Made by a program: the position numbers and the translations under genes. 55,238 nucleotides of DNA, taken from Candidatus Kuenenia stuttgartensis. Its GTDB lineage: Bacteria; Planctomycetota; Planctomycetia; Planctomycetales; Planctomycetaceae. The notes under the pieces are model-generated. The model searched no databases and had not been told where the DNA came from. It saw nothing but the letters and a program-made list of their open reading frames with translations. The stretch is taken from the NCBI GenBank assembly GCA_945861465.1, contig CAMAVB010000015.1, positions 1 through 55,238 on the forward strand. Direction: 5' to 3'. Below are positions 1 through 55,238 of the stretch, piece after piece. Positions within the stretch are counted from its first letter, which is position 1. Each line of letters opens with the position of its first letter.

Positions 1-118
1 CTGAAACCGCCGTAACCGATCACGCCACAACGCCCACACCTCAGCACTCTTCGAACGAGCCATTCGTCGGGTCTCCATGTCTTGATACAGAAACTGGAAA
101 CCCATTACGGTAAACGGC

Positions 119-1729
119 TTGTCAATTATGGTCCTGGTGTACGCTTACATTTATGACGCAGTTCTCCTGAATCGAAATGTGAATCCGAATCAGGAATTAC
201 CAAGTCTGCCACTGCTTGTGGCGACTGTAACAGGAGGATGGACACTGGATTTATGGGACGCGGAGTCCGGTGAGCGGATCGCCACTCCCCTGTTGCTACG
301 GGCTAAACCATTGGACATTGATTATTCATTTTTGCATGACATGCTTTTTGTTGGTGGAGAAGATACAGGCATCGAATGCATTCGGCTCAGCAGTCCAGAT
401 GATCTGCGGTTCTCAGACTATGAGGCTTTCGGGCTGAATCCGTTCGCAGTCGCCATGACCGACTACGGTCTCGACTTGGCTCATGGGACCGTGAGTTCCG
501 GTAACGCCAATAAAGTATGGGGCCATCTCATGGAAGTTACGCAGCAATACGCGACACGACTGAATGAACCTCTCTACCGGAAGGAAGTGCATGAAGAAAT
601 CGCGGCGAACGCCCGAAAAACGAATCGGATTCTGACTGCCAAGTTTCATGATCTGATTGCCAATCCGCATAAAGAGGTATCGTCTGAACCCGTGCCAGAA
701 TTGCCGACTCCGGAGTTACCGATTGTGAGTGTCGAGGAATGGCGAAAACAAGTTGTCGATCCTGTTGTTAAAGGCGATTGGGCAAAGGCCCTCGAAATTT
801 ACGAGAATATTTTCCTGCTGTCGGAACCCACAGCTGGAGATTACAGAATTCGATCGATGCTCCTGTTCGACGCTCAACGGTATGACGCGGCACTTTCGGA
901 TTGCGAGAAGATAATTGATCTCGGGATGTCGGAATGGCCGATCCGCTTGAGACGAGCTAGATGTCGTACATATCTGGCCCAATGGGAAAATGCTGTTGAA
1001 GAACTGGACGGACTTGTCAACGAGTTTCCTGACGAGAGAGACGTCCTGATGGAGCATGCGGAAGTCAATGGTTATCTGAAGCGGTGGTCTTCCTGTCGTG
1101 CAGACTACCAATCCTTGATACTTCGCTTTAATGACCAGCAATACGCTCGCTATTCTTATGCCATTGCCTGTGGTTCTGAGGGACTCACCGATGCTTTTGA
1201 AGATGCCTGCCGTGAGTACAATATTGCAAATCAGCTGAATGCCACTCCATTGCAGCTTCTTAACACAGCAATTCTCTACGCAGTCTGCGGTGATCTGGAA
1301 ACCCATGAACATGCGGAATTACTGAAAGTCTTCATCGACAACTGGAAACAGGCGGACTACTACGAGTCATTCGTCAAGGGGGCTCTCCACTATCGGCTTG
1401 GGGATTTCGACACAGCAACTTCAGAACTTACAGCTGCCGTTGAAAGAACTGGCGAGCTCGGAACACCGCTTGATCTGAGTTTTCTTGCGATGTGCCAGAT
1501 CGAGGCTGGCGAATTGCGTATCGCTCGAAAAACACTGGATGACGCCCACAAGTCCTTTGCCAGACTTCAGCAAGGATTCCCCCGGGGAGTGGTTCGCGAA
1601 AAGCAACCAAAGTCCAGGCCAATCGGCGACATCTCCACATGGCCCAACTATGCACAGTCGCTCCTGGTCCTTGCTGAGGCAGAAAAACTGTTGGTCAGCA
1701 AGGAGTCGGAGAAACCCGACGTGCGCTGA
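119..1729 (+). CDS. TPR-repeat protein with WD40-like N-terminus, probably a 5'-truncated WD40-TPR protein
   Basis: Residues about 30-90 read like the last blade of a WD40 propeller (LWDAESGERIATPLL, then MLFVGGEDTGIECIRL). From about residue 205 the chain is helical and TPR-like (WAKALEIYENIFLL, RYDAALSDCEKIIDLG, WENAVEELDGLVNEF, YRLGDFDTATSELTAAVER). This arrangement matches the C-terminal half of the large planctomycete Ser/Thr kinase-WD40-TPR proteins. The reading frame opens after a stop near base 86 and has only a weak TTG start at 119. Another frame just upstream still reads LDTETGNPLR, which looks WD40-like. I infer a frameshifted or truncated remnant of a longer gene that begins outside the window. 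It could instead be a short intact scaffold protein. The exact function is unknown. Confidence 0.6.
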   Translation: MSIMVLVYAYIYDAVLLNRNVNPNQELPSLPLLVATVTGGWTLDLWDAESGERIATPLLLRAKPLDIDYSFLHDMLFVGGEDTGIECIRLSSPDDLRFSDYEAFGLNPFAVAMTDYGLDLAHGTVSSGNANKVWGHLMEVTQQYATRLNEPLYRKEVHEEIAANARKTNRILTAKFHDLIANPHKEVSSEPVPELPTPELPIVSVEEWRKQVVDPVVKGDWAKALEIYENIFLLSEPTAGDYRIRSMLLFDAQRYDAALSDCEKIIDLGMSEWPIRLRRARCRTYLAQWENAVEELDGLVNEFPDERDVLMEHAEVNGYLKRWSSCRADYQSLILRFNDQQYARYSYAIACGSEGLTDAFEDACREYNIANQLNATPLQLLNTAILYAVCGDLETHEHAELLKVFIDNWKQADYYESFVKGALHYRLGDFDTATSELTAAVERTGELGTPLDLSFLAMCQIEAGELRIARKTLDDAHKSFARLQQGFPRGVVREKQPKSRPIGDISTWPNYAQSLLVLAEAEKLLVSKESEKPDVR

Positions 1730-1767
1730 TACTTGCGCTGCCATCGTTTTGCTGTCATAATTCGGAT

Positions 1768-2358
1768 GTGAATCTTGATTCTGAAGGTCATGGTGAAAAC
1801 ATCCCATCGACTCCAGTTCCGGCCTACTATGGATTACGCATTCCGCCGACCGGGATGAGTGCCAGTGATCACAGAATGGTCTGCGCTTTCCTGCGTCGCA
1901 TACTACCTGGTGTCAGCGAATGCCAGTCTCACCTTTATTGGCGATTTGTCGTCGATCGCGAGGGAGTCGTTCGAGATGTGCCGTGGACGAACAGCAATCC
2001 GGACGATGTACCGTTCCGATATCCGTTTGAGGAAACGTATGATCATCTCTGGCGAGGATTCATACTCCTGCATTTGACGATACCACCTCCGGAACGCGTC
2101 GAATGGAACCACGAAAGATGGACTGCGGCTGGCATTTTGCTTTATCGGCGGAAACAGATACGGCAGACCTGGCTCGACTGGTTTCAAAGACATTTTTTGT
2201 TCATGCGTTCCTCCAATTCCAGACATCCTGCGAACGTGCCTCCGAACTATGCGACTCATTGTCATCAACAAATGGCCAGGTTGCAGAGTTGGATTCTTGA
2301 TCGAATCGCCGACAAGACCTTGCTCAACGCAATCCATAACGACGCAGCGGACACGTAA
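1768..2358 (+). CDS. Hypothetical protein
   Basis: The frame is open for 196 codons from a GTG at 1768, 38 bases after the TPR gene and on the same strand. An ATG at 1855 would give a shorter product starting MSASDHRM. I recognise no domain. The protein has no signal peptide or membrane segment and is rich in Trp, Arg and His in its second half (WLDWFQRHFLFMR). It converges with the recombinase gene downstream. It may be cargo left beside the integrase or a fragment. Its reality as a gene is only moderately supported. Confidence 0.45.
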   Translation: MNLDSEGHGENIPSTPVPAYYGLRIPPTGMSASDHRMVCAFLRRILPGVSECQSHLYWRFVVDREGVVRDVPWTNSNPDDVPFRYPFEETYDHLWRGFILLHLTIPPPERVEWNHERWTAAGILLYRRKQIRQTWLDWFQRHFLFMRSSNSRHPANVPPNYATHCHQQMARLQSWILDRIADKTLLNAIHNDAADT

Positions 2359-2385
2359 CTTACGAATCAGCCGCCACTGTGATTC

Positions 2386-3381
2386 CTAAATCAGAATTCG
2401 CTCGACTTCGTCCAGTGTGACGGAATCGTTTGCCCGGTTGTAGAGGCTCGTGGTTCGTGAACTGGCGTGGGCGGCCATTTGCTGGGCTCGTTCGAGCGTT
2501 CCGCCATTCATCATGTACGCTGTGATTCCGGATGCCCGCATGGAATGGTTGCAAATGGACGTTCCCAGATCAGCATCCCGGGCCCGGCGTTTCACCATGC
2601 TGAGAGCATCCTGCCGCAGCATCCGGTTCTCGGTCAGGTTGCGACGCCGATTCAGTGTGCGAAACAGCGGCATATTCTTTTGGCCATGCAGATCGCCTGC
2701 GTCAAGGTAGGCCAGAATCGCTTCCTCAGCCGTGTGATGGAGCGGCATTTCGTGTTGTCGCCCGCCCTTTTCTTTGAGGCGGACGAAATATCGGCGACCG
2801 TTGAGGTAGACGTCACCGATATCGACCGCAACTGCAGCTCCCACTCGTGCAAACGTGTAGAGCATGAGTGCGATGAGAGCCCTGTCTCTGAGGCCGCCGA
2901 TGGTGTCGGTCGGAATCGAATCCAGCAGGTGTCGAGCATCCGCTGGCTGCAGCACCGGCGTTTTACCTTTCACGACGACGTGTTTCGGACCTCGCACTGA
3001 CGATGTGGGATTTGCATTGAGAATCCCGCCCGTCACGAAGTAGTCGAACAGCATCCGAATGGCAGCCAGATGCTGCTTCACGGTCGGTCGGCTGTGTTTC
3101 TGCCCAAGCTCTTCGACGTAAAAAGCCACCAGCGTTGGCTCAGTCTGCCGCAGCGTCAGCTTTCTTTCTTCGCACCAGAGGCAGAATCGTGTGACCGCGA
3201 GCATATACGCGGATCGAGTGTTCGGGTTCGAAATGTTGGCGGTGAAAAACTCGACAAACCGCCGTTTTGTGTCAGAACCCTCGTTTTCTATCAGAGCCGG
3301 CACGATCGCTGCCTGAGTGATCGAGGTTGCAAGTTGACGGTTGCTGAATCTTGTGGTGTACTCAGCGTCGGAAGGAAGCAT
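2386..3381 (-). CDS. Tyrosine recombinase / phage-type integrase (XerC/D-like)
   Basis: This 331-residue protein has the standard two-domain layout of tyrosine recombinases. A SAM-like core-binding domain covers about residues 40-125 (NPNTRSAYMLAVTRFCLWCE). The catalytic domain follows, with the first Arg in YTFARVGAAVAV, the beta-hairpin Lys in LKEKGGRQHEMP, the H-x-x-R box in CNHSMRASG, the second His in MAAHASSRTTSLY and the Tyr nucleophile in SLYNR. All catalytic residues are present, so it should be active in DNA strand exchange. The C-terminus (SVTLDEVERILI) matches a family common on mobile elements. It points away from the tRNA-Ser gene about 350 bases upstream, and a dif-like palindrome lies 20 bases ahead of its ATG. 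No excisionase or phage genes are nearby. Confidence 0.95.
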   Translation of the reverse strand: MLPSDAEYTTRFSNRQLATSITQAAIVPALIENEGSDTKRRFVEFFTANISNPNTRSAYMLAVTRFCLWCEERKLTLRQTEPTLVAFYVEELGQKHSRPTVKQHLAAIRMLFDYFVTGGILNANPTSSVRGPKHVVVKGKTPVLQPADARHLLDSIPTDTIGGLRDRALIALMLYTFARVGAAVAVDIGDVYLNGRRYFVRLKEKGGRQHEMPLHHTAEEAILAYLDAGDLHGQKNMPLFRTLNRRRNLTENRMLRQDALSMVKRRARDADLGTSICNHSMRASGITAYMMNGGTLERAQQMAAHASSRTTSLYNRANDSVTLDEVERILI

Positions 3382-3400
3382 TTCAAAAGAGGGGAAGAGT

Positions 3401-3428
3401 CAACGTCATAAAGGACGTTATGACGTGT
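3401..3428. promoter_or_regulatory. dif-like palindrome upstream of the recombinase
   Basis: Arms CAACGTCATAA (3401-3411) and TTATGACGTGT (3418-3428) flank a 6-base spacer, AGGACG. The inner nine bases of each arm are perfectly inverted (ACGTCATAA / TTATGACGT). The 11-6-11 geometry and the CATAA...TTATG inner ends match the layout of XerCD dif sites. It sits 20 bases before the integrase ATG, so it could be a recombination site for that enzyme or an operator for its promoter. Confidence 0.5.
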
Positions 3429-3661
3429 TCTCCAGAGTGCCAGACCGCCCGCATGAGCGCAATAGCATTTCGCCCCAAATTTGCCTCGCGTCCAGACCTT
3501 CGGGTTTGCCGTGAAGGTTCCTGCGGACGGAATTGAGAGTCGATTTTGCGTCGATGCTTGAGAGCTAAAGAAATCGGATCGATCGCTGAATCGGAGAAAC
3601 CGGAGTGGTGTAACTACACCCAAGACGGGGCATTCCAGGGGCCGAAGGGTGTAGTTTTCGT

Positions 3662-3702
3662 AAAAACAAAAAAACTCGCTGTCTTTGTGGGACAGCGAGT
3701 TT
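3662..3702 (-). terminator. Rho-independent terminator of tRNA-Ser
   Basis: Read on the minus strand, a perfect 12-bp stem (AAACTCGCTGTC / GACAGCGAGTTT) with a 7-base loop is followed by a T-rich tract. It lies 26 bases past the tRNA 3' end. Confidence 0.9.
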
Positions 3703-3728
3703 ATCGCAGAAAACACTGCATTTTAGAG

Positions 3729-3815
3729 CGGAGAGACAGGGATTCGAACCCTGGGTACCCTTGCGGGTACTCCGGTTTTCAAGACCGGTGCGATCGGCCG
3801 CTCTGCCATCTCTCC
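3729..3815 (-). tRNA. tRNA-Ser(UGA)
   Basis: On the minus strand the 87-nt sequence folds as a class II tRNA. The acceptor stem is GGAGAGA / TCTCTCC with discriminator G. The D-arm region starts GGCAGAGCGG. The anticodon arm CCGGT-CTTGAAA-ACCGG carries anticodon TGA. A long variable arm (TACCCGCAAGGGTA) marks the serine class. The T arm is CAGGGTTCGAATCCCTG. CCA is not encoded. The terminator follows directly. tRNA-Ser genes are common integration targets and an integrase lies next door, but I found no duplicated tRNA 3' end in the window. Confidence 0.97.
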
Positions 3816-3909
3816 GGAGCGGATGCTATGGAGATCCTCGCGTTGTGTCAACGACGACGCATAGAGAACAGACACAATGGTCGTGTACTGGTTCGAACTT
3901 GAGAAAAAA

Positions 3910-5127
3910 TCAGGCTGCGCGACGCTGTGGCAGCGGAGCGACGGTCGGGAATGCGATCGTGGAATGGCGTCCAAGGGCGTTTCTTAGTCCTTCGACAACC
4001 CGATCCAGATGGCTTGAGGGCAGTTCTGTATAGATCGGAAGTGACAGCACTTCCTCAGACGCGCGTTCTGCCTCCGGCAGGTCTCCACGCTGATAGCCAA
4101 GGTGCGCAAAACACTCCTGCAGATGCAACGGTATCGGATAGTACACCGCGCACCCGATCTGCTGTTCCTTCATGGACTTGATCACTTCGGCTCGCCGTCC
4201 GCCAGTGATGCGTGTCGTGAACTGGTTGAAGACATGACGACGATCCGGCAGCACGGTTGGAAGTGTAATGTGATCGGTCAGTCCATTACCAGAAATGAGT
4301 TCTTCGTACCGCGCGGCATTGCGGGCTCGTCCTGCCGTCCATGAATCCAGATGACGCAGTTTCACGCGCAGCACCGCTGCCTGCAACGCATCGAGACGGC
4401 TGTTGAAACCCACCTCAACATGATTGTATCCGCCCTTGTCACCATGGACTCGCAGACGCTTCAGGCGTTCTGCAATTTCCGGATTATCGGTTGTCATGAT
4501 ACCGCCGTCACCGGCACCGCCAAGATTCTTAGTCGGGAAGAAGCTGAAGCAGCCGACGGAACCCAGGACGCCTGCCCGACGGCTCTGGTATTCTGCACCG
4601 ATCGCCTGAGCCGCATCTTCGATGATCGGAATGCCGTGTGCTGCCGACAGACGCCAGAGCGGATCCATCTCGGCACACTGACCAAAGATATGCACCGGCA
4701 TGATGGCCGTGGTCTTCGAAGTGATCGCGCGTTCGACCTGCTCCGGGCAGATATTGAAACTGTCCGGTTCGATGTCCACCAGCACTGGAATCGCGCCCAC
4801 GCGATGAATAGCACCTGCTGAAGCAAAAAAAGTGAACGGGCTGGTGATGACTTCATCACCTGGTTTCACGCCAACGGCCAGGAGTGCCAGGATGAGCGCG
4901 TCAGTTCCGGACGCGCACCCGATGGCATATCTTGAATCACAGTAGGCTGCAATTTCCTGTTCCAGCAGGGCGACCTCATCACCCAGAATGAAATGCTGCA
5001 TTTCGAAGCAGCGATCGACGGCCTCGCGGACTTCGCTTCGAATTGTCTGATACTGTGCGACCAGATCGATGAAGGGAACCGGCGGCGGCGATTCCGCGGA
5101 ATGAGTGTGGGGCTGACTGGCTGACAT
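3910..5127 (-). CDS. DegT/DnrJ/EryC1/StrS-family PLP sugar aminotransferase
   Basis: The product belongs to the fold-type I aminotransferases that make amino sugars for surface polysaccharides, using PLP and usually glutamate. The N-terminal PFIDLVAQY, the GCASGTDALILAL cofactor loop, IEDAAQAIGAEY with the PLP-binding Asp, and FFPTKNLGGAGDGG with the Schiff-base Lys are all present. So is the C-terminal YYPIPLHLQECF motif. The open frame extends to 5292, but I place the start at 5127 because GGAG lies 7 bases before that ATG and conservation begins soon after. This gives about 405 residues, the normal family length. No other sugar-nucleotide genes are adjacent, so the substrate cannot be named; WbpE-like UDP-sugar acids are one possibility. 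Confidence 0.93.
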   Translation of the reverse strand: MSASQPHTHSAESPPPVPFIDLVAQYQTIRSEVREAVDRCFEMQHFILGDEVALLEQEIAAYCDSRYAIGCASGTDALILALLAVGVKPGDEVITSPFTFFASAGAIHRVGAIPVLVDIEPDSFNICPEQVERAITSKTTAIMPVHIFGQCAEMDPLWRLSAAHGIPIIEDAAQAIGAEYQSRRAGVLGSVGCFSFFPTKNLGGAGDGGIMTTDNPEIAERLKRLRVHGDKGGYNHVEVGFNSRLDALQAAVLRVKLRHLDSWTAGRARNAARYEELISGNGLTDHITLPTVLPDRRHVFNQFTTRITGGRRAEVIKSMKEQQIGCAVYYPIPLHLQECFAHLGYQRGDLPEAERASEEVLSLPIYTELPSSHLDRVVEGLRNALGRHSTIAFPTVAPLPQRRAA

Positions 5128-5558
5128 GAAGCGACTCCATTCGCTGCTGTAGTTCATCGACTCAGGCTCGGCCTGAATTGTCGTCGGAAGGTAAGGCTTT
5201 TGCGGGGACATTGTCAAGACGAACGGATCGGCAAAGATTGCCGATAAACGCCTGTCAAAAATCGACTTCCGGCCACGCAGCGGCCATATCACGTTCTCCC
5301 GTTATCGACTCTTGCAGTCGGCAAGTTAGATCGATGATTCCGGATTTTCAGGTGCGGGAATGCGTTTAGTAAGAGAGGAAAGCATTAATCCGTCGCCACT
5401 TGGTTCGCAAAGAGCTTAGGACCGCTCGAGAAATAACTGTCTCTTTTACACCCCTCACCCCGCCCTCTCCCCTTCGCAGGGGAGAGGAGGATGCGGTCAA
5501 TTATTTCTCGAACGGTCCTTACGCGAACATGTTCCTGTCAGCTTTTCGCCAGCTTTTT
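5128..5558. other. Intergenic region with inverted-repeat element
   Basis: This 431-base gap lies between the aminotransferase start and the end of the next minus-strand gene. It holds the upstream region of the aminotransferase and the inverted repeat annotated separately. I see no convincing coding frame in it. Confidence 0.6.
5418..5519. repeat. MITE/REP-like inverted repeat
   Basis: Terminal arms AGGACCGCTCGAGAAATAA (5418-5436) and TTATTTCTCGAACGGTCCT (5501-5519) pair at 18 of 19 positions. The centre carries CCCCTCACCCCGCCCTCTCC followed by its own short hairpin. A related CCCCTCACCCTGCCCTCTCC motif occurs near 19381, so the core is repeated within the window. No gene is inside. Confidence 0.7.
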
Positions 5559-7724
5559 TCAGGGCAGCGGCTCAGAAAAGGCCAGCAAATCCTCGAAGTA
5601 ACTGCGAAATCGTCCGCCGCGCAGACTTCCGGAAACCACCAGATCTCCCGTCAATCCATTCGCGACGGATGCCTCAAGCCACTGGCCACCAGCGATTCTG
5701 GCGTCATCCAGAAACATGCCCCGCGTTCGCGCGGTCTTCAACGGACAGATGGATTCCCAGAGAATTCGGGGTTCACGACCGCATTCTATGACGATGGCGT
5801 GGCGATGCGATTGGTCTGTTCGTTCCAGACCCAGCAACCAGGAATTTGGGACAGCCACCTCGGATTTTCCGACCATGCGGTTGAGGTCTCCGTAGCAGAA
5901 TACCAGCACTGCACCGTTCTGCCGCAGTTCAAGAAAGGCCCGCGCGACACCATCCTGCAAGAGATCACAGACAGACGAATTGGACGAATGCTGTTTCGCG
6001 CGCGATCGCCATGCGGCTTCCAGCGAACTGTGCATTTCCTCAGCCGGGCGGCGAAAGTAACGGCTGACTTCTCTGGCCAGTTGCTCCACATGCTCGTCCG
6101 GTCGCTCAGAAACTGTGCAGCAGGTGGCAAGGTCCCGCAGAAAGTCGTTCATAATCCCCGCGCCGGGATCCAGAGACGGCGGCTCGAACGACGCACCCGC
6201 AGCGGCGCGACAAGCTGCTGCGATCGTGGCAGAACGTTCGGATGCAGGGATTCGAATCGACACATTCAAGTCGGCGAGCGCCTGGATCGCGTCGGTGACC
6301 GAAAGGCCGACAACGGACTGCAGAAATTCGGCTAGCGACTTGACGGCCGTGTGCTGTTCGTTCTGCTCCGCATCAGACTTCGTCGTTCGAATTCCTTCCA
6401 GAGTCAGTCGCAGATCAAAACGCTGTTCAAATCCCTCACGCCATTTCTTCAGATTTGAATCGGTCGCACCGTGGATATGACTCATGAAGAAAGCTTCCAG
6501 ATGTCGGGCAATGACTTCCCTTTCTTCGCGGGTCAACATGGCGGGGTCGGCCAGTTGCAGTCCGACGGATCGGTGATCGGCAAGGCAGCGATAAAGATAG
6601 ACTCGATCGTACTCACTGCGGAGCGGCAACGCTGTGATCTGCCGCAGGCCGTTGCGCAGACTTTCTCCGGACATCGGAAAACAGTGAATTAGTTCAGCCA
6701 GTTCTGCTCCCAGAATCCAGCCCGAGTCGCGCTGCCTAAACCCTGTGCCGTAGATTCCGGCGACTTCGACCCCGATCACGGTGACCAGATCATGCAGCGT
6801 CGCAATCGCCTGACGATCGACCACATTTTCGATGACCTTCTGAGCCCCGACTTTGCCAAGTTCTGTTGCCAGCCACCACGCTCCCAGTGTCGCAGGGTTT
6901 GTCGCTGACAGCAGTCGTCCGGCATACAGTCCTCGCGAAAGATATGTAAACCACGGCGCTGCTTTTTGATACACACCGTAGCTGGCAATCGCCTGTTGCA
7001 TATAGCCGTACAGTTTGTTGGCGTTGTAATGCTGCACGCTGACGGGAAGCTGCTCGAGTAACACAAGCACATGCAGGCAGATGCGACTGGCAGCACGCGC
7101 CAGTTGGTCGAAACTGGTTTCCAGCAGCGGATTCTGACTGTGCGGATTGTAGATTTTTGCCACGCGCTGAATAAGTTGCAGGGTTTCCTCGCGGATCGTA
7201 TTCACATCCACTTTGTGATTGACCGTGTAACCGTTGCGGCGAATTTTCTCGTAGACTCGTTCGGCTTCTGCTTCGAGAAGCTGCCGAACGCTGCGATCCT
7301 GTTCGCTCAGTTTCTGAAGCTGTCCCGACGATTTTTCCGCATGAACATCTTCCAGCGGGTATTCCAGGAATTCATGGAACCGCGCAAACCGCGTCGCCAG
7401 ATCGCGTTCTCTTTCTGCCAGTCGTTCCGCGCGGAACTCCAGTTCGGTTTGCAGTGCCTGTCGGACGCGATCAAACTCCTGCTGCTGTTCGAACTGTCGA
7501 TTTTGTTCGATGTTCAGCTTCGCCCGCAGCGCCACGATTTCCGGATCGTGATCACGGAGACGCGGCCAAAGCCAGATGAGGCTGCTCAGCCCGATTGCCG
7601 CGGCCGCCATCAGAGCCCACCATGCAGGATTTGCAGACGGCAGGCTTGTCACGGCGACGACGATCATTGTGACCGATGCTGAAGTGATCAGTGACGCGGC
7701 TATCCAGAATCGTCGGCTGGTCAT
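5559..7724 (-). CDS. Membrane-anchored coiled-coil protein of unknown function
   Basis: About 721 residues. Two hydrophobic segments lie near the N-terminus (IAASLITSASVTMIVVAV and WWALMAAAAIGLSSLIWLW). A long charged helical stretch likely to be a coiled coil follows (LRAKLNIEQNRQFEQQQEF, LEFRAERLAERERDLATRF). The rest is a soluble domain of about 550 residues that I do not recognise. The frame extends to 7778, but the ATG at 7724 has GGGAG eight bases upstream and is the better start. The first 18 codons of the longer frame fall in a repeat element. The aminotransferase lies downstream on the same strand, with a hairpin repeat between them. No enzyme motif was seen; a structural or scaffold role is only a guess. 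Confidence 0.75.
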   Translation of the reverse strand: MTSRRFWIAASLITSASVTMIVVAVTSLPSANPAWWALMAAAAIGLSSLIWLWPRLRDHDPEIVALRAKLNIEQNRQFEQQQEFDRVRQALQTELEFRAERLAERERDLATRFARFHEFLEYPLEDVHAEKSSGQLQKLSEQDRSVRQLLEAEAERVYEKIRRNGYTVNHKVDVNTIREETLQLIQRVAKIYNPHSQNPLLETSFDQLARAASRICLHVLVLLEQLPVSVQHYNANKLYGYMQQAIASYGVYQKAAPWFTYLSRGLYAGRLLSATNPATLGAWWLATELGKVGAQKVIENVVDRQAIATLHDLVTVIGVEVAGIYGTGFRQRDSGWILGAELAELIHCFPMSGESLRNGLRQITALPLRSEYDRVYLYRCLADHRSVGLQLADPAMLTREEREVIARHLEAFFMSHIHGATDSNLKKWREGFEQRFDLRLTLEGIRTTKSDAEQNEQHTAVKSLAEFLQSVVGLSVTDAIQALADLNVSIRIPASERSATIAAACRAAAGASFEPPSLDPGAGIMNDFLRDLATCCTVSERPDEHVEQLAREVSRYFRRPAEEMHSSLEAAWRSRAKQHSSNSSVCDLLQDGVARAFLELRQNGAVLVFCYGDLNRMVGKSEVAVPNSWLLGLERTDQSHRHAIVIECGREPRILWESICPLKTARTRGMFLDDARIAGGQWLEASVANGLTGDLVVSGSLRGGRFRSYFEDLLAFSEPLP

Positions 7725-7765
7725 TGAATGTACTCCCGGCAGCATTGTTTGACGATGAACCGTTT

Positions 7766-7894
7766 GTAGGATGGACATTCATGTCCATCGCATGGCCATG
7801 AAATGTGTTCGCAGCGAAGACGATTGTGCATCGACAGTCTTCCGGCAATGGACCACTGTCCGGCGAGCGCCTCGGACATGAATGTCCAAGCTAC
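7766..7894. repeat. Inverted-repeat element with GGACATTCATGTCC arms
   Basis: Left arm 7766-7786 and right arm 7874-7894 are inverted copies matching at 19 of 21 positions. Each contains the palindrome-like TGGACATTCATGTCC. The 87-base centre has no frame. It lies just upstream of the coiled-coil protein gene. It has the look of a dispersed planctomycete MITE or REP element. Confidence 0.7.
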
Positions 7895-7915
7895 GGAATC
7901 TCAGCCGGGAACATT

Positions 7916-7956
7916 AAACAAAGAAACGCCAGCGAGACATTCAGCTCGCTGGCGTT
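7916..7956 (-). terminator. Rho-independent terminator of the glutathione peroxidase gene
   Basis: A perfect 12-bp stem (AACGCCAGCGAG / CTCGCTGGCGTT, 7925-7956) with an 8-base loop is followed on the minus strand by a T-rich run (TTTCTTTGTTTAA). It lies about 77 bases after the stop codon of the peroxidase gene. Confidence 0.85.
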
Positions 7957-8032
7957 CAAATTGATCCGCATGTCTTTGCACAACGCCGACGCCTGTGCCT
8001 TGGTTTTACGCGATCGAATGTTTCTGCGTCGA

Positions 8033-8581
8033 TTACTTCTTCAGTTCGGATTCAATGACACTGACGACTTCCTCGGCATCCGGCTTTGTCTTTGTGCCGA
8101 ATCGACCGACGACCGTACCATCCTTACTGACGATGAACTTTTCGAAGTTCCATTTCACGTCATCTTTGCTCTCCGCATGCGCTTTCAGAAACTTGTACAA
8201 GGGAGCCTCCTTATCGCCGTTGACGTCCACCTTGCTCATCATCGGAAATGTGACTTTGTACTTGTCGGTGCAGAATTTCTGGATGTCTTTTTCAGTTCCC
8301 GGTTCCTGGCCGCCAAACTGATTGCACGGGATACCAACGACGACAAGACCTTTTTCTTTGTACTTATCCTGCAGCGCCTGCAACTGCTCATACTGCGGCG
8401 TCGCGCCGCACTTGCTGGCGACGTTGACCACCAGCAGCACTTTGCCCTTGTACTCAGACAGTTCGACATCCTTGCCTTCAATGTTTTTCATCTTGAATTC
8501 GTGGATGGAGTCCGCTGCCATTGAAGTTGTCCCTGTTACACAAATCATCCCAATTACCAAAGCGTGCCACAATTTCGTCAT
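8033..8581 (-). CDS. Secreted glutathione peroxidase-family thiol peroxidase
   Basis: A 182-residue thioredoxin-fold peroxidase that reduces hydroperoxides. The family catalytic set is visible: peroxidatic Cys in NVASKCGATPQY (Cys, not selenocysteine), Gln in CNQFGGQEPG, and the Trp-Asn pair in KWNFEKF. The N-terminus (MTKLWHALVIGMICVTGTTSMAA) is a signal peptide with an AxA-type site, so the enzyme should act outside the cytoplasm; most bacterial homologues are cytoplasmic. Cys-type members usually recycle with thioredoxin rather than glutathione. The gene is monocistronic with its own terminator. Confidence 0.95.
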   Translation of the reverse strand: MTKLWHALVIGMICVTGTTSMAADSIHEFKMKNIEGKDVELSEYKGKVLLVVNVASKCGATPQYEQLQALQDKYKEKGLVVVGIPCNQFGGQEPGTEKDIQKFCTDKYKVTFPMMSKVDVNGDKEAPLYKFLKAHAESKDDVKWNFEKFIVSKDGTVVGRFGTKTKPDAEEVVSVIESELKK

Positions 8582-8835
8582 GCGTATTTCCCTTGAGAAA
8601 GCCTTGTAAAGACGACCGGCAACCGGAACACTGCACGAAAGCCGGAAATCCCGGTTTCCTCACCCGATACCGTTACATCGTCGAACTTCAACGCTATTGT
8701 TACCTCTGACAGCGAATAGGCAAGCGTTCATCGGCTTTACCGACATCCTTGAATTTCAGGACGACTGGCTTAAAACGTGATGCTGGACGTAGATTACTGG
8801 GTTCCCCGCAATTTTTCAGGAGTTTACGACGATTC

Positions 8836-9405
8836 ATGTCCAATCGATGGGACTTGGCTCGCGCGTCGCTGGCACGCCGATTTTTCCTGGCGACGGTCCT
8901 TCAGGGTGCCGTGATCCTGCTGCTGGGCTTTTCGCTGGGACTTGTCTTCGGACATCCCGAGCCGACGGAAATACTGGAGCTGCCCACCGCATTCCAGTTC
9001 GGAACGATGTTTCTGGCGATCGGCAGCTGGTGCCTGCACGACGCACACACCAACGTGCGTCTGGAACGCCAACGCCGGTTTCGCACGTCGCTGCTGTTGG
9101 CATTGGGATCGGCCATGCTGTTTGTGTCGGTTCAGTCCTACGGAATGTGGGCACTCGTCAAATCCATTTCGCCCCAACTGGAAATGCAGACCAGCATTCA
9201 CGGCATGGTCATCATGTTCGCGGCGATTCACGCCATGCACTTTATCGTGGCGCAGTCCATCCTGCTCTGGGTGACGCTTTCAGCTTTCTCAGATCGCTAT
9301 GACCATGAATACTATTGGGGAGTCACATTCGCCGGCTGGTGCTGGCATGTGCTCGGCATCGTCTGGATCGGCATTCTGTGTATCTTTGCGATTGCCGCAG
9401 TTTAG
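8836..9405 (+). CDS. Heme-copper oxidase subunit III-like membrane protein
   Basis: The ATG at 8836 gives 189 residues; a TTG at 8749 would add 29 unconserved ones. Five transmembrane helices are visible, from RRFFLATVLQGAVILLLGF to VLGIVWIGILCIFAIAAV. The last two (HGMVIMFAAIHAMHFIVAQ, then YYWGVTFAGWCWHVLGIVW) carry the His-rich and Trp-His signature of cytochrome c/quinol oxidase subunit III. Five helices match the shorter quinol-oxidase-type subunit III rather than the seven-helix mitochondrial type. No subunit I or II gene is next to it, so it is either an orphan subunit or a paralogue with another role. Confidence 0.75.
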   Translation: MSNRWDLARASLARRFFLATVLQGAVILLLGFSLGLVFGHPEPTEILELPTAFQFGTMFLAIGSWCLHDAHTNVRLERQRRFRTSLLLALGSAMLFVSVQSYGMWALVKSISPQLEMQTSIHGMVIMFAAIHAMHFIVAQSILLWVTLSAFSDRYDHEYYWGVTFAGWCWHVLGIVWIGILCIFAIAAV

Positions 9406-9939
9406 TTTTGCTCCATCTCGGGAACATCAGTCTTTACTTGTCATCCATCCAGTCCGCGCACAGCAACTCCGCCTGTTGCAGCACTGTCTTCACCGCTTCT
9501 TCGGTTCAACGACAAATGAAGTGTGCGGGGATTTTCTGAGGCATTTCTCCGATGTCCAATGGTGGGATTCGGGAGTGGTTTCGGATGGAATCCAGCGTCG
9601 TCGGCAGAATTGCTGCGTAGTCGCTGGTTCTGACTCTATCAAATCGTTAACCGCGCTCGGGGAACCGGGGTATTTTGCTCTGGCTGCAAAATTCTGCAAA
9701 TCCAACAATCAAACCAACCCGCGACCAACCACGCTCGATTTCGCAAACAGTCTGTTGGATAATCCGCGTGAATGAGTTGCTTGCCACTGGCTTTGCCAGC
9801 GTGCGCCCCCCTGCCCCGCCGGAAGCACTGGCAGAGCCAGTGGCACACATCACATCACATCACTACACGACTGACCGAGCCGTAGCAGTCCGCTGATCGC
9901 TGATCGCTGATCGCAACGTGTGTCAGGAACTGACTCTCG
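9406..9939. other. Intergenic region, no gene seen
   Basis: The 534 bases between the converging subunit III and regulator genes hold the inverted repeat at 9781-9845 and a short tandem CTGATCG run near 9893-9914. Small open frames lack start signals and recognisable content. Confidence 0.6.
9781..9845. repeat. Inverted repeat (TGCCACTGGCTTTGCCAG family)
   Basis: TGCCACTGGCTTTGCCAG (9782-9799) and CTGGCAGAGCCAGTGGCA (9828-9845) pair at 17 of 18 positions around a C-rich 28-base loop. It lies between converging genes and could end transcription from both sides, although it has no T tract. Confidence 0.7.
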
Positions 9940-10983
9940 TCACCGTGCCTCCGCACTTAAGTTGTGATCTTCAATCTTCTTGTGCAGCGTGTTGCGGTTA
10001 ATACCCAGTCGTGTGGCCGTTCTTGTCTGCACGCCCTGACTCTGTCGCAGCACCTGCAGGAGCAGTTCCTTCTCGACAACATTCATCACTCCGTTGTAAG
10101 CATCAACACTATCTTCGCCAAGCTGAGCAAGGCGACGACTGACCAGATCTGTACATAGTGATTCAAGGTCCTCTGATGCACGGCGACCGATACGGACAGG
10201 TGCCAGTCCTCGAACATGAGGCGGCAGCAGGTCGTCCGTAATCTCACTGCTGGTTGAGAGCACCAATGCTCGTTCGATGTAGTTCTGAAGTTCTCGCACG
10301 TTTCCCGGCCAGTCATACTGCTGTAGGAATCGCAGTGCGTCGGGAGTTATACGCGGGGAAGGATATCCGTTTGCCAAAGCGTACCGTCGCAAAAAGAAAT
10401 TCACGAGGTCGCCAATATCGCTGCCACGTTCCCGCAACGCTGGCAGATAAATCGGAATCACATTCAGTCGGTAAAACAAGTCTTCGCGAAAACGTCCGGC
10501 AACGATCTCATCCTGCAGATCCACGTTCGTCGCCGCGATCACGCGAACATCCACGCGAATCGTCTTCGTATCGCCAACACGTTCAAATTCATGCTCCTGC
10601 AGAACTCGCAGCAACTTCACCTGAAGCTGATAACTGACGCTGTTGATTTCGTCCAGAAAAATTGAACCACCGTGCGCCGCTTCAAACCTACCAGTCCGAT
10701 TCTCAATAGCACTGGTGAAAGCTCCTTTGGCATGACCGAACAGTTCACTTTCCAGCAGACTTTCTGACAACGCACCACAGTTCACGCGGATAAACGGACC
10801 TGTGGCCCGAGGGCTTAATTCATGCAGTGCCCGAGCGATCAATTCCTTTCCCGTCCCTGTCTCTCCCGTCAGAAGCACCGTAGCCGACGTTGGCGCGACC
10901 TTGCGGGTCATCCGGTATACATCCAGCATCGGTGGACTACTGCCGATGAGACCGCTGATGAGCTTGGTTTCAGAATCAGACAT
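9940..10983 (-). CDS. Sigma-54-dependent transcriptional activator (AAA+ and Fis-type HTH, no receiver)
   Basis: Nearly the whole protein is the AAA+ module of bacterial enhancer-binding proteins. Walker A is GETGTGKE at about 44-51 of the longer frame, Walker B SIFLDE at 111-116, and the arginine-finger region is [13 protein letters not shown]. The C-terminus has a Fis-type helix-turn-helix ([19 protein letters not shown]). There is no N-terminal receiver, GAF or PAS domain, as in PspF, so activity must be controlled by a partner or by expression. The sigma-54 contact loop reads GAFTSA instead of GAFTGA. I chose the ATG at 10983 over a GTG at 10995; neither has a strong ribosome site. No sigma-54 (-24/-12) promoter was found nearby, so its targets are unknown. 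Confidence 0.93.
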
Positions 10984-11627
10984 AATAATTGACACGAAAG
11001 GAAAGGGCTAAACCGCTCAAATTGCGTGCATCTTCGTGCATCCTGCGCAATTAATGTGCACAACCGAGCACTTCTTCGTCGCAAATGGCCTCAATATCAT
11101 GCGATTGTATACCACTGCTCCCGGTTTAGTAGCAATTCATTGCATAATTCTTGGACGTGAGCGTTAAATTTGTGCGACTCATGGAGACACAATTTCGTAT
11201 TCAAGACACCTTCCGCGAATGTGGGCACCGGCCATTTCTATTGAAGACTCCATCCATCAGGACTGTTATTCCCGCCACCGGCGACCAGTTTTGAATCCTG
11301 TGAAAACTATGGGGAAGATTGCAAATTCTGCAGATACACCTGCGAAACGTTTTCGAGTTTCAAACCTTCTCATGAATGCGGCGCGACGTGTACAGCTTCG
11401 AGAAGCCTGGGCGATCGAAGACACGGGCTGATAATGCGGTTCATCATCGGAGCCAGTCGTATTGCCAGGCAAGTCTTTTCCGGTCGTGAGACTGTCGGCG
11501 ACCACCGGCTAATTTCTGCCATCCTTTCAGGATGAATCGCTTTCCTGGCGTCACCTGTGCATCACTGCAGAAACCACGTACAATCATCCCATCGTGCTCG
11601 TATTTGCAGCCACACCTGTGCCAGAAA
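10984..11627. other. Divergent intergenic region
   Basis: 644 bases separate the regulator from the diverging DUF1501 gene. Both promoters must lie here. The one structured element I see is the inverted repeat AATTGCG/CGCAATT at 11020-11052. Open frames in this stretch, such as 11219-11431, show no support. Confidence 0.5.
11020..11052. promoter_or_regulatory. Possible operator: inverted repeat with internal TGCATC direct repeat
   Basis: AATTGCG (11020-11026) and CGCAATT (11046-11052) are inverted around a spacer holding two TGCATC copies separated by TTCG. It lies 37 bases upstream of the sigma-54 regulator start. Self-regulation is a guess. Confidence 0.25.
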
Positions 11628-13103
11628 ATGAAAATAAACGTTCGTCATTCACACATCTTTCAGGTTCCGCGCCGCACGCTCCTCGACCAACTGGGGGATG
11701 GATTCGGTGCGACGGCGCTGGCGGTCATGCTGCCGGGCGAATCGGGAGCTGCGGCGAGTGAACGAAATTCGGGCGACAGACGTGAATCAACGGCATTGGC
11801 GGGCAGGTGTCACCATCGTCCAACCGCAAACAGCGTCATCCAGATCTTCTGTCCGGGCGGCATGAGTCACGTGGATACGTGGGACTACCGGCCTGAACTG
11901 GAACGGGCTCATGGAACATCCTTCGACGCGGAACTTGGCAAGCAGACGTTCGCCGGAGTTGCGGGAACGTATGCGAAGAGCTTCTGGCGATTTCGCCAGC
12001 ACGGGGAATGCGGTCGCTGGCTGAGTGACCTGTTTCCGCTGATGAGCCGACACGTGGACGACATGGCCTTTATCCACTCGATGCAGAATAAGTCGGCTCT
12101 GCACGGGCCGGCAATGTTCATGATGAACAGTGGCTTCATTCGTCCGGGATTTCCCAGCATGGGATCGTGGGTCACTTACGGACTTGGATGTGAAACGGAC
12201 AATCTGCCTTCGTTTGTGGTGTTGCCTGACGTGCGTGGCCTCCCGCCGGGCGGGGCCGGTAACTGGAACGCCGGTTTTCTGCCAGCCGTGCATCAGGGAA
12301 CGATCATCGAAACTGCCACAGACAAGCCGCCGATCGCAAATCTGTTTCCGGCGAACGCACAAAGTAACTTCGACGGCGCAAGGCGGGAATTTCTGCGATT
12401 TATCAACCGGCAACATGCCGATGAACGTCCGGCAGATTCTCTTCTTGAAGCGCGCATTGCCAGCTATGAACTGGCTGCGAAACTGCAACTGAGTGCTCCC
12501 GAAGCTGTGGGTCTGGCCCGCGAAACGGATTCCATTCACCAGCTGTATGCGCTCGCCGACGAAGACATCGGCCCGTTTGGCCGGCAGTGCCTGCTGGCTC
12601 GCCGATTTGTGGAACGCGGCGTGCGTTTCGTTCAGATCTTCTGCGGTGCGGAGAACACGAGTTCCAAAAAAATCCGCCCGAACTGGGATTCACACGAAGA
12701 CATCGTCCGCGATCACGGTTACTGGGGCCGCATTCTGGACACCGGCGTGCATGCTCTGTTGAGTGACCTCAAATCACGTGGCCTGTTGGATTCGACGCTG
12801 GTCTTCTGTACAACAGAATTTGGTCGGCAACCCTTTATGCAGGGTAAGCAGTTGGGCCGCGATCACAACCCGGGCGTCTTTACGTCATGGCTGGCGGGTG
12901 GCGGCATTAAGGGCGGAACCAGTTACGGCACCAGCGACGACGTCGGCTTCAAAGCTGCCGAAAACCCAACGTACAGTTACGACCTGCATGCCACCGCGTT
13001 ACATCTGCTGGGCATTGACCATGAACGCCTGACATATTATCAAAACGGCATCCAGCGCCGTCTGACCGATGTCCATGGACACGTCATTCGCGAGATTCTC
13101 TGA
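11628..13103 (+). CDS. DUF1501 secreted protein (sulfatase-like fold)
   Basis: About 491 residues with the hallmarks of DUF1501: IQIFCPGGMSHVDTWDYRP near the N-terminus, SHVDTWD-type metal ligands, HSMQNKSALHGPAMFMMNSG, RRFVERGVRFVQIF, WDSHEDIVRDHGYWG, STLVFCTTEFGRQPF and GRDHNPGVFTSWLAGGGI. The family is related to alkaline-phosphatase-type sulfatases; its biochemical role is not established. PRRTLLDQLGDGFGATALAV resembles a twin-arginine leader. I start at the ATG at 11628; the 32 codons upstream of it in the frame are not leader-like. Planctomycete DUF1501 genes usually follow a PSD1 gene, but here the gene stands alone. Confidence 0.9.
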   Translation: MKINVRHSHIFQVPRRTLLDQLGDGFGATALAVMLPGESGAAASERNSGDRRESTALAGRCHHRPTANSVIQIFCPGGMSHVDTWDYRPELERAHGTSFDAELGKQTFAGVAGTYAKSFWRFRQHGECGRWLSDLFPLMSRHVDDMAFIHSMQNKSALHGPAMFMMNSGFIRPGFPSMGSWVTYGLGCETDNLPSFVVLPDVRGLPPGGAGNWNAGFLPAVHQGTIIETATDKPPIANLFPANAQSNFDGARREFLRFINRQHADERPADSLLEARIASYELAAKLQLSAPEAVGLARETDSIHQLYALADEDIGPFGRQCLLARRFVERGVRFVQIFCGAENTSSKKIRPNWDSHEDIVRDHGYWGRILDTGVHALLSDLKSRGLLDSTLVFCTTEFGRQPFMQGKQLGRDHNPGVFTSWLAGGGIKGGTSYGTSDDVGFKAAENPTYSYDLHATALHLLGIDHERLTYYQNGIQRRLTDVHGHVIREIL

Positions 13104-13453
13104 GCCGCGCTCTACCTCGCGCGGTCGAGGATGGCACTTTCGTTTAGCCGCGTGGGCAACGCCCCGCGCTTTGTATCTCAAATCTCAAATCCGAAATTTC
13201 GAATCGCGCGATCGCGGCCCGCTGGGCACGCGGTTCAACGAGTCAATGACAACGGCGCGGTTCGTATTGCAGAACCAAACGAAAGAGAGCCCGACAAGTT
13301 TGGTGACTTGCCAGGCTTTTAAGGAGGAAATTCAAGGGCACTCAGCTCTTGTTAGGGTCGGCGCAGAAATAACTATCGACTTCCGGACGTGGAGCACGTT
13401 TTTAACGTGCTCGGCACGATGGAATCGTGCTCCACTTATTTCTGTCGCAGTCC
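13104..13453. other. Intergenic region between converging genes
   Basis: 350 bases hold the nested hairpin at 13361-13448 and no gene I can support. Confidence 0.6.
13361..13448. repeat. Nested hairpin repeat
   Basis: Outer arms GCGCAGAAATAA (13361-13372) and TTATTTCTGTCGC (13436-13448) enclose GTGGAGCACG (13389-13398) and CGTGCTCCAC (13426-13435). Inside are two further small hairpins (AGCACGTTTTTAACGTGCT and GCACGATGGAATCGTGC). The structure could form a three-way junction. It lies between converging genes. Confidence 0.65.
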
Positions 13454-14200
13454 TTAGTCGAATACTTCCGCCATTGATGCCAATCGGAATCCGCCGAACA
13501 GACTCTTTCGCTGCGGCTGGGCGGTTCGCACGACCTTGTGAGCGTTGGGTGATGCGTTCTGCGGTGTTGCGGAATAGTTTCCGTTGTTGCAATTCTGGCA
13601 CGATGCCGGGACCGGGCCGTAGGTTGCTCCATGATATCCATGGCAACCGGCTCCGCCCTGCGGGCAGACGCGAGCGTGATAATTGCTCGGATACGGCACT
13701 CCCGGAATCATGTCCGAACGAGACTGCCAGGTCGGCACCTTGGTGTAGTAGTAACCCAGCTGAGTCGTATCAGTTGGCTGGTAGACGGTCGGATAGTTCG
13801 CAATGAATCCCCCGCCGGGCGTTCCGTACGCATGTTGTGGCAGGTAAGAACCGTACCATGCTCCATCATAGTTGACGGGCATGTGAGTTGGAGGATTCCA
13901 GCCCGCGTCCGGGTAAGCTTTAGTAGCACAGCACTTCGCGAGGCACCCGTTTGGACACAGCGGCCGCGTCCAGATTGACCCACAGCGAGAACAACGCGAA
14001 TCGTAACACGAAGTCGCGAATTGTTGGCCGCCGCCATGATTGCATGACTGACAGCTATTCCCTTGAGTCGGCTGGTGAGTGCCATTCTGCTGACCGGCAC
14101 CGTGTTGGGAGTCACTACCCTGCGGCGACTGCCCGAACGCATAGCCATCGTTGAGAACGCAGATGGCCATTGCCACCAGACTTAAAGTCAAATGTTTCAT
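13454..14200 (-). CDS. Secreted Cys/Gly-rich protein
   Basis: 248 residues with a clear signal peptide (MKHLTLSLVAMAICVLNDGYAFGQ). The mature part is low-complexity: Gln/Gly-rich, then a Cys-rich segment (SCYDSRCSRCGSIWTRPLC, CLAKCCATKAY), then Tyr/Pro/Gly-rich sequence (WYGSYLPQHAYGTPGGGF). The C-terminal KSLFGGFRLASMAEVFD is more ordered. There are about 15 cysteines but no CXXCH site. No enzyme family was recognised. It is the first of three adjacent exported low-complexity proteins on this strand, which suggests a cell-wall or surface-layer role. That is inference from composition only. Confidence 0.75.
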   Translation of the reverse strand: MKHLTLSLVAMAICVLNDGYAFGQSPQGSDSQHGAGQQNGTHQPTQGNSCQSCNHGGGQQFATSCYDSRCSRCGSIWTRPLCPNGCLAKCCATKAYPDAGWNPPTHMPVNYDGAWYGSYLPQHAYGTPGGGFIANYPTVYQPTDTTQLGYYYTKVPTWQSRSDMIPGVPYPSNYHARVCPQGGAGCHGYHGATYGPVPASCQNCNNGNYSATPQNASPNAHKVVRTAQPQRKSLFGGFRLASMAEVFD

Positions 14201-14257
14201 GGTGTCCTTCCCCTGAAATCCAGAGCGTAAATTTAAAGCGACCGAGATCTCAGCGAT

Positions 14258-15280
14258 TTACCATGTCTGATGCGGCAGACGTTGTGGTGCAGTCTGAGGA
14301 TTGTAGTTACCGATTGTCGTGATCCGGCTGGATGGAATACCGGAATTGTAATTGTACGCATGGTTCACATTCGGAGCCAAAGGCACCGAGATCGGCATTC
14401 CATACTGTTGTGTCGCGTAGATCTGCGTGTCGTTCGGATTGATGTAGTCCGGCTGATCTGCGTAGGTCATGTGGTATGCGCCGAAAGGCGGACAACCCTG
14501 ACCGCAGCAGCCGGACGGAATCATCCAGCCGAAGAGTTTGTCAGCCAGCCGAGCGTTCTTGTTACGGAAACTCATCGCCTGCCCACGGCAGTGATCCCGG
14601 CAGGCAGAGCCCGTTCCTGAATCCACGGAATGGGCAAACAGCGTTACACCGTCGTCGCACCCGTTCACGCCATTGTATCCGCTGCGATATCGACGACCAT
14701 CACGGTCGCGACACTGGCATGGAGCACAATTGCAGAAGCGGCACCAGCTGGCGGGCATTCCCGATGCATCTCCGGACGAGAAGACTCTGTTGCAGTCCGT
14801 CGCCGCGTAGAAACTTCCGCCGTTGTCGCCGCTGCCCGTGTTGCGCCCTTGCCCGCAATTGCAGTTTGGGCCACAGTTACAGCCTTGGCCAGCATTGCGC
14901 CCTTGCCCGCAATTGCAGTTTGGGCCACAGTTACAGCCTTGACCAGCATTGCAGCCTTGGCCAGCGTTACAGCCTGAATTGCCATCGGACTCGCGTGGCT
15001 GCGGACAGTAGCCCGAGCTTCCTGGAGACCCGCCGTGACCCGGAACGGCACAGCCTGGTGCGACCTTGCATCCTTCGCCACAGGCGGTTTGGGCGTGACT
15101 GACATGCCGGACTTGAGGCCCGGACTGACGGGCAGACATTTGCACGACCCCGACATCGGAGGACGATTTGTCTGACCGATCCGACATCCGCACGACGCCG
15201 TCCTGCCCGACGGCAAGTCCCGCCATCAGGATCGTACACAGCATCGCTGTCGTACGAAGGGTTTTTGAATAGGAGATCAT
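14258..15280 (-). CDS. Secreted Cys-rich repeat protein (CNCGPNCNCGQG repeats)
   Basis: 340 residues with a signal peptide (TLRTTAMLCTILMAGLAVGQ). The middle, about residues 103-148, is built from the 18-residue unit NAGQGCNCGPNCNCGQGR, dense in Cys, Gly and Asn. It is followed by another Cys cluster (WCRFCNCAPCQCRDRDGRR) and a folded-looking C-terminus (NARLADKLFGWMIPSGCCG). The Cys spacing could bind metal or form disulfide cross-links. The gene is 57 bases upstream of the other Cys-rich secreted gene and probably co-transcribed with it. No known family was recognised. Confidence 0.75.
   Translation of the reverse strand: MISYSKTLRTTAMLCTILMAGLAVGQDGVVRMSDRSDKSSSDVGVVQMSARQSGPQVRHVSHAQTACGEGCKVAPGCAVPGHGGSPGSSGYCPQPRESDGNSGCNAGQGCNAGQGCNCGPNCNCGQGRNAGQGCNCGPNCNCGQGRNTGSGDNGGSFYAATDCNRVFSSGDASGMPASWCRFCNCAPCQCRDRDGRRYRSGYNGVNGCDDGVTLFAHSVDSGTGSACRDHCRGQAMSFRNKNARLADKLFGWMIPSGCCGQGCPPFGAYHMTYADQPDYINPNDTQIYATQQYGMPISVPLAPNVNHAYNYNSGIPSSRITTIGNYNPQTAPQRLPHQTW
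14841..14948 (-). repeat. 54-bp tandem repeat inside the Cys-rich protein gene
   Basis: Two head-to-tail 54-base copies (14841-14894 and 14895-14948) differ at about one base, and partial copies follow to about 14975. Each unit is 18 codons, so copy number can change without a frameshift. Confidence 0.85.
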
Positions 15281-15394
15281 ATTGGCTTCTACCTGATCAA
15301 GAAGACTGAGTGATCCAAGTGGCGTCGGCGAGCAGACAAATGACCGCCGTCCAAAGTTGTCTTTTCTGAAGTCGAGTCGAGGTCGTCACACGCA

Positions 15395-16279
15395 TTAATG
15401 GCTATATGAATGGTCATATGAACGGTAACTGCGTGAACGGCCGAATGGAGGATGGAACAAGGTGAAGGGACTGATGTGAGAATTGTATTTCACGTCAACT
15501 CTAGTGCCCTCCAGTTTCCAGTCTTCGTGAGACCAGACACCGAACGGGGAAACCAGGAATCCACCATTGACTTTGTAGTAATAGGGCGGATACATCGCGT
15601 GGTATTCATGAGCATAGAGCATTTCGTGCGGATGAAACGCTGGATGCATGATGGCGGCTCCGCCCATTTGCTGCGGGATGCCAGGAATCGGTGACGGATA
15701 CAGCGCTGCTCCGGTCTGCGGATACCGGCCTTGCGAAGACATCGGGTAGTATCCGCCTTGCGGTTGCGGAGTCATCATGCCCCCGCCCGTGTACGCAGGT
15801 TGGGCGGGACTCATCGAATTCGCCGGATGAACGGGAATCCCATGCGATGATCCTCGCGGCATCGGACTGGCATGCTGTGGTCCCGAAACAGGAGAAATGT
15901 CCGGGAGCACTGGAGTAGCTTCGATCGGGACAGGCTGCAGGGCAGACGGTGATGGTGCTGGTGACGCTTGAGGAGGTCGATCCTGTGAGTCCTGTGGACT
16001 TCCGGACGTCTGATGAACCGCCACAGACTGACGCTCAGCGTCCTGCACCACGGCTCGTTCAATGCCGCCCGGCTTTGGTTTTGATTTTGTTCGAACGGCT
16101 GGCGGTTGTGCGGGCTTAGAAACCGCAGACGCCTCGTGATTGCCCGATATTCTATGCTTCCACCAGCCAGTCAGACCCGTCGGTGCTGAATTCGGCTTTC
16201 CTGGTGCCGAGTCGGCGGCAACCGCGCTGCCTGCGCAAATGACGCCCATCATCAGCGCTACTAACCCCTTGCGTAGCAT
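15395..16279 (-). CDS. Secreted Pro-rich protein
   Basis: The ATG at 16279 is preceded by AGGGGG six bases upstream and begins a clean signal peptide (MLRKGLVALMMGVICAGSAVAA), giving 294 residues; the frame stays open to 16531 without a better start. The mature protein is Pro/Ser/Gln-rich (SPAPSPSALQPVPIEATPV, YTGGGMMTPQPQGGYYPMSS). It ends in a more ordered C-terminus with aromatic residues (FLVSPFGVWSHEDWKLEGTR, HISPFTLFHPPFGRSRSY). No family was recognised. It lies 114 bases upstream of the Cys-rich pair and on the same strand, so the three may form one secreted-protein operon. Confidence 0.7.
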   Translation of the reverse strand: MLRKGLVALMMGVICAGSAVAADSAPGKPNSAPTGLTGWWKHRISGNHEASAVSKPAQPPAVRTKSKPKPGGIERAVVQDAERQSVAVHQTSGSPQDSQDRPPQASPAPSPSALQPVPIEATPVLPDISPVSGPQHASPMPRGSSHGIPVHPANSMSPAQPAYTGGGMMTPQPQGGYYPMSSQGRYPQTGAALYPSPIPGIPQQMGGAAIMHPAFHPHEMLYAHEYHAMYPPYYYKVNGGFLVSPFGVWSHEDWKLEGTRVDVKYNSHISPFTLFHPPFGRSRSYRSYDHSYSH

Positions 16280-16833
16280 TTCAGCCCCCTCCATGGAATC
16301 CGCGGAACGTCCGGTGGTCCGCATTGGCGGCAGGTTGACAACAACCTGAACACGCCTGATTGTTCTGATTTCGAATGCAGCCTCAGATTCACACTGAATC
16401 CGTCTGTGCTCTGTCAGGTTTCTGCCTCGCCAACCTACCAGCTCAGTCGCCAGCCGGTTGTGCAAAGCCGGAAATACTCCCGACACTCTTGTTGTTCGGC
16501 CAGTATCGATCCTGTGGATGAACCATTCCATACCGGTAGAATCAATGATTTGGGCATCAGAACAGGTTTGCTCAGATGAGTCTTCTCAATCCAAAAAAAC
16601 ACCGCGATCAGTTTTTTTTGCCCGATTTACCTATCGTCAATCCCTGACGCCGCAAGGGTTTGTTTATTACACTCCTTTCCTGGGGACTATGGTTTTAGTC
16701 GTTTAACGGGAAGCCGCAGGCGTCGCTGCCGCATTCGCGTTCGCCTGCGGCTCGCCGTTAAACGAATTTTCTGACTCTGTGAACTCGGCTTCCGAGGAAT
16801 TAACAGGATGCTCTTACGGCAAAGGAAGCCCGA
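16280..16833. other. Divergent intergenic region
   Basis: 554 bases between the Pro-rich protein and the topoisomerase A gene. It contains an A/T-rich stretch around 16590-16622 and the inverted repeat at 16700-16764. No supported gene. Confidence 0.6.
16700..16764. repeat. Inverted repeat CGTTTAACGG...GCCGCAGGCG, copy 1
   Basis: Arms 16700-16722 and 16742-16764 pair at 21 of 23 positions. The same arms recur at 21568-21646, downstream of the topoisomerase B gene. This copy lies 70 bases before the topoisomerase A start. Confidence 0.85.
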
Positions 16834-19224
16834 GTGGCTCGACGGAAATCTTCCAATCGACAAGGTAGTGTACTCTTTGACGAAAACGCGGCACCGGACG
16901 CGAACGTGCAGTTTGTGCCGATCAGCGAAGAGACCCGCCGACGCTACCTCAACTACGCACTCTCGGTCATCACATCCCGCGCGCTGCCGGATGTGCGTGA
17001 CGGCCTGAAGCCGGTTCAACGCCGCATTCTGTATGTGATGTACGATCGTCTGCGACTCACGGCTGATGGCAAGACGCGAAAATGCGCCAAGATCTGCGGG
17101 GATACGACAGGTTCGTTCCATCCTCATGGCGACATCGCCGTCTATGAAGCCCTGGCTCGCATGGCACAGGATTTTACGCTCCGCTATCCGCTGGTCATCG
17201 GACAGGGCAACTTCGGTTCGATCATGGGGCTGCGAGCGGCAGCTTCTCGATACACCGAGGCCAAGGTGTCGCGACTTGCCGAAAACCTGATGACGGAGTT
17301 GAGGTTTCAGACGGTCGATATGCGCCCGACTTACGACGCCGCAGACGAAGAACCCGTGGTCGTGCCCGCGCGTTACCCGGCGCTGCTGGTGAATGGTTCA
17401 TCCGGCATCGCAGTCGGGATGGCGACCAACATGCCACCGCACAATCTGGGTGAAGTGATCAAGGCGAGCGTGCATCTGATCGAGAATCCTGATGCTTCGG
17501 TCGCGCAGTTGATGCGCTACGTCAAGGGTCCCGACTTTCCGCTCGGTGGTCGCATCATGACCGATCGCGCGGCATTGAAGGACATGTACGAAACCGGACG
17601 TGGCTCGATCAAGGTTCGCGGCGAATGGCGATATGATCTGCAGGGAAAGAAGCAGGACCCGAGCCGGATCATCATCTATTCGATTCCGTACGGAGCGACA
17701 ACCGGCCCGCTGATGGCCGAAATTGGCGAACTGATTGCCGCCCGCAAACTGCCTCAACTGGAAGGCGTGAACGATGAGACCAACGAAGAAAACGGTCTCC
17801 GGATCGCCGTCGATCTGAAATCCGGAGCGGACTCAGCCGCCGTCATGGCGTACCTTTTTAAGCACACTTCGCTGGAACAGAATTTCGGCTACAACGCGAC
17901 GTGCCTGGTCCCCGCCGATCGTGGTTCTACCGTGCCGCGTGTTCTGAATCTCAAGGAACTCCTGCAGCACTTTCTGGATTTCCGTTACGAAACTGTGCGC
18001 CGACGGCTGGAATACCAGCTCGCTCAGCTTCGCAAGCGCATTCATATTCTGGAAGGCTTTGCGATTGTTTTCGACGGGCTCGATCGAGCTCTCAAAATCA
18101 TTCGTGCAAGCGACGGGAAGAAGGACGCCGCCAAACGTCTGATGGCCGAGTTTCCCCTGGATGAAGTTCAGACCGACGCGATTCTGGAATTGCAGTTGTA
18201 CCGCCTTTCGAAGCTGGAAATCGGTCAGATTCGCGAAGAGTTGGCGGCGAAGAAAGCCGAAGCCGCCGCGCTGGAAGCGATCCTGAAATCAAAGACGAAA
18301 ATGTGGAAGCTGATCACGACGGAACTGGAACAGGTTGCGGCGGACTTCGCTGACAGCCGACGCAGCGAGCTTGGTTCGGCGGAAGAGATTGTGGAATACG
18401 ATCCGCAGGCTTACATCGTCAAAGAGAACACAAATGTCGTTGTGACGAAAGATGGCTGGATCAAACGTGTCGGCCACATGAGCAGTGTATCGAAGACGCG
18501 TGTTCGCGAAGGGGATTCGGTGCTGACCGTGGTTCCCGGCAGCACGCTCGATCATGTGGTGTTCTTCTGTAACGATGGCATCGCATATACGCTGCCGATC
18601 GATCAGTTACCGGTGTCATCAGGGTACGGAGAACCACTGGCCAAGCGCGCGAAAATGAAGGACGGCGTCAGCGTCATCAACGCGCTGACGACCGATGCGC
18701 GTTTTGTCACGAGTCTGGACGAAGTCGGCGATGGTGTCGGGCTGACCCTGTTAATCGCCACGAAAGCCGGACAGGTCATGCGTCTGCCGTTGGAAGCGTT
18801 TCGTACGCCTTCGACAAAATCAGGACGCAAGTTCTGTCGGCTGGGGAAAACCGATCAGGTCGCCTATGTGGAGCTCGTCCGCGATGCAGAGACTATGTTT
18901 ATGGCTTCAAAGAAAGCCCGCATTCTGCATTTCGCCATTGAGGATGTGCCGGTGCTCGGCAATGCCGGGAAAGGCGTGCGTGGCATCAAGCTGGAGGCAG
19001 GTGACGAACTGCTCGGCGTCGTCCAGCTGTCACGTCCCAGCGATGCACTTCGAGTCCGCAACGACAACGACAGTGTGCTGAGTTTCGGTCAGACAAAGTA
19101 CCAGGTCACATCCCGAGGTGGTCGCGGAGTAAAAACCAGCTCGCGCACCGGTTTTATGGAACTCATTCAACCCGACATTCAACTGATTGACTGGAGCGAA
19201 CTTGGTGGTGTCGGGGAGGGCTGA
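16834..19224 (+). CDS. gyrA/parC: Type IIA DNA topoisomerase subunit A (GyrA/ParC family)
   Basis: 796 residues: the DNA-cleaving subunit. The breakage-reunion domain shows [25 protein letters not shown] and [24 protein letters not shown], with catalytic Tyr140 in ASRYTE. A coiled coil follows ([20 protein letters not shown] ... [19 protein letters not shown]). The C-terminal beta-pinwheel runs from about residue 510 and has a gyrA-box-like SRGGRGVK late in it. Ile101 occupies the place of E. coli GyrA Ser83, and the segment before the Tyr ([15 protein letters not shown]) lacks acidic residues usual there. The start is the GTG at 16834. The B subunit follows on the same strand after a 378-base gap. 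Gyrase and topoisomerase IV cannot be told apart with certainty. Confidence 0.95.
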
Positions 19225-19602
19225 TGCGTGCCTGGGCAAATGGCGGGGGGCCTGGTGTGTTTTAGAAATCCGGCTTTTGAAGTTCCGCGATACTGTCCCT
19301 TCTCCCCCTGGCAAAGCGGAGAAGGTGGCCGACAGGCCGGATGAGGGGGCATTTTGAAAAATGCCGCGTGCGAAAAAAGCCCCCTCACCCTGCCCTCTCC
19401 CCCAAATCGTTTGCGGCGACGCGGCTGTGTAACCGGAGTGTGCAGACTCGCAAACGATTTGGGGGAGAGGGAACAAGATAATGCCGACCAACCAGAAATG
19501 TGTAACTTCAAAAGGCATGGCCCTGAGCTTTCCCATTTTGTGCCTTTGGCACGGAATAACTCGCCGTGCGAAACAGACAATAGATTTTAGGAACTCTCAT
19601 TC
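19225..19602. other. Spacer between topoisomerase A and B genes, with repeats
   Basis: 378 bases without a gene. It contains a C/T-rich block (CCCTTCTCCCCCTGGC), a GAGGGGGC / GCCCCCTC pair enclosing a small hairpin (19343-19388), and the perfect inverted repeat at 19393-19471. Such a spacer is unusual between co-functional subunit genes. Confidence 0.7.
19393..19471. repeat. Perfect 23-bp inverted repeat
   Basis: Arms 19393-19415 and 19449-19471 are exact inverted copies (left arm starts CCCTCTCCCCCAAATCG) around a 33-base loop. The CCCCTCACCCTGCCCTCTCC lead-in is shared with the element at 5418-5519. Confidence 0.85.
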
Positions 19603-21528
<1,926 letters not shown>

Positions 21529-21927
21529 TCGCCGTAACGCATGGCTCCTTAACTGATTCGGTATGTTCGTTTAACGGCGAGCCGCAGGCGTAGGCGCAGG
21601 CGTAGGCGAAACTTTGTAACGACGCCTGCGGCTTTGCCGTTAAACGATTAAAACGACAGTCCCCAAGCCGCAATGGTGGCCAGGTTGCTGATTCCGAGTG
21701 ATGACTGGTGATGATCAACGCTCGACGGAGACAAGCTCCGCCGGGGCGTAAATTGGGTAGCGGGCGAAGCCGCACCAAGTTTTACCAATGTGTCACCCAC
21801 ACCACGCTTGCAGCAGACCCTACGCATCGATAAAACTCAAGGTTGACCGAGATTGAGTCCGTGATGAGAGCTTTGTTCGCGGCTACGGGTGTGATAAGTA
21901 TTTAAGTTGGGCTAATTTGAGTCACAG
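21529..21927. other. Intergenic region after topoisomerase B
   Basis: 399 bases holding the second inverted-repeat copy and a G/C-rich block (GACGGAGACAAGCTCCGCC and GGTAGCGGGCGAAGCCGC) that looks repetitive. It marks the left edge of the accessory cassette. No supported gene. Confidence 0.6.
21568..21646. repeat. Inverted repeat CGTTTAACGG...GCCGCAGGCG, copy 2
   Basis: Arms 21568-21590 and 21623-21646 are inverted with one extra base, and match copy 1 at 16700-16764. The loop holds short GTAGGCGCAGGC tandem repeats. It starts 39 bases after the topoisomerase B stop and may act as a transcript end. Confidence 0.85.
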
Positions 21928-22743
21928 ATGGAACTTCAACTCGTCGAATTGCATTTCTCGCAATTGCCTCGCTGCGACTACGCAGCAATTAAGGCTCGTG
22001 CGGAGGCTATCCTCGGGGACGAACTTGATGCGCAGAATACAAAAAAAGCCACCGATGCTTTCTTGTTATTCCACAAGAATCATCTTGTCAAATACACGGA
22101 TGCCGAGGTTCCAGCGCAGACAGCTATTCTCGCTGCCCACAAGCCGATCGACATTAGGCGCTATGAGGGCGATATTCAGCAGTCGTGGGGTTTCCGTGAT
22201 TGCGAACCAACGCTCAGCCAATCGCGTCACACGCTATTGGTCACCGAAATGATGGCCAGGCTACTTTCACCGACTGAGCGAGTTCGGCTATTTCACGGAG
22301 TATTGCAAGCCGTAATCGAAACCACACTGCCAGACGCCTTGGTATTCAAGCACTCACAACAAGTCGTCCAGCCAAAAGCGTACCTCGCTGCGGCTTCGGA
22401 CGCCCCGATTGTGCGCCCCGGGGCATTGAATGTTCGGTTCTTCAACATTTCCAACACCGTTGGCGACATGCTGATGGATACTCGCGGGCTCCATGAAGTC
22501 GGCCTTCACGATCTTCAATGTCATTTCCGCGAACTCGAACCCGACGATGTCAGCGGAGTGCTGTACAACACAGCTGTTTACATTTTCGAGAACGGAGCAG
22601 TCATCGAAGCCGGAAATACAATTGCGGGCGTGGGGCCGAACTCCAAATGGGAGTGCCAATTTGAAGACTCCTTGATCGAGCCGACGCGTGAGTTGCTCGA
22701 CCTAAATCCGGGGTTCCCGTTTACGGCAGGAAGCCGCAAATAA
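21928..22743 (+). CDS. DUF4261-like protein
   Basis: 271 residues from the ATG at 21928. The C-terminal 90 residues (MLMDTRGLHEVGLHDLQCHF, then LYNTAVYIFENGAVIEAGNT, then WECQFEDSLIEPTRELLDL) fit the DUF4261 pattern: a conserved T-x-GL-x-x-x-GL-x-D-x-Q-x-x-F motif and a W-x-C/V-x-x-x-x-SL-x-x-P-x-R ending. DUF4261 proteins have no fixed biochemical role; some sit in toxin-immunity settings. No signal peptide or membrane helix. It is the first gene of a three-gene cassette between the topoisomerase B gene and its duplicated 3' end. The family call is from memory of the motif. Confidence 0.65.
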   Translation: MELQLVELHFSQLPRCDYAAIKARAEAILGDELDAQNTKKATDAFLLFHKNHLVKYTDAEVPAQTAILAAHKPIDIRRYEGDIQQSWGFRDCEPTLSQSRHTLLVTEMMARLLSPTERVRLFHGVLQAVIETTLPDALVFKHSQQVVQPKAYLAAASDAPIVRPGALNVRFFNISNTVGDMLMDTRGLHEVGLHDLQCHFRELEPDDVSGVLYNTAVYIFENGAVIEAGNTIAGVGPNSKWECQFEDSLIEPTRELLDLNPGFPFTAGSRK

Positions 22744-22875
22744 GGCCCAAAACGACGGTCAACCCGAGCGACGGCATCGAGCGGATTCTAAAATCAAAGG
22801 TCTGTGGCCGCAGCCGGGCTACCTTAGTCGTTCGGCCAGGTTGGGCAGCATAATGAGTGGCGAGAGTGATGTAAG

Positions 22876-23145
22876 ATGCCTGAACTGAGCCGGTTTTTCG
22901 GTATAATAATTCGAATGTACATGGAGGCAGGAGATCCGCACCATTTGCCACACTTCCACGCCTACTACCAAGACGAGGTTGCGGTGATCGGATTGAACCC
23001 TGTGGACCTGATCGCGGGCTCGTTGCCTCGTCGGCAACGCCGACTGGTAGAAGCGTGGGCAGAGCTGCATCAGGAGGAGCTTGTAACCGACTGGGCACGA
23101 TTGCAGGCAGGTCAAGTTCCGCTACCGATTGCGCCGCTGGAGTAA
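22876..23145 (+). CDS. DUF4160 protein
   Basis: 89 residues matching the DUF4160 pattern: MPELSRFFGIIIRMYMEAGD, then HHLPHFHAYYQDE with the conserved P-H-F-H-A-x-Y, then GSLPRRQRRLVEAWAELHQE. The family is small, cytoplasmic and of unknown function. It is often encoded next to DUF2442, as here (6 bases between the genes), a pairing that has led to toxin-antitoxin-like proposals. No SD stronger than GAG at 22859-22865 was seen. Confidence 0.88.
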   Translation: MPELSRFFGIIIRMYMEAGDPHHLPHFHAYYQDEVAVIGLNPVDLIAGSLPRRQRRLVEAWAELHQEELVTDWARLQAGQVPLPIAPLE

Positions 23146-23151
23146 ACGAAC

Positions 23152-23499
23152 ATGACTCATCTCATTTGTCGCGTACACGATTTTCAGATAGTGGGGCGTC
23201 ACACGCTTTACATCGTGTTCGACGATGGAAGCGACCGAACTATTGACTTCGGACCTGTACTCGGAGGAGAACTATTTGGACCCTTGCAGGATTTAAGTCT
23301 TTTCGATCAGGTGAGAGTAGACCCTGAGGTGCATACCTTGGTTTGGCCAAACGGCGCGGATTTTGATCCGGCGACGTTACACGACTGGCCGAGGCACGCG
23401 GACGCATTGGCTCGACAAGCACGGAGTTGGAATCCGGCACCGGCTATACTCGACCGCCTCGATGCCACGACGAATGCCCAAACAATCGAAAGACAGTAA
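23152..23499 (+). CDS. DUF2442 protein
   Basis: 115 residues. The first 80 match DUF2442: YIVFDDGSDRTIDFGPVLGG, LFGPLQDLSLFDQVRVDPEV and TLVWPNGADFDPATLHDW, the classic W-P-N-G-x-D-x-x-P-x-x-L-H/Y ending. The tail (ARQARSWNPAPAILDRL) is extra. The gene is 6 bases after the DUF4160 gene and should be co-translated with it. Function is unknown; the fold is known from NE0471-like proteins and is sometimes linked to DNA-binding antitoxins. Confidence 0.9.
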   Translation: MTHLICRVHDFQIVGRHTLYIVFDDGSDRTIDFGPVLGGELFGPLQDLSLFDQVRVDPEVHTLVWPNGADFDPATLHDWPRHADALARQARSWNPAPAILDRLDATTNAQTIERQ

Positions 23500-23760
23500 T
23501 TTTCCTGCCCCAAATCTTCCTGCCCTCTGCCCACGGCCTCCTGCCTCCATGGCACCGCTACTGGCCGTTCTGCGTCTTCTCAAGGCGTCACGCACAGCAC
23601 ACTTGCAACGTCTGTGCGTTTCTCTGTCTTTTCACTTCGGTTATCACGCTGATTGGTATTATGCTTCGCGGACGGAGACTACAGATTTATTCAGCATTGT
23701 TGTGCGTTGCATCGTTCCTTGTAATTTGCGTGGTTTTGTAGCATCCTGATATCATCAAGT
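23500..23760. other. Right edge of the accessory cassette, repeat-like
   Basis: The start carries two TTCCTGCCC units separated by CAAATC, a motif I recognise as a dispersed bacterial repeat. The rest has no supported gene. Together with the remnant that follows, the gene-free stretch is 358 bases. Confidence 0.5.
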
Positions 23761-23852
23761 CAGCTGGCTAGAAGCCGCAGCGTACTTTACGTTCCATCAA
23801 CTTCTCGGCAAAGACGCCAGCAAGCGATACCGGATCACCATGGAAGACTAAC
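23761..23852 (+). pseudogene. Duplicated 3' remnant of the topoisomerase B gene
   Basis: Bases 23789-23848 align without gaps to 21439-21498 of the topoisomerase B gene with 6 differences in 60. In frame it reads TFHQLLGKDASKRYRITMED then TAA; the intact gene has TFHQLLGKDASERYRIIMED followed by nine more residues. Four of the six differences are silent. Weaker similarity extends left to CAGCTGG at 23761. It ends 5 bases before the start of the enolase-superfamily gene, so the ancestral order was probably topoisomerase B followed directly by that gene. Confidence 0.88.
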
Positions 23853-23857
23853 GCAGA

Positions 23858-25015
23858 ATGAAGATCTCACATCTTGAAGTGTTTGTCATCGGGGACGGTC
23901 CAGAGATTGATCCCGACAAAGGAGGCGTCGAACCCCTGGCGTGCATTCGAATACATTCGGATCAGGGCGTGGTCGGGCTGTCGGAAGTTTTCAGGGTTCC
24001 GCCAGGAGTCGTCCAGGCAACTGTCGGCAATCGACAAACTCACTTCGGACGCCTTTTGATCGGTCAGGAGATCACTCATCCGGAACGGCTCTGGCAACAC
24101 ATGTGGGATGCGTTCATGCATACCAATCGGCGCGGCTGGGAAATCATGATCCTTGGCGCGCTGGATGTCGCGATCTGGGATATTTATGGGCAGATGCTGA
24201 ATGAACCTGTCTGGAAGCTGCTCGGCGGTGCTCAGCGTGGGCCGTTTCAGTCGACGGTTGGCAGCACCGTAGAAGTCGTTCCGTACTGCACACTGGTTTC
24301 CGATGTCTGGGGCGGTGAGCCGATGTTCTCGCAGCAGGTGTCGCGCGCGGAAACGCTGGCATCGCTGGGCTACCGCGCTTTCAAGGTCGAGCCCATGATG
24401 TCAACGCCTGAGGATGTTGTTGAGATGGCACGACGATGTCGCAGGGCCATCGGTGACAAACTGACTCTAATGGTCGATGTCGGTTACTTGTTCAATGATG
24501 TTCCGACGGCGCTTCGAGTCTGCCGTCAGCTGGAAGATCAGAACATCTATTTCTTCGAGACGCCGTTTCCGGTCGATACACCCGAGCCTTATGCAAAACT
24601 GGCGGCCAAGACATCGATTCCGCTCGCAATGGGGGAGCACGGCGTCACGCGCTGGGAGTTTATCGACATGATGGACCGAGGCGGTGTGACAGTGGTTCAA
24701 CCCTACATGACGACCTGTGGCGGACTTACCGAGGCAAAGCGAATCGTGGAACTGGCTGCGCCACGCGGGGTTCTGGTATGTCCCGGCAACTGGTCAACTC
24801 AGATTCTGGGAGCAGCGTCCGTTCACCTGGCAGCCTGGTCACCGATCACACCGTTTATTGAGTTTGCACCGGCCGAGGTCTTCGAATCTCCGCTTCGCCG
24901 CGAACTGCAGAACGCCGGATTTCCTGTCAGAAACGGAGCTTTCGCGCTTCCGGAACGACCGGGCATCGGATACCAATTGCCTGCGGAGATCGTGCAGGCT
25001 TTTCGGATTCGCTAA
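23858..25015 (+). CDS. Enolase-superfamily enzyme (mandelate racemase/muconate lactonizing group)
   Basis: 385 residues with the N-terminal capping domain (SDQGVVGLSEVFRVPPGVVQ) and a TIM-barrel. GALDVAIWDIYGQML begins the barrel. The putative catalytic Lys is in YRAFKVEPMM. The Mg ligands are Asp in LMVDVGYLF, Glu in YFFETPFPV and Glu in AMGEHGVTRW. The usual late His base is replaced: the strand reads VCPGNWSTQIL. These enzymes abstract the alpha-proton of sugar acids, typically as dehydratases or epimerases. The next gene is an MFS transporter of the organic-anion type, which supports sugar-acid use. The substrate cannot be read from the sequence. Confidence 0.9.
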   Translation: MKISHLEVFVIGDGPEIDPDKGGVEPLACIRIHSDQGVVGLSEVFRVPPGVVQATVGNRQTHFGRLLIGQEITHPERLWQHMWDAFMHTNRRGWEIMILGALDVAIWDIYGQMLNEPVWKLLGGAQRGPFQSTVGSTVEVVPYCTLVSDVWGGEPMFSQQVSRAETLASLGYRAFKVEPMMSTPEDVVEMARRCRRAIGDKLTLMVDVGYLFNDVPTALRVCRQLEDQNIYFFETPFPVDTPEPYAKLAAKTSIPLAMGEHGVTRWEFIDMMDRGGVTVVQPYMTTCGGLTEAKRIVELAAPRGVLVCPGNWSTQILGAASVHLAAWSPITPFIEFAPAEVFESPLRRELQNAGFPVRNGAFALPERPGIGYQLPAEIVQAFRIR

Positions 25016-25091
25016 TGCGGCGTCAGGATTTAACTCCGTTACAAGAATTTGTAGGCTGGTCTTGCCGAGACAACATGAAGGTATTGAACGC

Positions 25092-26441
25092 ATGACCCAA
25101 CAAGACAACCCGTATGCTGCTCCTGAAACTGGCGAGAGTCCGGCAGGAGCGGGGCAGTCACCACAGCCAACCAACATTCGCTGGCTGATCGTTGCCATGT
25201 TGATGGGCTTTACGTTTCTCGGACACTTCAATCGTGTCGGCATCACGGTCGCTGCCAAAGCGTTTTTTATCGGACCGGGGTTGCTGACAGAAGTTCAGAT
25301 GGGGCAGGTGTACTCGGCATTCCTGTGGATATATACATTGTGCATGCTGCCAGGCGGATGGGTGATTGACTGGATCGGTCCCAGACGGGCGCTGACCGCG
25401 ATGGGGCTGGGTATGGGACTCTGTGTTGTGCTGACCGGCGCACTTGGAGAACTGGGACTGCCGATCGCCTCTTTACTCATCCCACTGATTTTCGTGCGAG
25501 GCATAGCCGGATTCTTCAGCACTCCACTCCACCCAGGTGCCGCGCGCAGTGTTTCACTGTGGCTGCCGTTGACAAGTCGTTCGACGGCCAACGGTTTGGT
25601 GACAGCCGGTGCCCTGATTGGGATTGCAGTGACGGCTCCAGGATTCGGCTGGCTCATGGATCGGTTCGATTGGTCGTCGGCCTTCATGATCTCCGGCGGC
25701 GCGCTGATGGCATTCTCGGTCTTGTGGTTTTTTCTCGCCACCGATGATGCGATCGGACATCCGCGAACCAACGCTGCCGAAAAGAAACTGGTTGCGTTGC
25801 ACAGCGTGCCTTCGTCCGGCACAAAAGCGTCCATAGGCGACTTTGTGTCGATGTTTCGAAATCGCGGACTGTTGGTGCTGGCATCCAGTTATGCGGCCTA
25901 CAGCTACTTCCAGTATTTGTTCTTTTATTGGATCGATTTCTACTTCGGCAAGGAACTGAAGCTGCCGGACGGTGAGAGTCGTCGAGCGACATTCATTGTG
26001 ATGATTGCGATGGCGGTCGGGATGGCGATGGGCGGTCTTCTGACGGATCGGCTCAGTCGTCGATTTGGAATGCGTGTGAGCTGTCGGAGTATCGCGATCT
26101 CTGGCATGCTCCTGAGTGCTGTGTTTGCGTGGTTCGGAGTGGCGGCGAAAGATCCGAATACTGTGATCCTGCTGTTTTCCCTGGCGCTGGGAGCTCTTGG
26201 GATGTGCGAAGGAATTTTCTGGACGACTGCTCCGGCATTGGAACCCGCAAAGGGCGGGCTTGCCGGCGCATTCCTGAATACCATCGGCAATGCGGGCGGA
26301 AGTCTGGCCCCGATCTGCACCCCCTGGATCGGGACGCATTACGGCTGGCCAGCTGCGATTGGCGCAGCGTGCTGCACCAGTGTGACCGGGGCGATCCTGT
26401 GGCTCTGGATTGACGCCGGAGCGAAAAGTAAGGTGCGCTGA
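25092..26441 (+). CDS. MFS transporter (anion:cation symporter-like)
   Basis: About 449 residues with twelve predicted membrane helices. Family landmarks include the first helix with NRVGITVAAK, the loop WVIDWIGPRRAL (motif A-like, D-x-x-G-x-R-R), HPGAARSVSLWLPLTSRSTAN between helices 4 and 5, and the second-half loop LLTDRLSRRFGMR. The layout and motifs fit the ACS group that imports sugar acids and similar anions. The frame is open from 24717, overlapping the previous gene, but the ATG at 25092 with GAAGG upstream is the natural start. It probably supplies the substrate of the enolase-superfamily enzyme 76 bases upstream. Confidence 0.9.
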   Translation: MTQQDNPYAAPETGESPAGAGQSPQPTNIRWLIVAMLMGFTFLGHFNRVGITVAAKAFFIGPGLLTEVQMGQVYSAFLWIYTLCMLPGGWVIDWIGPRRALTAMGLGMGLCVVLTGALGELGLPIASLLIPLIFVRGIAGFFSTPLHPGAARSVSLWLPLTSRSTANGLVTAGALIGIAVTAPGFGWLMDRFDWSSAFMISGGALMAFSVLWFFLATDDAIGHPRTNAAEKKLVALHSVPSSGTKASIGDFVSMFRNRGLLVLASSYAAYSYFQYLFFYWIDFYFGKELKLPDGESRRATFIVMIAMAVGMAMGGLLTDRLSRRFGMRVSCRSIAISGMLLSAVFAWFGVAAKDPNTVILLFSLALGALGMCEGIFWTTAPALEPAKGGLAGAFLNTIGNAGGSLAPICTPWIGTHYGWPAAIGAACCTSVTGAILWLWIDAGAKSKVR

Positions 26442-26605
26442 ATTCAAATCGTTTCCCGTAGTTCCCCAGAAGTGGTGCAGGTACGCGATCGACACGGCTT
26501 CATGCACTGCCTGGCTTGACGACCAGCGTTTTTTGTTCAGCCGCCAGGCGGGTAGCTCGATGCCAGCGTTTTCAAATTCGTACAACTTTTCAGGACCCGC
26601 ACGAG

Positions 26606-28060
26606 CTACTTCTTTGCCGGTGAATGAGCCGTACTGAACAGAAAAGAGTAGTCTGACGCCAGCGGAGTTCCCTCTGTGCTGGTGCCGGAGCGGGAAACTT
26701 TCAACATCAGGCTGCCTGTGTTGACCGAGGCGATCGGAGCCCCCTGATGGCAGTCCATGCAGTTTAACTTCGTCTGGAAATATGTTTCCAGTGTCGAGTT
26801 TGCGACGACCTGGTTAGCTCGTGGCGGTTGCGGATCGCCTGCTGGAAGAGGAGTTTTTGCGCCTTTGGTGATCGGGGCACTCGAATTCGGCCATAGCACA
26901 TTGACCAGCTGATAATTGAGAAAGACGGACTTTGGATTGGCGGCTCGAATGGAGTCCCATGTATTCCTGTTGAAGGCAGCGATGTCATTCGTTGTCGTGG
27001 TGCTGATCGGCTGCATCCGCACCACCTGAACCGGGTCCTCAAGATTACTCTTCCCCACCACCGGAGGCACGTTGATCGGACATTCTTTTGCAGAGTCCCA
27101 CTCCGGGTTGTAATACATGTAAGAATCTTTGAGATTCCTGTTCGCGATGTCCTGAGTGCTCGGGCAATTGTCCACGTGTTCAAAGGTCGCCCAGACAAAC
27201 TGCTGAGCCTTTTGTGTCTTATGGATGATGTGTAATCCCACGAGTCCGACGGTCACCCGTCTCGGATTCGTTGGTTTTCCTGTCCCCATGTCGGTGGGGT
27301 AAGAAACCCAGGCCTCGGACGTTTTATAGTTCTTCCACAGAGACGGATCGGGAAGTTCGATCCACGCGGCCTTGACCTCGATTGCTCCCACCTTGCCGTA
27401 GGTCGAAAACTTTGCTGAGCCATCGGGCAGGATGATTCCATTTGTCACCGCAAACGTCTGCTGCACGTCTGCGTCATAGAGTTTGTTCACGTTGATGTAG
27501 TTGAATTCGTCTTCGTTCATGCGTCGTTCATAGAGCGTGATGAGTTTATTCTGGGCTGTCAGCCATGTGTTACTGCCGGCTTGTTCGAATTCACTCAAAT
27601 CGAGCGTCACGCCCCGAGTGCCAAATTTTGATGTCCCCATCAACCCCTTGATTCCGTGTGGAGACGTCGACGTCAGTTCTAACTCGCTGTGGACATCAAA
27701 GTCTGCCGGCAAAGCTCGCTGCGCGCCCCATGGTTCCGGGGGCAGGGCGTCTTTGCGGAAAACTTCTGTGGATTCCTTGTAGCTCTCCCAGACAACGAAT
27801 CTCTTGTCGTCGGGCGTGCCGAATTGCGAGGGTTCAACTGACGGGTCCGGGTTCCCCGGCGACTTTGGGTCCGCGACCCAGTTCAATGCAATGAACTCCT
27901 GCCAGGCGAAGTTGTTGAAAGCATCCTGGCTGGTCATTAATGCATCGGCCGGCAGTATCGGATCGACAATCGGTGCGCCCTTCCACTGAGCCAGGCACGA
28001 CGAAGATGCCAGGATCAAAACTGGAATAATTCGAACGAAATGCAGACAGAAATGTTTCAT
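26606..28060 (-). CDS. Secreted protein with single C-terminal c-type heme site (module A, copy 1)
   Basis: 484 residues with a signal peptide (FVRIIPVLILASSSCLA). One heme-c site, CMDCH, lies at about residue 434, close to the C-terminus, inside LNCMDCHQGAP. The rest is not a classical cytochrome fold. It shows blocks shared with the gene at 30055-31413: WQEFIALNWVAD, VVWESYKESTEVF, GAIEVKAAWIELPDPS, and VGLHIIHKTQKAQQFVWATF followed by EHVDN. Both end in DYSFLF or DYSFLY. The two are paralogues; each follows a partner of the other family (module B). The likely role is extracytoplasmic electron transfer, inferred from the heme site and its neighbours. I do not recognise a named family. Confidence 0.85.
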   Translation of the reverse strand: MKHFCLHFVRIIPVLILASSSCLAQWKGAPIVDPILPADALMTSQDAFNNFAWQEFIALNWVADPKSPGNPDPSVEPSQFGTPDDKRFVVWESYKESTEVFRKDALPPEPWGAQRALPADFDVHSELELTSTSPHGIKGLMGTSKFGTRGVTLDLSEFEQAGSNTWLTAQNKLITLYERRMNEDEFNYINVNKLYDADVQQTFAVTNGIILPDGSAKFSTYGKVGAIEVKAAWIELPDPSLWKNYKTSEAWVSYPTDMGTGKPTNPRRVTVGLVGLHIIHKTQKAQQFVWATFEHVDNCPSTQDIANRNLKDSYMYYNPEWDSAKECPINVPPVVGKSNLEDPVQVVRMQPISTTTTNDIAAFNRNTWDSIRAANPKSVFLNYQLVNVLWPNSSAPITKGAKTPLPAGDPQPPRANQVVANSTLETYFQTKLNCMDCHQGAPIASVNTGSLMLKVSRSGTSTEGTPLASDYSFLFSTAHSPAKK

Positions 28061-28120
28061 GGGAGTGCTCTGGCGTGAAGATGTTGGTGAAAGTGCTGCT
28101 GCGGCAGCTTCGTCGTATTC

Positions 28121-29968
28121 CTATCGCCCAGCGGCCTTGATATTGAGAAGTCCAGGCATGGGGTTGGTCTCCGGTTCGCCGAAGTTCGTCAGATGAACTG
28201 CTCGAAGGCCTGCTTTCGCCATTGGGAGCACGCTCACGTTAAATCGCACAATCTGAACGGGGCCAGGATAGGAATTACCAGGCACCGCGTAGTTGAACGT
28301 GCCCTTTGACAGTTTCACATCGGTGACGACAACGTCACCGCTGGAAACTGAAACTGATGGCGGTTCACCCTTGGGCCCGGAATTCACTGAACCGCAGGTC
28401 AGGACCATTGGCACGTTCTGTGCGCCGGGGGCCAGAATGGGAGCAATCAACGTCGAATTGCTGGCGAGGTTCATCTCTTGTCCCATTGGATTGACCACAG
28501 ACGTGCCGTAGTACCCGTCCCAGACGTCAGCATGAAACATCTGCAACGGCTGAGCCGCTGGAGACACTTTGGCTGTAACGCATTCCAGTGGTGTTGTTGG
28601 ATGTGTCTGCCTGATCGGGCGAGCCCATAACCCGATGTGGGTATTTTGAGCGATCTGGCCGCCCCATTTGATTGTGACTTCGGGTTCGTCGATGCGATAG
28701 ATGTCTCCGATCGTGAACTTCACACCTGCCTTGATCCAGGCCTTCGGCAGTTGAAAAACAGCGTGCAGAATGAAGTTGCCGCCGCCGGTGCCGCCAGGCG
28801 TCGCCAGACCATACGGAAGTCCGGTGACGGGGTCGATGAGTGTCTGGTGACCGCGGATGATCTGCCAGCAGTCGTCAACAGTCGCGTCTTTCGGAAGATT
28901 CGGATCAGCGGGAAGCTGATAGTCTCCGCCGTTCTTCACATCCAGCACTGGCTTCTGAATATACAGTCCTGTCGGGTCCGCGAGTGCGACGCGATTGCCA
29001 AGGAAAACGACCTGATTGGTCAAGAGTCCGATGTGTGGGTCACTGTTTCGATAGGCCTGCCCGTACTGACTGCAACAAATCAGTTGTTGCGACGAGTTGT
29101 TGCCAATTTTACGTTGTACGGACGCACCAGACGCAAGCCCCATCTCAGTCTGAAGAGTGTTCGGTGTGCTGGTCAGGTGCATCGCTCCACCGGTATTCCC
29201 TCGACCGGCTCCTCGCACCGAAACCGTACCTGAGTTCCACTTGTTGAGCGGGTTGTAAAGTGGTCGCCCGGTGGAGGGGTCGATGACCGGCTGGGTTGAA
29301 TTCGGTTTATAGACGTAGAGATCGGAGAGCTGAACTTTTATCAGATCTTCGTCCGGCGCGTCAAAATTCAGAGTCACTTCGTACAGATCTGCAACTCTTT
29401 CCGGAGACACCATCCACAATGAATTCCAGTACTCCGGGTTTTCACACGTAAAATCGATACGCGTAATCTTATTGTCGGCGTTGCGAACAACACTCCACTC
29501 ACAATATTCATCCAGCCAACCACGTGGTCCATACGGGCCGTACATTTGCTTTGTCCCGTCCCAGTTCACCTGTGGGCAGAGATTGTCACCGGTGGGGATC
29601 TCTTTAAAGGAAATCCGGGTGCCTTCAGCACCTCCGGTATCTGCCAGTTCCAGAATCTCCTCCTCCGACAGGTTGTATGGATTCGGTGGGTTCTGGCCTG
29701 CCTGTTGATATTGCTGCAGTCGGTGAGGGAACGCGATCCAGTCGATCAGCGCGGCCGTGCTGCCGTCCGGAATATCGGTGGTCAGGGAATCAAAGTACTC
29801 CGTCTGGTTCGCCGCACCGATACTGGTCCATGGGTTGCCAAGAATGGCCTGCAGGGTGAAGCCGGTGATGTTGGTGTTCCACTGCTTCTTCAGGGCAACA
29901 TCACCGGGCGAACCTGGCCTGAAATCCTGTTGATTTGCGGGAAGACTGAATTCGGTGAGTCGAGGCAT
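28121..29968 (-). CDS. Large conserved protein of unknown function (module B, copy 1)
   Basis: 615 residues from the ATG at 29968, which has AAAGGT just upstream; a longer frame to 30076 would overlap the next gene. No signal peptide is apparent, unlike its paralogue. Blocks shared with the gene at 31518-33536 are WIAFPHR, GPRGWLDEYCEWSVVR, FTCENPEYW, VIDPSTGRPLYNPLNKWN, GGAMHLTSTPNTL, RNSDPHIG, DPTGLYIQKP and DDCWQIIRG. The conserved Cys, His and Trp residues suggest a metal- or cofactor-binding enzyme. The last about 120 residues look like a beta-sandwich. No CXXCH site. It lies between two module A genes on the same strand, 60 and 86 bases away. The function is unknown. Confidence 0.8.
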   Translation of the reverse strand: MPRLTEFSLPANQQDFRPGSPGDVALKKQWNTNITGFTLQAILGNPWTSIGAANQTEYFDSLTTDIPDGSTAALIDWIAFPHRLQQYQQAGQNPPNPYNLSEEEILELADTGGAEGTRISFKEIPTGDNLCPQVNWDGTKQMYGPYGPRGWLDEYCEWSVVRNADNKITRIDFTCENPEYWNSLWMVSPERVADLYEVTLNFDAPDEDLIKVQLSDLYVYKPNSTQPVIDPSTGRPLYNPLNKWNSGTVSVRGAGRGNTGGAMHLTSTPNTLQTEMGLASGASVQRKIGNNSSQQLICCSQYGQAYRNSDPHIGLLTNQVVFLGNRVALADPTGLYIQKPVLDVKNGGDYQLPADPNLPKDATVDDCWQIIRGHQTLIDPVTGLPYGLATPGGTGGGNFILHAVFQLPKAWIKAGVKFTIGDIYRIDEPEVTIKWGGQIAQNTHIGLWARPIRQTHPTTPLECVTAKVSPAAQPLQMFHADVWDGYYGTSVVNPMGQEMNLASNSTLIAPILAPGAQNVPMVLTCGSVNSGPKGEPPSVSVSSGDVVVTDVKLSKGTFNYAVPGNSYPGPVQIVRFNVSVLPMAKAGLRAVHLTNFGEPETNPMPGLLNIKAAGR

Positions 29969-30054
29969 GGTGTGACCTTTGTCCTTCATTGGTTCGAGCC
30001 CGGCTGGACACCGGAAAAAGAAACTGAAACTTCCGGTGCACGTATTTACCGGGC

Positions 30055-31413
30055 CTACTCTGCTTTCTTTGGCCATTGAGCAAGACCATACAAGAAACTG
30101 TAGTCGCTGCCGAAACTGGATGGATTGCCGTTACGGTCGTTCGCAATTGTCGCACCGACGTGACAGTCGATGCAGGAGATGTACTTGTCCTGTACATAAG
30201 TTTCCAGCATCGTATTCAATAACGTCCTGGGAATCATCTTGCCATTCGGCAATGGAGCCCTGGCCGCTGGTGGCACGACAACAGCATCGCTCGGCCACTG
30301 CGTATTAACAAGAATATAGTTCGCGAAGGGGGTCTTGACGTTTTCGGTCTCTTCGTACTTCCTGACCGCAGCATGCGCCTTTGCATTAATCTGAGTGACG
30401 ATCCCCGGCAATTTGGTAACGCGCTTCACCTGATTAGGATTCTTAAGCGGCGCGAGATTAAAGTTCTGCAGCTGGAATTTCGGATTGTAGTAGTTGTAGT
30501 CACGATCGACATTTTCATCTGTCGCGTCCGGACAATTATCCTTATGCTCAAACGTGCTCCAGATGTATTGCGGGGCGTTCGGCAACTTGTGGATGATATG
30601 AATTGCTACCAGTCCCATCGTCGCCTCAACAAATGGCGTTGCATTGGGCTCTCCTGCAGGAACAACGGGAAACTTACTGGGGATCATGGCTTTGGTCGTC
30701 AGGAATATGCTCCAGTCAGGATTTGCCTCTTTGGTGAGCTGCATCCACGCCGCCTTGATTTCGATGGAACCTGCCGGCTGATTCACTCCTTTCTTGTCTG
30801 AACCCATCGCAGCGTGCTGGTTCGCCGCGCTGTAAAACCCGTTGCTGAGGATGTAATCGAATTCGGTCTTGTTGACGAGTTTTTCGAACAGAGTGACCGT
30901 TCCATTCCGCGCGATAAGCCACGAATCAACTGTCGGGGCCGCTTCATTGACCAGGTGCAGGTGCGGGACACCTGGACGAGACTTCGCCGGCTGCTTCAAT
31001 ATCCGGCCGTGAACGTTCTGAAGATCGAAGTCGGCACCCCACGGTTTCGGTTCCGCGCCATCGGGGAGGAACACTGTATCACTGTCACGGTAGGTCTCCC
31101 AGACAACCGGGCCTGGCTCTCCAAGCTTCTTTTTTGTATCGGGCACTCCGGCACTCATGGCGGGCCAGTTCAGGGCGAAAAACGAGTCCCATGAAAAACA
31201 GTTGGCTGGATACTGTTCCAGAATCGGAAACACCGTGGTAGGGATTTTTGGGCTGATCGTTGGATCGCACTCGTTCGGATATCTGTATGGCGCCGGTTTC
31301 TTTTCTGGGTTGTTCTGTCCGGCTGCATCTGAGGAGAATCCAGCGGCCATCAACAGACAAATGGCGACAGACATTAGTCGGCCTGTCAGTCGTCGTTCCT
31401 GTATCGTCATCAT
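30055..31413 (-). CDS. Secreted protein with single C-terminal c-type heme site (module A, copy 2)
   Basis: 452 residues with a signal peptide (RLMSVAICLLMAAGFSSDAAG). The heme-c site CIDCH is at about residue 414, in the same place relative to the C-terminus as in its paralogue at 26606-28060. Shared blocks are FFALNWPAMSAG, VVWETYRDSDTVF, SIEIKAAWMQL, and GLVAIHIIHKLPNAPQYIWS followed by TFEHKDN. GGGAG lies before the ATG-ATG start. It sits between two module B genes, 104 bases from the upstream one. The inferred role is periplasmic or surface electron transfer with its module B partner. Confidence 0.85.
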   Translation of the reverse strand: MMTIQERRLTGRLMSVAICLLMAAGFSSDAAGQNNPEKKPAPYRYPNECDPTISPKIPTTVFPILEQYPANCFSWDSFFALNWPAMSAGVPDTKKKLGEPGPVVWETYRDSDTVFLPDGAEPKPWGADFDLQNVHGRILKQPAKSRPGVPHLHLVNEAAPTVDSWLIARNGTVTLFEKLVNKTEFDYILSNGFYSAANQHAAMGSDKKGVNQPAGSIEIKAAWMQLTKEANPDWSIFLTTKAMIPSKFPVVPAGEPNATPFVEATMGLVAIHIIHKLPNAPQYIWSTFEHKDNCPDATDENVDRDYNYYNPKFQLQNFNLAPLKNPNQVKRVTKLPGIVTQINAKAHAAVRKYEETENVKTPFANYILVNTQWPSDAVVVPPAARAPLPNGKMIPRTLLNTMLETYVQDKYISCIDCHVGATIANDRNGNPSSFGSDYSFLYGLAQWPKKAE

Positions 31414-31517
31414 CGTACTCCCAAATTGCTGTTATCGAGTAAGGTGGCTGTTCAATCAGGGCGTTCCCGAGACGCGTCGGGAATCATTCAAGGGGACTGA
31501 TGCTGACAGCCTGGATG

Positions 31518-33536
31518 TCAGTAGGTCTGCTTTGATGCCACGATCTCCAGGCATCCCAGTGCGGGCGTGATTCCGTCTGTCGGCTGCCCTCTATAGGCCA
31601 CGATCAGACCTCGATTTCCTGGTTTCGCGTCTTCTGCAACTTTGATGCGCAGTCGCAAAGCCGCCGTGGTGTTTTCCTGTGTGACCTTTTTTCCATCGAC
31701 CGTGGTGGTGTAAAAAGTCTCGTCGGTGAAAATCATCTCGGTCGTCCCCGCCTGAAGGTAGATGTAACCGATGACTTCGATTTCCACTCCTTCCCCTGTC
31801 GCTCGCACGGTCATTGCTGTCAATGGATTATTGTCATCGACGGAGACGCCCAGAACGTAGTCTTCCGATTCGCTGCCCGGCGTGAATTCGGCGGGAGCGA
31901 AAGCCAGTTGAGGCCGCTCGTTCGTCTGAGCCAGAAATATCTGTGCTCCCGTTAGAGGAAAGCCGGGGGCCGGACTGACACTTTCTGTTTTGTTCGTGAC
32001 TGCCGGATAGTCGAACAGTTCCTTCGGCAGATCCGTCGGATAGTCCGGGCTGGGCGGCCAGGGCTGCATGGGCGGCCACAGTTCGTTGCCGGGTTCGTTC
32101 TCCCATGCGCAGGCTGTCAATCCGATCTTGAACGTTTCGGCGATCTGTCCTGCATAAAGAATCGGCTTACCATCCACCAGGATGTCACTCACAGTGTATT
32201 TCGTTCCTGGGACTTCAAAAACGGCATGCAGCCCCATGCCAAAATCATTCCCTCGGATCATGTGCCAGCAGTCTTCGATCGTGAAGTCCGCGTCTGAGGG
32301 CACCTGAAAACTTGAAAAATCGGGCGGTTGAATGTAGAGGCCGACGGGATCATTCAGCGTGACCCGGTAGCCTGGCGCGAATGCCCTGACGGCTTCATTC
32401 ACGCTGTCGCCAATGTGCGGATCGCTGTTGCGATCGATACCGCCAAACTTCCCCGAACAAATCAGATTTCGGGCGGTCAGAATGGATGTTTCACTTGAAC
32501 TGGGCACCGTGCCGTCACTGTGCGTTCGCATGATCGTTGCGGCGGCCGCAAGGTAGACTTCAGCCCCCAGAGTATTCGGCGGACTGGTCAGGTGAATGGC
32601 CCCACCACTCTTCTCCGTGGCATGTGGCCCGTAGTTCCATTTGTTGATGATGTTGTAAGCCGGTCTGCCGGTCTGAGGATCGATGATCGGCGTTCCATCG
32701 GCTGCTTTTAAGTACAGATCGTCAAGTGTGACGACTTTGTCGTTGTTGTACTGGCCAGCGTTGACCAGTTCGTTATAAATCCTGACCACCACGTCGGGAT
32801 CGATCTTCCACAACGTTTCCCAGTACTCGGGATTCTCACACGTAAAGCTGACACTGGTTATCGTGGGCAGGCCACCATCTTTTGAGGGTCTGCGTGTGAC
32901 GCTCCATTCGCAGTATTCGTCGCACCAGCCGCGAGGGCCAAAGGGATTCCACGCTTTCGTCGTACCGCAATCGCTTTCGCCCTGCTTGCAAGGCTGGCCT
33001 TTAACGGCTGGCTGTGCCAGCGCGCCGCAGCAGGCATTTGCGGGGAGACATGGTAGTGGCGTACCATCCTCGAGTTCTCCATAGTCTGCGAATCGCAGAA
33101 TCTGCTCGGACGAATACCCGGCCTGTGTGCAGTAGTAAGAGACTCGATGTGGAAAGGCAATCCAGACGGGCTCTACAAGCAGCATGCCTTTGGGAACGTT
33201 CTTCCCGATCGGGTTGAAGTACATCCATCGCTCGTGGTCGTCCAGGTTCAGCCACGGATTGCCGGTAATCCCAACGTTCGACCAGCTGTCAATGTTCTCT
33301 GACCAATGCTTATGCATCAGTGCTTGTTGCTGCTTCTTCTTCGGACCACCGTGTTTCAGGAAATCCTGAATGTACGCCGGCGTGGAAAACTGTTCGAACG
33401 TCTGTCCTGCCGACACCTTGCCGAATTTCGGGACCGCAGCTTTTTTATCTGAATCGTCCTGGGCCTGCAGACAGGCGACGCATGACATCACACCGCCTAA
33501 TGTCAATCGCATGATAAATCGCAGGTTCAGATTCAT
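31518..33536 (-). CDS. Large exported protein of unknown function (module B, copy 2)
   Basis: About 672 residues from the ATG at 33536, which has GGAGAG six bases upstream; the frame continues to 33725 without ribosome site. A signal peptide is present (MRLTLGGVMSCVACLQAQ). The core matches its paralogue at 28121-29968: VWIAFPHR, GPRGWCDEYCEWSVTR, FTCENPEYWETLW, IIDPQTGRPAYNIINKWN, GGAIHLTSPPNTLG, RNSDPHIG, DPVGLYIQPP and EDCWHMIRG. It has an extra Cys-rich insert (LPCLPANACCGALAQP). The C-terminal 180 residues look like an added beta-sandwich domain. As first gene of the minus-strand module array it is read away from the divergent cytochrome c fusion gene. Confidence 0.8.
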   Translation of the reverse strand: MNLNLRFIMRLTLGGVMSCVACLQAQDDSDKKAAVPKFGKVSAGQTFEQFSTPAYIQDFLKHGGPKKKQQQALMHKHWSENIDSWSNVGITGNPWLNLDDHERWMYFNPIGKNVPKGMLLVEPVWIAFPHRVSYYCTQAGYSSEQILRFADYGELEDGTPLPCLPANACCGALAQPAVKGQPCKQGESDCGTTKAWNPFGPRGWCDEYCEWSVTRRPSKDGGLPTITSVSFTCENPEYWETLWKIDPDVVVRIYNELVNAGQYNNDKVVTLDDLYLKAADGTPIIDPQTGRPAYNIINKWNYGPHATEKSGGAIHLTSPPNTLGAEVYLAAAATIMRTHSDGTVPSSSETSILTARNLICSGKFGGIDRNSDPHIGDSVNEAVRAFAPGYRVTLNDPVGLYIQPPDFSSFQVPSDADFTIEDCWHMIRGNDFGMGLHAVFEVPGTKYTVSDILVDGKPILYAGQIAETFKIGLTACAWENEPGNELWPPMQPWPPSPDYPTDLPKELFDYPAVTNKTESVSPAPGFPLTGAQIFLAQTNERPQLAFAPAEFTPGSESEDYVLGVSVDDNNPLTAMTVRATGEGVEIEVIGYIYLQAGTTEMIFTDETFYTTTVDGKKVTQENTTAALRLRIKVAEDAKPGNRGLIVAYRGQPTDGITPALGCLEIVASKQTY

Positions 33537-34090
33537 GATCACTCTCCGTTTGGAAAAGTCTAAGTAACTTTCGCTTGTCGCTAAATCTACCATGCCGTAT
33601 GTAATGACGCCTCGATTGTCGAACACGACTGCGCGTAACCCAGGCGGTGCGTTGCCGTACCAACGTTTGAAGATGTCCCCAAACCTCCGAGGCTTGACGA
33701 TGCCTGGCGAAGAGACCTTCGTCAACGCCCTTATATATCAATGTTCTGCCTCTGAAACCGCTCTCTATGGAAATGTTTTCGGGGGATTTTCCATGTTGGT
33801 CCGTCGGCAACTCCTGATTCTGCCACCCCCCCATTCTGGGGGTACACCCTGGTTTGGGGCAATTCGCGGCACTCGGCTTCAGCGACGCCGTGCCTCACTG
33901 GAATCTTCGATCACTGGAATTCTCAAGATCGGACTAAACGGCACCGACCAGGAAGTTACGAAGCGGGTACCATTGAGGCGGCTTGCAGACAAACCGCTGC
34001 GGCTCTGTGGCATACCGTTATGAGTGCGAACGATTTTGTGTCTGTTGACTTAGCGTAAGTTGACACACTTGCAAAGGTGCGACAATCGAC
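33537..34090. other. Divergent promoter region
   Basis: 554 bases between the module array (minus) and the cytochrome c fusion gene (plus). It contains a C-run hairpin (CCCCCCATTCTGGGGG, about 33825-33842). TTGACA near 34059 is followed 17 bases on by a poor -10 match, CAATCG. A 143-codon frame on the plus strand (33592-34023) shows no domain and is probably chance. Confidence 0.45.
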
Positions 34091-35776
34091 GTGCGTAAAC
34101 CGGATCTTCAATTTCGCCGCACTTTCCGAATCAGGACAGTAAGTCTGCTGGCTATGGTGTTGGTTGCCGGTCTCGTCGGTTTCTACGTCTGGCCGAGCGA
34201 TTTCGGCCACGCGGATCCGGAGCTGTCGAAGGTTGAAGATTCGAGGCAATCCACGTCTGTCGAAATTGCCACAGATTCCGGAAGTCTGACCCTGACCGAG
34301 GCACGTGGTCGTCAAATCTACCAAACGGGTGAGAGTTCGTCCGGAGTTCCGATTGTGGCGAACCTGGGTGATTCACAGACCGGGATCCCTGGCGCAGCGC
34401 TGGTTTGTCTGAACTGCCATGGAGCTGACGGTCATGGTGAGCCAGAAGGTGGTATCTATCCGTCGGTCGTCACGTGGAGTGCGCTGACTCGCCCGTATGT
34501 GGCACGCCTTGAAGGGGGACGTCGCCGAGAGCCGTACAATGAACGCCTGCTGCGGCGCGCGATAACGATGGGAATCGATCCCTCCGGAAATCCATTGAAT
34601 CGAGCCATGCCGCGATACAATCTTTCGCGGCAGGACCTTGACGATTTGATTGCGTGGCTGCGAAAAATTGGCACAGATCTGCCACCCGGCGTGACGGAGA
34701 CCAGCATTCGCGTCGGTGTCCTCCTTCCGCCGACCGAGACGTTTGCAGAACTCAACCATGCCGTCAGTGCCACGCTGGCTGCCTTTTTTGAACAGTTGAA
34801 CAGTTCCGGTGGTCTGTATTCGAGGCGCATTGATGTTCGCACGGCCGCTGCGCCGTCGGATCCACAACAACGAATGGCTGCCCTGCAAAAACTGCTGGAG
34901 CGGGAAGAGCCGTTCGTGGTGTTGAACGTCTGGATGGAGGGCGCAGAATCTGAGCTTCGTCCATCGCTGAGCAACGTTTCTGTTCCGGTGATTTGCCCGA
35001 TGACGGTCGCGCCCCCAATCACGGAGGCGCCGTTCTCGAACGTGTTTCATCTGTATTCCGGTCTGCGCGGACAGGTGAGCGTGCTGGCGAATCTTCATCG
35101 ACGGCGGTCAGGAGTTGAATCTGCGCTGACAGCCGTGATCTGCCGCGAATCGGGACGGTCGCGAAAACTGGCTGACGTTGTCAGCAGTTCGCTGGTCGGA
35201 TCGAATCCCAGTGTCGTCCCGGTCGATGATCAGGCGGCAACTGAGTCGCTGGCCCGCCGAATGAAACAGGATGATGTACGAGTCGTGTTTCTGATTGACT
35301 ACGGTGATGTGGAGCGACAACTGTTGCGTGAAGCGGCTCAGATTGGCTGGCTGCCAGCGATATTCGCGTCTGGTTCCCTGACGGGTCGAGAAGTGCTTGA
35401 CGCGCCGGAAGCGTTTCAAGGCCGGATCATGCTGGCGTTCTGTGGCTCGGGCGGAACGCTGGGTGCCTCAGACGAACGTTTTCGGGAATTCGTCGAGCGG
35501 CACAAACTGGCCGACATGGACGCCGCAGTTGTTCAGGACACATACGCCTCGGCCAGCATTCTGGTGAAGGCATTGACCGACGCGGGAAGCGACGTGCGCC
35601 ATGCCACTTTGATCGAATCACTGGAACAGATGCATGAATTCAACACGGGAGTTCTGTCTCCTGTAAGCTTTGGTCCCAACCGCCGAGTGGGGATTCGTGC
35701 GGTCTCGGTATTCTCCGTTGACCTCCGCAGGCAGCAACTGATTCTAGTCCACGAACAGGAAGCGGAGACGGATTAG
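34091..35776 (+). CDS. Cytochrome c domain fused to periplasmic ligand-binding (PBP type 1) domain
   Basis: 561 residues from a GTG start. The N-terminus has one membrane or signal segment (TVSLLAMVLVAGLVGFYVW). A class I cytochrome c domain covers about 70-200, with CLNCHGADGHG at 106-116 and a probable Met ligand in NRAMPRYNLS. From about 205 the chain reads as a type 1 periplasmic binding protein of the branched-chain amino-acid receptor family: IRVGVLLPPTETFAELNHA, EQLNSSGGLYSRRIDV, VPVICPMTVAPPIT, and VQDTYASASILVKALTDAG. No ABC permease or ATPase genes are nearby. The fusion suggests a heme sensor or electron carrier that responds to a small ligand. It converges with the Sco gene, 10 bases apart. 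Confidence 0.88.
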   Translation: MRKPDLQFRRTFRIRTVSLLAMVLVAGLVGFYVWPSDFGHADPELSKVEDSRQSTSVEIATDSGSLTLTEARGRQIYQTGESSSGVPIVANLGDSQTGIPGAALVCLNCHGADGHGEPEGGIYPSVVTWSALTRPYVARLEGGRRREPYNERLLRRAITMGIDPSGNPLNRAMPRYNLSRQDLDDLIAWLRKIGTDLPPGVTETSIRVGVLLPPTETFAELNHAVSATLAAFFEQLNSSGGLYSRRIDVRTAAAPSDPQQRMAALQKLLEREEPFVVLNVWMEGAESELRPSLSNVSVPVICPMTVAPPITEAPFSNVFHLYSGLRGQVSVLANLHRRRSGVESALTAVICRESGRSRKLADVVSSSLVGSNPSVVPVDDQAATESLARRMKQDDVRVVFLIDYGDVERQLLREAAQIGWLPAIFASGSLTGREVLDAPEAFQGRIMLAFCGSGGTLGASDERFREFVERHKLADMDAAVVQDTYASASILVKALTDAGSDVRHATLIESLEQMHEFNTGVLSPVSFGPNRRVGIRAVSVFSVDLRRQQLILVHEQEAETD

Positions 35777-35786
35777 CCACGTCTGT

Positions 35787-37163
35787 TTACGGCGTCTCGA
35801 CTTCGGCACCGGAATCGTCAAGTACGCTCTGAACAATCAGAGCCAGCTCGGCGACCGGTGCCGTTCCGTGGGCTTTTTTCCAGAGACCGGTCTTGTCATT
35901 TCCGATGATGAACACGTTGGAATGTTTATCAATGTCGGTCGTGAACTGGCCGATCTTCTGGAGAGCGAACTCCACGTTCCTCGCTTCGCCGGTGACGAAG
36001 TGCCAGCCGGGACGCGCTTTGAACTGGTCCGCATACGTAGCCAGTTTCGACGGCGTATCATTTGACGGATCCACGGTAACGGATACCAACTGCAACTGAT
36101 CACCAAATCGATCCTGCAATGCGGCCACTGCCGCGACCAGTTTCGGGCAGGCGCCTTTACACGACGTGAAGAAAGTGTGAATCACGACCACGCGGCCTTT
36201 GATCAGATCATTGTACAACCGCAATTCCTGACCGTGCTGATTGACAAGTTTGACGTCTGTGAAATACCTAAGGGCAGCGGATTCCGTAGTCGGATCTTCC
36301 GGCAGACTTTGGACAGGCGGGGCGGCCTTCGTGTCGGGGAGAGACGCTGCTTCCGTCGGGAGCGACTCTGCGGAACGGTCTCCGTCGGCGACTGCCGAGA
36401 CCGCGAACGACTCAGACTCTGCATCCGAAACATGATTCGCAGCCGTTGAATTGCCAGCGAGATCACCTCTCGCTGCCTGCAGCTTCAGCAACAGTTCGGC
36501 GAGGGACTCGACCGACGTCAGCCCATGCACGCGCTGCCATTTGCCGGTCTTCTGATCACCGAACAAGATGAATGGCGAGTGGTCATTCTTGTCTGCGGTG
36601 AAGACCTCTAATTCCTGCAGAACAGTATCGATCTGCTGCTTTTCTCCCGTCAACAGTGCCCACCCTGGAAGGTCGCTGAATGGTCCGCTCCATGCCCGGA
36701 GTCGCTCGGGCGTATCGACGACCGGATCGACGGTAATGGAAATCAACTGGATGTCGCTTCCACCATTTTTCGAAAGTGTCTTTCTGAGTGTGCCAAAGTT
36801 GGCTCCCATCGGCGGGCAGATGCCCTTGCATTTCGTGAACAGAAAATTCAAGGCGACTACGTTGCCGTCTGTCAGAGATCTCAGTTGTACTTCTTCGCCA
36901 AGCTGATTGATCAGCACCGCGTCGGGTATGCGAAGCGCACTGGCGAGCGGTTCGACGACGGGAGGGCCAGGGGACACCTCAGCGACTGTCGCGGCAGGCT
37001 GATCGGAAACGACATCCGTCGATGTATCGGGCGTCTCGCGCCCGCACCCGCACCCGGCAGCGCTTAGAGTCACAACAGCGATGATCACACACGCGGCCGC
37101 GCGGCCGCGAAATCGTGTGATCGATCTACGGCTGCAAAATGGATCATACATGCGTTCGATCAC
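35787..37163 (-). CDS. Lipoprotein with two SCO1/SenC copper-chaperone domains
   Basis: 458 residues. A lipobox (LSAAGC, Cys38) follows the export segment. Domain 1 (about 80-230) has the copper-binding Cys112 and Cys116 in TKCKGICPP and His195 in NDHSPFIL. Domain 2 (about 300-450) has Cys335 and Cys339 in TSCKGACP and His414 in DKHSNVFI. A Ser/Glu/Ala-rich linker joins them. Both domains keep the complete CxxxC-His set and the DPxxDTP motif, so each should bind copper. Sco proteins usually have one domain and metallate cytochrome oxidase CuA; here the operon partner is a multicopper oxidase. The GTG start overlaps the stop of the propeller gene (GTGA), which implies translational coupling; an ATG at 37151 is the alternative start. 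Confidence 0.95.
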   Translation of the reverse strand: MIERMYDPFCSRRSITRFRGRAAACVIIAVVTLSAAGCGCGRETPDTSTDVVSDQPAATVAEVSPGPPVVEPLASALRIPDAVLINQLGEEVQLRSLTDGNVVALNFLFTKCKGICPPMGANFGTLRKTLSKNGGSDIQLISITVDPVVDTPERLRAWSGPFSDLPGWALLTGEKQQIDTVLQELEVFTADKNDHSPFILFGDQKTGKWQRVHGLTSVESLAELLLKLQAARGDLAGNSTAANHVSDAESESFAVSAVADGDRSAESLPTEAASLPDTKAAPPVQSLPEDPTTESAALRYFTDVKLVNQHGQELRLYNDLIKGRVVVIHTFFTSCKGACPKLVAAVAALQDRFGDQLQLVSVTVDPSNDTPSKLATYADQFKARPGWHFVTGEARNVEFALQKIGQFTTDIDKHSNVFIIGNDKTGLWKKAHGTAPVAELALIVQSVLDDSGAEVETP

Positions 37164-39268
37164 GGTTCAGAGTCCCTGAGTTGTGTTGAATCATTGGCAG
37201 CGGTGGTGTCAGCCGTTGCCGATGACGGCGCGGCCGCGACCTGCAGAACCGCCGAATGCTGACGACCGTCGCTGAGTCCCAGTTCCGGCGACTGGAGATA
37301 CAGATAGTAAGTCCCCTGACGAGGCGGAATGAAGGTCAACGTCCCTTCGCCGCCTTTGACGGAATTCAACTTCAGTTTCGAGTGCCAGACTCCGGGCGCT
37401 AACATGACGCGAACGTTGCAGCGACCGAGCACTTCCGAGGCGACTGGCTGATCGCCACGCTCAACACTGAATGCGACGTGAACAGGCTTCCCGGCGACGA
37501 CAGAATCGCCGTTGACCGAAGTCCTGATCTCCAGTCGTTCTCGTTTGATCGCGGCAACACGTTGCGGATTTTCATGCACGTCAATCGAAAACGCATGAAC
37601 GACCCGCGGCGTGTCCAGAAGAAATACAACATCGTATCGCCCCGGCTGTGACAGACGCGCGGTTGTTTCATACACCCCCTCCCCGAAGCGTTCCTTCAGA
37701 CTCCGATCGACCGCCAGCACGGCGCGGGGTTCCTGATCGTAGTTGGTAAAACTGCCCATCGGGGCTGCCATGCCTTCCTTGTAGAAATACACCGCGCGAT
37801 CCGCAGGGTTGGCAACCAGCACCGCGTTTGCTCCTGGAGCCTGCACGATCGCCGGGGCGAGACTGGACAGGAGTCCTTCGTTCGGTCGTTTCTGTCCGCC
37901 CGGAAACTCAACCAGTGACACAGCATGACCACGTTCGCCGAGATCTTTCAAGGGAATCATCTGTACGATCTCACTTCCCAGATGTCGCACATAAGCCAGT
38001 TCGTCTGAGAACGCAATCTGATGCGGATGTAACTGCACAGGAGCCTCTCGCACGACCTGTGCGATCGACGAATCCACAATCAGGATCCGGTCGTTTTGGC
38101 TGTCGACGACAAATGCAAATCGGCCTTTCGGCTCAAAACGAATCTCACCGAGCGCTGGCCCCTGGCCTTGAACTTCGGTTGACAGCACACCTTGATCGTT
38201 CGAGATGTTCGTCTTCGGCGGCGGAACGGCGATTCGTTGCGTGATTCGGCCACGAACATTGAAGGATGCGATTCCATCAGAGCTTGCGTGAGTTACATAG
38301 ACCTGATTCGCTCTTTTCCCCCATGCAATCGAAACAGGCCGACGACCGGTTTCAATAACCGATTTGATCTTCAGCGACGCGACATCCACGATCGTGACTG
38401 TGCCCGATTCTGAATTTGTGACGAAGGCATGACGATCGTCCGGATCGAAGGCGAGTTCGTGTGTGCCGCTGCCGGTCGGGATTTCGGCGGCGATGTCCAG
38501 CGACTCCGCTTCGATAACAGTCACGCCGGAATCAACTCCATTCGTCGCAACCCACAGGTAATGCCCGTCCGGCTGCAGAGCCACGCGACCAGGAGTCTGT
38601 TTTACGGGAATCGTTTCGACAATCTTCCAGTCGGCCGTTGAGATCACTGCGATGCTGCGCGATGCCGGTATGGAGACGAAGACGCGGGACTGATCAGAAG
38701 TCAGTACCCAGTCCTCACCAGGACCATCAAGCTGCAGCATGGCCAACAGCTTTGTGCCACCGAATGTGAACAGCGGATCGACGATGGTAACAGTCCCGTC
38801 GTCGTTCAGGCTCATCACGAAATACGAATTCAGATTCAGCTCGGGCTGGGACAGCAGGCTGTGGCGAATAAACGATTCTGCCTTCCGCACCGCCATCTCG
38901 TGAGTTGTCGCCTCGTTCGATTCCGCTCGGTCGACCCACGCCGCCGGATAGGCGTTGCGGACGGCGGTACCCGTTGCGTCAGTGATTCGAAATCGAAAAT
39001 GCAGATCGTCGCCAGCGTAAAACTCATTGGCGGAATCGCCAACCGGGTCGGCGAAAAACGCCACCTCAATACCGTCGCGTTCGACAGTCTGCTGCAGCGT
39101 TCCGAGCGATCTCGGAGTCGTCACTGTTTCGTCGGTAACAGGTCGAGTTTCTGCGGACGGCGCTTCTGACGCGTCTGAAGCCGTTCGTGGCGTCGAGGAA
39201 CCGCCACATCCGGTGAATGCGGCCAACGTCAGGAAAAGGATCAGAGCGTACCTTCGCCGTCCGATCAT
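37160..39268 (-). CDS. YVTN-type beta-propeller lipoprotein
   Basis: 702 residues with a lipobox (LAAFTGC). Residues about 150-440 form a beta-propeller of YVTN/cytochrome-D1-like repeats: VFVSIPASRSIAVISTADW, YLWVATNGVDSGVTVIEAES, HAFVTNSESGTVTIVDVAS and FAFVVDSQNDRILIVDSS. No heme site is present. The N-terminal region (VERDGIEVAFFADPVGD) and the C-terminus (EGTLTFIPPRQGTYYLYLQS) look like separate beta-sandwich domains. Its start overlaps the oxidase stop by 4 bases (ATGA) and its stop overlaps the Sco start. It is probably a scaffold or binding partner of the oxidase on the cell surface; the exact role is inferred from linkage. Confidence 0.88.
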   Translation of the reverse strand: MIGRRRYALILFLTLAAFTGCGGSSTPRTASDASEAPSAETRPVTDETVTTPRSLGTLQQTVERDGIEVAFFADPVGDSANEFYAGDDLHFRFRITDATGTAVRNAYPAAWVDRAESNEATTHEMAVRKAESFIRHSLLSQPELNLNSYFVMSLNDDGTVTIVDPLFTFGGTKLLAMLQLDGPGEDWVLTSDQSRVFVSIPASRSIAVISTADWKIVETIPVKQTPGRVALQPDGHYLWVATNGVDSGVTVIEAESLDIAAEIPTGSGTHELAFDPDDRHAFVTNSESGTVTIVDVASLKIKSVIETGRRPVSIAWGKRANQVYVTHASSDGIASFNVRGRITQRIAVPPPKTNISNDQGVLSTEVQGQGPALGEIRFEPKGRFAFVVDSQNDRILIVDSSIAQVVREAPVQLHPHQIAFSDELAYVRHLGSEIVQMIPLKDLGERGHAVSLVEFPGGQKRPNEGLLSSLAPAIVQAPGANAVLVANPADRAVYFYKEGMAAPMGSFTNYDQEPRAVLAVDRSLKERFGEGVYETTARLSQPGRYDVVFLLDTPRVVHAFSIDVHENPQRVAAIKRERLEIRTSVNGDSVVAGKPVHVAFSVERGDQPVASEVLGRCNVRVMLAPGVWHSKLKLNSVKGGEGTLTFIPPRQGTYYLYLQSPELGLSDGRQHSAVLQVAAAPSSATADTTAANDSTQLRDSEP

Positions 39269-42200
39269 GGTTGCGCCTCAACCGCAGTCGATGAATCGCG
39301 ATCGTCCAGGGCAGAGTTGGTAGTCAACGGGGTGACGGAAAAACTGGAATCAGGCACGGGAACGTTGTACGGAGGCTGCCCGGAATCGGGAGCGGATCCG
39401 CCATGCTGTGAAATGACGCGAATTCCTGAACCGCCGCGCAGAAGTTCCGCTTTGACACTGAACTGCCAGCGCCCGGTGCCGGACTCGACCACAGCTTGTG
39501 CAATCTCTGTGAGCATCCCGTTCGCCGCTTCCGAATGCAACGTGACACTCTCCGCAAACTCGCCCGTTCCTGGATGCACTGTATTGTGCCCGTGGACTTT
39601 CACCTTGGCGTTCTTTTCGACACGAACATCATCAATCGTCACGCCGTCTTTTCCGGCTTCCAGCACGCGCACGATTCCCCATTGCCCGGTCCGCGTGTTG
39701 TAAAGCACGTGGTACAGATAGTCTCCCTTAACTCCAAACGGTCCGCCGGCACTCGGCAGTACCATGTTGATCGGTTCATACGGCATGAATCGCTGCGTGC
39801 CAAGTACCTGCGACAGTTTGTTGTTACCAATCTTTGTGGATTGCTTCACATAAGGCTCCTCCTGCCAGTTGTGGCCATGCACGGCAATGACCTGACCTTC
39901 CTCGCCATCACCACCGGGATACAACCAGCGAAGACGCAGTGGTTTGCCCGCTTCAACAGGAAACACTGGAGTCTGAGGATCGCCACCAACGCGTGAATTG
40001 GCATGCACGTCCGCAGTCTCGACGCGATTGATGAGAACGTCAAACGGGACATCCTGGCGATTGTTGGATTCATCGTACGTCACGAGATTAAGGAACACGC
40101 TGAGCTCGTCGCCGCGCAAGACGACACTCAACGGCCAGGTGATTGCCGTCACGGAATTGGTGTCGGTAATCTGCCAGACGCTGCCCGCCTGTGTCGCGCT
40201 GACCTGTGTTCCGCCATCGAGTCCCATTCCTTCGTCCGCAAGTCTCGTCCGCAATTCTGCAGGCAGCCGACCGGCGTTCAACTCGCTGACCCAGTTCTCT
40301 CCGACTTGTGTTCTGAGTTTCAGCATTCGGACGGGATAGCGGTAGTTGAAGGGTTCGCTGCGGTAATTGACTCCACCGACCGCGTGAAATGTCCCGGCGA
40401 ATCCGTCCGAAGTCAGATACTGATCCGGCTGGCCGTGCGGAGTCTTTCCAGAAAACATCGTGATGTCGTCCTGAATCACGATGACTCCCTCACGGAACAG
40501 AAACTTTCTGTCTTTGCCGTCTCCCTCGTAAATGTTTGCGGCCGCATGCGTATTGCTGTCGATCTTCCACGTCGAGCCCTGCGGTTCGACAATCAACGCT
40601 CCGACAAGCCCCATCGTGTGCTGGATCAATCCGTCGGCCGGAGTCAGATTGATGGCTCCAAATTCGATCGGGGTAGCCTTCATCACCGGCGTCGATTTGC
40701 CGTTTGACGCGGGCGCCATTTCAACTTCCAATTTGCCGGCATACCAGCACATCGTCTTCTTCGAACCTGGTTCAACAGTCTGGATCGGGTTGAACCCTAC
40801 GTTGGCACCGTCGCCCTGTGTGATGTCGCAGGCGACCAATTGAGCATTCAACCCGACAGTGGCAGACATCCGCAGCGGCATCGACGGATACACAAAGACT
40901 CCTGTACCGCGCACCTGCATCCCGAACGTGACATCCGAACCAGGATTCGAAATCGTCCACACACCCGGGCTGACGGGATCCACGGTGGCCTGCCTGGCCA
41001 GCGGAACATCGTTGTCTGCGAATGCCTGGCGCACGCCTGGCGGAATCGTCCCCTCGTTGAACGCTGCGCTCGAATCGACCGGAACTTCAAACGACGGAAT
41101 AATTCCGAATGGACTCTGAGCTGTCCCGGCATACTGAAACGCTTTCGCTTTCGGATCGCAGCGGTTCTCCAGCGTCACTTCAATCCAGTCTCCCGCACAG
41201 GCTCGCAGAATCACGGGCTCAATCGGAACGTTCTCGCGCAGTTTGTTGTTGCCGTCGAGATCTTCCGCGTGAACGTAGATTACCGCATATGGATTCTGCA
41301 GCAGATCAGGAGTACCGGGCGGAAGATTCCGTCCGTCGGTATTAAACTGTTTCGGATCGTCGGACAGAACCTGACCTCGCGAATTGTAAATCAATGAACC
41401 TTTTGGCAGTGCCTGTTCGGCGGTGATCGCCACCAGGTGGAACCTGCGGACTTCGGCATCCGGCGGGCAGGTGATCTGCAATCCGCCGGGCGTCTTTCCG
41501 TCCGGATTGTTGGGCAACGGCTTCAGGTCCTTGAGCAGCCCGTGCGATCCGTCGTAGGCACGCATCAGTCCCCACGATCCACTGACAAGCCCCGGTGTGC
41601 CGGCGCTGGATTCGTAAAGATAGTCGGCAAACGGCCGGTCCGGTGTCGATCGCGCCGGCGGCAGGCGGAACAGCATCTCGTAATGCTCAGACAGCGACAT
41701 CCCCTGAACATTGCGGTAGCCGGAATTCTGAAAGCTGGGTTCGAAGAGCCATTTGACTCCATGCACGGTGAACGAATGCGCCTGTTCGTGCGCACCGACG
41801 AGCGTGCGAATCTGGATGCGGTCGTTTTCGTAGGCTCGCAGCAACGGTGTGTACGGGTCATATGCCTGGGCTCCGGTCTCGCCCACGGGAGTCAGATACG
41901 GTGGAAACTTAAACCCGTCCGGGTCATCGGGATTGATCGGCGAACCAGGTTCCGGTTGACGATTCAAGTCTTCGTCCAGACGTTTGATCGACCGAAATGC
42001 TGACGCCAGATCAACCGCTTCGGCGCGCTGCTGAGGAGTCAGAGCAGCGTCGTGTCCGGGACTGGACGAGATGCGCAGCGGGACCGGTTCTGAGCGGTAA
42101 CTGACATTCCAGTGGCCACCGTCCGGAAATGAACTGACCAAAGTCGGAGACGGTCCGCCGTTGACCACGTTGTTGGGATCCGCCGGCGGATTCACCGTGT

Positions 42201-45200
42201 GCAGCGGGTCGGCCCATGCGACAAAATTCACGGACGCGGTCATCATCAGCCGATAGACTGCCAGCCGCTTCGGTTCGCCTTCCACGTAAACCGCGTACTC
42301 TTCGCCATTCTGTTCGACAACCCAGTCGGGACCGTTGTCTGACTTGCGAACTGTCGCCGTAACAGAAAGCGCAATCCCTTTCTCCTGGAAGGCGTCACAG
42401 ACCGGTCCGGGAATGATTCCCTGCGCAAGAGACTCCGCATTTTCGATGCCCGCGGTGACAATGACCTGCCGACGAATTCTAAAGACTTCGGCCGTCGCCG
42501 GATAATCGGAGTCGACTTCACCAATCTCCCACTCGAGACCCTTTTGCAGAACATTGACACCTGCGTCAGCAGAAAGTGTCACACCGTACCTGGCAATCGC
42601 AGCCCGGAGTTCGAGTGTGACTTTTTTGTCATCAAGATCCCTCGACCAGGAGTCCTCAAGATTGCACAGGAATCCGGAAACTTCACCCATTTTGCTGCGA
42701 CTGTCGCTGTTGTAGGTCAGGCCAAAGTCCTGCAGTTGAAACGCAAACTCGCGATAGCTGTCCGACTTGTTGGCTGTCTCAATATTTGCCTGCCAGCTCG
42801 TCGGACCGCCGTCCGCACGTTTCCTCACGTCGTACATCTGTTCGCCCGTGATCGGGTCGTACCACTTTGACCCGGTCGGTTCGATCAGCATTCCGGCGTA
42901 AAGTCCGACCTGCTGATGCGTCGACGGACTGAAGTGATCGTGCGTGAACACCGTCCGCAGAGTGCGGTCGCGACCTGCATTGTCGAACAGAGGATCAGTG
43001 TCGAAGCATTGAATGGTGGTTTGCGCTCCATTCCAGTTCTGATACGGAGGCGGTGAACCGAACAGTTCTTTGTTATAGGGCCGCGCCGCGAGTTTCTTTT
43101 GTTTGTCTGAACGAAACTGCGTCGCCCAATCGAACGTGTACAGACCGCCCATGGCGTTCATCGCGTCGATTCGTTCGCGGACTTCATCCGGGCTGAATGT
43201 TCCGTCTTCGTAATTGAATCCGTTGGCGGCTCCATCCGAAGACGTGACGTCGAACTTGACCAGATGAATGTGCTGCCCGATCACATCGGTCGGTGTACGC
43301 ACCTGAAAGTCGTCCAGTTCGTAATACGCCGGAACGAGGTTGGTGTGCCAGAATTCGATGGTCTCATCAGAATTCGCGCGGAAGAAAAACGGCTGTGGAG
43401 GTCGCTCTCCTCCGACTGTCGGCTTGACGTCGTTCCACAGCGTGATGAAGCGCTGCTGCGGATAGTGCCAGCCATTTTTGTTGAACACGACATCCATCTG
43501 AATCGCCGCGGCCTGATACCGCCGCGTGTTGATGTTGGAATTGCCGTTCTGATCCACACCAGGTGCGGCATACGGGGCACCGGGAATCGGAGGCAAACCA
43601 TTTAAAGTAAAGTTACCAGGATCGCCGTTGGGCAGGTACGAAGCATGCGTGCGCGTCGCATGTGTCTGCATCGCCACTTTCTCAATGGCCGTCCCGTCTT
43701 CCGGAAGTTCAAACGCAACCAAGCCGCCGTCAATCAGCTTGCGATTCGGATTCGTCTTATCGTCGCTGTCGTAGCGCACAAAGTCCTTGGTAAAATCCCA
43801 GCGAGTGTGCAGTTCTTTGACGATCTTGCCGTCCAGAACCAAATGACGCGGCAGGCCGCCATCCAGCAGCACTTTCTTTCCCTGATGAGGACCATCTTCG
43901 TACAGCTTCGGCTGACCCGGGCTGATTTCTTCCCATGCAAAGTCCATTGGCGGATGTGGTGGACGATGACCGGCCACGCCTGGGATGAAAAACGGATAGC
44001 CGGGATTACGGTAAACCATGTTGCCATCCCCATCCGGCGTTTTCAACGCTTCGGCGCGACGACCATTGTCAATAAGTCGAACCTTTCCGGGCAGCGGAGC
44101 CATCGCCACTGTGGGCAGAGGAACGATTGCCGGAATCGGAACGCCGGCCTCGATCTCGCCGTCCGGCAATGCTCGCGCACCTTCCACAGGAATGCCGTCT
44201 GCATCCAGCTGAGTGCCCTGTTCAAACACGTCATGCACGCGCCACATCCCCCACATACCGGCCGCAAAATGTGGATACAGGTGGCAGTGAAAGATGGAAT
44301 CGCCCACTGTCAGATTTCGATTACCGCTGCCATTGTGGGCGATTTCCAGTGTGAACGTAGCTCCGGCGTTGATCATCTGAGAATCCAGATAAGCACTGTT
44401 GTCGCTGTTCGGAGTGCGCAGCCACTGATGCGCATGCAGATGATGCACATGGACAATACCCGAACCGGTATTGGCAATTCGGAACTTCACGCGGTCTCGC
44501 ATGTAGCTGTGATACACGTTTGAGGGATCGTCCGGATAGAAAACTTTCGTGGCCTTGTGTTTGCTGTCCAGCGGCTTGAATTGAGGTCCATCCAGCGTCA
44601 GGTTTTCTTCAACAATCTGCTGACCGTCTGCCGGGCTGTTGATGGTCTGGTTGGGAGCGTTTGCTGGTACGTCCACTACCATCGCCGGATCGCCCACAGC
44701 CCATGAACTCAGGAAGAACTCTTCGAATTTCAGGTCAACCGCGTCTTTGTTGCCCATCGGACCAACACCAATGCGGTTGGCCAGAATCTCCGCTCCAATT
44801 CCCGCACAGCCGTAGTTGATTGCGAATGCATCGCCCCCTGCCGTATAGGACCCTGCCAGAGCCGGATCAGCAAACTGTTCGAATGCCTGAACGCCGAAAA
44901 AATTGTGATAGAGAATCACGAATTCGCGGTACGGACTTCTGCGATTTGGATAAACCGGGTTCTCGCGGAATGAAGCAGCCGTGTTGGTCGATGGAAAACT
45001 ACCGGCGTCAGGGCCTGTGATGATTGCTGTCAGGTCGTTGTGCACAAATTCCAGTGCATCCGCGCCCTGCGCGCCGGGATGTTTCATCAGCATGTTGAGC
45101 ACGGGAAATCCGGCGTGACGGTGGCCTGCCGGGAATACTGCCTGATAGTCCACCAATGGATGCAGACCAAGTGTAGACAGGTAACCATCGACCCTCAGAA

Positions 45201-46074
45201 CTGTCGCATGTTTGTCTGTCTGCCGATCTGGATCCATCGTCGTCAGTGTCCACAGCTTACTTCCGGTTTTGGGATCAGTCCGCTGCTGTGACTCGTCATC
45301 CAGATCAGGCTCCAGCGTCATAAACTGTTTTGCGAGATATTCGGGATCGTCCGGAAACGTCGCCAGCTTCAGGTCTTGTTCCGTGACCTGACTGCGATAC
45401 CACTCCGCGCCCTCCGGCTGTACTGTCACCATTCCGAACAGGCCATTGTCGAGCTGCCCGTTCGAGTGATCGAAGTGGCTGTGAATCATAAACTCGCCTT
45501 CGGCACTGGCGTAGAACTTCAGGATTTTCGTCTCCCCGGGGCGAGCCATGCTGCCGGTCGGACCTGGATTCGCACCCGTCCATGAACCATCGCTGTCGAT
45601 ACTGCCAACAAGATTCAGCCCTGCAGGATGGAAGCCCACATCGCGTGTCATTGTCTGAATGGGGGCGATCACTGTTTCTGCCATGGGCGACAACAGATTA
45701 GTGAAATGCACCTCCATGCAGTCACCAACATTCATCCGCAGCACGATGGGACGCGGTCGTTTGTCGGAACGCAGTCGAACGTGTCCAGGTTCCAGTTTTT
45801 GATCCCGCTCCAGCGGGTCGTTGCCGTATTTGTCCTGCGGCGTGTCGAGACTCACCACGTCGCGTCGCAGGGCATACATCATGCCCTGAGGCTGAGCGGC
45901 TCCCATGCGATTCCACATCCATGGCTGTTCGAGCGCCACCACATCAGCGCGAAATGTGCGTTTGATTTGCTGTTGATCGTCCGCAGCGGCAGTTGGCGGG
46001 CATCCGAGGCAACACGCAATCGACATTAAGACGCTGAAGCAACCGCGCAGGTGAGACATCGTGCGGGCAGACAT
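39265..46074 (-). CDS. Giant multicopper oxidase, MnxG/MofA-like, about 2269 residues
   Basis: The ATG at 46074 has AGAAGGAG five bases upstream and starts a signal peptide (MSHLRGCFSVLMSIACCLGC); the frame runs open to 46254. Several cupredoxin domains follow. Copper-site candidates are HSHFDH (about 198-203), HVHHLHAHQW (542-551) and HCHLYPHFAAGM (596-607, the classic HCHxxxHxxxM type 1/type 3 motif). Others are HIHLVKFD (about 932), THDHFSPSTHQQVGLYAGM (about 1042), AHSFTVHGVKW (about 1428) and AVHGHNW (about 2062). The N-terminal ADVVALEQPW, GMMYALRRDVV and RPRPIVLRMNVGDC resemble, from memory, the large oxidases linked to Mn(II) oxidation. Ordinary laccases have 500-600 residues. A module of about 75 residues occurs four times in the second half. 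Mn(II) as substrate is inference. Confidence 0.93.
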   Translation of the reverse strand: MSARTMSHLRGCFSVLMSIACCLGCPPTAAADDQQQIKRTFRADVVALEQPWMWNRMGAAQPQGMMYALRRDVVSLDTPQDKYGNDPLERDQKLEPGHVRLRSDKRPRPIVLRMNVGDCMEVHFTNLLSPMAETVIAPIQTMTRDVGFHPAGLNLVGSIDSDGSWTGANPGPTGSMARPGETKILKFYASAEGEFMIHSHFDHSNGQLDNGLFGMVTVQPEGAEWYRSQVTEQDLKLATFPDDPEYLAKQFMTLEPDLDDESQQRTDPKTGSKLWTLTTMDPDRQTDKHATVLRVDGYLSTLGLHPLVDYQAVFPAGHRHAGFPVLNMLMKHPGAQGADALEFVHNDLTAIITGPDAGSFPSTNTAASFRENPVYPNRRSPYREFVILYHNFFGVQAFEQFADPALAGSYTAGGDAFAINYGCAGIGAEILANRIGVGPMGNKDAVDLKFEEFFLSSWAVGDPAMVVDVPANAPNQTINSPADGQQIVEENLTLDGPQFKPLDSKHKATKVFYPDDPSNVYHSYMRDRVKFRIANTGSGIVHVHHLHAHQWLRTPNSDNSAYLDSQMINAGATFTLEIAHNGSGNRNLTVGDSIFHCHLYPHFAAGMWGMWRVHDVFEQGTQLDADGIPVEGARALPDGEIEAGVPIPAIVPLPTVAMAPLPGKVRLIDNGRRAEALKTPDGDGNMVYRNPGYPFFIPGVAGHRPPHPPMDFAWEEISPGQPKLYEDGPHQGKKVLLDGGLPRHLVLDGKIVKELHTRWDFTKDFVRYDSDDKTNPNRKLIDGGLVAFELPEDGTAIEKVAMQTHATRTHASYLPNGDPGNFTLNGLPPIPGAPYAAPGVDQNGNSNINTRRYQAAAIQMDVVFNKNGWHYPQQRFITLWNDVKPTVGGERPPQPFFFRANSDETIEFWHTNLVPAYYELDDFQVRTPTDVIGQHIHLVKFDVTSSDGAANGFNYEDGTFSPDEVRERIDAMNAMGGLYTFDWATQFRSDKQKKLAARPYNKELFGSPPPYQNWNGAQTTIQCFDTDPLFDNAGRDRTLRTVFTHDHFSPSTHQQVGLYAGMLIEPTGSKWYDPITGEQMYDVRKRADGGPTSWQANIETANKSDSYREFAFQLQDFGLTYNSDSRSKMGEVSGFLCNLEDSWSRDLDDKKVTLELRAAIARYGVTLSADAGVNVLQKGLEWEIGEVDSDYPATAEVFRIRRQVIVTAGIENAESLAQGIIPGPVCDAFQEKGIALSVTATVRKSDNGPDWVVEQNGEEYAVYVEGEPKRLAVYRLMMTASVNFVAWADPLHTVNPPADPNNVVNGGPSPTLVSSFPDGGHWNVSYRSEPVPLRISSSPGHDAALTPQQRAEAVDLASAFRSIKRLDEDLNRQPEPGSPINPDDPDGFKFPPYLTPVGETGAQAYDPYTPLLRAYENDRIQIRTLVGAHEQAHSFTVHGVKWLFEPSFQNSGYRNVQGMSLSEHYEMLFRLPPARSTPDRPFADYLYESSAGTPGLVSGSWGLMRAYDGSHGLLKDLKPLPNNPDGKTPGGLQITCPPDAEVRRFHLVAITAEQALPKGSLIYNSRGQVLSDDPKQFNTDGRNLPPGTPDLLQNPYAVIYVHAEDLDGNNKLRENVPIEPVILRACAGDWIEVTLENRCDPKAKAFQYAGTAQSPFGIIPSFEVPVDSSAAFNEGTIPPGVRQAFADNDVPLARQATVDPVSPGVWTISNPGSDVTFGMQVRGTGVFVYPSMPLRMSATVGLNAQLVACDITQGDGANVGFNPIQTVEPGSKKTMCWYAGKLEVEMAPASNGKSTPVMKATPIEFGAINLTPADGLIQHTMGLVGALIVEPQGSTWKIDSNTHAAANIYEGDGKDRKFLFREGVIVIQDDITMFSGKTPHGQPDQYLTSDGFAGTFHAVGGVNYRSEPFNYRYPVRMLKLRTQVGENWVSELNAGRLPAELRTRLADEGMGLDGGTQVSATQAGSVWQITDTNSVTAITWPLSVVLRGDELSVFLNLVTYDESNNRQDVPFDVLINRVETADVHANSRVGGDPQTPVFPVEAGKPLRLRWLYPGGDGEEGQVIAVHGHNWQEEPYVKQSTKIGNNKLSQVLGTQRFMPYEPINMVLPSAGGPFGVKGDYLYHVLYNTRTGQWGIVRVLEAGKDGVTIDDVRVEKNAKVKVHGHNTVHPGTGEFAESVTLHSEAANGMLTEIAQAVVESGTGRWQFSVKAELLRGGSGIRVISQHGGSAPDSGQPPYNVPVPDSSFSVTPLTTNSALDDRDSSTAVEAQP

Positions 46075-46174
46075 GACAACTCCTTCTTCACTAGCCGTTG
46101 TTGTGACCCATGTTGCGAATATTTGATCTCGCCGCGTCGTGATGCAAGTCAGCGGCATCGTCCAGTCAGAGCGG

Positions 46175-47938
46175 TTACTGTGCCGAAAGCTCCGTTGTGC
46201 CGGTTTCCGGATTGAGCCAATACTGATCGGGGACGCCACCGTAGGCGGATTCATTCTGATCCGCCTTGAGAAGATTGAGAGTTGGAAACAAAAGTCGGAA
46301 TTCCGGCTCGAAGATCTGGCCCTGCGGATGCTGTGAAATCTGAGACCGGAAGACTTCGATGCGTCTTTGGCTCAACAACCGCACCCAGCCCGTGACAATG
46401 TCCTGATTTTCAGCGTTCTTCTGCAGTGTTTTGACGAGTGCCGCAGCCTGCTTCTGATGATAGGCGATGTCGCGTTTCGGATCGGTCAGATTCGCGAGGA
46501 GTTCGGCGGCAGCAGGACTGGAGGATGCCTCGAGTCGGCCTTTGAACTCTTCCAGCCAGTCATCGTCCGCTCGATCAGGAACCAACTGCAGAAGGTTGCA
46601 GCGTTCCTTCGAGAACATGGGACGTGTCATATCAACTGCGAGCACATCGATCACGAATTCCATATCGACAATTTTCGCTTTGACCATCGCTTCCGCCAAC
46701 AGCATGTCTGAATGAGACTTGACGGGACTAGAAAATCCATGATCCGCGTCGATCCCGATCGAATCGGAACTCTGAACATCGAAAAACTGGCTCTGGAAAT
46801 GATTGAGCGCGTTGACGTACAGATCCTTTTTAATCTCGACGAACTTCGGACCGTCAGGCAGTAGACGCGGATCAACGAAGAAACCGACTGGTGCCTGGAC
46901 GACTTTCGCATTTGGGTCACCCAGCGGTGTGGTATCAGACGCAAGATTCACTTCCTGCTCGCAGAAAATCACGCGAAGTTGTTCCTGCAGCGTCAGCTTG
47001 CCGCGCTCGTCCATGTAGCGTTTGCTGCTGAACAGTTTTGTGTATCCATCGTCAATCCACTTTGAGAAGACACTGGCGTCCACAACATCATCCAGGATGC
47101 CCTGAATCGCAGGCTGAATGACCAGCGAACCCAGCGGCAACGGGCGTTCTTTGCGCCACCACATGTTGTGGGGAAACGCCAGTTCCTTCATGATGGGGCC
47201 ACCGTTCATGTGGCAACCTGAGCAACGAAGCCGGGGACCGCCCTGATCCTGCTTTGCCAGATCCGGATTCCTGCCGAACAGCGGTTCGCCGGGATTTGAA
47301 TTTCGCCAGACGTTTTTGATGTCATCGAGAATGTCCAGCGAACTTCCCCTGTAAAACCAGGTGCCTCCCTGACCATTTCCGCGAATTTCGTAGAATCGAA
47401 ACATTCCGATGGTCGGGTCCCAGACAACGGATTCGAGAAGTAAAGCATTATCACTCCCTTGATTCTGCTCCTGGAGAACGCTGGTGCCAGCCGTGTTATT
47501 GTTGACGGCGACCTGAAAGTGGCCGAAAAACCAGTCGCCTGGTTCGATTTTGTTGCCCTCGTAATCTCCTGTGACAGCTTCAAAAAAGCTGAACAGCCCC
47601 TGCGGCAGCGGATTGTTGAAGCCACGATCAGCAACCATCGCCGGATTCAGTTTCAGGCCGAGCTGCTTCACCAGATTTCGAAACTCAAGCGCGTTATTTG
47701 GACAGAATTTCTGCGACGTCACGATCTTGAATAACGGATCTCCGTGCGCACCTGCGGGCAACGTCTCGCCCGTGTTGTTGTTCTGGATCCCACACCCAAA
47801 ACCAGTCGGGGGATTCTCCTGGGCGCGCACCGGCATCGCCCACGCAGCAAGTGTCATCGAGATAATGGCCCCATGCAAAACATGGCGCACCCAGCTAAGC
47901 CGCACGGCGCATTGAGGACTCGACATTGTGTTCATCAT
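46175..47938 (-). CDS. Secreted c-type cytochrome
   Basis: 587 residues from the ATG at 47938, which has AAAGGA upstream; the frame extends to 48052 into a repeat. A signal peptide is visible (GAIISMTLAAWAMPVRAQ). One heme site, CSGCH, occurs at about residue 239-243 in RCSGCHMNGGPIMKELAF. The surrounding 580 residues are unlike small cytochromes. They include WFFGHFQVAVNN, VVWDPTIGMFRFYEIRG and PHNMWWRKERPLP. It is 100 bases upstream of the giant oxidase and on the same strand, so it is a candidate electron acceptor for it. I do not recognise a named family. A second heme site was not found. Confidence 0.88.
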   Translation of the reverse strand: MMNTMSSPQCAVRLSWVRHVLHGAIISMTLAAWAMPVRAQENPPTGFGCGIQNNNTGETLPAGAHGDPLFKIVTSQKFCPNNALEFRNLVKQLGLKLNPAMVADRGFNNPLPQGLFSFFEAVTGDYEGNKIEPGDWFFGHFQVAVNNNTAGTSVLQEQNQGSDNALLLESVVWDPTIGMFRFYEIRGNGQGGTWFYRGSSLDILDDIKNVWRNSNPGEPLFGRNPDLAKQDQGGPRLRCSGCHMNGGPIMKELAFPHNMWWRKERPLPLGSLVIQPAIQGILDDVVDASVFSKWIDDGYTKLFSSKRYMDERGKLTLQEQLRVIFCEQEVNLASDTTPLGDPNAKVVQAPVGFFVDPRLLPDGPKFVEIKKDLYVNALNHFQSQFFDVQSSDSIGIDADHGFSSPVKSHSDMLLAEAMVKAKIVDMEFVIDVLAVDMTRPMFSKERCNLLQLVPDRADDDWLEEFKGRLEASSSPAAAELLANLTDPKRDIAYHQKQAAALVKTLQKNAENQDIVTGWVRLLSQRRIEVFRSQISQHPQGQIFEPEFRLLFPTLNLLKADQNESAYGGVPDQYWLNPETGTTELSAQ

Positions 47939-47962
47939 GTGAATTCCTTTGTGGTGTCTGCT

Positions 47963-48111
47963 TAGTTCGACTGTCCCAGATTCACGACCAGGAGGAGGAA
48001 AATGCGTTGAAAAAGGTGTCTGGAACTTTGGAGGCATCAGAAAACTTCGCAAAAACCTGATGCCGGAGAGTTCCAGACACCTTTTTCAACCAATCTGGGA
48101 CAGTCGAATTA
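47963..48111. repeat. Nested inverted-repeat element within the oxidase operon
   Basis: Outer arms TAGTTCGACTGTCCCAGATT (47963-47982) and AATCTGGGACAGTCGAATTA (48092-48111) pair at 19 of 20. Inside, 48006-48027 and 48069-48090 are perfect 22-base inverted copies (left arm starts GTTGAAAAAGGTGTCTGG), extended by GCATCAG / CTGATGC. There is no coding frame. The look is that of a MITE. Confidence 0.85.
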
Positions 48112-48187
48112 GTTAGAGGGTTTGGTGCTTGTCTGTCTGTGCACTTTTTCGGAGCGTCGAAGGACGTCCGCCGTTGAATTCGGTACG

Positions 48188-49015
48188 TCAGTTCATTTTG
48201 CCGGGAAACAGGACGACCAGATCTTCTGTCTTAAGAGTGTTAACTGGGAAGGCCCAGATCTCGTCAGGATTGTTCTTCCGATGGGAGACCGCCCCGGTCT
48301 GCGGGTCAACGACGATCCGCTCAACGAATTCAAGTGCCTGGCCCGTTTTGTTTGGCAGAGTCGAAAACTGAATCTCCCAGTGTTTGGAGCCCCCAAGCAC
48401 GTAACCGTGTGAAACCTCGCAATCCAGGTATTCCAGAATCTGATCCCGGGAGGCATTAGTTTTCCTGATCAGGTCGGCCATCGAATTGGCCATCGGGAGA
48501 TCCTTTGGCCGATTTCGCGCATAGATAAATTCATCACCGTTCACTGATAGAATTTCATGAATGCGGGTGGTCCCGTCCGGGAGTTTGCGCAACACCTTCA
48601 CACCGAAGTACCAGCCGTCTCCGCTGGCCAGGTTCCACCAGTGCTCCATATAAGACGACTGGACGCCGTGCTCATACATGTTTCTCCCAGCCGCAATCTC
48701 GATCCTGCCAATGTCGATGGACCCGTCTGGCGGTTGATAGTCGATTTCGTGATGCCAGGTCGTGACGTCTCCTTCGACAGTCGTAAATCCCGAGAATCCC
48801 TCCTGGGCATAGAGCGTTCCCAACTCTGCGTCGGTCAATTCATGCAGAGGGCACGAATAATTCGGGCGGTCTTTGGGAATCCGACAGTCGCCGAACAGCG
48901 TGGGTGTCTGGATGTTTCGGACGTTGACCGATCGGTCCGGCTTACTTCCATTGGAAACGATGTAGAGACGCTCCCATGCCGCAATCAGCCATTCCGGAAC
49001 TGGTTCCTGAGTCAT
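48188..49015 (-). CDS. HRI1-like cytoplasmic protein
   Basis: 275 residues from the ATG at 49015, with AGGAGG nine bases upstream; an ATG at 49024 is too close to that site. No signal peptide. The sequence reads like the lipocalin-like HRI1 group: WERLYIVSNGSKPDRSVNVR, NIQTPTLFGDCRIPKDRP, YAQEGFSGFTTVEGDVTTWH, EIDYQPPDGSIDIGRIEI and MYEHGVQSSYMEHWW. The biochemical role of this group is unknown. It is the first gene of the minus-strand run leading to the cytochrome and giant oxidase, separated by the nested repeat, so co-transcription is uncertain. The family call is from motif memory. Confidence 0.65.
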   Translation of the reverse strand: MTQEPVPEWLIAAWERLYIVSNGSKPDRSVNVRNIQTPTLFGDCRIPKDRPNYSCPLHELTDAELGTLYAQEGFSGFTTVEGDVTTWHHEIDYQPPDGSIDIGRIEIAAGRNMYEHGVQSSYMEHWWNLASGDGWYFGVKVLRKLPDGTTRIHEILSVNGDEFIYARNRPKDLPMANSMADLIRKTNASRDQILEYLDCEVSHGYVLGGSKHWEIQFSTLPNKTGQALEFVERIVVDPQTGAVSHRKNNPDEIWAFPVNTLKTEDLVVLFPGKMN

Positions 49016-49251
49016 TCGAGTCATCCTCCTGGTGTATTCGGCTGAAGTTCAAGCTGTTGCCCACTAACAGCAGGCAATCACGCGGCACTCGAACCAGAAA
49101 TACAAAGGGAAGGGGTGACACCATTGCCGCCTCAGTCGTGTCCGACAGACTCGTATGATGGGGTTAAGCGACGAATTATGCAAGCAAGTCTTCCGGATAT
49201 CGTAAACGCAAATTGCGGATAACTTCCGCACGCCGCTAAACGAATCGGGGA

Positions 49252-50373
49252 CTACCGTGATTCAGAAATCAGATTCGCCTTCACAAAGTCCTCGTTGATT
49301 GTCACGCCCAGACCGGGGCCATCAGGTACCGTAATTCGTCCGTTGATTGCCTGGACTTTTTCGTGCGTCAGCTCGTGACGCAATGGGGAGTCATCCACAC
49401 AGTCTTCAAACAGGAACGCATCGCGACAGGTACTTAGCCAATGCAGGCTCGCAGCAGCGGTCAGCGGGCTTGTGTAACAGTGATTGCAAAGACGCGCGCC
49501 GATCTCTTCGACTCGATTGCGGATGTACGCTGCTTCGGTGAATCCGTTTCGAGATAAATCGACCTGATAAACATCCAGAGCCTGGCGATCAATGAACGGT
49601 CGAAAGGATTCCCGCCCGCATTCACCTTCACCGGACGCAATCGGAACCGGTGATCGCCCACGAAGCCAGACATAGCCTTCCACATCGTCTTCCCGAAGCG
49701 GTTCTTCCAGCCATCCGATGTTGAAGTCCTTGAATTTCTCCGCTCGCTGCAGCGCGGTGCGGGCATCCCAGATGCAGCCGGCATCAATCAGCAGCGTGGC
49801 ATCATCGCCAAGTCCCCTTCGTGCTCCGCGCACGAGGTCCAGATCAACAGCTTCGCTTTCACCCATGGGTTCCCAGCCGAATTTGACCGCCTGATATCCG
49901 GCCGCAATCCATCGTTGCCCGATGTCATGGGTTTCTTTGCCATCGCGTCCAAACAGAATTGAGGCATAGGCTTTGATCGAGGAATGTTGTTTTCCACCCA
50001 GCAGGCAGTGAATCGGCTGCTGAAAAAACTTGCCCTTCAGATCCCAGAGTGCCATATCCACTGCAGCCATCGCCGTAATGCCAACGCCCGTGCGTCCGAA
50101 GTACATCGTGCGGCGATACATCTTCTGCCACAGTCGTTCGGTCTCCAGTGGATTTTCACCCACCAGCAGCAGTCGCAGACCACACGCAATATTGTGACTG
50201 AACGGCGCGTCGATGATGGCTTTGACGACTTCCGGGGACGAATCGGCTTCGCCCACACCTTCCAGCCCGTTGTCTGTGCGGATTCGAACAATCACGGAGT
50301 CCTGACTGCTGGCCGTTTTGGCCTCGACAGACTTGACTCGGATAATCTGACAGACGACTTCGGTAATCTTCAT
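49252..50373 (-). CDS. Enolase-superfamily enzyme (mandelate racemase/muconate lactonizing group)
   Basis: 373 residues from the ATG at 50373; the longer frame to 50460 adds residues without conservation. Capping domain: NGLEGVGEADSSPEVVKAII. The barrel begins AMAAVDMALWDLKGKFF. The Lys in YQAVKFGWEPMG is the probable base. Mg ligands are Asp in LLIDAGCIWD, Glu in WLEEPLREDD and Glu in ASGEGECG. The late strand carries CNHCYTSPLTAAASLHWL with a His. It differs clearly from the enzyme at 23858-25015. Its operon partners are RidA-, DUF1501- and PSD1-family genes, a setting typical of planctomycete sugar breakdown. The substrate is unknown. Confidence 0.92.
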   Translation of the reverse strand: MKITEVVCQIIRVKSVEAKTASSQDSVIVRIRTDNGLEGVGEADSSPEVVKAIIDAPFSHNIACGLRLLLVGENPLETERLWQKMYRRTMYFGRTGVGITAMAAVDMALWDLKGKFFQQPIHCLLGGKQHSSIKAYASILFGRDGKETHDIGQRWIAAGYQAVKFGWEPMGESEAVDLDLVRGARRGLGDDATLLIDAGCIWDARTALQRAEKFKDFNIGWLEEPLREDDVEGYVWLRGRSPVPIASGEGECGRESFRPFIDRQALDVYQVDLSRNGFTEAAYIRNRVEEIGARLCNHCYTSPLTAAASLHWLSTCRDAFLFEDCVDDSPLRHELTHEKVQAINGRITVPDGPGLGVTINEDFVKANLISESR

Positions 50374-50481
50374 GAAATATGGTTTTCTAAGGGCGAAATG
50401 AAGGAAGTAGGGTGTGTGCAGCGGACCGAAACACACCAATGCTCGCTCCTGATCGAGCACAGTCTATGTCGAGTGACGTCT

Positions 50482-50868
50482 TCAATCCAGAACGGCGATG
50501 GCATCAATTTCGATATGGATGCACGCCATCGGAAAGCTGACGCCGACCAAAGTGTTCACAGGATAGTCATCGCCAAAAAACTCGTGATAGATTTCGATTT
50601 GTTCGCCTTCAAACGGATGCCACTTGTGCGGGTCAGCCACAAACATGGTGAGTTTGCAGATATCCGCAGGTTTTCCACCTTCCGCCCTGACCATTCTTGT
50701 GATGCGATCAAGCACCACGCGAAGCTGTTCCATCGGGCTGCCATCCTGTGCCGGTGATCCATTCGCTGTGCATCCTGAAATGAACAGCATGTTGCCGGCG
50801 CGAACTCCGCGACTGTAATGCGGACCCGACGGGTAAATGTCTTCAAACGCAATTCGTCTTTTTTCCAT
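50482..50868 (-). CDS. RidA/YjgF/UK114-family protein
   Basis: 128 residues with AGGAG seven bases before the ATG. Family motifs are MLFISGCTANGSPAQDGSP, QLRVVLDRITRMVRAEGGKP, DICKLTMFVADPHKW and SFPMACIHIEIDAIAVL. RidA proteins hydrolyse reactive enamine/imine intermediates. The catalytic Arg that normally follows the Pro in the P-x-R-x-x-V motif is absent: this protein reads YPVNTLVGV. It therefore likely belongs to a Rid subgroup without classical imine deaminase activity. It lies between the DUF1501 gene (9 bases) and the enolase-superfamily gene. Confidence 0.93.
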   Translation of the reverse strand: MEKRRIAFEDIYPSGPHYSRGVRAGNMLFISGCTANGSPAQDGSPMEQLRVVLDRITRMVRAEGGKPADICKLTMFVADPHKWHPFEGEQIEIYHEFFGDDYPVNTLVGVSFPMACIHIEIDAIAVLD

Positions 50869-50877
50869 GTGGCACTC

Positions 50878-52302
50878 CTAAATGAGGATCCTGTGAAGCA
50901 CTTCTCCGGCGACGTCAGTCAATCGATACCGACGACCGTTGTGGAAGTATGTCAGTTGCTTATGATCAATGCCAAGCAGATGCAGCATTGTGGCATGCAG
51001 GTCGTGAACGGAGACGCGGTCCGTAACAGCACGGAAGCCAATTTCATCGAGCTCACCATAACTGGTCCCCTTGCGAATTCCCGCACCCGTCATAAACATG
51101 CCGAACCCGTTTGGATTGTGATCGCGTCCGCCATTACCCTGCGAAACAGGCATGCGGCCAAACTCTCCTCCCCAGATCACGAGCGTGCTGTCGATCAGAC
51201 CGCTTTGCTTCAGGTCGGTCAGCAACGCATCGATCGGTTTGTCTGTGGCACGACAGTGTCCCTTGTGATTGCCGTTCAGATCGCTGTGGGCGTCCCATTC
51301 ACCGTCGCTGTAAACCTGGACGAAACGCACACCGCGTTCAACCAGTCGGCGAGCCATCAGGCACTTGGAACCAAACGAACGTGTGTCCTTTAGATCGACC
51401 CCGTACATTTCGCGCGTTGCAGCGGTTTCTGAACTGAAGTCCACGAGTTCCGTCGCCTCCATCTGCATGCGATACGCCAGTTCGAAGCTCTCAATTCGCC
51501 CCAATAATTCCGCTTCGCCCGGACGTTCTTCCATATGCCTGGCGTTCATCCTTGCGAGCAGGTCGAGCTGTCTGCGCTGATCGTCGCGCGTCACATCGGC
51601 AGGTCGATTGAGATTGATCACCGGCGTGCCTTCCGGCCGAAACAACGTGCCCTGAAATGTCGTGGGCAGGAATCCGGAACTCCAGTTCAGATTGCCGCCC
51701 TTGACTCCTTGGTTATTCCCCAACACGACAAAACCCGGCAGGCTGTCGTTTTCTGAACCCAGCCCGTATGTGACCCAGGCACCGGCGCTGGGGAATCCCG
51801 GACGAGGTATCCCCGTGTTGATCTGGTACAAAGCAGGGACATGGTCATTGGATTCACTGTAAAAAGATTTTACGAATGCGAAATCGTCCACATGCTTTGC
51901 GACATTCTGATAATGCTCACACATCCATGCTCCGGACTCCCCGTACTGTTTGAACGAAAATGGTGACTTCATCAACGGTCCGGGGTTGCCATTGAAGACA
52001 TCAATCTCAATCTTCTGACCATCGCGTTTGGTCAACTCCGGTTTGGGATCGAACATATCCACGGCGCTCGGCGCGCCTTCCATGAACAGCCAGATCACGG
52101 ATTTCGCCTTCGCCGGAAAATGCCCGTCATGGGGAGCCAGCGGGTTGCCTGATCCCGGCGACTCATCATTTGCCAGCAGATTGTTTTTGCCCAGCAGGTC
52201 TCCCAGCGCGAGCATTCCCAAGCCCGAGCCTGCCCTTGCCAGAAAGTCACGGCGGTTGATGCTGGACTGAAAACGTCCGCAATGTTGCAGGAGTGGGTTC
52301 AT
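50878..52302 (-). CDS. DUF1501 secreted protein (sulfatase-like fold)
   Basis: 474 residues with a twin-arginine leader (NRRDFLARAGSGLGMLALGD). DUF1501 landmarks are VIWLFMEGAPSAVDMFDPKP, SPFSFKQYGESGAWMCEHY, VKSFYSESNDHVPALYQINT, RRLVERGVRFVQVYSDGEWD, STLVIWGGEFGRMPVSQG and GRDHNPNGFGMFMTGAGI. It follows the PSD1 gene by 95 bases, the usual planctomycete pairing. The pair is thought to be exported together in polysaccharide-degrading settings, but the reaction is not established. Confidence 0.95.
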   Translation of the reverse strand: MNPLLQHCGRFQSSINRRDFLARAGSGLGMLALGDLLGKNNLLANDESPGSGNPLAPHDGHFPAKAKSVIWLFMEGAPSAVDMFDPKPELTKRDGQKIEIDVFNGNPGPLMKSPFSFKQYGESGAWMCEHYQNVAKHVDDFAFVKSFYSESNDHVPALYQINTGIPRPGFPSAGAWVTYGLGSENDSLPGFVVLGNNQGVKGGNLNWSSGFLPTTFQGTLFRPEGTPVINLNRPADVTRDDQRRQLDLLARMNARHMEERPGEAELLGRIESFELAYRMQMEATELVDFSSETAATREMYGVDLKDTRSFGSKCLMARRLVERGVRFVQVYSDGEWDAHSDLNGNHKGHCRATDKPIDALLTDLKQSGLIDSTLVIWGGEFGRMPVSQGNGGRDHNPNGFGMFMTGAGIRKGTSYGELDEIGFRAVTDRVSVHDLHATMLHLLGIDHKQLTYFHNGRRYRLTDVAGEVLHRILI

Positions 52303-52397
52303 GGATTTGTACTTTCAGTTCCGAATGCGGCAGAATCGTACGACAGGCTTCCAGCAGATCTTGCCGCTCACAAAAACCACGGTAATCAGACAGGCTC

Positions 52398-55238
52398 TTA
52401 ATCGATGTAAATGAATTCATTAAAAGAAAACAGCATCTGGCAAAAATCCGTCAGTGCCAGTGTCTTTGCCGCATCTTCCGAAAGCTGCCCGTCACGCTGC
52501 CGCCGAGCTGCGGATTGTTCAATCAGAAATGATCGCGCATCGGCCAGTTCCACTGTCGTGGGTTGACGGGCCAGGCCCAGTTGAAACGCCAGTCGAATCT
52601 GTGCGTCCACGTCGTTGCCCGCTTCCGCTGTGAGTCGCCGTGAAAACTCACTTGAACGCAAACGCACAAACGGGTCATTCAGCAGCGCCAGTGCCTGCGG
52701 CGCGACTGTTGTGTTGGTACGACGACCGCAGCTGACCTGTGCATCAGGAGCGTCGAAAGCCATCATCAGCGGGTACTGCACGACTCGCTTATGGAACATA
52801 TAAACCGATCGTCGTCTCGAAGCGGGCGAATCCTGCACATCACCTGGATACGGATCTTTGACGTTGCGGGCCTGCATCGCTTCGCCCGGGATCGGCGGCT
52901 TGAAGCTCGGCCCGAACATTTCCGGATTCAGTGAACCAGCCACGGCCAGCATCGAATCCCGGAACGCTTCTGATTCCAGCCGCTGCGGACGACGACGCCA
53001 CCACAGGTGATTATTCGGATCAATTGCGTGATTGGCCTCGTTCAGCGCTGTCCCCAGACGGTAAGTCGCACTGTTGAGGAGCAGTCGATGCACGTGCTTC
53101 AGGCTCCAGCCACTGCGGATCAACTCGCCGGTCAGCCATTCCAGCAGTTCAGGATGAGTCGGCCCATCGCCGCGCGTGCCAAAATCGCTGACCGTGTGAA
53201 CGATTCCGTCGCCAAAGTGATGTTGCCAGACACGATTGACCATGACGCGGGCCAGAAGGACTCCGGCTCCATGATCCGTGTCAGTAATCCAGCCAGCGAT
53301 CGCATGCCGCTGCTGCGTGCTGTCGTCGCGGAGTTTCGTTTCGCGAGCCGCATTCCAGTAATCGTCTGCTGTCCTGTCCCGCATCATCACTGTCAGGAAT
53401 CCCAGGCTAAGGCGTTCATTGCGTGCCATGAAATCGCCACGGTCAAAGAGCCAGGTTTCACGCGGCTCCGCGGCAAAGTCGGAAAATGCAAACGCCGTCG
53501 AAAGACTGGCGGGCTTTCGATCGACGATCGCTTTGACGCCTGTTTCAAGCTCCTTCCACCGCGACTGCTCGTCCGATGACAGGGCGGCGACGTACTCGCT
53601 GGCTTCGATCCGGAGATCCTTCTTAAACTTGTCGGACAGTTTCTTCGCTTCAGGATCATCGGGTTTGTCGAGCAGCAGATTTTTTTCTTCGTCGGAGATC
53701 GACAGTTTTGAAACTTTCTCGGCCAGCACGGCGCGTGCAATCGGTTTGCGAGCCTCCTTCAGCCAATCGTCACGTTTTTTTTCCGCCTCGTTGAACTCCT
53801 TTTGCCATGCATCCATCGCGTCACGGCTGGCCTTCACGATCGCTGGACCCGCGAGCGGCACATCCATGCGGTCGCCTCCGTTGAAAGCACACATCATCCG
53901 GTAATAGTCGCGAGTCGGAAGAGGATCGTACTTGTGGTCATGGCACCGAGCGCAGGCCAGTGTCAGTCCCAGAAACGCCTGAGCGGTCGTGGACACCATG
54001 TCGTCGAGTTCATTCGCACGATTGCGGAGTTTTTCTTCTTCCATCGGGACATTCAGCACGGTGCTGTTGCCCGCTACGATGAATCCTGTGGCGGCAATCG
54101 CCAGCGGGTTATCCGGAGCAATTTCATCACCGGCCAGTTGCCAACGAACAAACGTGTTGTACGGCAGATCTTCATTCAGCGCGCGAATGACGAACTCGCG
54201 GAATTGGAATGCATTGGGCCGATCAGCATCGCCTTCCTGGCCATTGCTGTCCGCGTACCGAGCCACATCCAGCCAGTGGCGTGCCCAGCGTTCACCGTAA
54301 TGCGGCGATGCCAGCAGTTGATCGACCAGAGCGGCAAAGGCTGAAGGCTGAAGTAGGAGGGCAGAAGGATCAAGCGTGATCCCCAGCAATTCTTCTTTCA
54401 GCATTCCTCCTTCATCCTTCAGACTCGGCGGCAAACCGATCACGTCAAAATAGACGCGCCGAATCAGAGATCGGGCGTCCGCCATTGTTGCCGGCGTCAG
54501 CCCTTTGACTTCCTGCGCATGTCGAATGAATTGATCGACTGGAGTGCGCACCCACGCCTTGTCCAAGACTTCGGGTACGGAAATGTTCTGCAGCGGGCGG
54601 AACGACCAATGATTTCGATCTTCGTCAGTGACCACCATCTCCATGCGGCCTGGCTTCGCCGATGTTGAATCCGCATCCGGCCAATCCGCGCCGGCATCGA
54701 TCCAGTGCTTGAGGAGATCGATCTGTGCGACCGTCAAAGGTTCGCCTTCGCCCTCAGGCGGCATGCGTTCGTTGTTATCAGATGAAGTGACCAGTTGCAC
54801 CAGGCGGCTTTCCGAGGAGTGCCCCGGCACGATCGCTGGTAATTCCGAATCGCCTCCCTTAAGTGCGGCCAGTTTTTCATCAAGTCGCAATCCTCCCTTT
54901 TGCTTTCCGGGCCCGTGACACTTCACACACTTTGCAATCAACAGTGGCTGAATGCTTTTGTGGTATTCAGACTCGCCCGCTGCTGTCTTCATGTCGGCAG
55001 TGCTTGTTGCGACGACAGATGAACCACGCGGCAAGACGGGGGATTGTCCCGCTGCGAAATTCTGCTCAACTTCGCTTCGGTTCAACGCTCGGTCGTAAAT
55101 AGCGATAAAATGGAACTGGCCCAGCCACGGGCGGTCTCGTGTGATTTCGTTGGCAAGCGACAACCGATGGCCCAACTCCCAGTTACTGAAGTCACCACCC
55201 ACCTGCTTGCTGGCAACCTGCTTGCCGTTGATGAAGAT
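52398..55238 (-). CDS. PSD1 cytochrome / DUF1549 / DUF1553 protein with LamG domain (5' end outside window)
   Basis: At least 945 residues; the frame runs through the right edge of the window, so the start is missing. The visible N-terminal part is the end of a LamG/concanavalin-like fold (FSNWELGHRLSLANEI, then FHFIAIYDRALNRSEVEQNF). A planctomycete cytochrome domain follows with CVKCHGPGKQKGGLRLD. DUF1549 shows TPVDQFIRHAQEVKGLTP, RRVYFDVIGLPPS and HWLDVARYADSNG, plus the heme-like CARCHDHKYDPLPTRDYY. DUF1553 shows RVMVNRVWQHHFGDGIVHT, LLNSATYRLG and GRRTNTTVAPQALALLNDPF. It heads the DUF1501-RidA-enolase operon. LamG suggests sugar binding. Confidence 0.95.
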   Translation of the reverse strand: MFINGKQVASKQVGGDFSNWELGHRLSLANEITRDRPWLGQFHFIAIYDRALNRSEVEQNFAAGQSPVLPRGSSVVATSTADMKTAAGESEYHKSIQPLLIAKCVKCHGPGKQKGGLRLDEKLAALKGGDSELPAIVPGHSSESRLVQLVTSSDNNERMPPEGEGEPLTVAQIDLLKHWIDAGADWPDADSTSAKPGRMEMVVTDEDRNHWSFRPLQNISVPEVLDKAWVRTPVDQFIRHAQEVKGLTPATMADARSLIRRVYFDVIGLPPSLKDEGGMLKEELLGITLDPSALLLQPSAFAALVDQLLASPHYGERWARHWLDVARYADSNGQEGDADRPNAFQFREFVIRALNEDLPYNTFVRWQLAGDEIAPDNPLAIAATGFIVAGNSTVLNVPMEEEKLRNRANELDDMVSTTAQAFLGLTLACARCHDHKYDPLPTRDYYRMMCAFNGGDRMDVPLAGPAIVKASRDAMDAWQKEFNEAEKKRDDWLKEARKPIARAVLAEKVSKLSISDEEKNLLLDKPDDPEAKKLSDKFKKDLRIEASEYVAALSSDEQSRWKELETGVKAIVDRKPASLSTAFAFSDFAAEPRETWLFDRGDFMARNERLSLGFLTVMMRDRTADDYWNAARETKLRDDSTQQRHAIAGWITDTDHGAGVLLARVMVNRVWQHHFGDGIVHTVSDFGTRGDGPTHPELLEWLTGELIRSGWSLKHVHRLLLNSATYRLGTALNEANHAIDPNNHLWWRRRPQRLESEAFRDSMLAVAGSLNPEMFGPSFKPPIPGEAMQARNVKDPYPGDVQDSPASRRRSVYMFHKRVVQYPLMMAFDAPDAQVSCGRRTNTTVAPQALALLNDPFVRLRSSEFSRRLTAEAGNDVDAQIRLAFQLGLARQPTTVELADARSFLIEQSAARRQRDGQLSEDAAKTLALTDFCQMLFSFNEFIYID

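Follow-up and report, generated by a model that had tools for sequence, protein, structure and literature searches.

A probable MnxG-type metal-oxidation module on a genomic insertion in Candidatus Kuenenia stuttgartensis

A giant multicopper oxidase of the MnxG family is encoded in Candidatus Kuenenia stuttgartensis next to a beta-propeller lipoprotein, a double-Sco lipoprotein and a cytochrome c/solute-binding-protein (SBP) fusion, and from its gene content the locus is probably an MnxG-type metal-oxidation (Mn) module. The module lies on a 22.8-kb insertion for which two congeners present a clean empty site, an observation that is new here. The window, that is, the whole stretch of DNA analysed, is the 55,238-nt contig CAMAVB010000015.1 of assembly GCA_945861465.1, in forward-strand numbering. 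The insertion and the genes at and beside the oxidase are as follows.

26433..49248, no strand: insertion (genomic island) of ~22.8 kb holding the module; congeners G014 and G011 show the empty site
34091..35776, + strand: predicted membrane-anchored monohaem cytochrome c/SBP fusion, 561 aa (PF00034, PF13458)
35787..37163, - strand: lipoprotein with two Sco copper-chaperone domains, 458 aa (PF02630, E=1.2e-37, two stretches)
37160..39268, - strand: YVTN/lactonase-type beta-propeller lipoprotein, 702 aa (TIGR02276, TIGR03866, PF10282)
39265..46074, - strand: giant multicopper oxidase, MnxG family, predicted secreted, 2269 aa; reading frame open to 46254
46175..48052, - strand: CXXCH protein, 625 aa, without Pfam family; likely start near 47938
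48188..49024, - strand: protein without assigned family, 278 aa; no homologue in 96 related loci

The oxidase reading frame (39265-46254, - strand) gives 2329 aa when counted from its first ATG. Its first 80 nt are shared with the upstream gene. Counting from the ATG at 46074 instead gives a protein of 2269 aa with a better signal peptide; this is the likely start, 100 nt from the upstream CXXCH gene. The beginning of that gene is itself probably near 47938, because the upstream part of its TTG-started frame (~47938-48052) is a dispersed repeat, found elsewhere in the genome at up to 94% protein identity. An earlier note on this DNA had placed the oxidase, propeller, Sco and CXXCH genes on the - strand, coupled the first three by 4-base overlaps, described two Sco domains in the lipoprotein and seen HCHLYPHFAAGM in an oxidase of about 2269 residues. 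These readings stand: the positions are right, the motif is there, and the length agrees with a start at 46074. The stop/start overlaps between the oxidase and propeller genes (39265-39268) and between the propeller and Sco genes (37160-37163) are exactly 4 bases each, so that the three genes are probably cotranscribed, and the lipoprotein has two complete CxxxC...H domains of the Pfam SCO1-SenC type (CKGIC/H and CKGAC/H).

The family assignment is carried by several comparisons. The NCBIfam model NF041487 (manganese-oxidizing multicopper oxidase MnxG) matches the oxidase with E=0 and 1095.3 bits; because its curated equivalog cut-off is 3100 bits, a value exceeded by our Pseudomonas sagittaria control (3757 bits), we treat the protein as a member of the MnxG family and not as an equivalog. 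By sequence, the sole strong match in the PDB is 9bxa, the MnxG of Bacillus sp. PL-12 (E=5.6e-75), which aligns in collinear pieces spanning oxidase residues 571-2205. The same structure is the best Foldseek match of the oxidase model (E 6.9e-35). The catalytic half (residues 92-1196) was modelled with a pLDDT of 86.1 and a pTM of 0.91, and VIA comparison of this model with 9bxa gave a Z of 25.0 over 631 residues at 3.0 A. Homologues of other phyla share 44-52% identity with the oxidase. Used alone, the PF07732 profile gave no match in the genome at its threshold despite the presence of the gene, and single Pfam domains are therefore poor probes for this oxidase family.

The copper ligands lie in four motifs (residue numbers follow the 2329-aa reading frame).

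44428..44451, - strand: HVHHLHAH, T1 His602 and trinuclear His605 and His607; invariant in 101 aligned homologues
44254..44289, - strand: HCHLYPHFAAGM, trinuclear His656 and His658, T1 Cys657, His662 and Met667; invariant in 101 aligned homologues
43264..43272, - strand: HIH, trinuclear His995 and His997; 100 of 101 rows, the remaining row being a gap
42934..42942, - strand: HDH, trinuclear His1105 and His1107; 100 of 101 rows, the remaining row being a gap

All 12 ligands are thus invariant in 100 or 101 of the 101 aligned homologues, among them the Bacillus MnxG orthologue from a Priestia plasmid. H602, C657, H662 and M667 would bind the T1 copper, and H605, H607, H656, H658, H995, H997, H1105 and H1107 the trinuclear cluster. 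The Cys-containing T1 motif (HCHxxxHxxxxM) occurs in a single copy, and, as in Bacillus MnxG, the motifs follow a permuted order when compared with three-domain laccases. Since the ligands are conserved and the fold is matched, we conclude that the protein is, on sequence and model, a distant MnxG-family multicopper oxidase with one predicted T1 and one predicted trinuclear site; its six domains we take from its collinearity with Bacillus MnxG and from background knowledge of that protein. The kinship with MnxG-type giant multicopper oxidases proposed in the earlier note is borne out by this, as is the complete set of T1 and trinuclear ligands that it had suggested looking for.

The oxidase also contains a module, about 45-65 residues long, in four copies (residues 1206-1268, 1271-1335, 1730-1790 and 1987-2054), each recognised by a profile match.

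42451..42639, - strand: clade-specific small repeat module, copy A
42250..42444, - strand: clade-specific small repeat module, copy B
40885..41067, - strand: clade-specific small repeat module, copy C
40093..40296, - strand: clade-specific small repeat module, copy D

This four-copy, clade-specific repeat is described here for the first time. Sister oxidases have one to three copies, and within its own genome the module is confined to the oxidase gene. An in-frame mobile DNA repeat was considered as the origin of the four copies and rejected, as there is no repeat at the DNA level and the module occurs only in this oxidase and its sisters. A weak match (E=1.9e-6) was seen in a 526-aa frame of another genome of the class (L148, G040:C4:816443-816574).

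Within the family, the window oxidase stands apart from Pseudomonas MnxG and from the Jettenia-type planctomycetes. In a tree of 628 columns of the catalytic core, made by quick searches and with groups named after the first tree had been seen, it falls in a clade of 10 rows (SH-aLRT 99) together with Acidobacteriota, Gammaproteobacteria and one verrucomicrobial MAG. The AU test rejected a clade with the Jettenia-type planctomycetes (p=0.0009) and a clade with the MnxG of Pseudomonas, Aromatoleum, Ramlibacter and Caldimonas (p=5e-12). As regards the phylogeny that the earlier note had called for, the oxidase thus lies, within the MnxG family, outside the Pseudomonas/Betaproteobacteria MnxG clade. 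The oxidase family is rare in Planctomycetota (12 of 392 genomes); within the genus it was found in one genome out of 18. Mn-oxidase genes have already been reported from planctomycete MAGs (PMC10732223).

The neighbourhood of the oxidase is widely conserved. When 84,980 species genomes were scanned, at least 573 confirmed relatives of the oxidase were found; 79 loci were read, and partners were counted in 61 loci with at least 5 kb downstream of the oxidase. A propeller homologue is present in 55 of the 61 loci, a Sco homologue in 47 and a cytochrome/SBP homologue in 46, and all three accompany the oxidase in 44, distributed over many phyla. The propeller gene follows the oxidase gene in 51 loci, and the commonest orders are oxidase, propeller, one or two Sco genes and cytochrome/SBP. 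This order is also seen in plasmid records from Alphaproteobacteria, where the Sco and c-type cytochrome genes are annotated as such. Several loci were unusual in other respects: Methylobacter luteus has two MnxG-like oxidases in tandem (L086, 9878-20890), in Sulfidibacter corallicola a divergent pair (L054) is complemented by a third locus (L055), and a MAG assigned to Methanoperedens, where an O2-dependent oxidase would be unexpected, encodes an MnxG-like oxidase followed downstream by a propeller gene (L079, 2832-10236).

The same survey redraws the limits of the module. The earlier note had taken the CXXCH protein upstream of the oxidase for the cytochrome of the unit. The protein is indeed encoded there (46175-48052), but no homologue of it, of the 278-aa protein or of the four genes at 26606-33725 was found when 96 related loci were compared. 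The CXXCH and 278-aa proteins were therefore dropped as module members. The recurrence of neighbours expected in the earlier note consequently holds for the propeller and Sco proteins and fails for the CXXCH protein. The conserved cytochrome is instead the product of 34091-35776, which adjoins the interval considered previously, one gene beyond its end; it is encoded on the opposite strand and converges with the Sco gene. Its inversion made it seem separate from the module; the gene is on the opposite strand in four further loci. The CxxCH motif and the axial Met-Pro are invariant in 40 of 40 aligned homologues, the SBP part belongs to Peripla_BP_6, and a model (pLDDT 85.9) shows a cytochrome-like N-terminal part joined to a binding protein of the leucine/aromatic type. 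Because the island has no recognised gene for an ABC permease or ATPase, our guess is that this protein is a sensor or redox partner rather than a transporter component.

Bacterial Mn(II) oxidases of the MnxG and MofA types are unusually large multicopper oxidases, and Sco proteins deliver copper. The earlier note had proposed that the genes form one extracytoplasmic metal-oxidation unit, and MnxG family membership, copper ligands and conserved partners all speak for this, with its CXXCH cytochrome removed. In the mechanism that we envisage, the oxidase would be exported from the cytoplasm and loaded with copper outside it by the Sco domains. Mn(II) would hand electrons singly to the T1 copper; the trinuclear site would receive them and reduce O2 with them, and oxide of Mn(III)/Mn(IV) would form outside the cell. 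The propeller and cytochrome/SBP proteins may act as docking, redox or sensing partners. As the oxidase lies outside the Pseudomonas-type MnxG clade, it is only through family and operon identity that Mn(II) is suggested as its substrate.

The same architecture could serve another substrate, such as Fe(II), Cu(I), phenolics or another reductant, if the family is broader than Mn oxidation. We regard this as rather unlikely. It would fit the separation of the window clade from tested MnxG and the spread of the relatives, which were found in more than ten phyla, with methanotrophs and the Methanoperedens MAG among them, and thus more widely than known Mn oxidisers would lead one to expect; against it, the partners are of the same types as those of an Mn oxidase operon. 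To our knowledge, the only family members that have been tested, MnxG of Pseudomonas and Bacillus, both oxidise Mn(II), and we know of no assayed member of the oxidase's own clade. Should a member of this clade prove to oxidise Mn(II), gene-based surveys of Mn oxidisers would need to be widened well past the current MnxG cut-off.

A more far-reaching version, which we consider unlikely, is that the locus is a laterally moved, self-contained metal-oxidation island in which the cytochrome c/SBP protein is an obligatory redox or sensing partner, the additional CXXCH proteins perhaps extending it to an electron-harvesting pathway in the planctomycete. An obligatory partner of this kind would explain why Mn oxidation in Pseudomonas requires cytochrome c maturation. 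A multicopper oxidase that has a trinuclear site transfers electrons directly to O2 and does not depend on a cytochrome, which makes it very unlikely that the locus works as an electron-transfer unit, the cytochrome c/SBP protein accepting electrons from the oxidase or donating to it, with oxidation coupled to respiration and not only to O2. What this idea has in its favour is the conservation of the protein beside the oxidase, its invariant haem ligands and a role of cytochrome c maturation genes in Mn oxidation by P. putida MnB1 (1998 work, as relayed in PMC11409713). The cytochrome c/SBP fusion is a conserved MnxG partner and a candidate for explaining the loss of Mn oxidation in cytochrome c maturation mutants.

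In the preferred reading, that of an MnxG-type metal-oxidation module, the genes lie together on one inserted block. The MFS transporter gene (24717-26441, + strand) and the enolase-family gene (49252-50460, - strand) that flank the block are 22.8 kb apart in the window and adjacent in the two congeners in which the empty site was read. In DNA alignments with G014, window positions 49249 and 26432 are separated by two bases; with G011, positions 49252 and 26425 are separated by 69 bases. Since the flanks are directly joined in these genomes, both lack the block (26433-49248) on which the module is found. Both flanks are 85-89% identical to the congeners, and contamination of the assembly is thus an unlikely source of the block. 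Most likely, as gene distribution and phylogeny suggest, the island was acquired laterally from a non-planctomycete lineage. That the block is ancestral and was lost from the congeners would suit edges at which no integrase, transposase, direct or target-site repeat or tRNA was found (the only tRNA in the window is at 3728-3815), but it is highly improbable given that the oxidase is present in none of the 17 other genomes of the genus, groups with Acidobacteriota and others, and is rejected from the Jettenia-type clade.

The remainder of the island has features of its own. The - strand genes at 26606-33725 form two paralogous pairs without Pfam family: proteins of 735 and 651 aa that are 37% identical and have the motifs GPRGWxDEYCEW and CENPEYW in common, and proteins of 452 and 484 aa that are 33% identical and have a C-terminal CXXCH. 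Homologous pairs occur together on plasmid 1 of Paracoccus denitrificans, directly after a tyrosinase-family gene. At the left edge, 26442-26605 may be a - strand coding remnant (YGSFTGKEVARAGPEKLYEFENAGIELPAW...), perhaps of a truncated gene.

It follows from the survey that the whole mnxG-type module, and not the oxidase gene alone, is spread over many phyla. It can occupy a planctomycete genome as one inserted block, and the congeners without the block offer natural controls.

Known systems resemble the locus to different degrees. The mof operon of Leptothrix discophora and Rubrivivax A210 encodes the large Mn oxidase MofA, a cytochrome c protein and a metallochaperone (PMC8218464). By gene content, on which this likeness is based, it shares the last two with the window and differs in its MofB (mip-type) gene. 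Bacillus MnxG (9bxa; about 1230 aa, about 30% identity) is collinear with the window oxidase and has the same permuted motif order and identical copper ligands. However, loci of the Bacillus MnxEFG type have two small MnxE/MnxF-like reading frames upstream (Priestia control, L141) and are without the propeller/Sco/cytochrome set, whereas the window oxidase is preceded by 100 nt and the 625-aa CXXCH gene, and not directly by MnxE and MnxF genes. Jettenia (L096), an anammox planctomycete of the same phylum, has the full set of oxidase, propeller, fused double Sco and cytochrome/SBP, but with an oxidase of a different clade and all genes in one direction.

The closest counterpart is the mnxG operon of P. 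putida GB-1, in which MnxG is the main Mn oxidase according to deletion work (PMC11930936). The operon comprises mnxG, a YVTN propeller, two Sco genes, an SBP and SurA (PMC11409713, Table 4; PMC8218464, Fig. 2), the SBP being an amino-acid ABC substrate-binding protein with a cytochrome c domain (PMC11409713, Table 4). The window module matches five of these six genes, the exception being SurA, a domain of which was found in none of the island reading frames of at least 150 aa; nor was an MnxS/MnxR-like regulator recognised on the island. Compared with GB-1, both Sco genes are fused and the cytochrome/SBP gene is inverted, and the oxidase differs from Pseudomonas MnxG in falling well below the equivalog cut-off, in belonging to another clade and in its four extra repeat modules. 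In P. sagittaria (L126), the same five components were seen directly, and the copper ligands of its MnxG are the same as those of the window oxidase.
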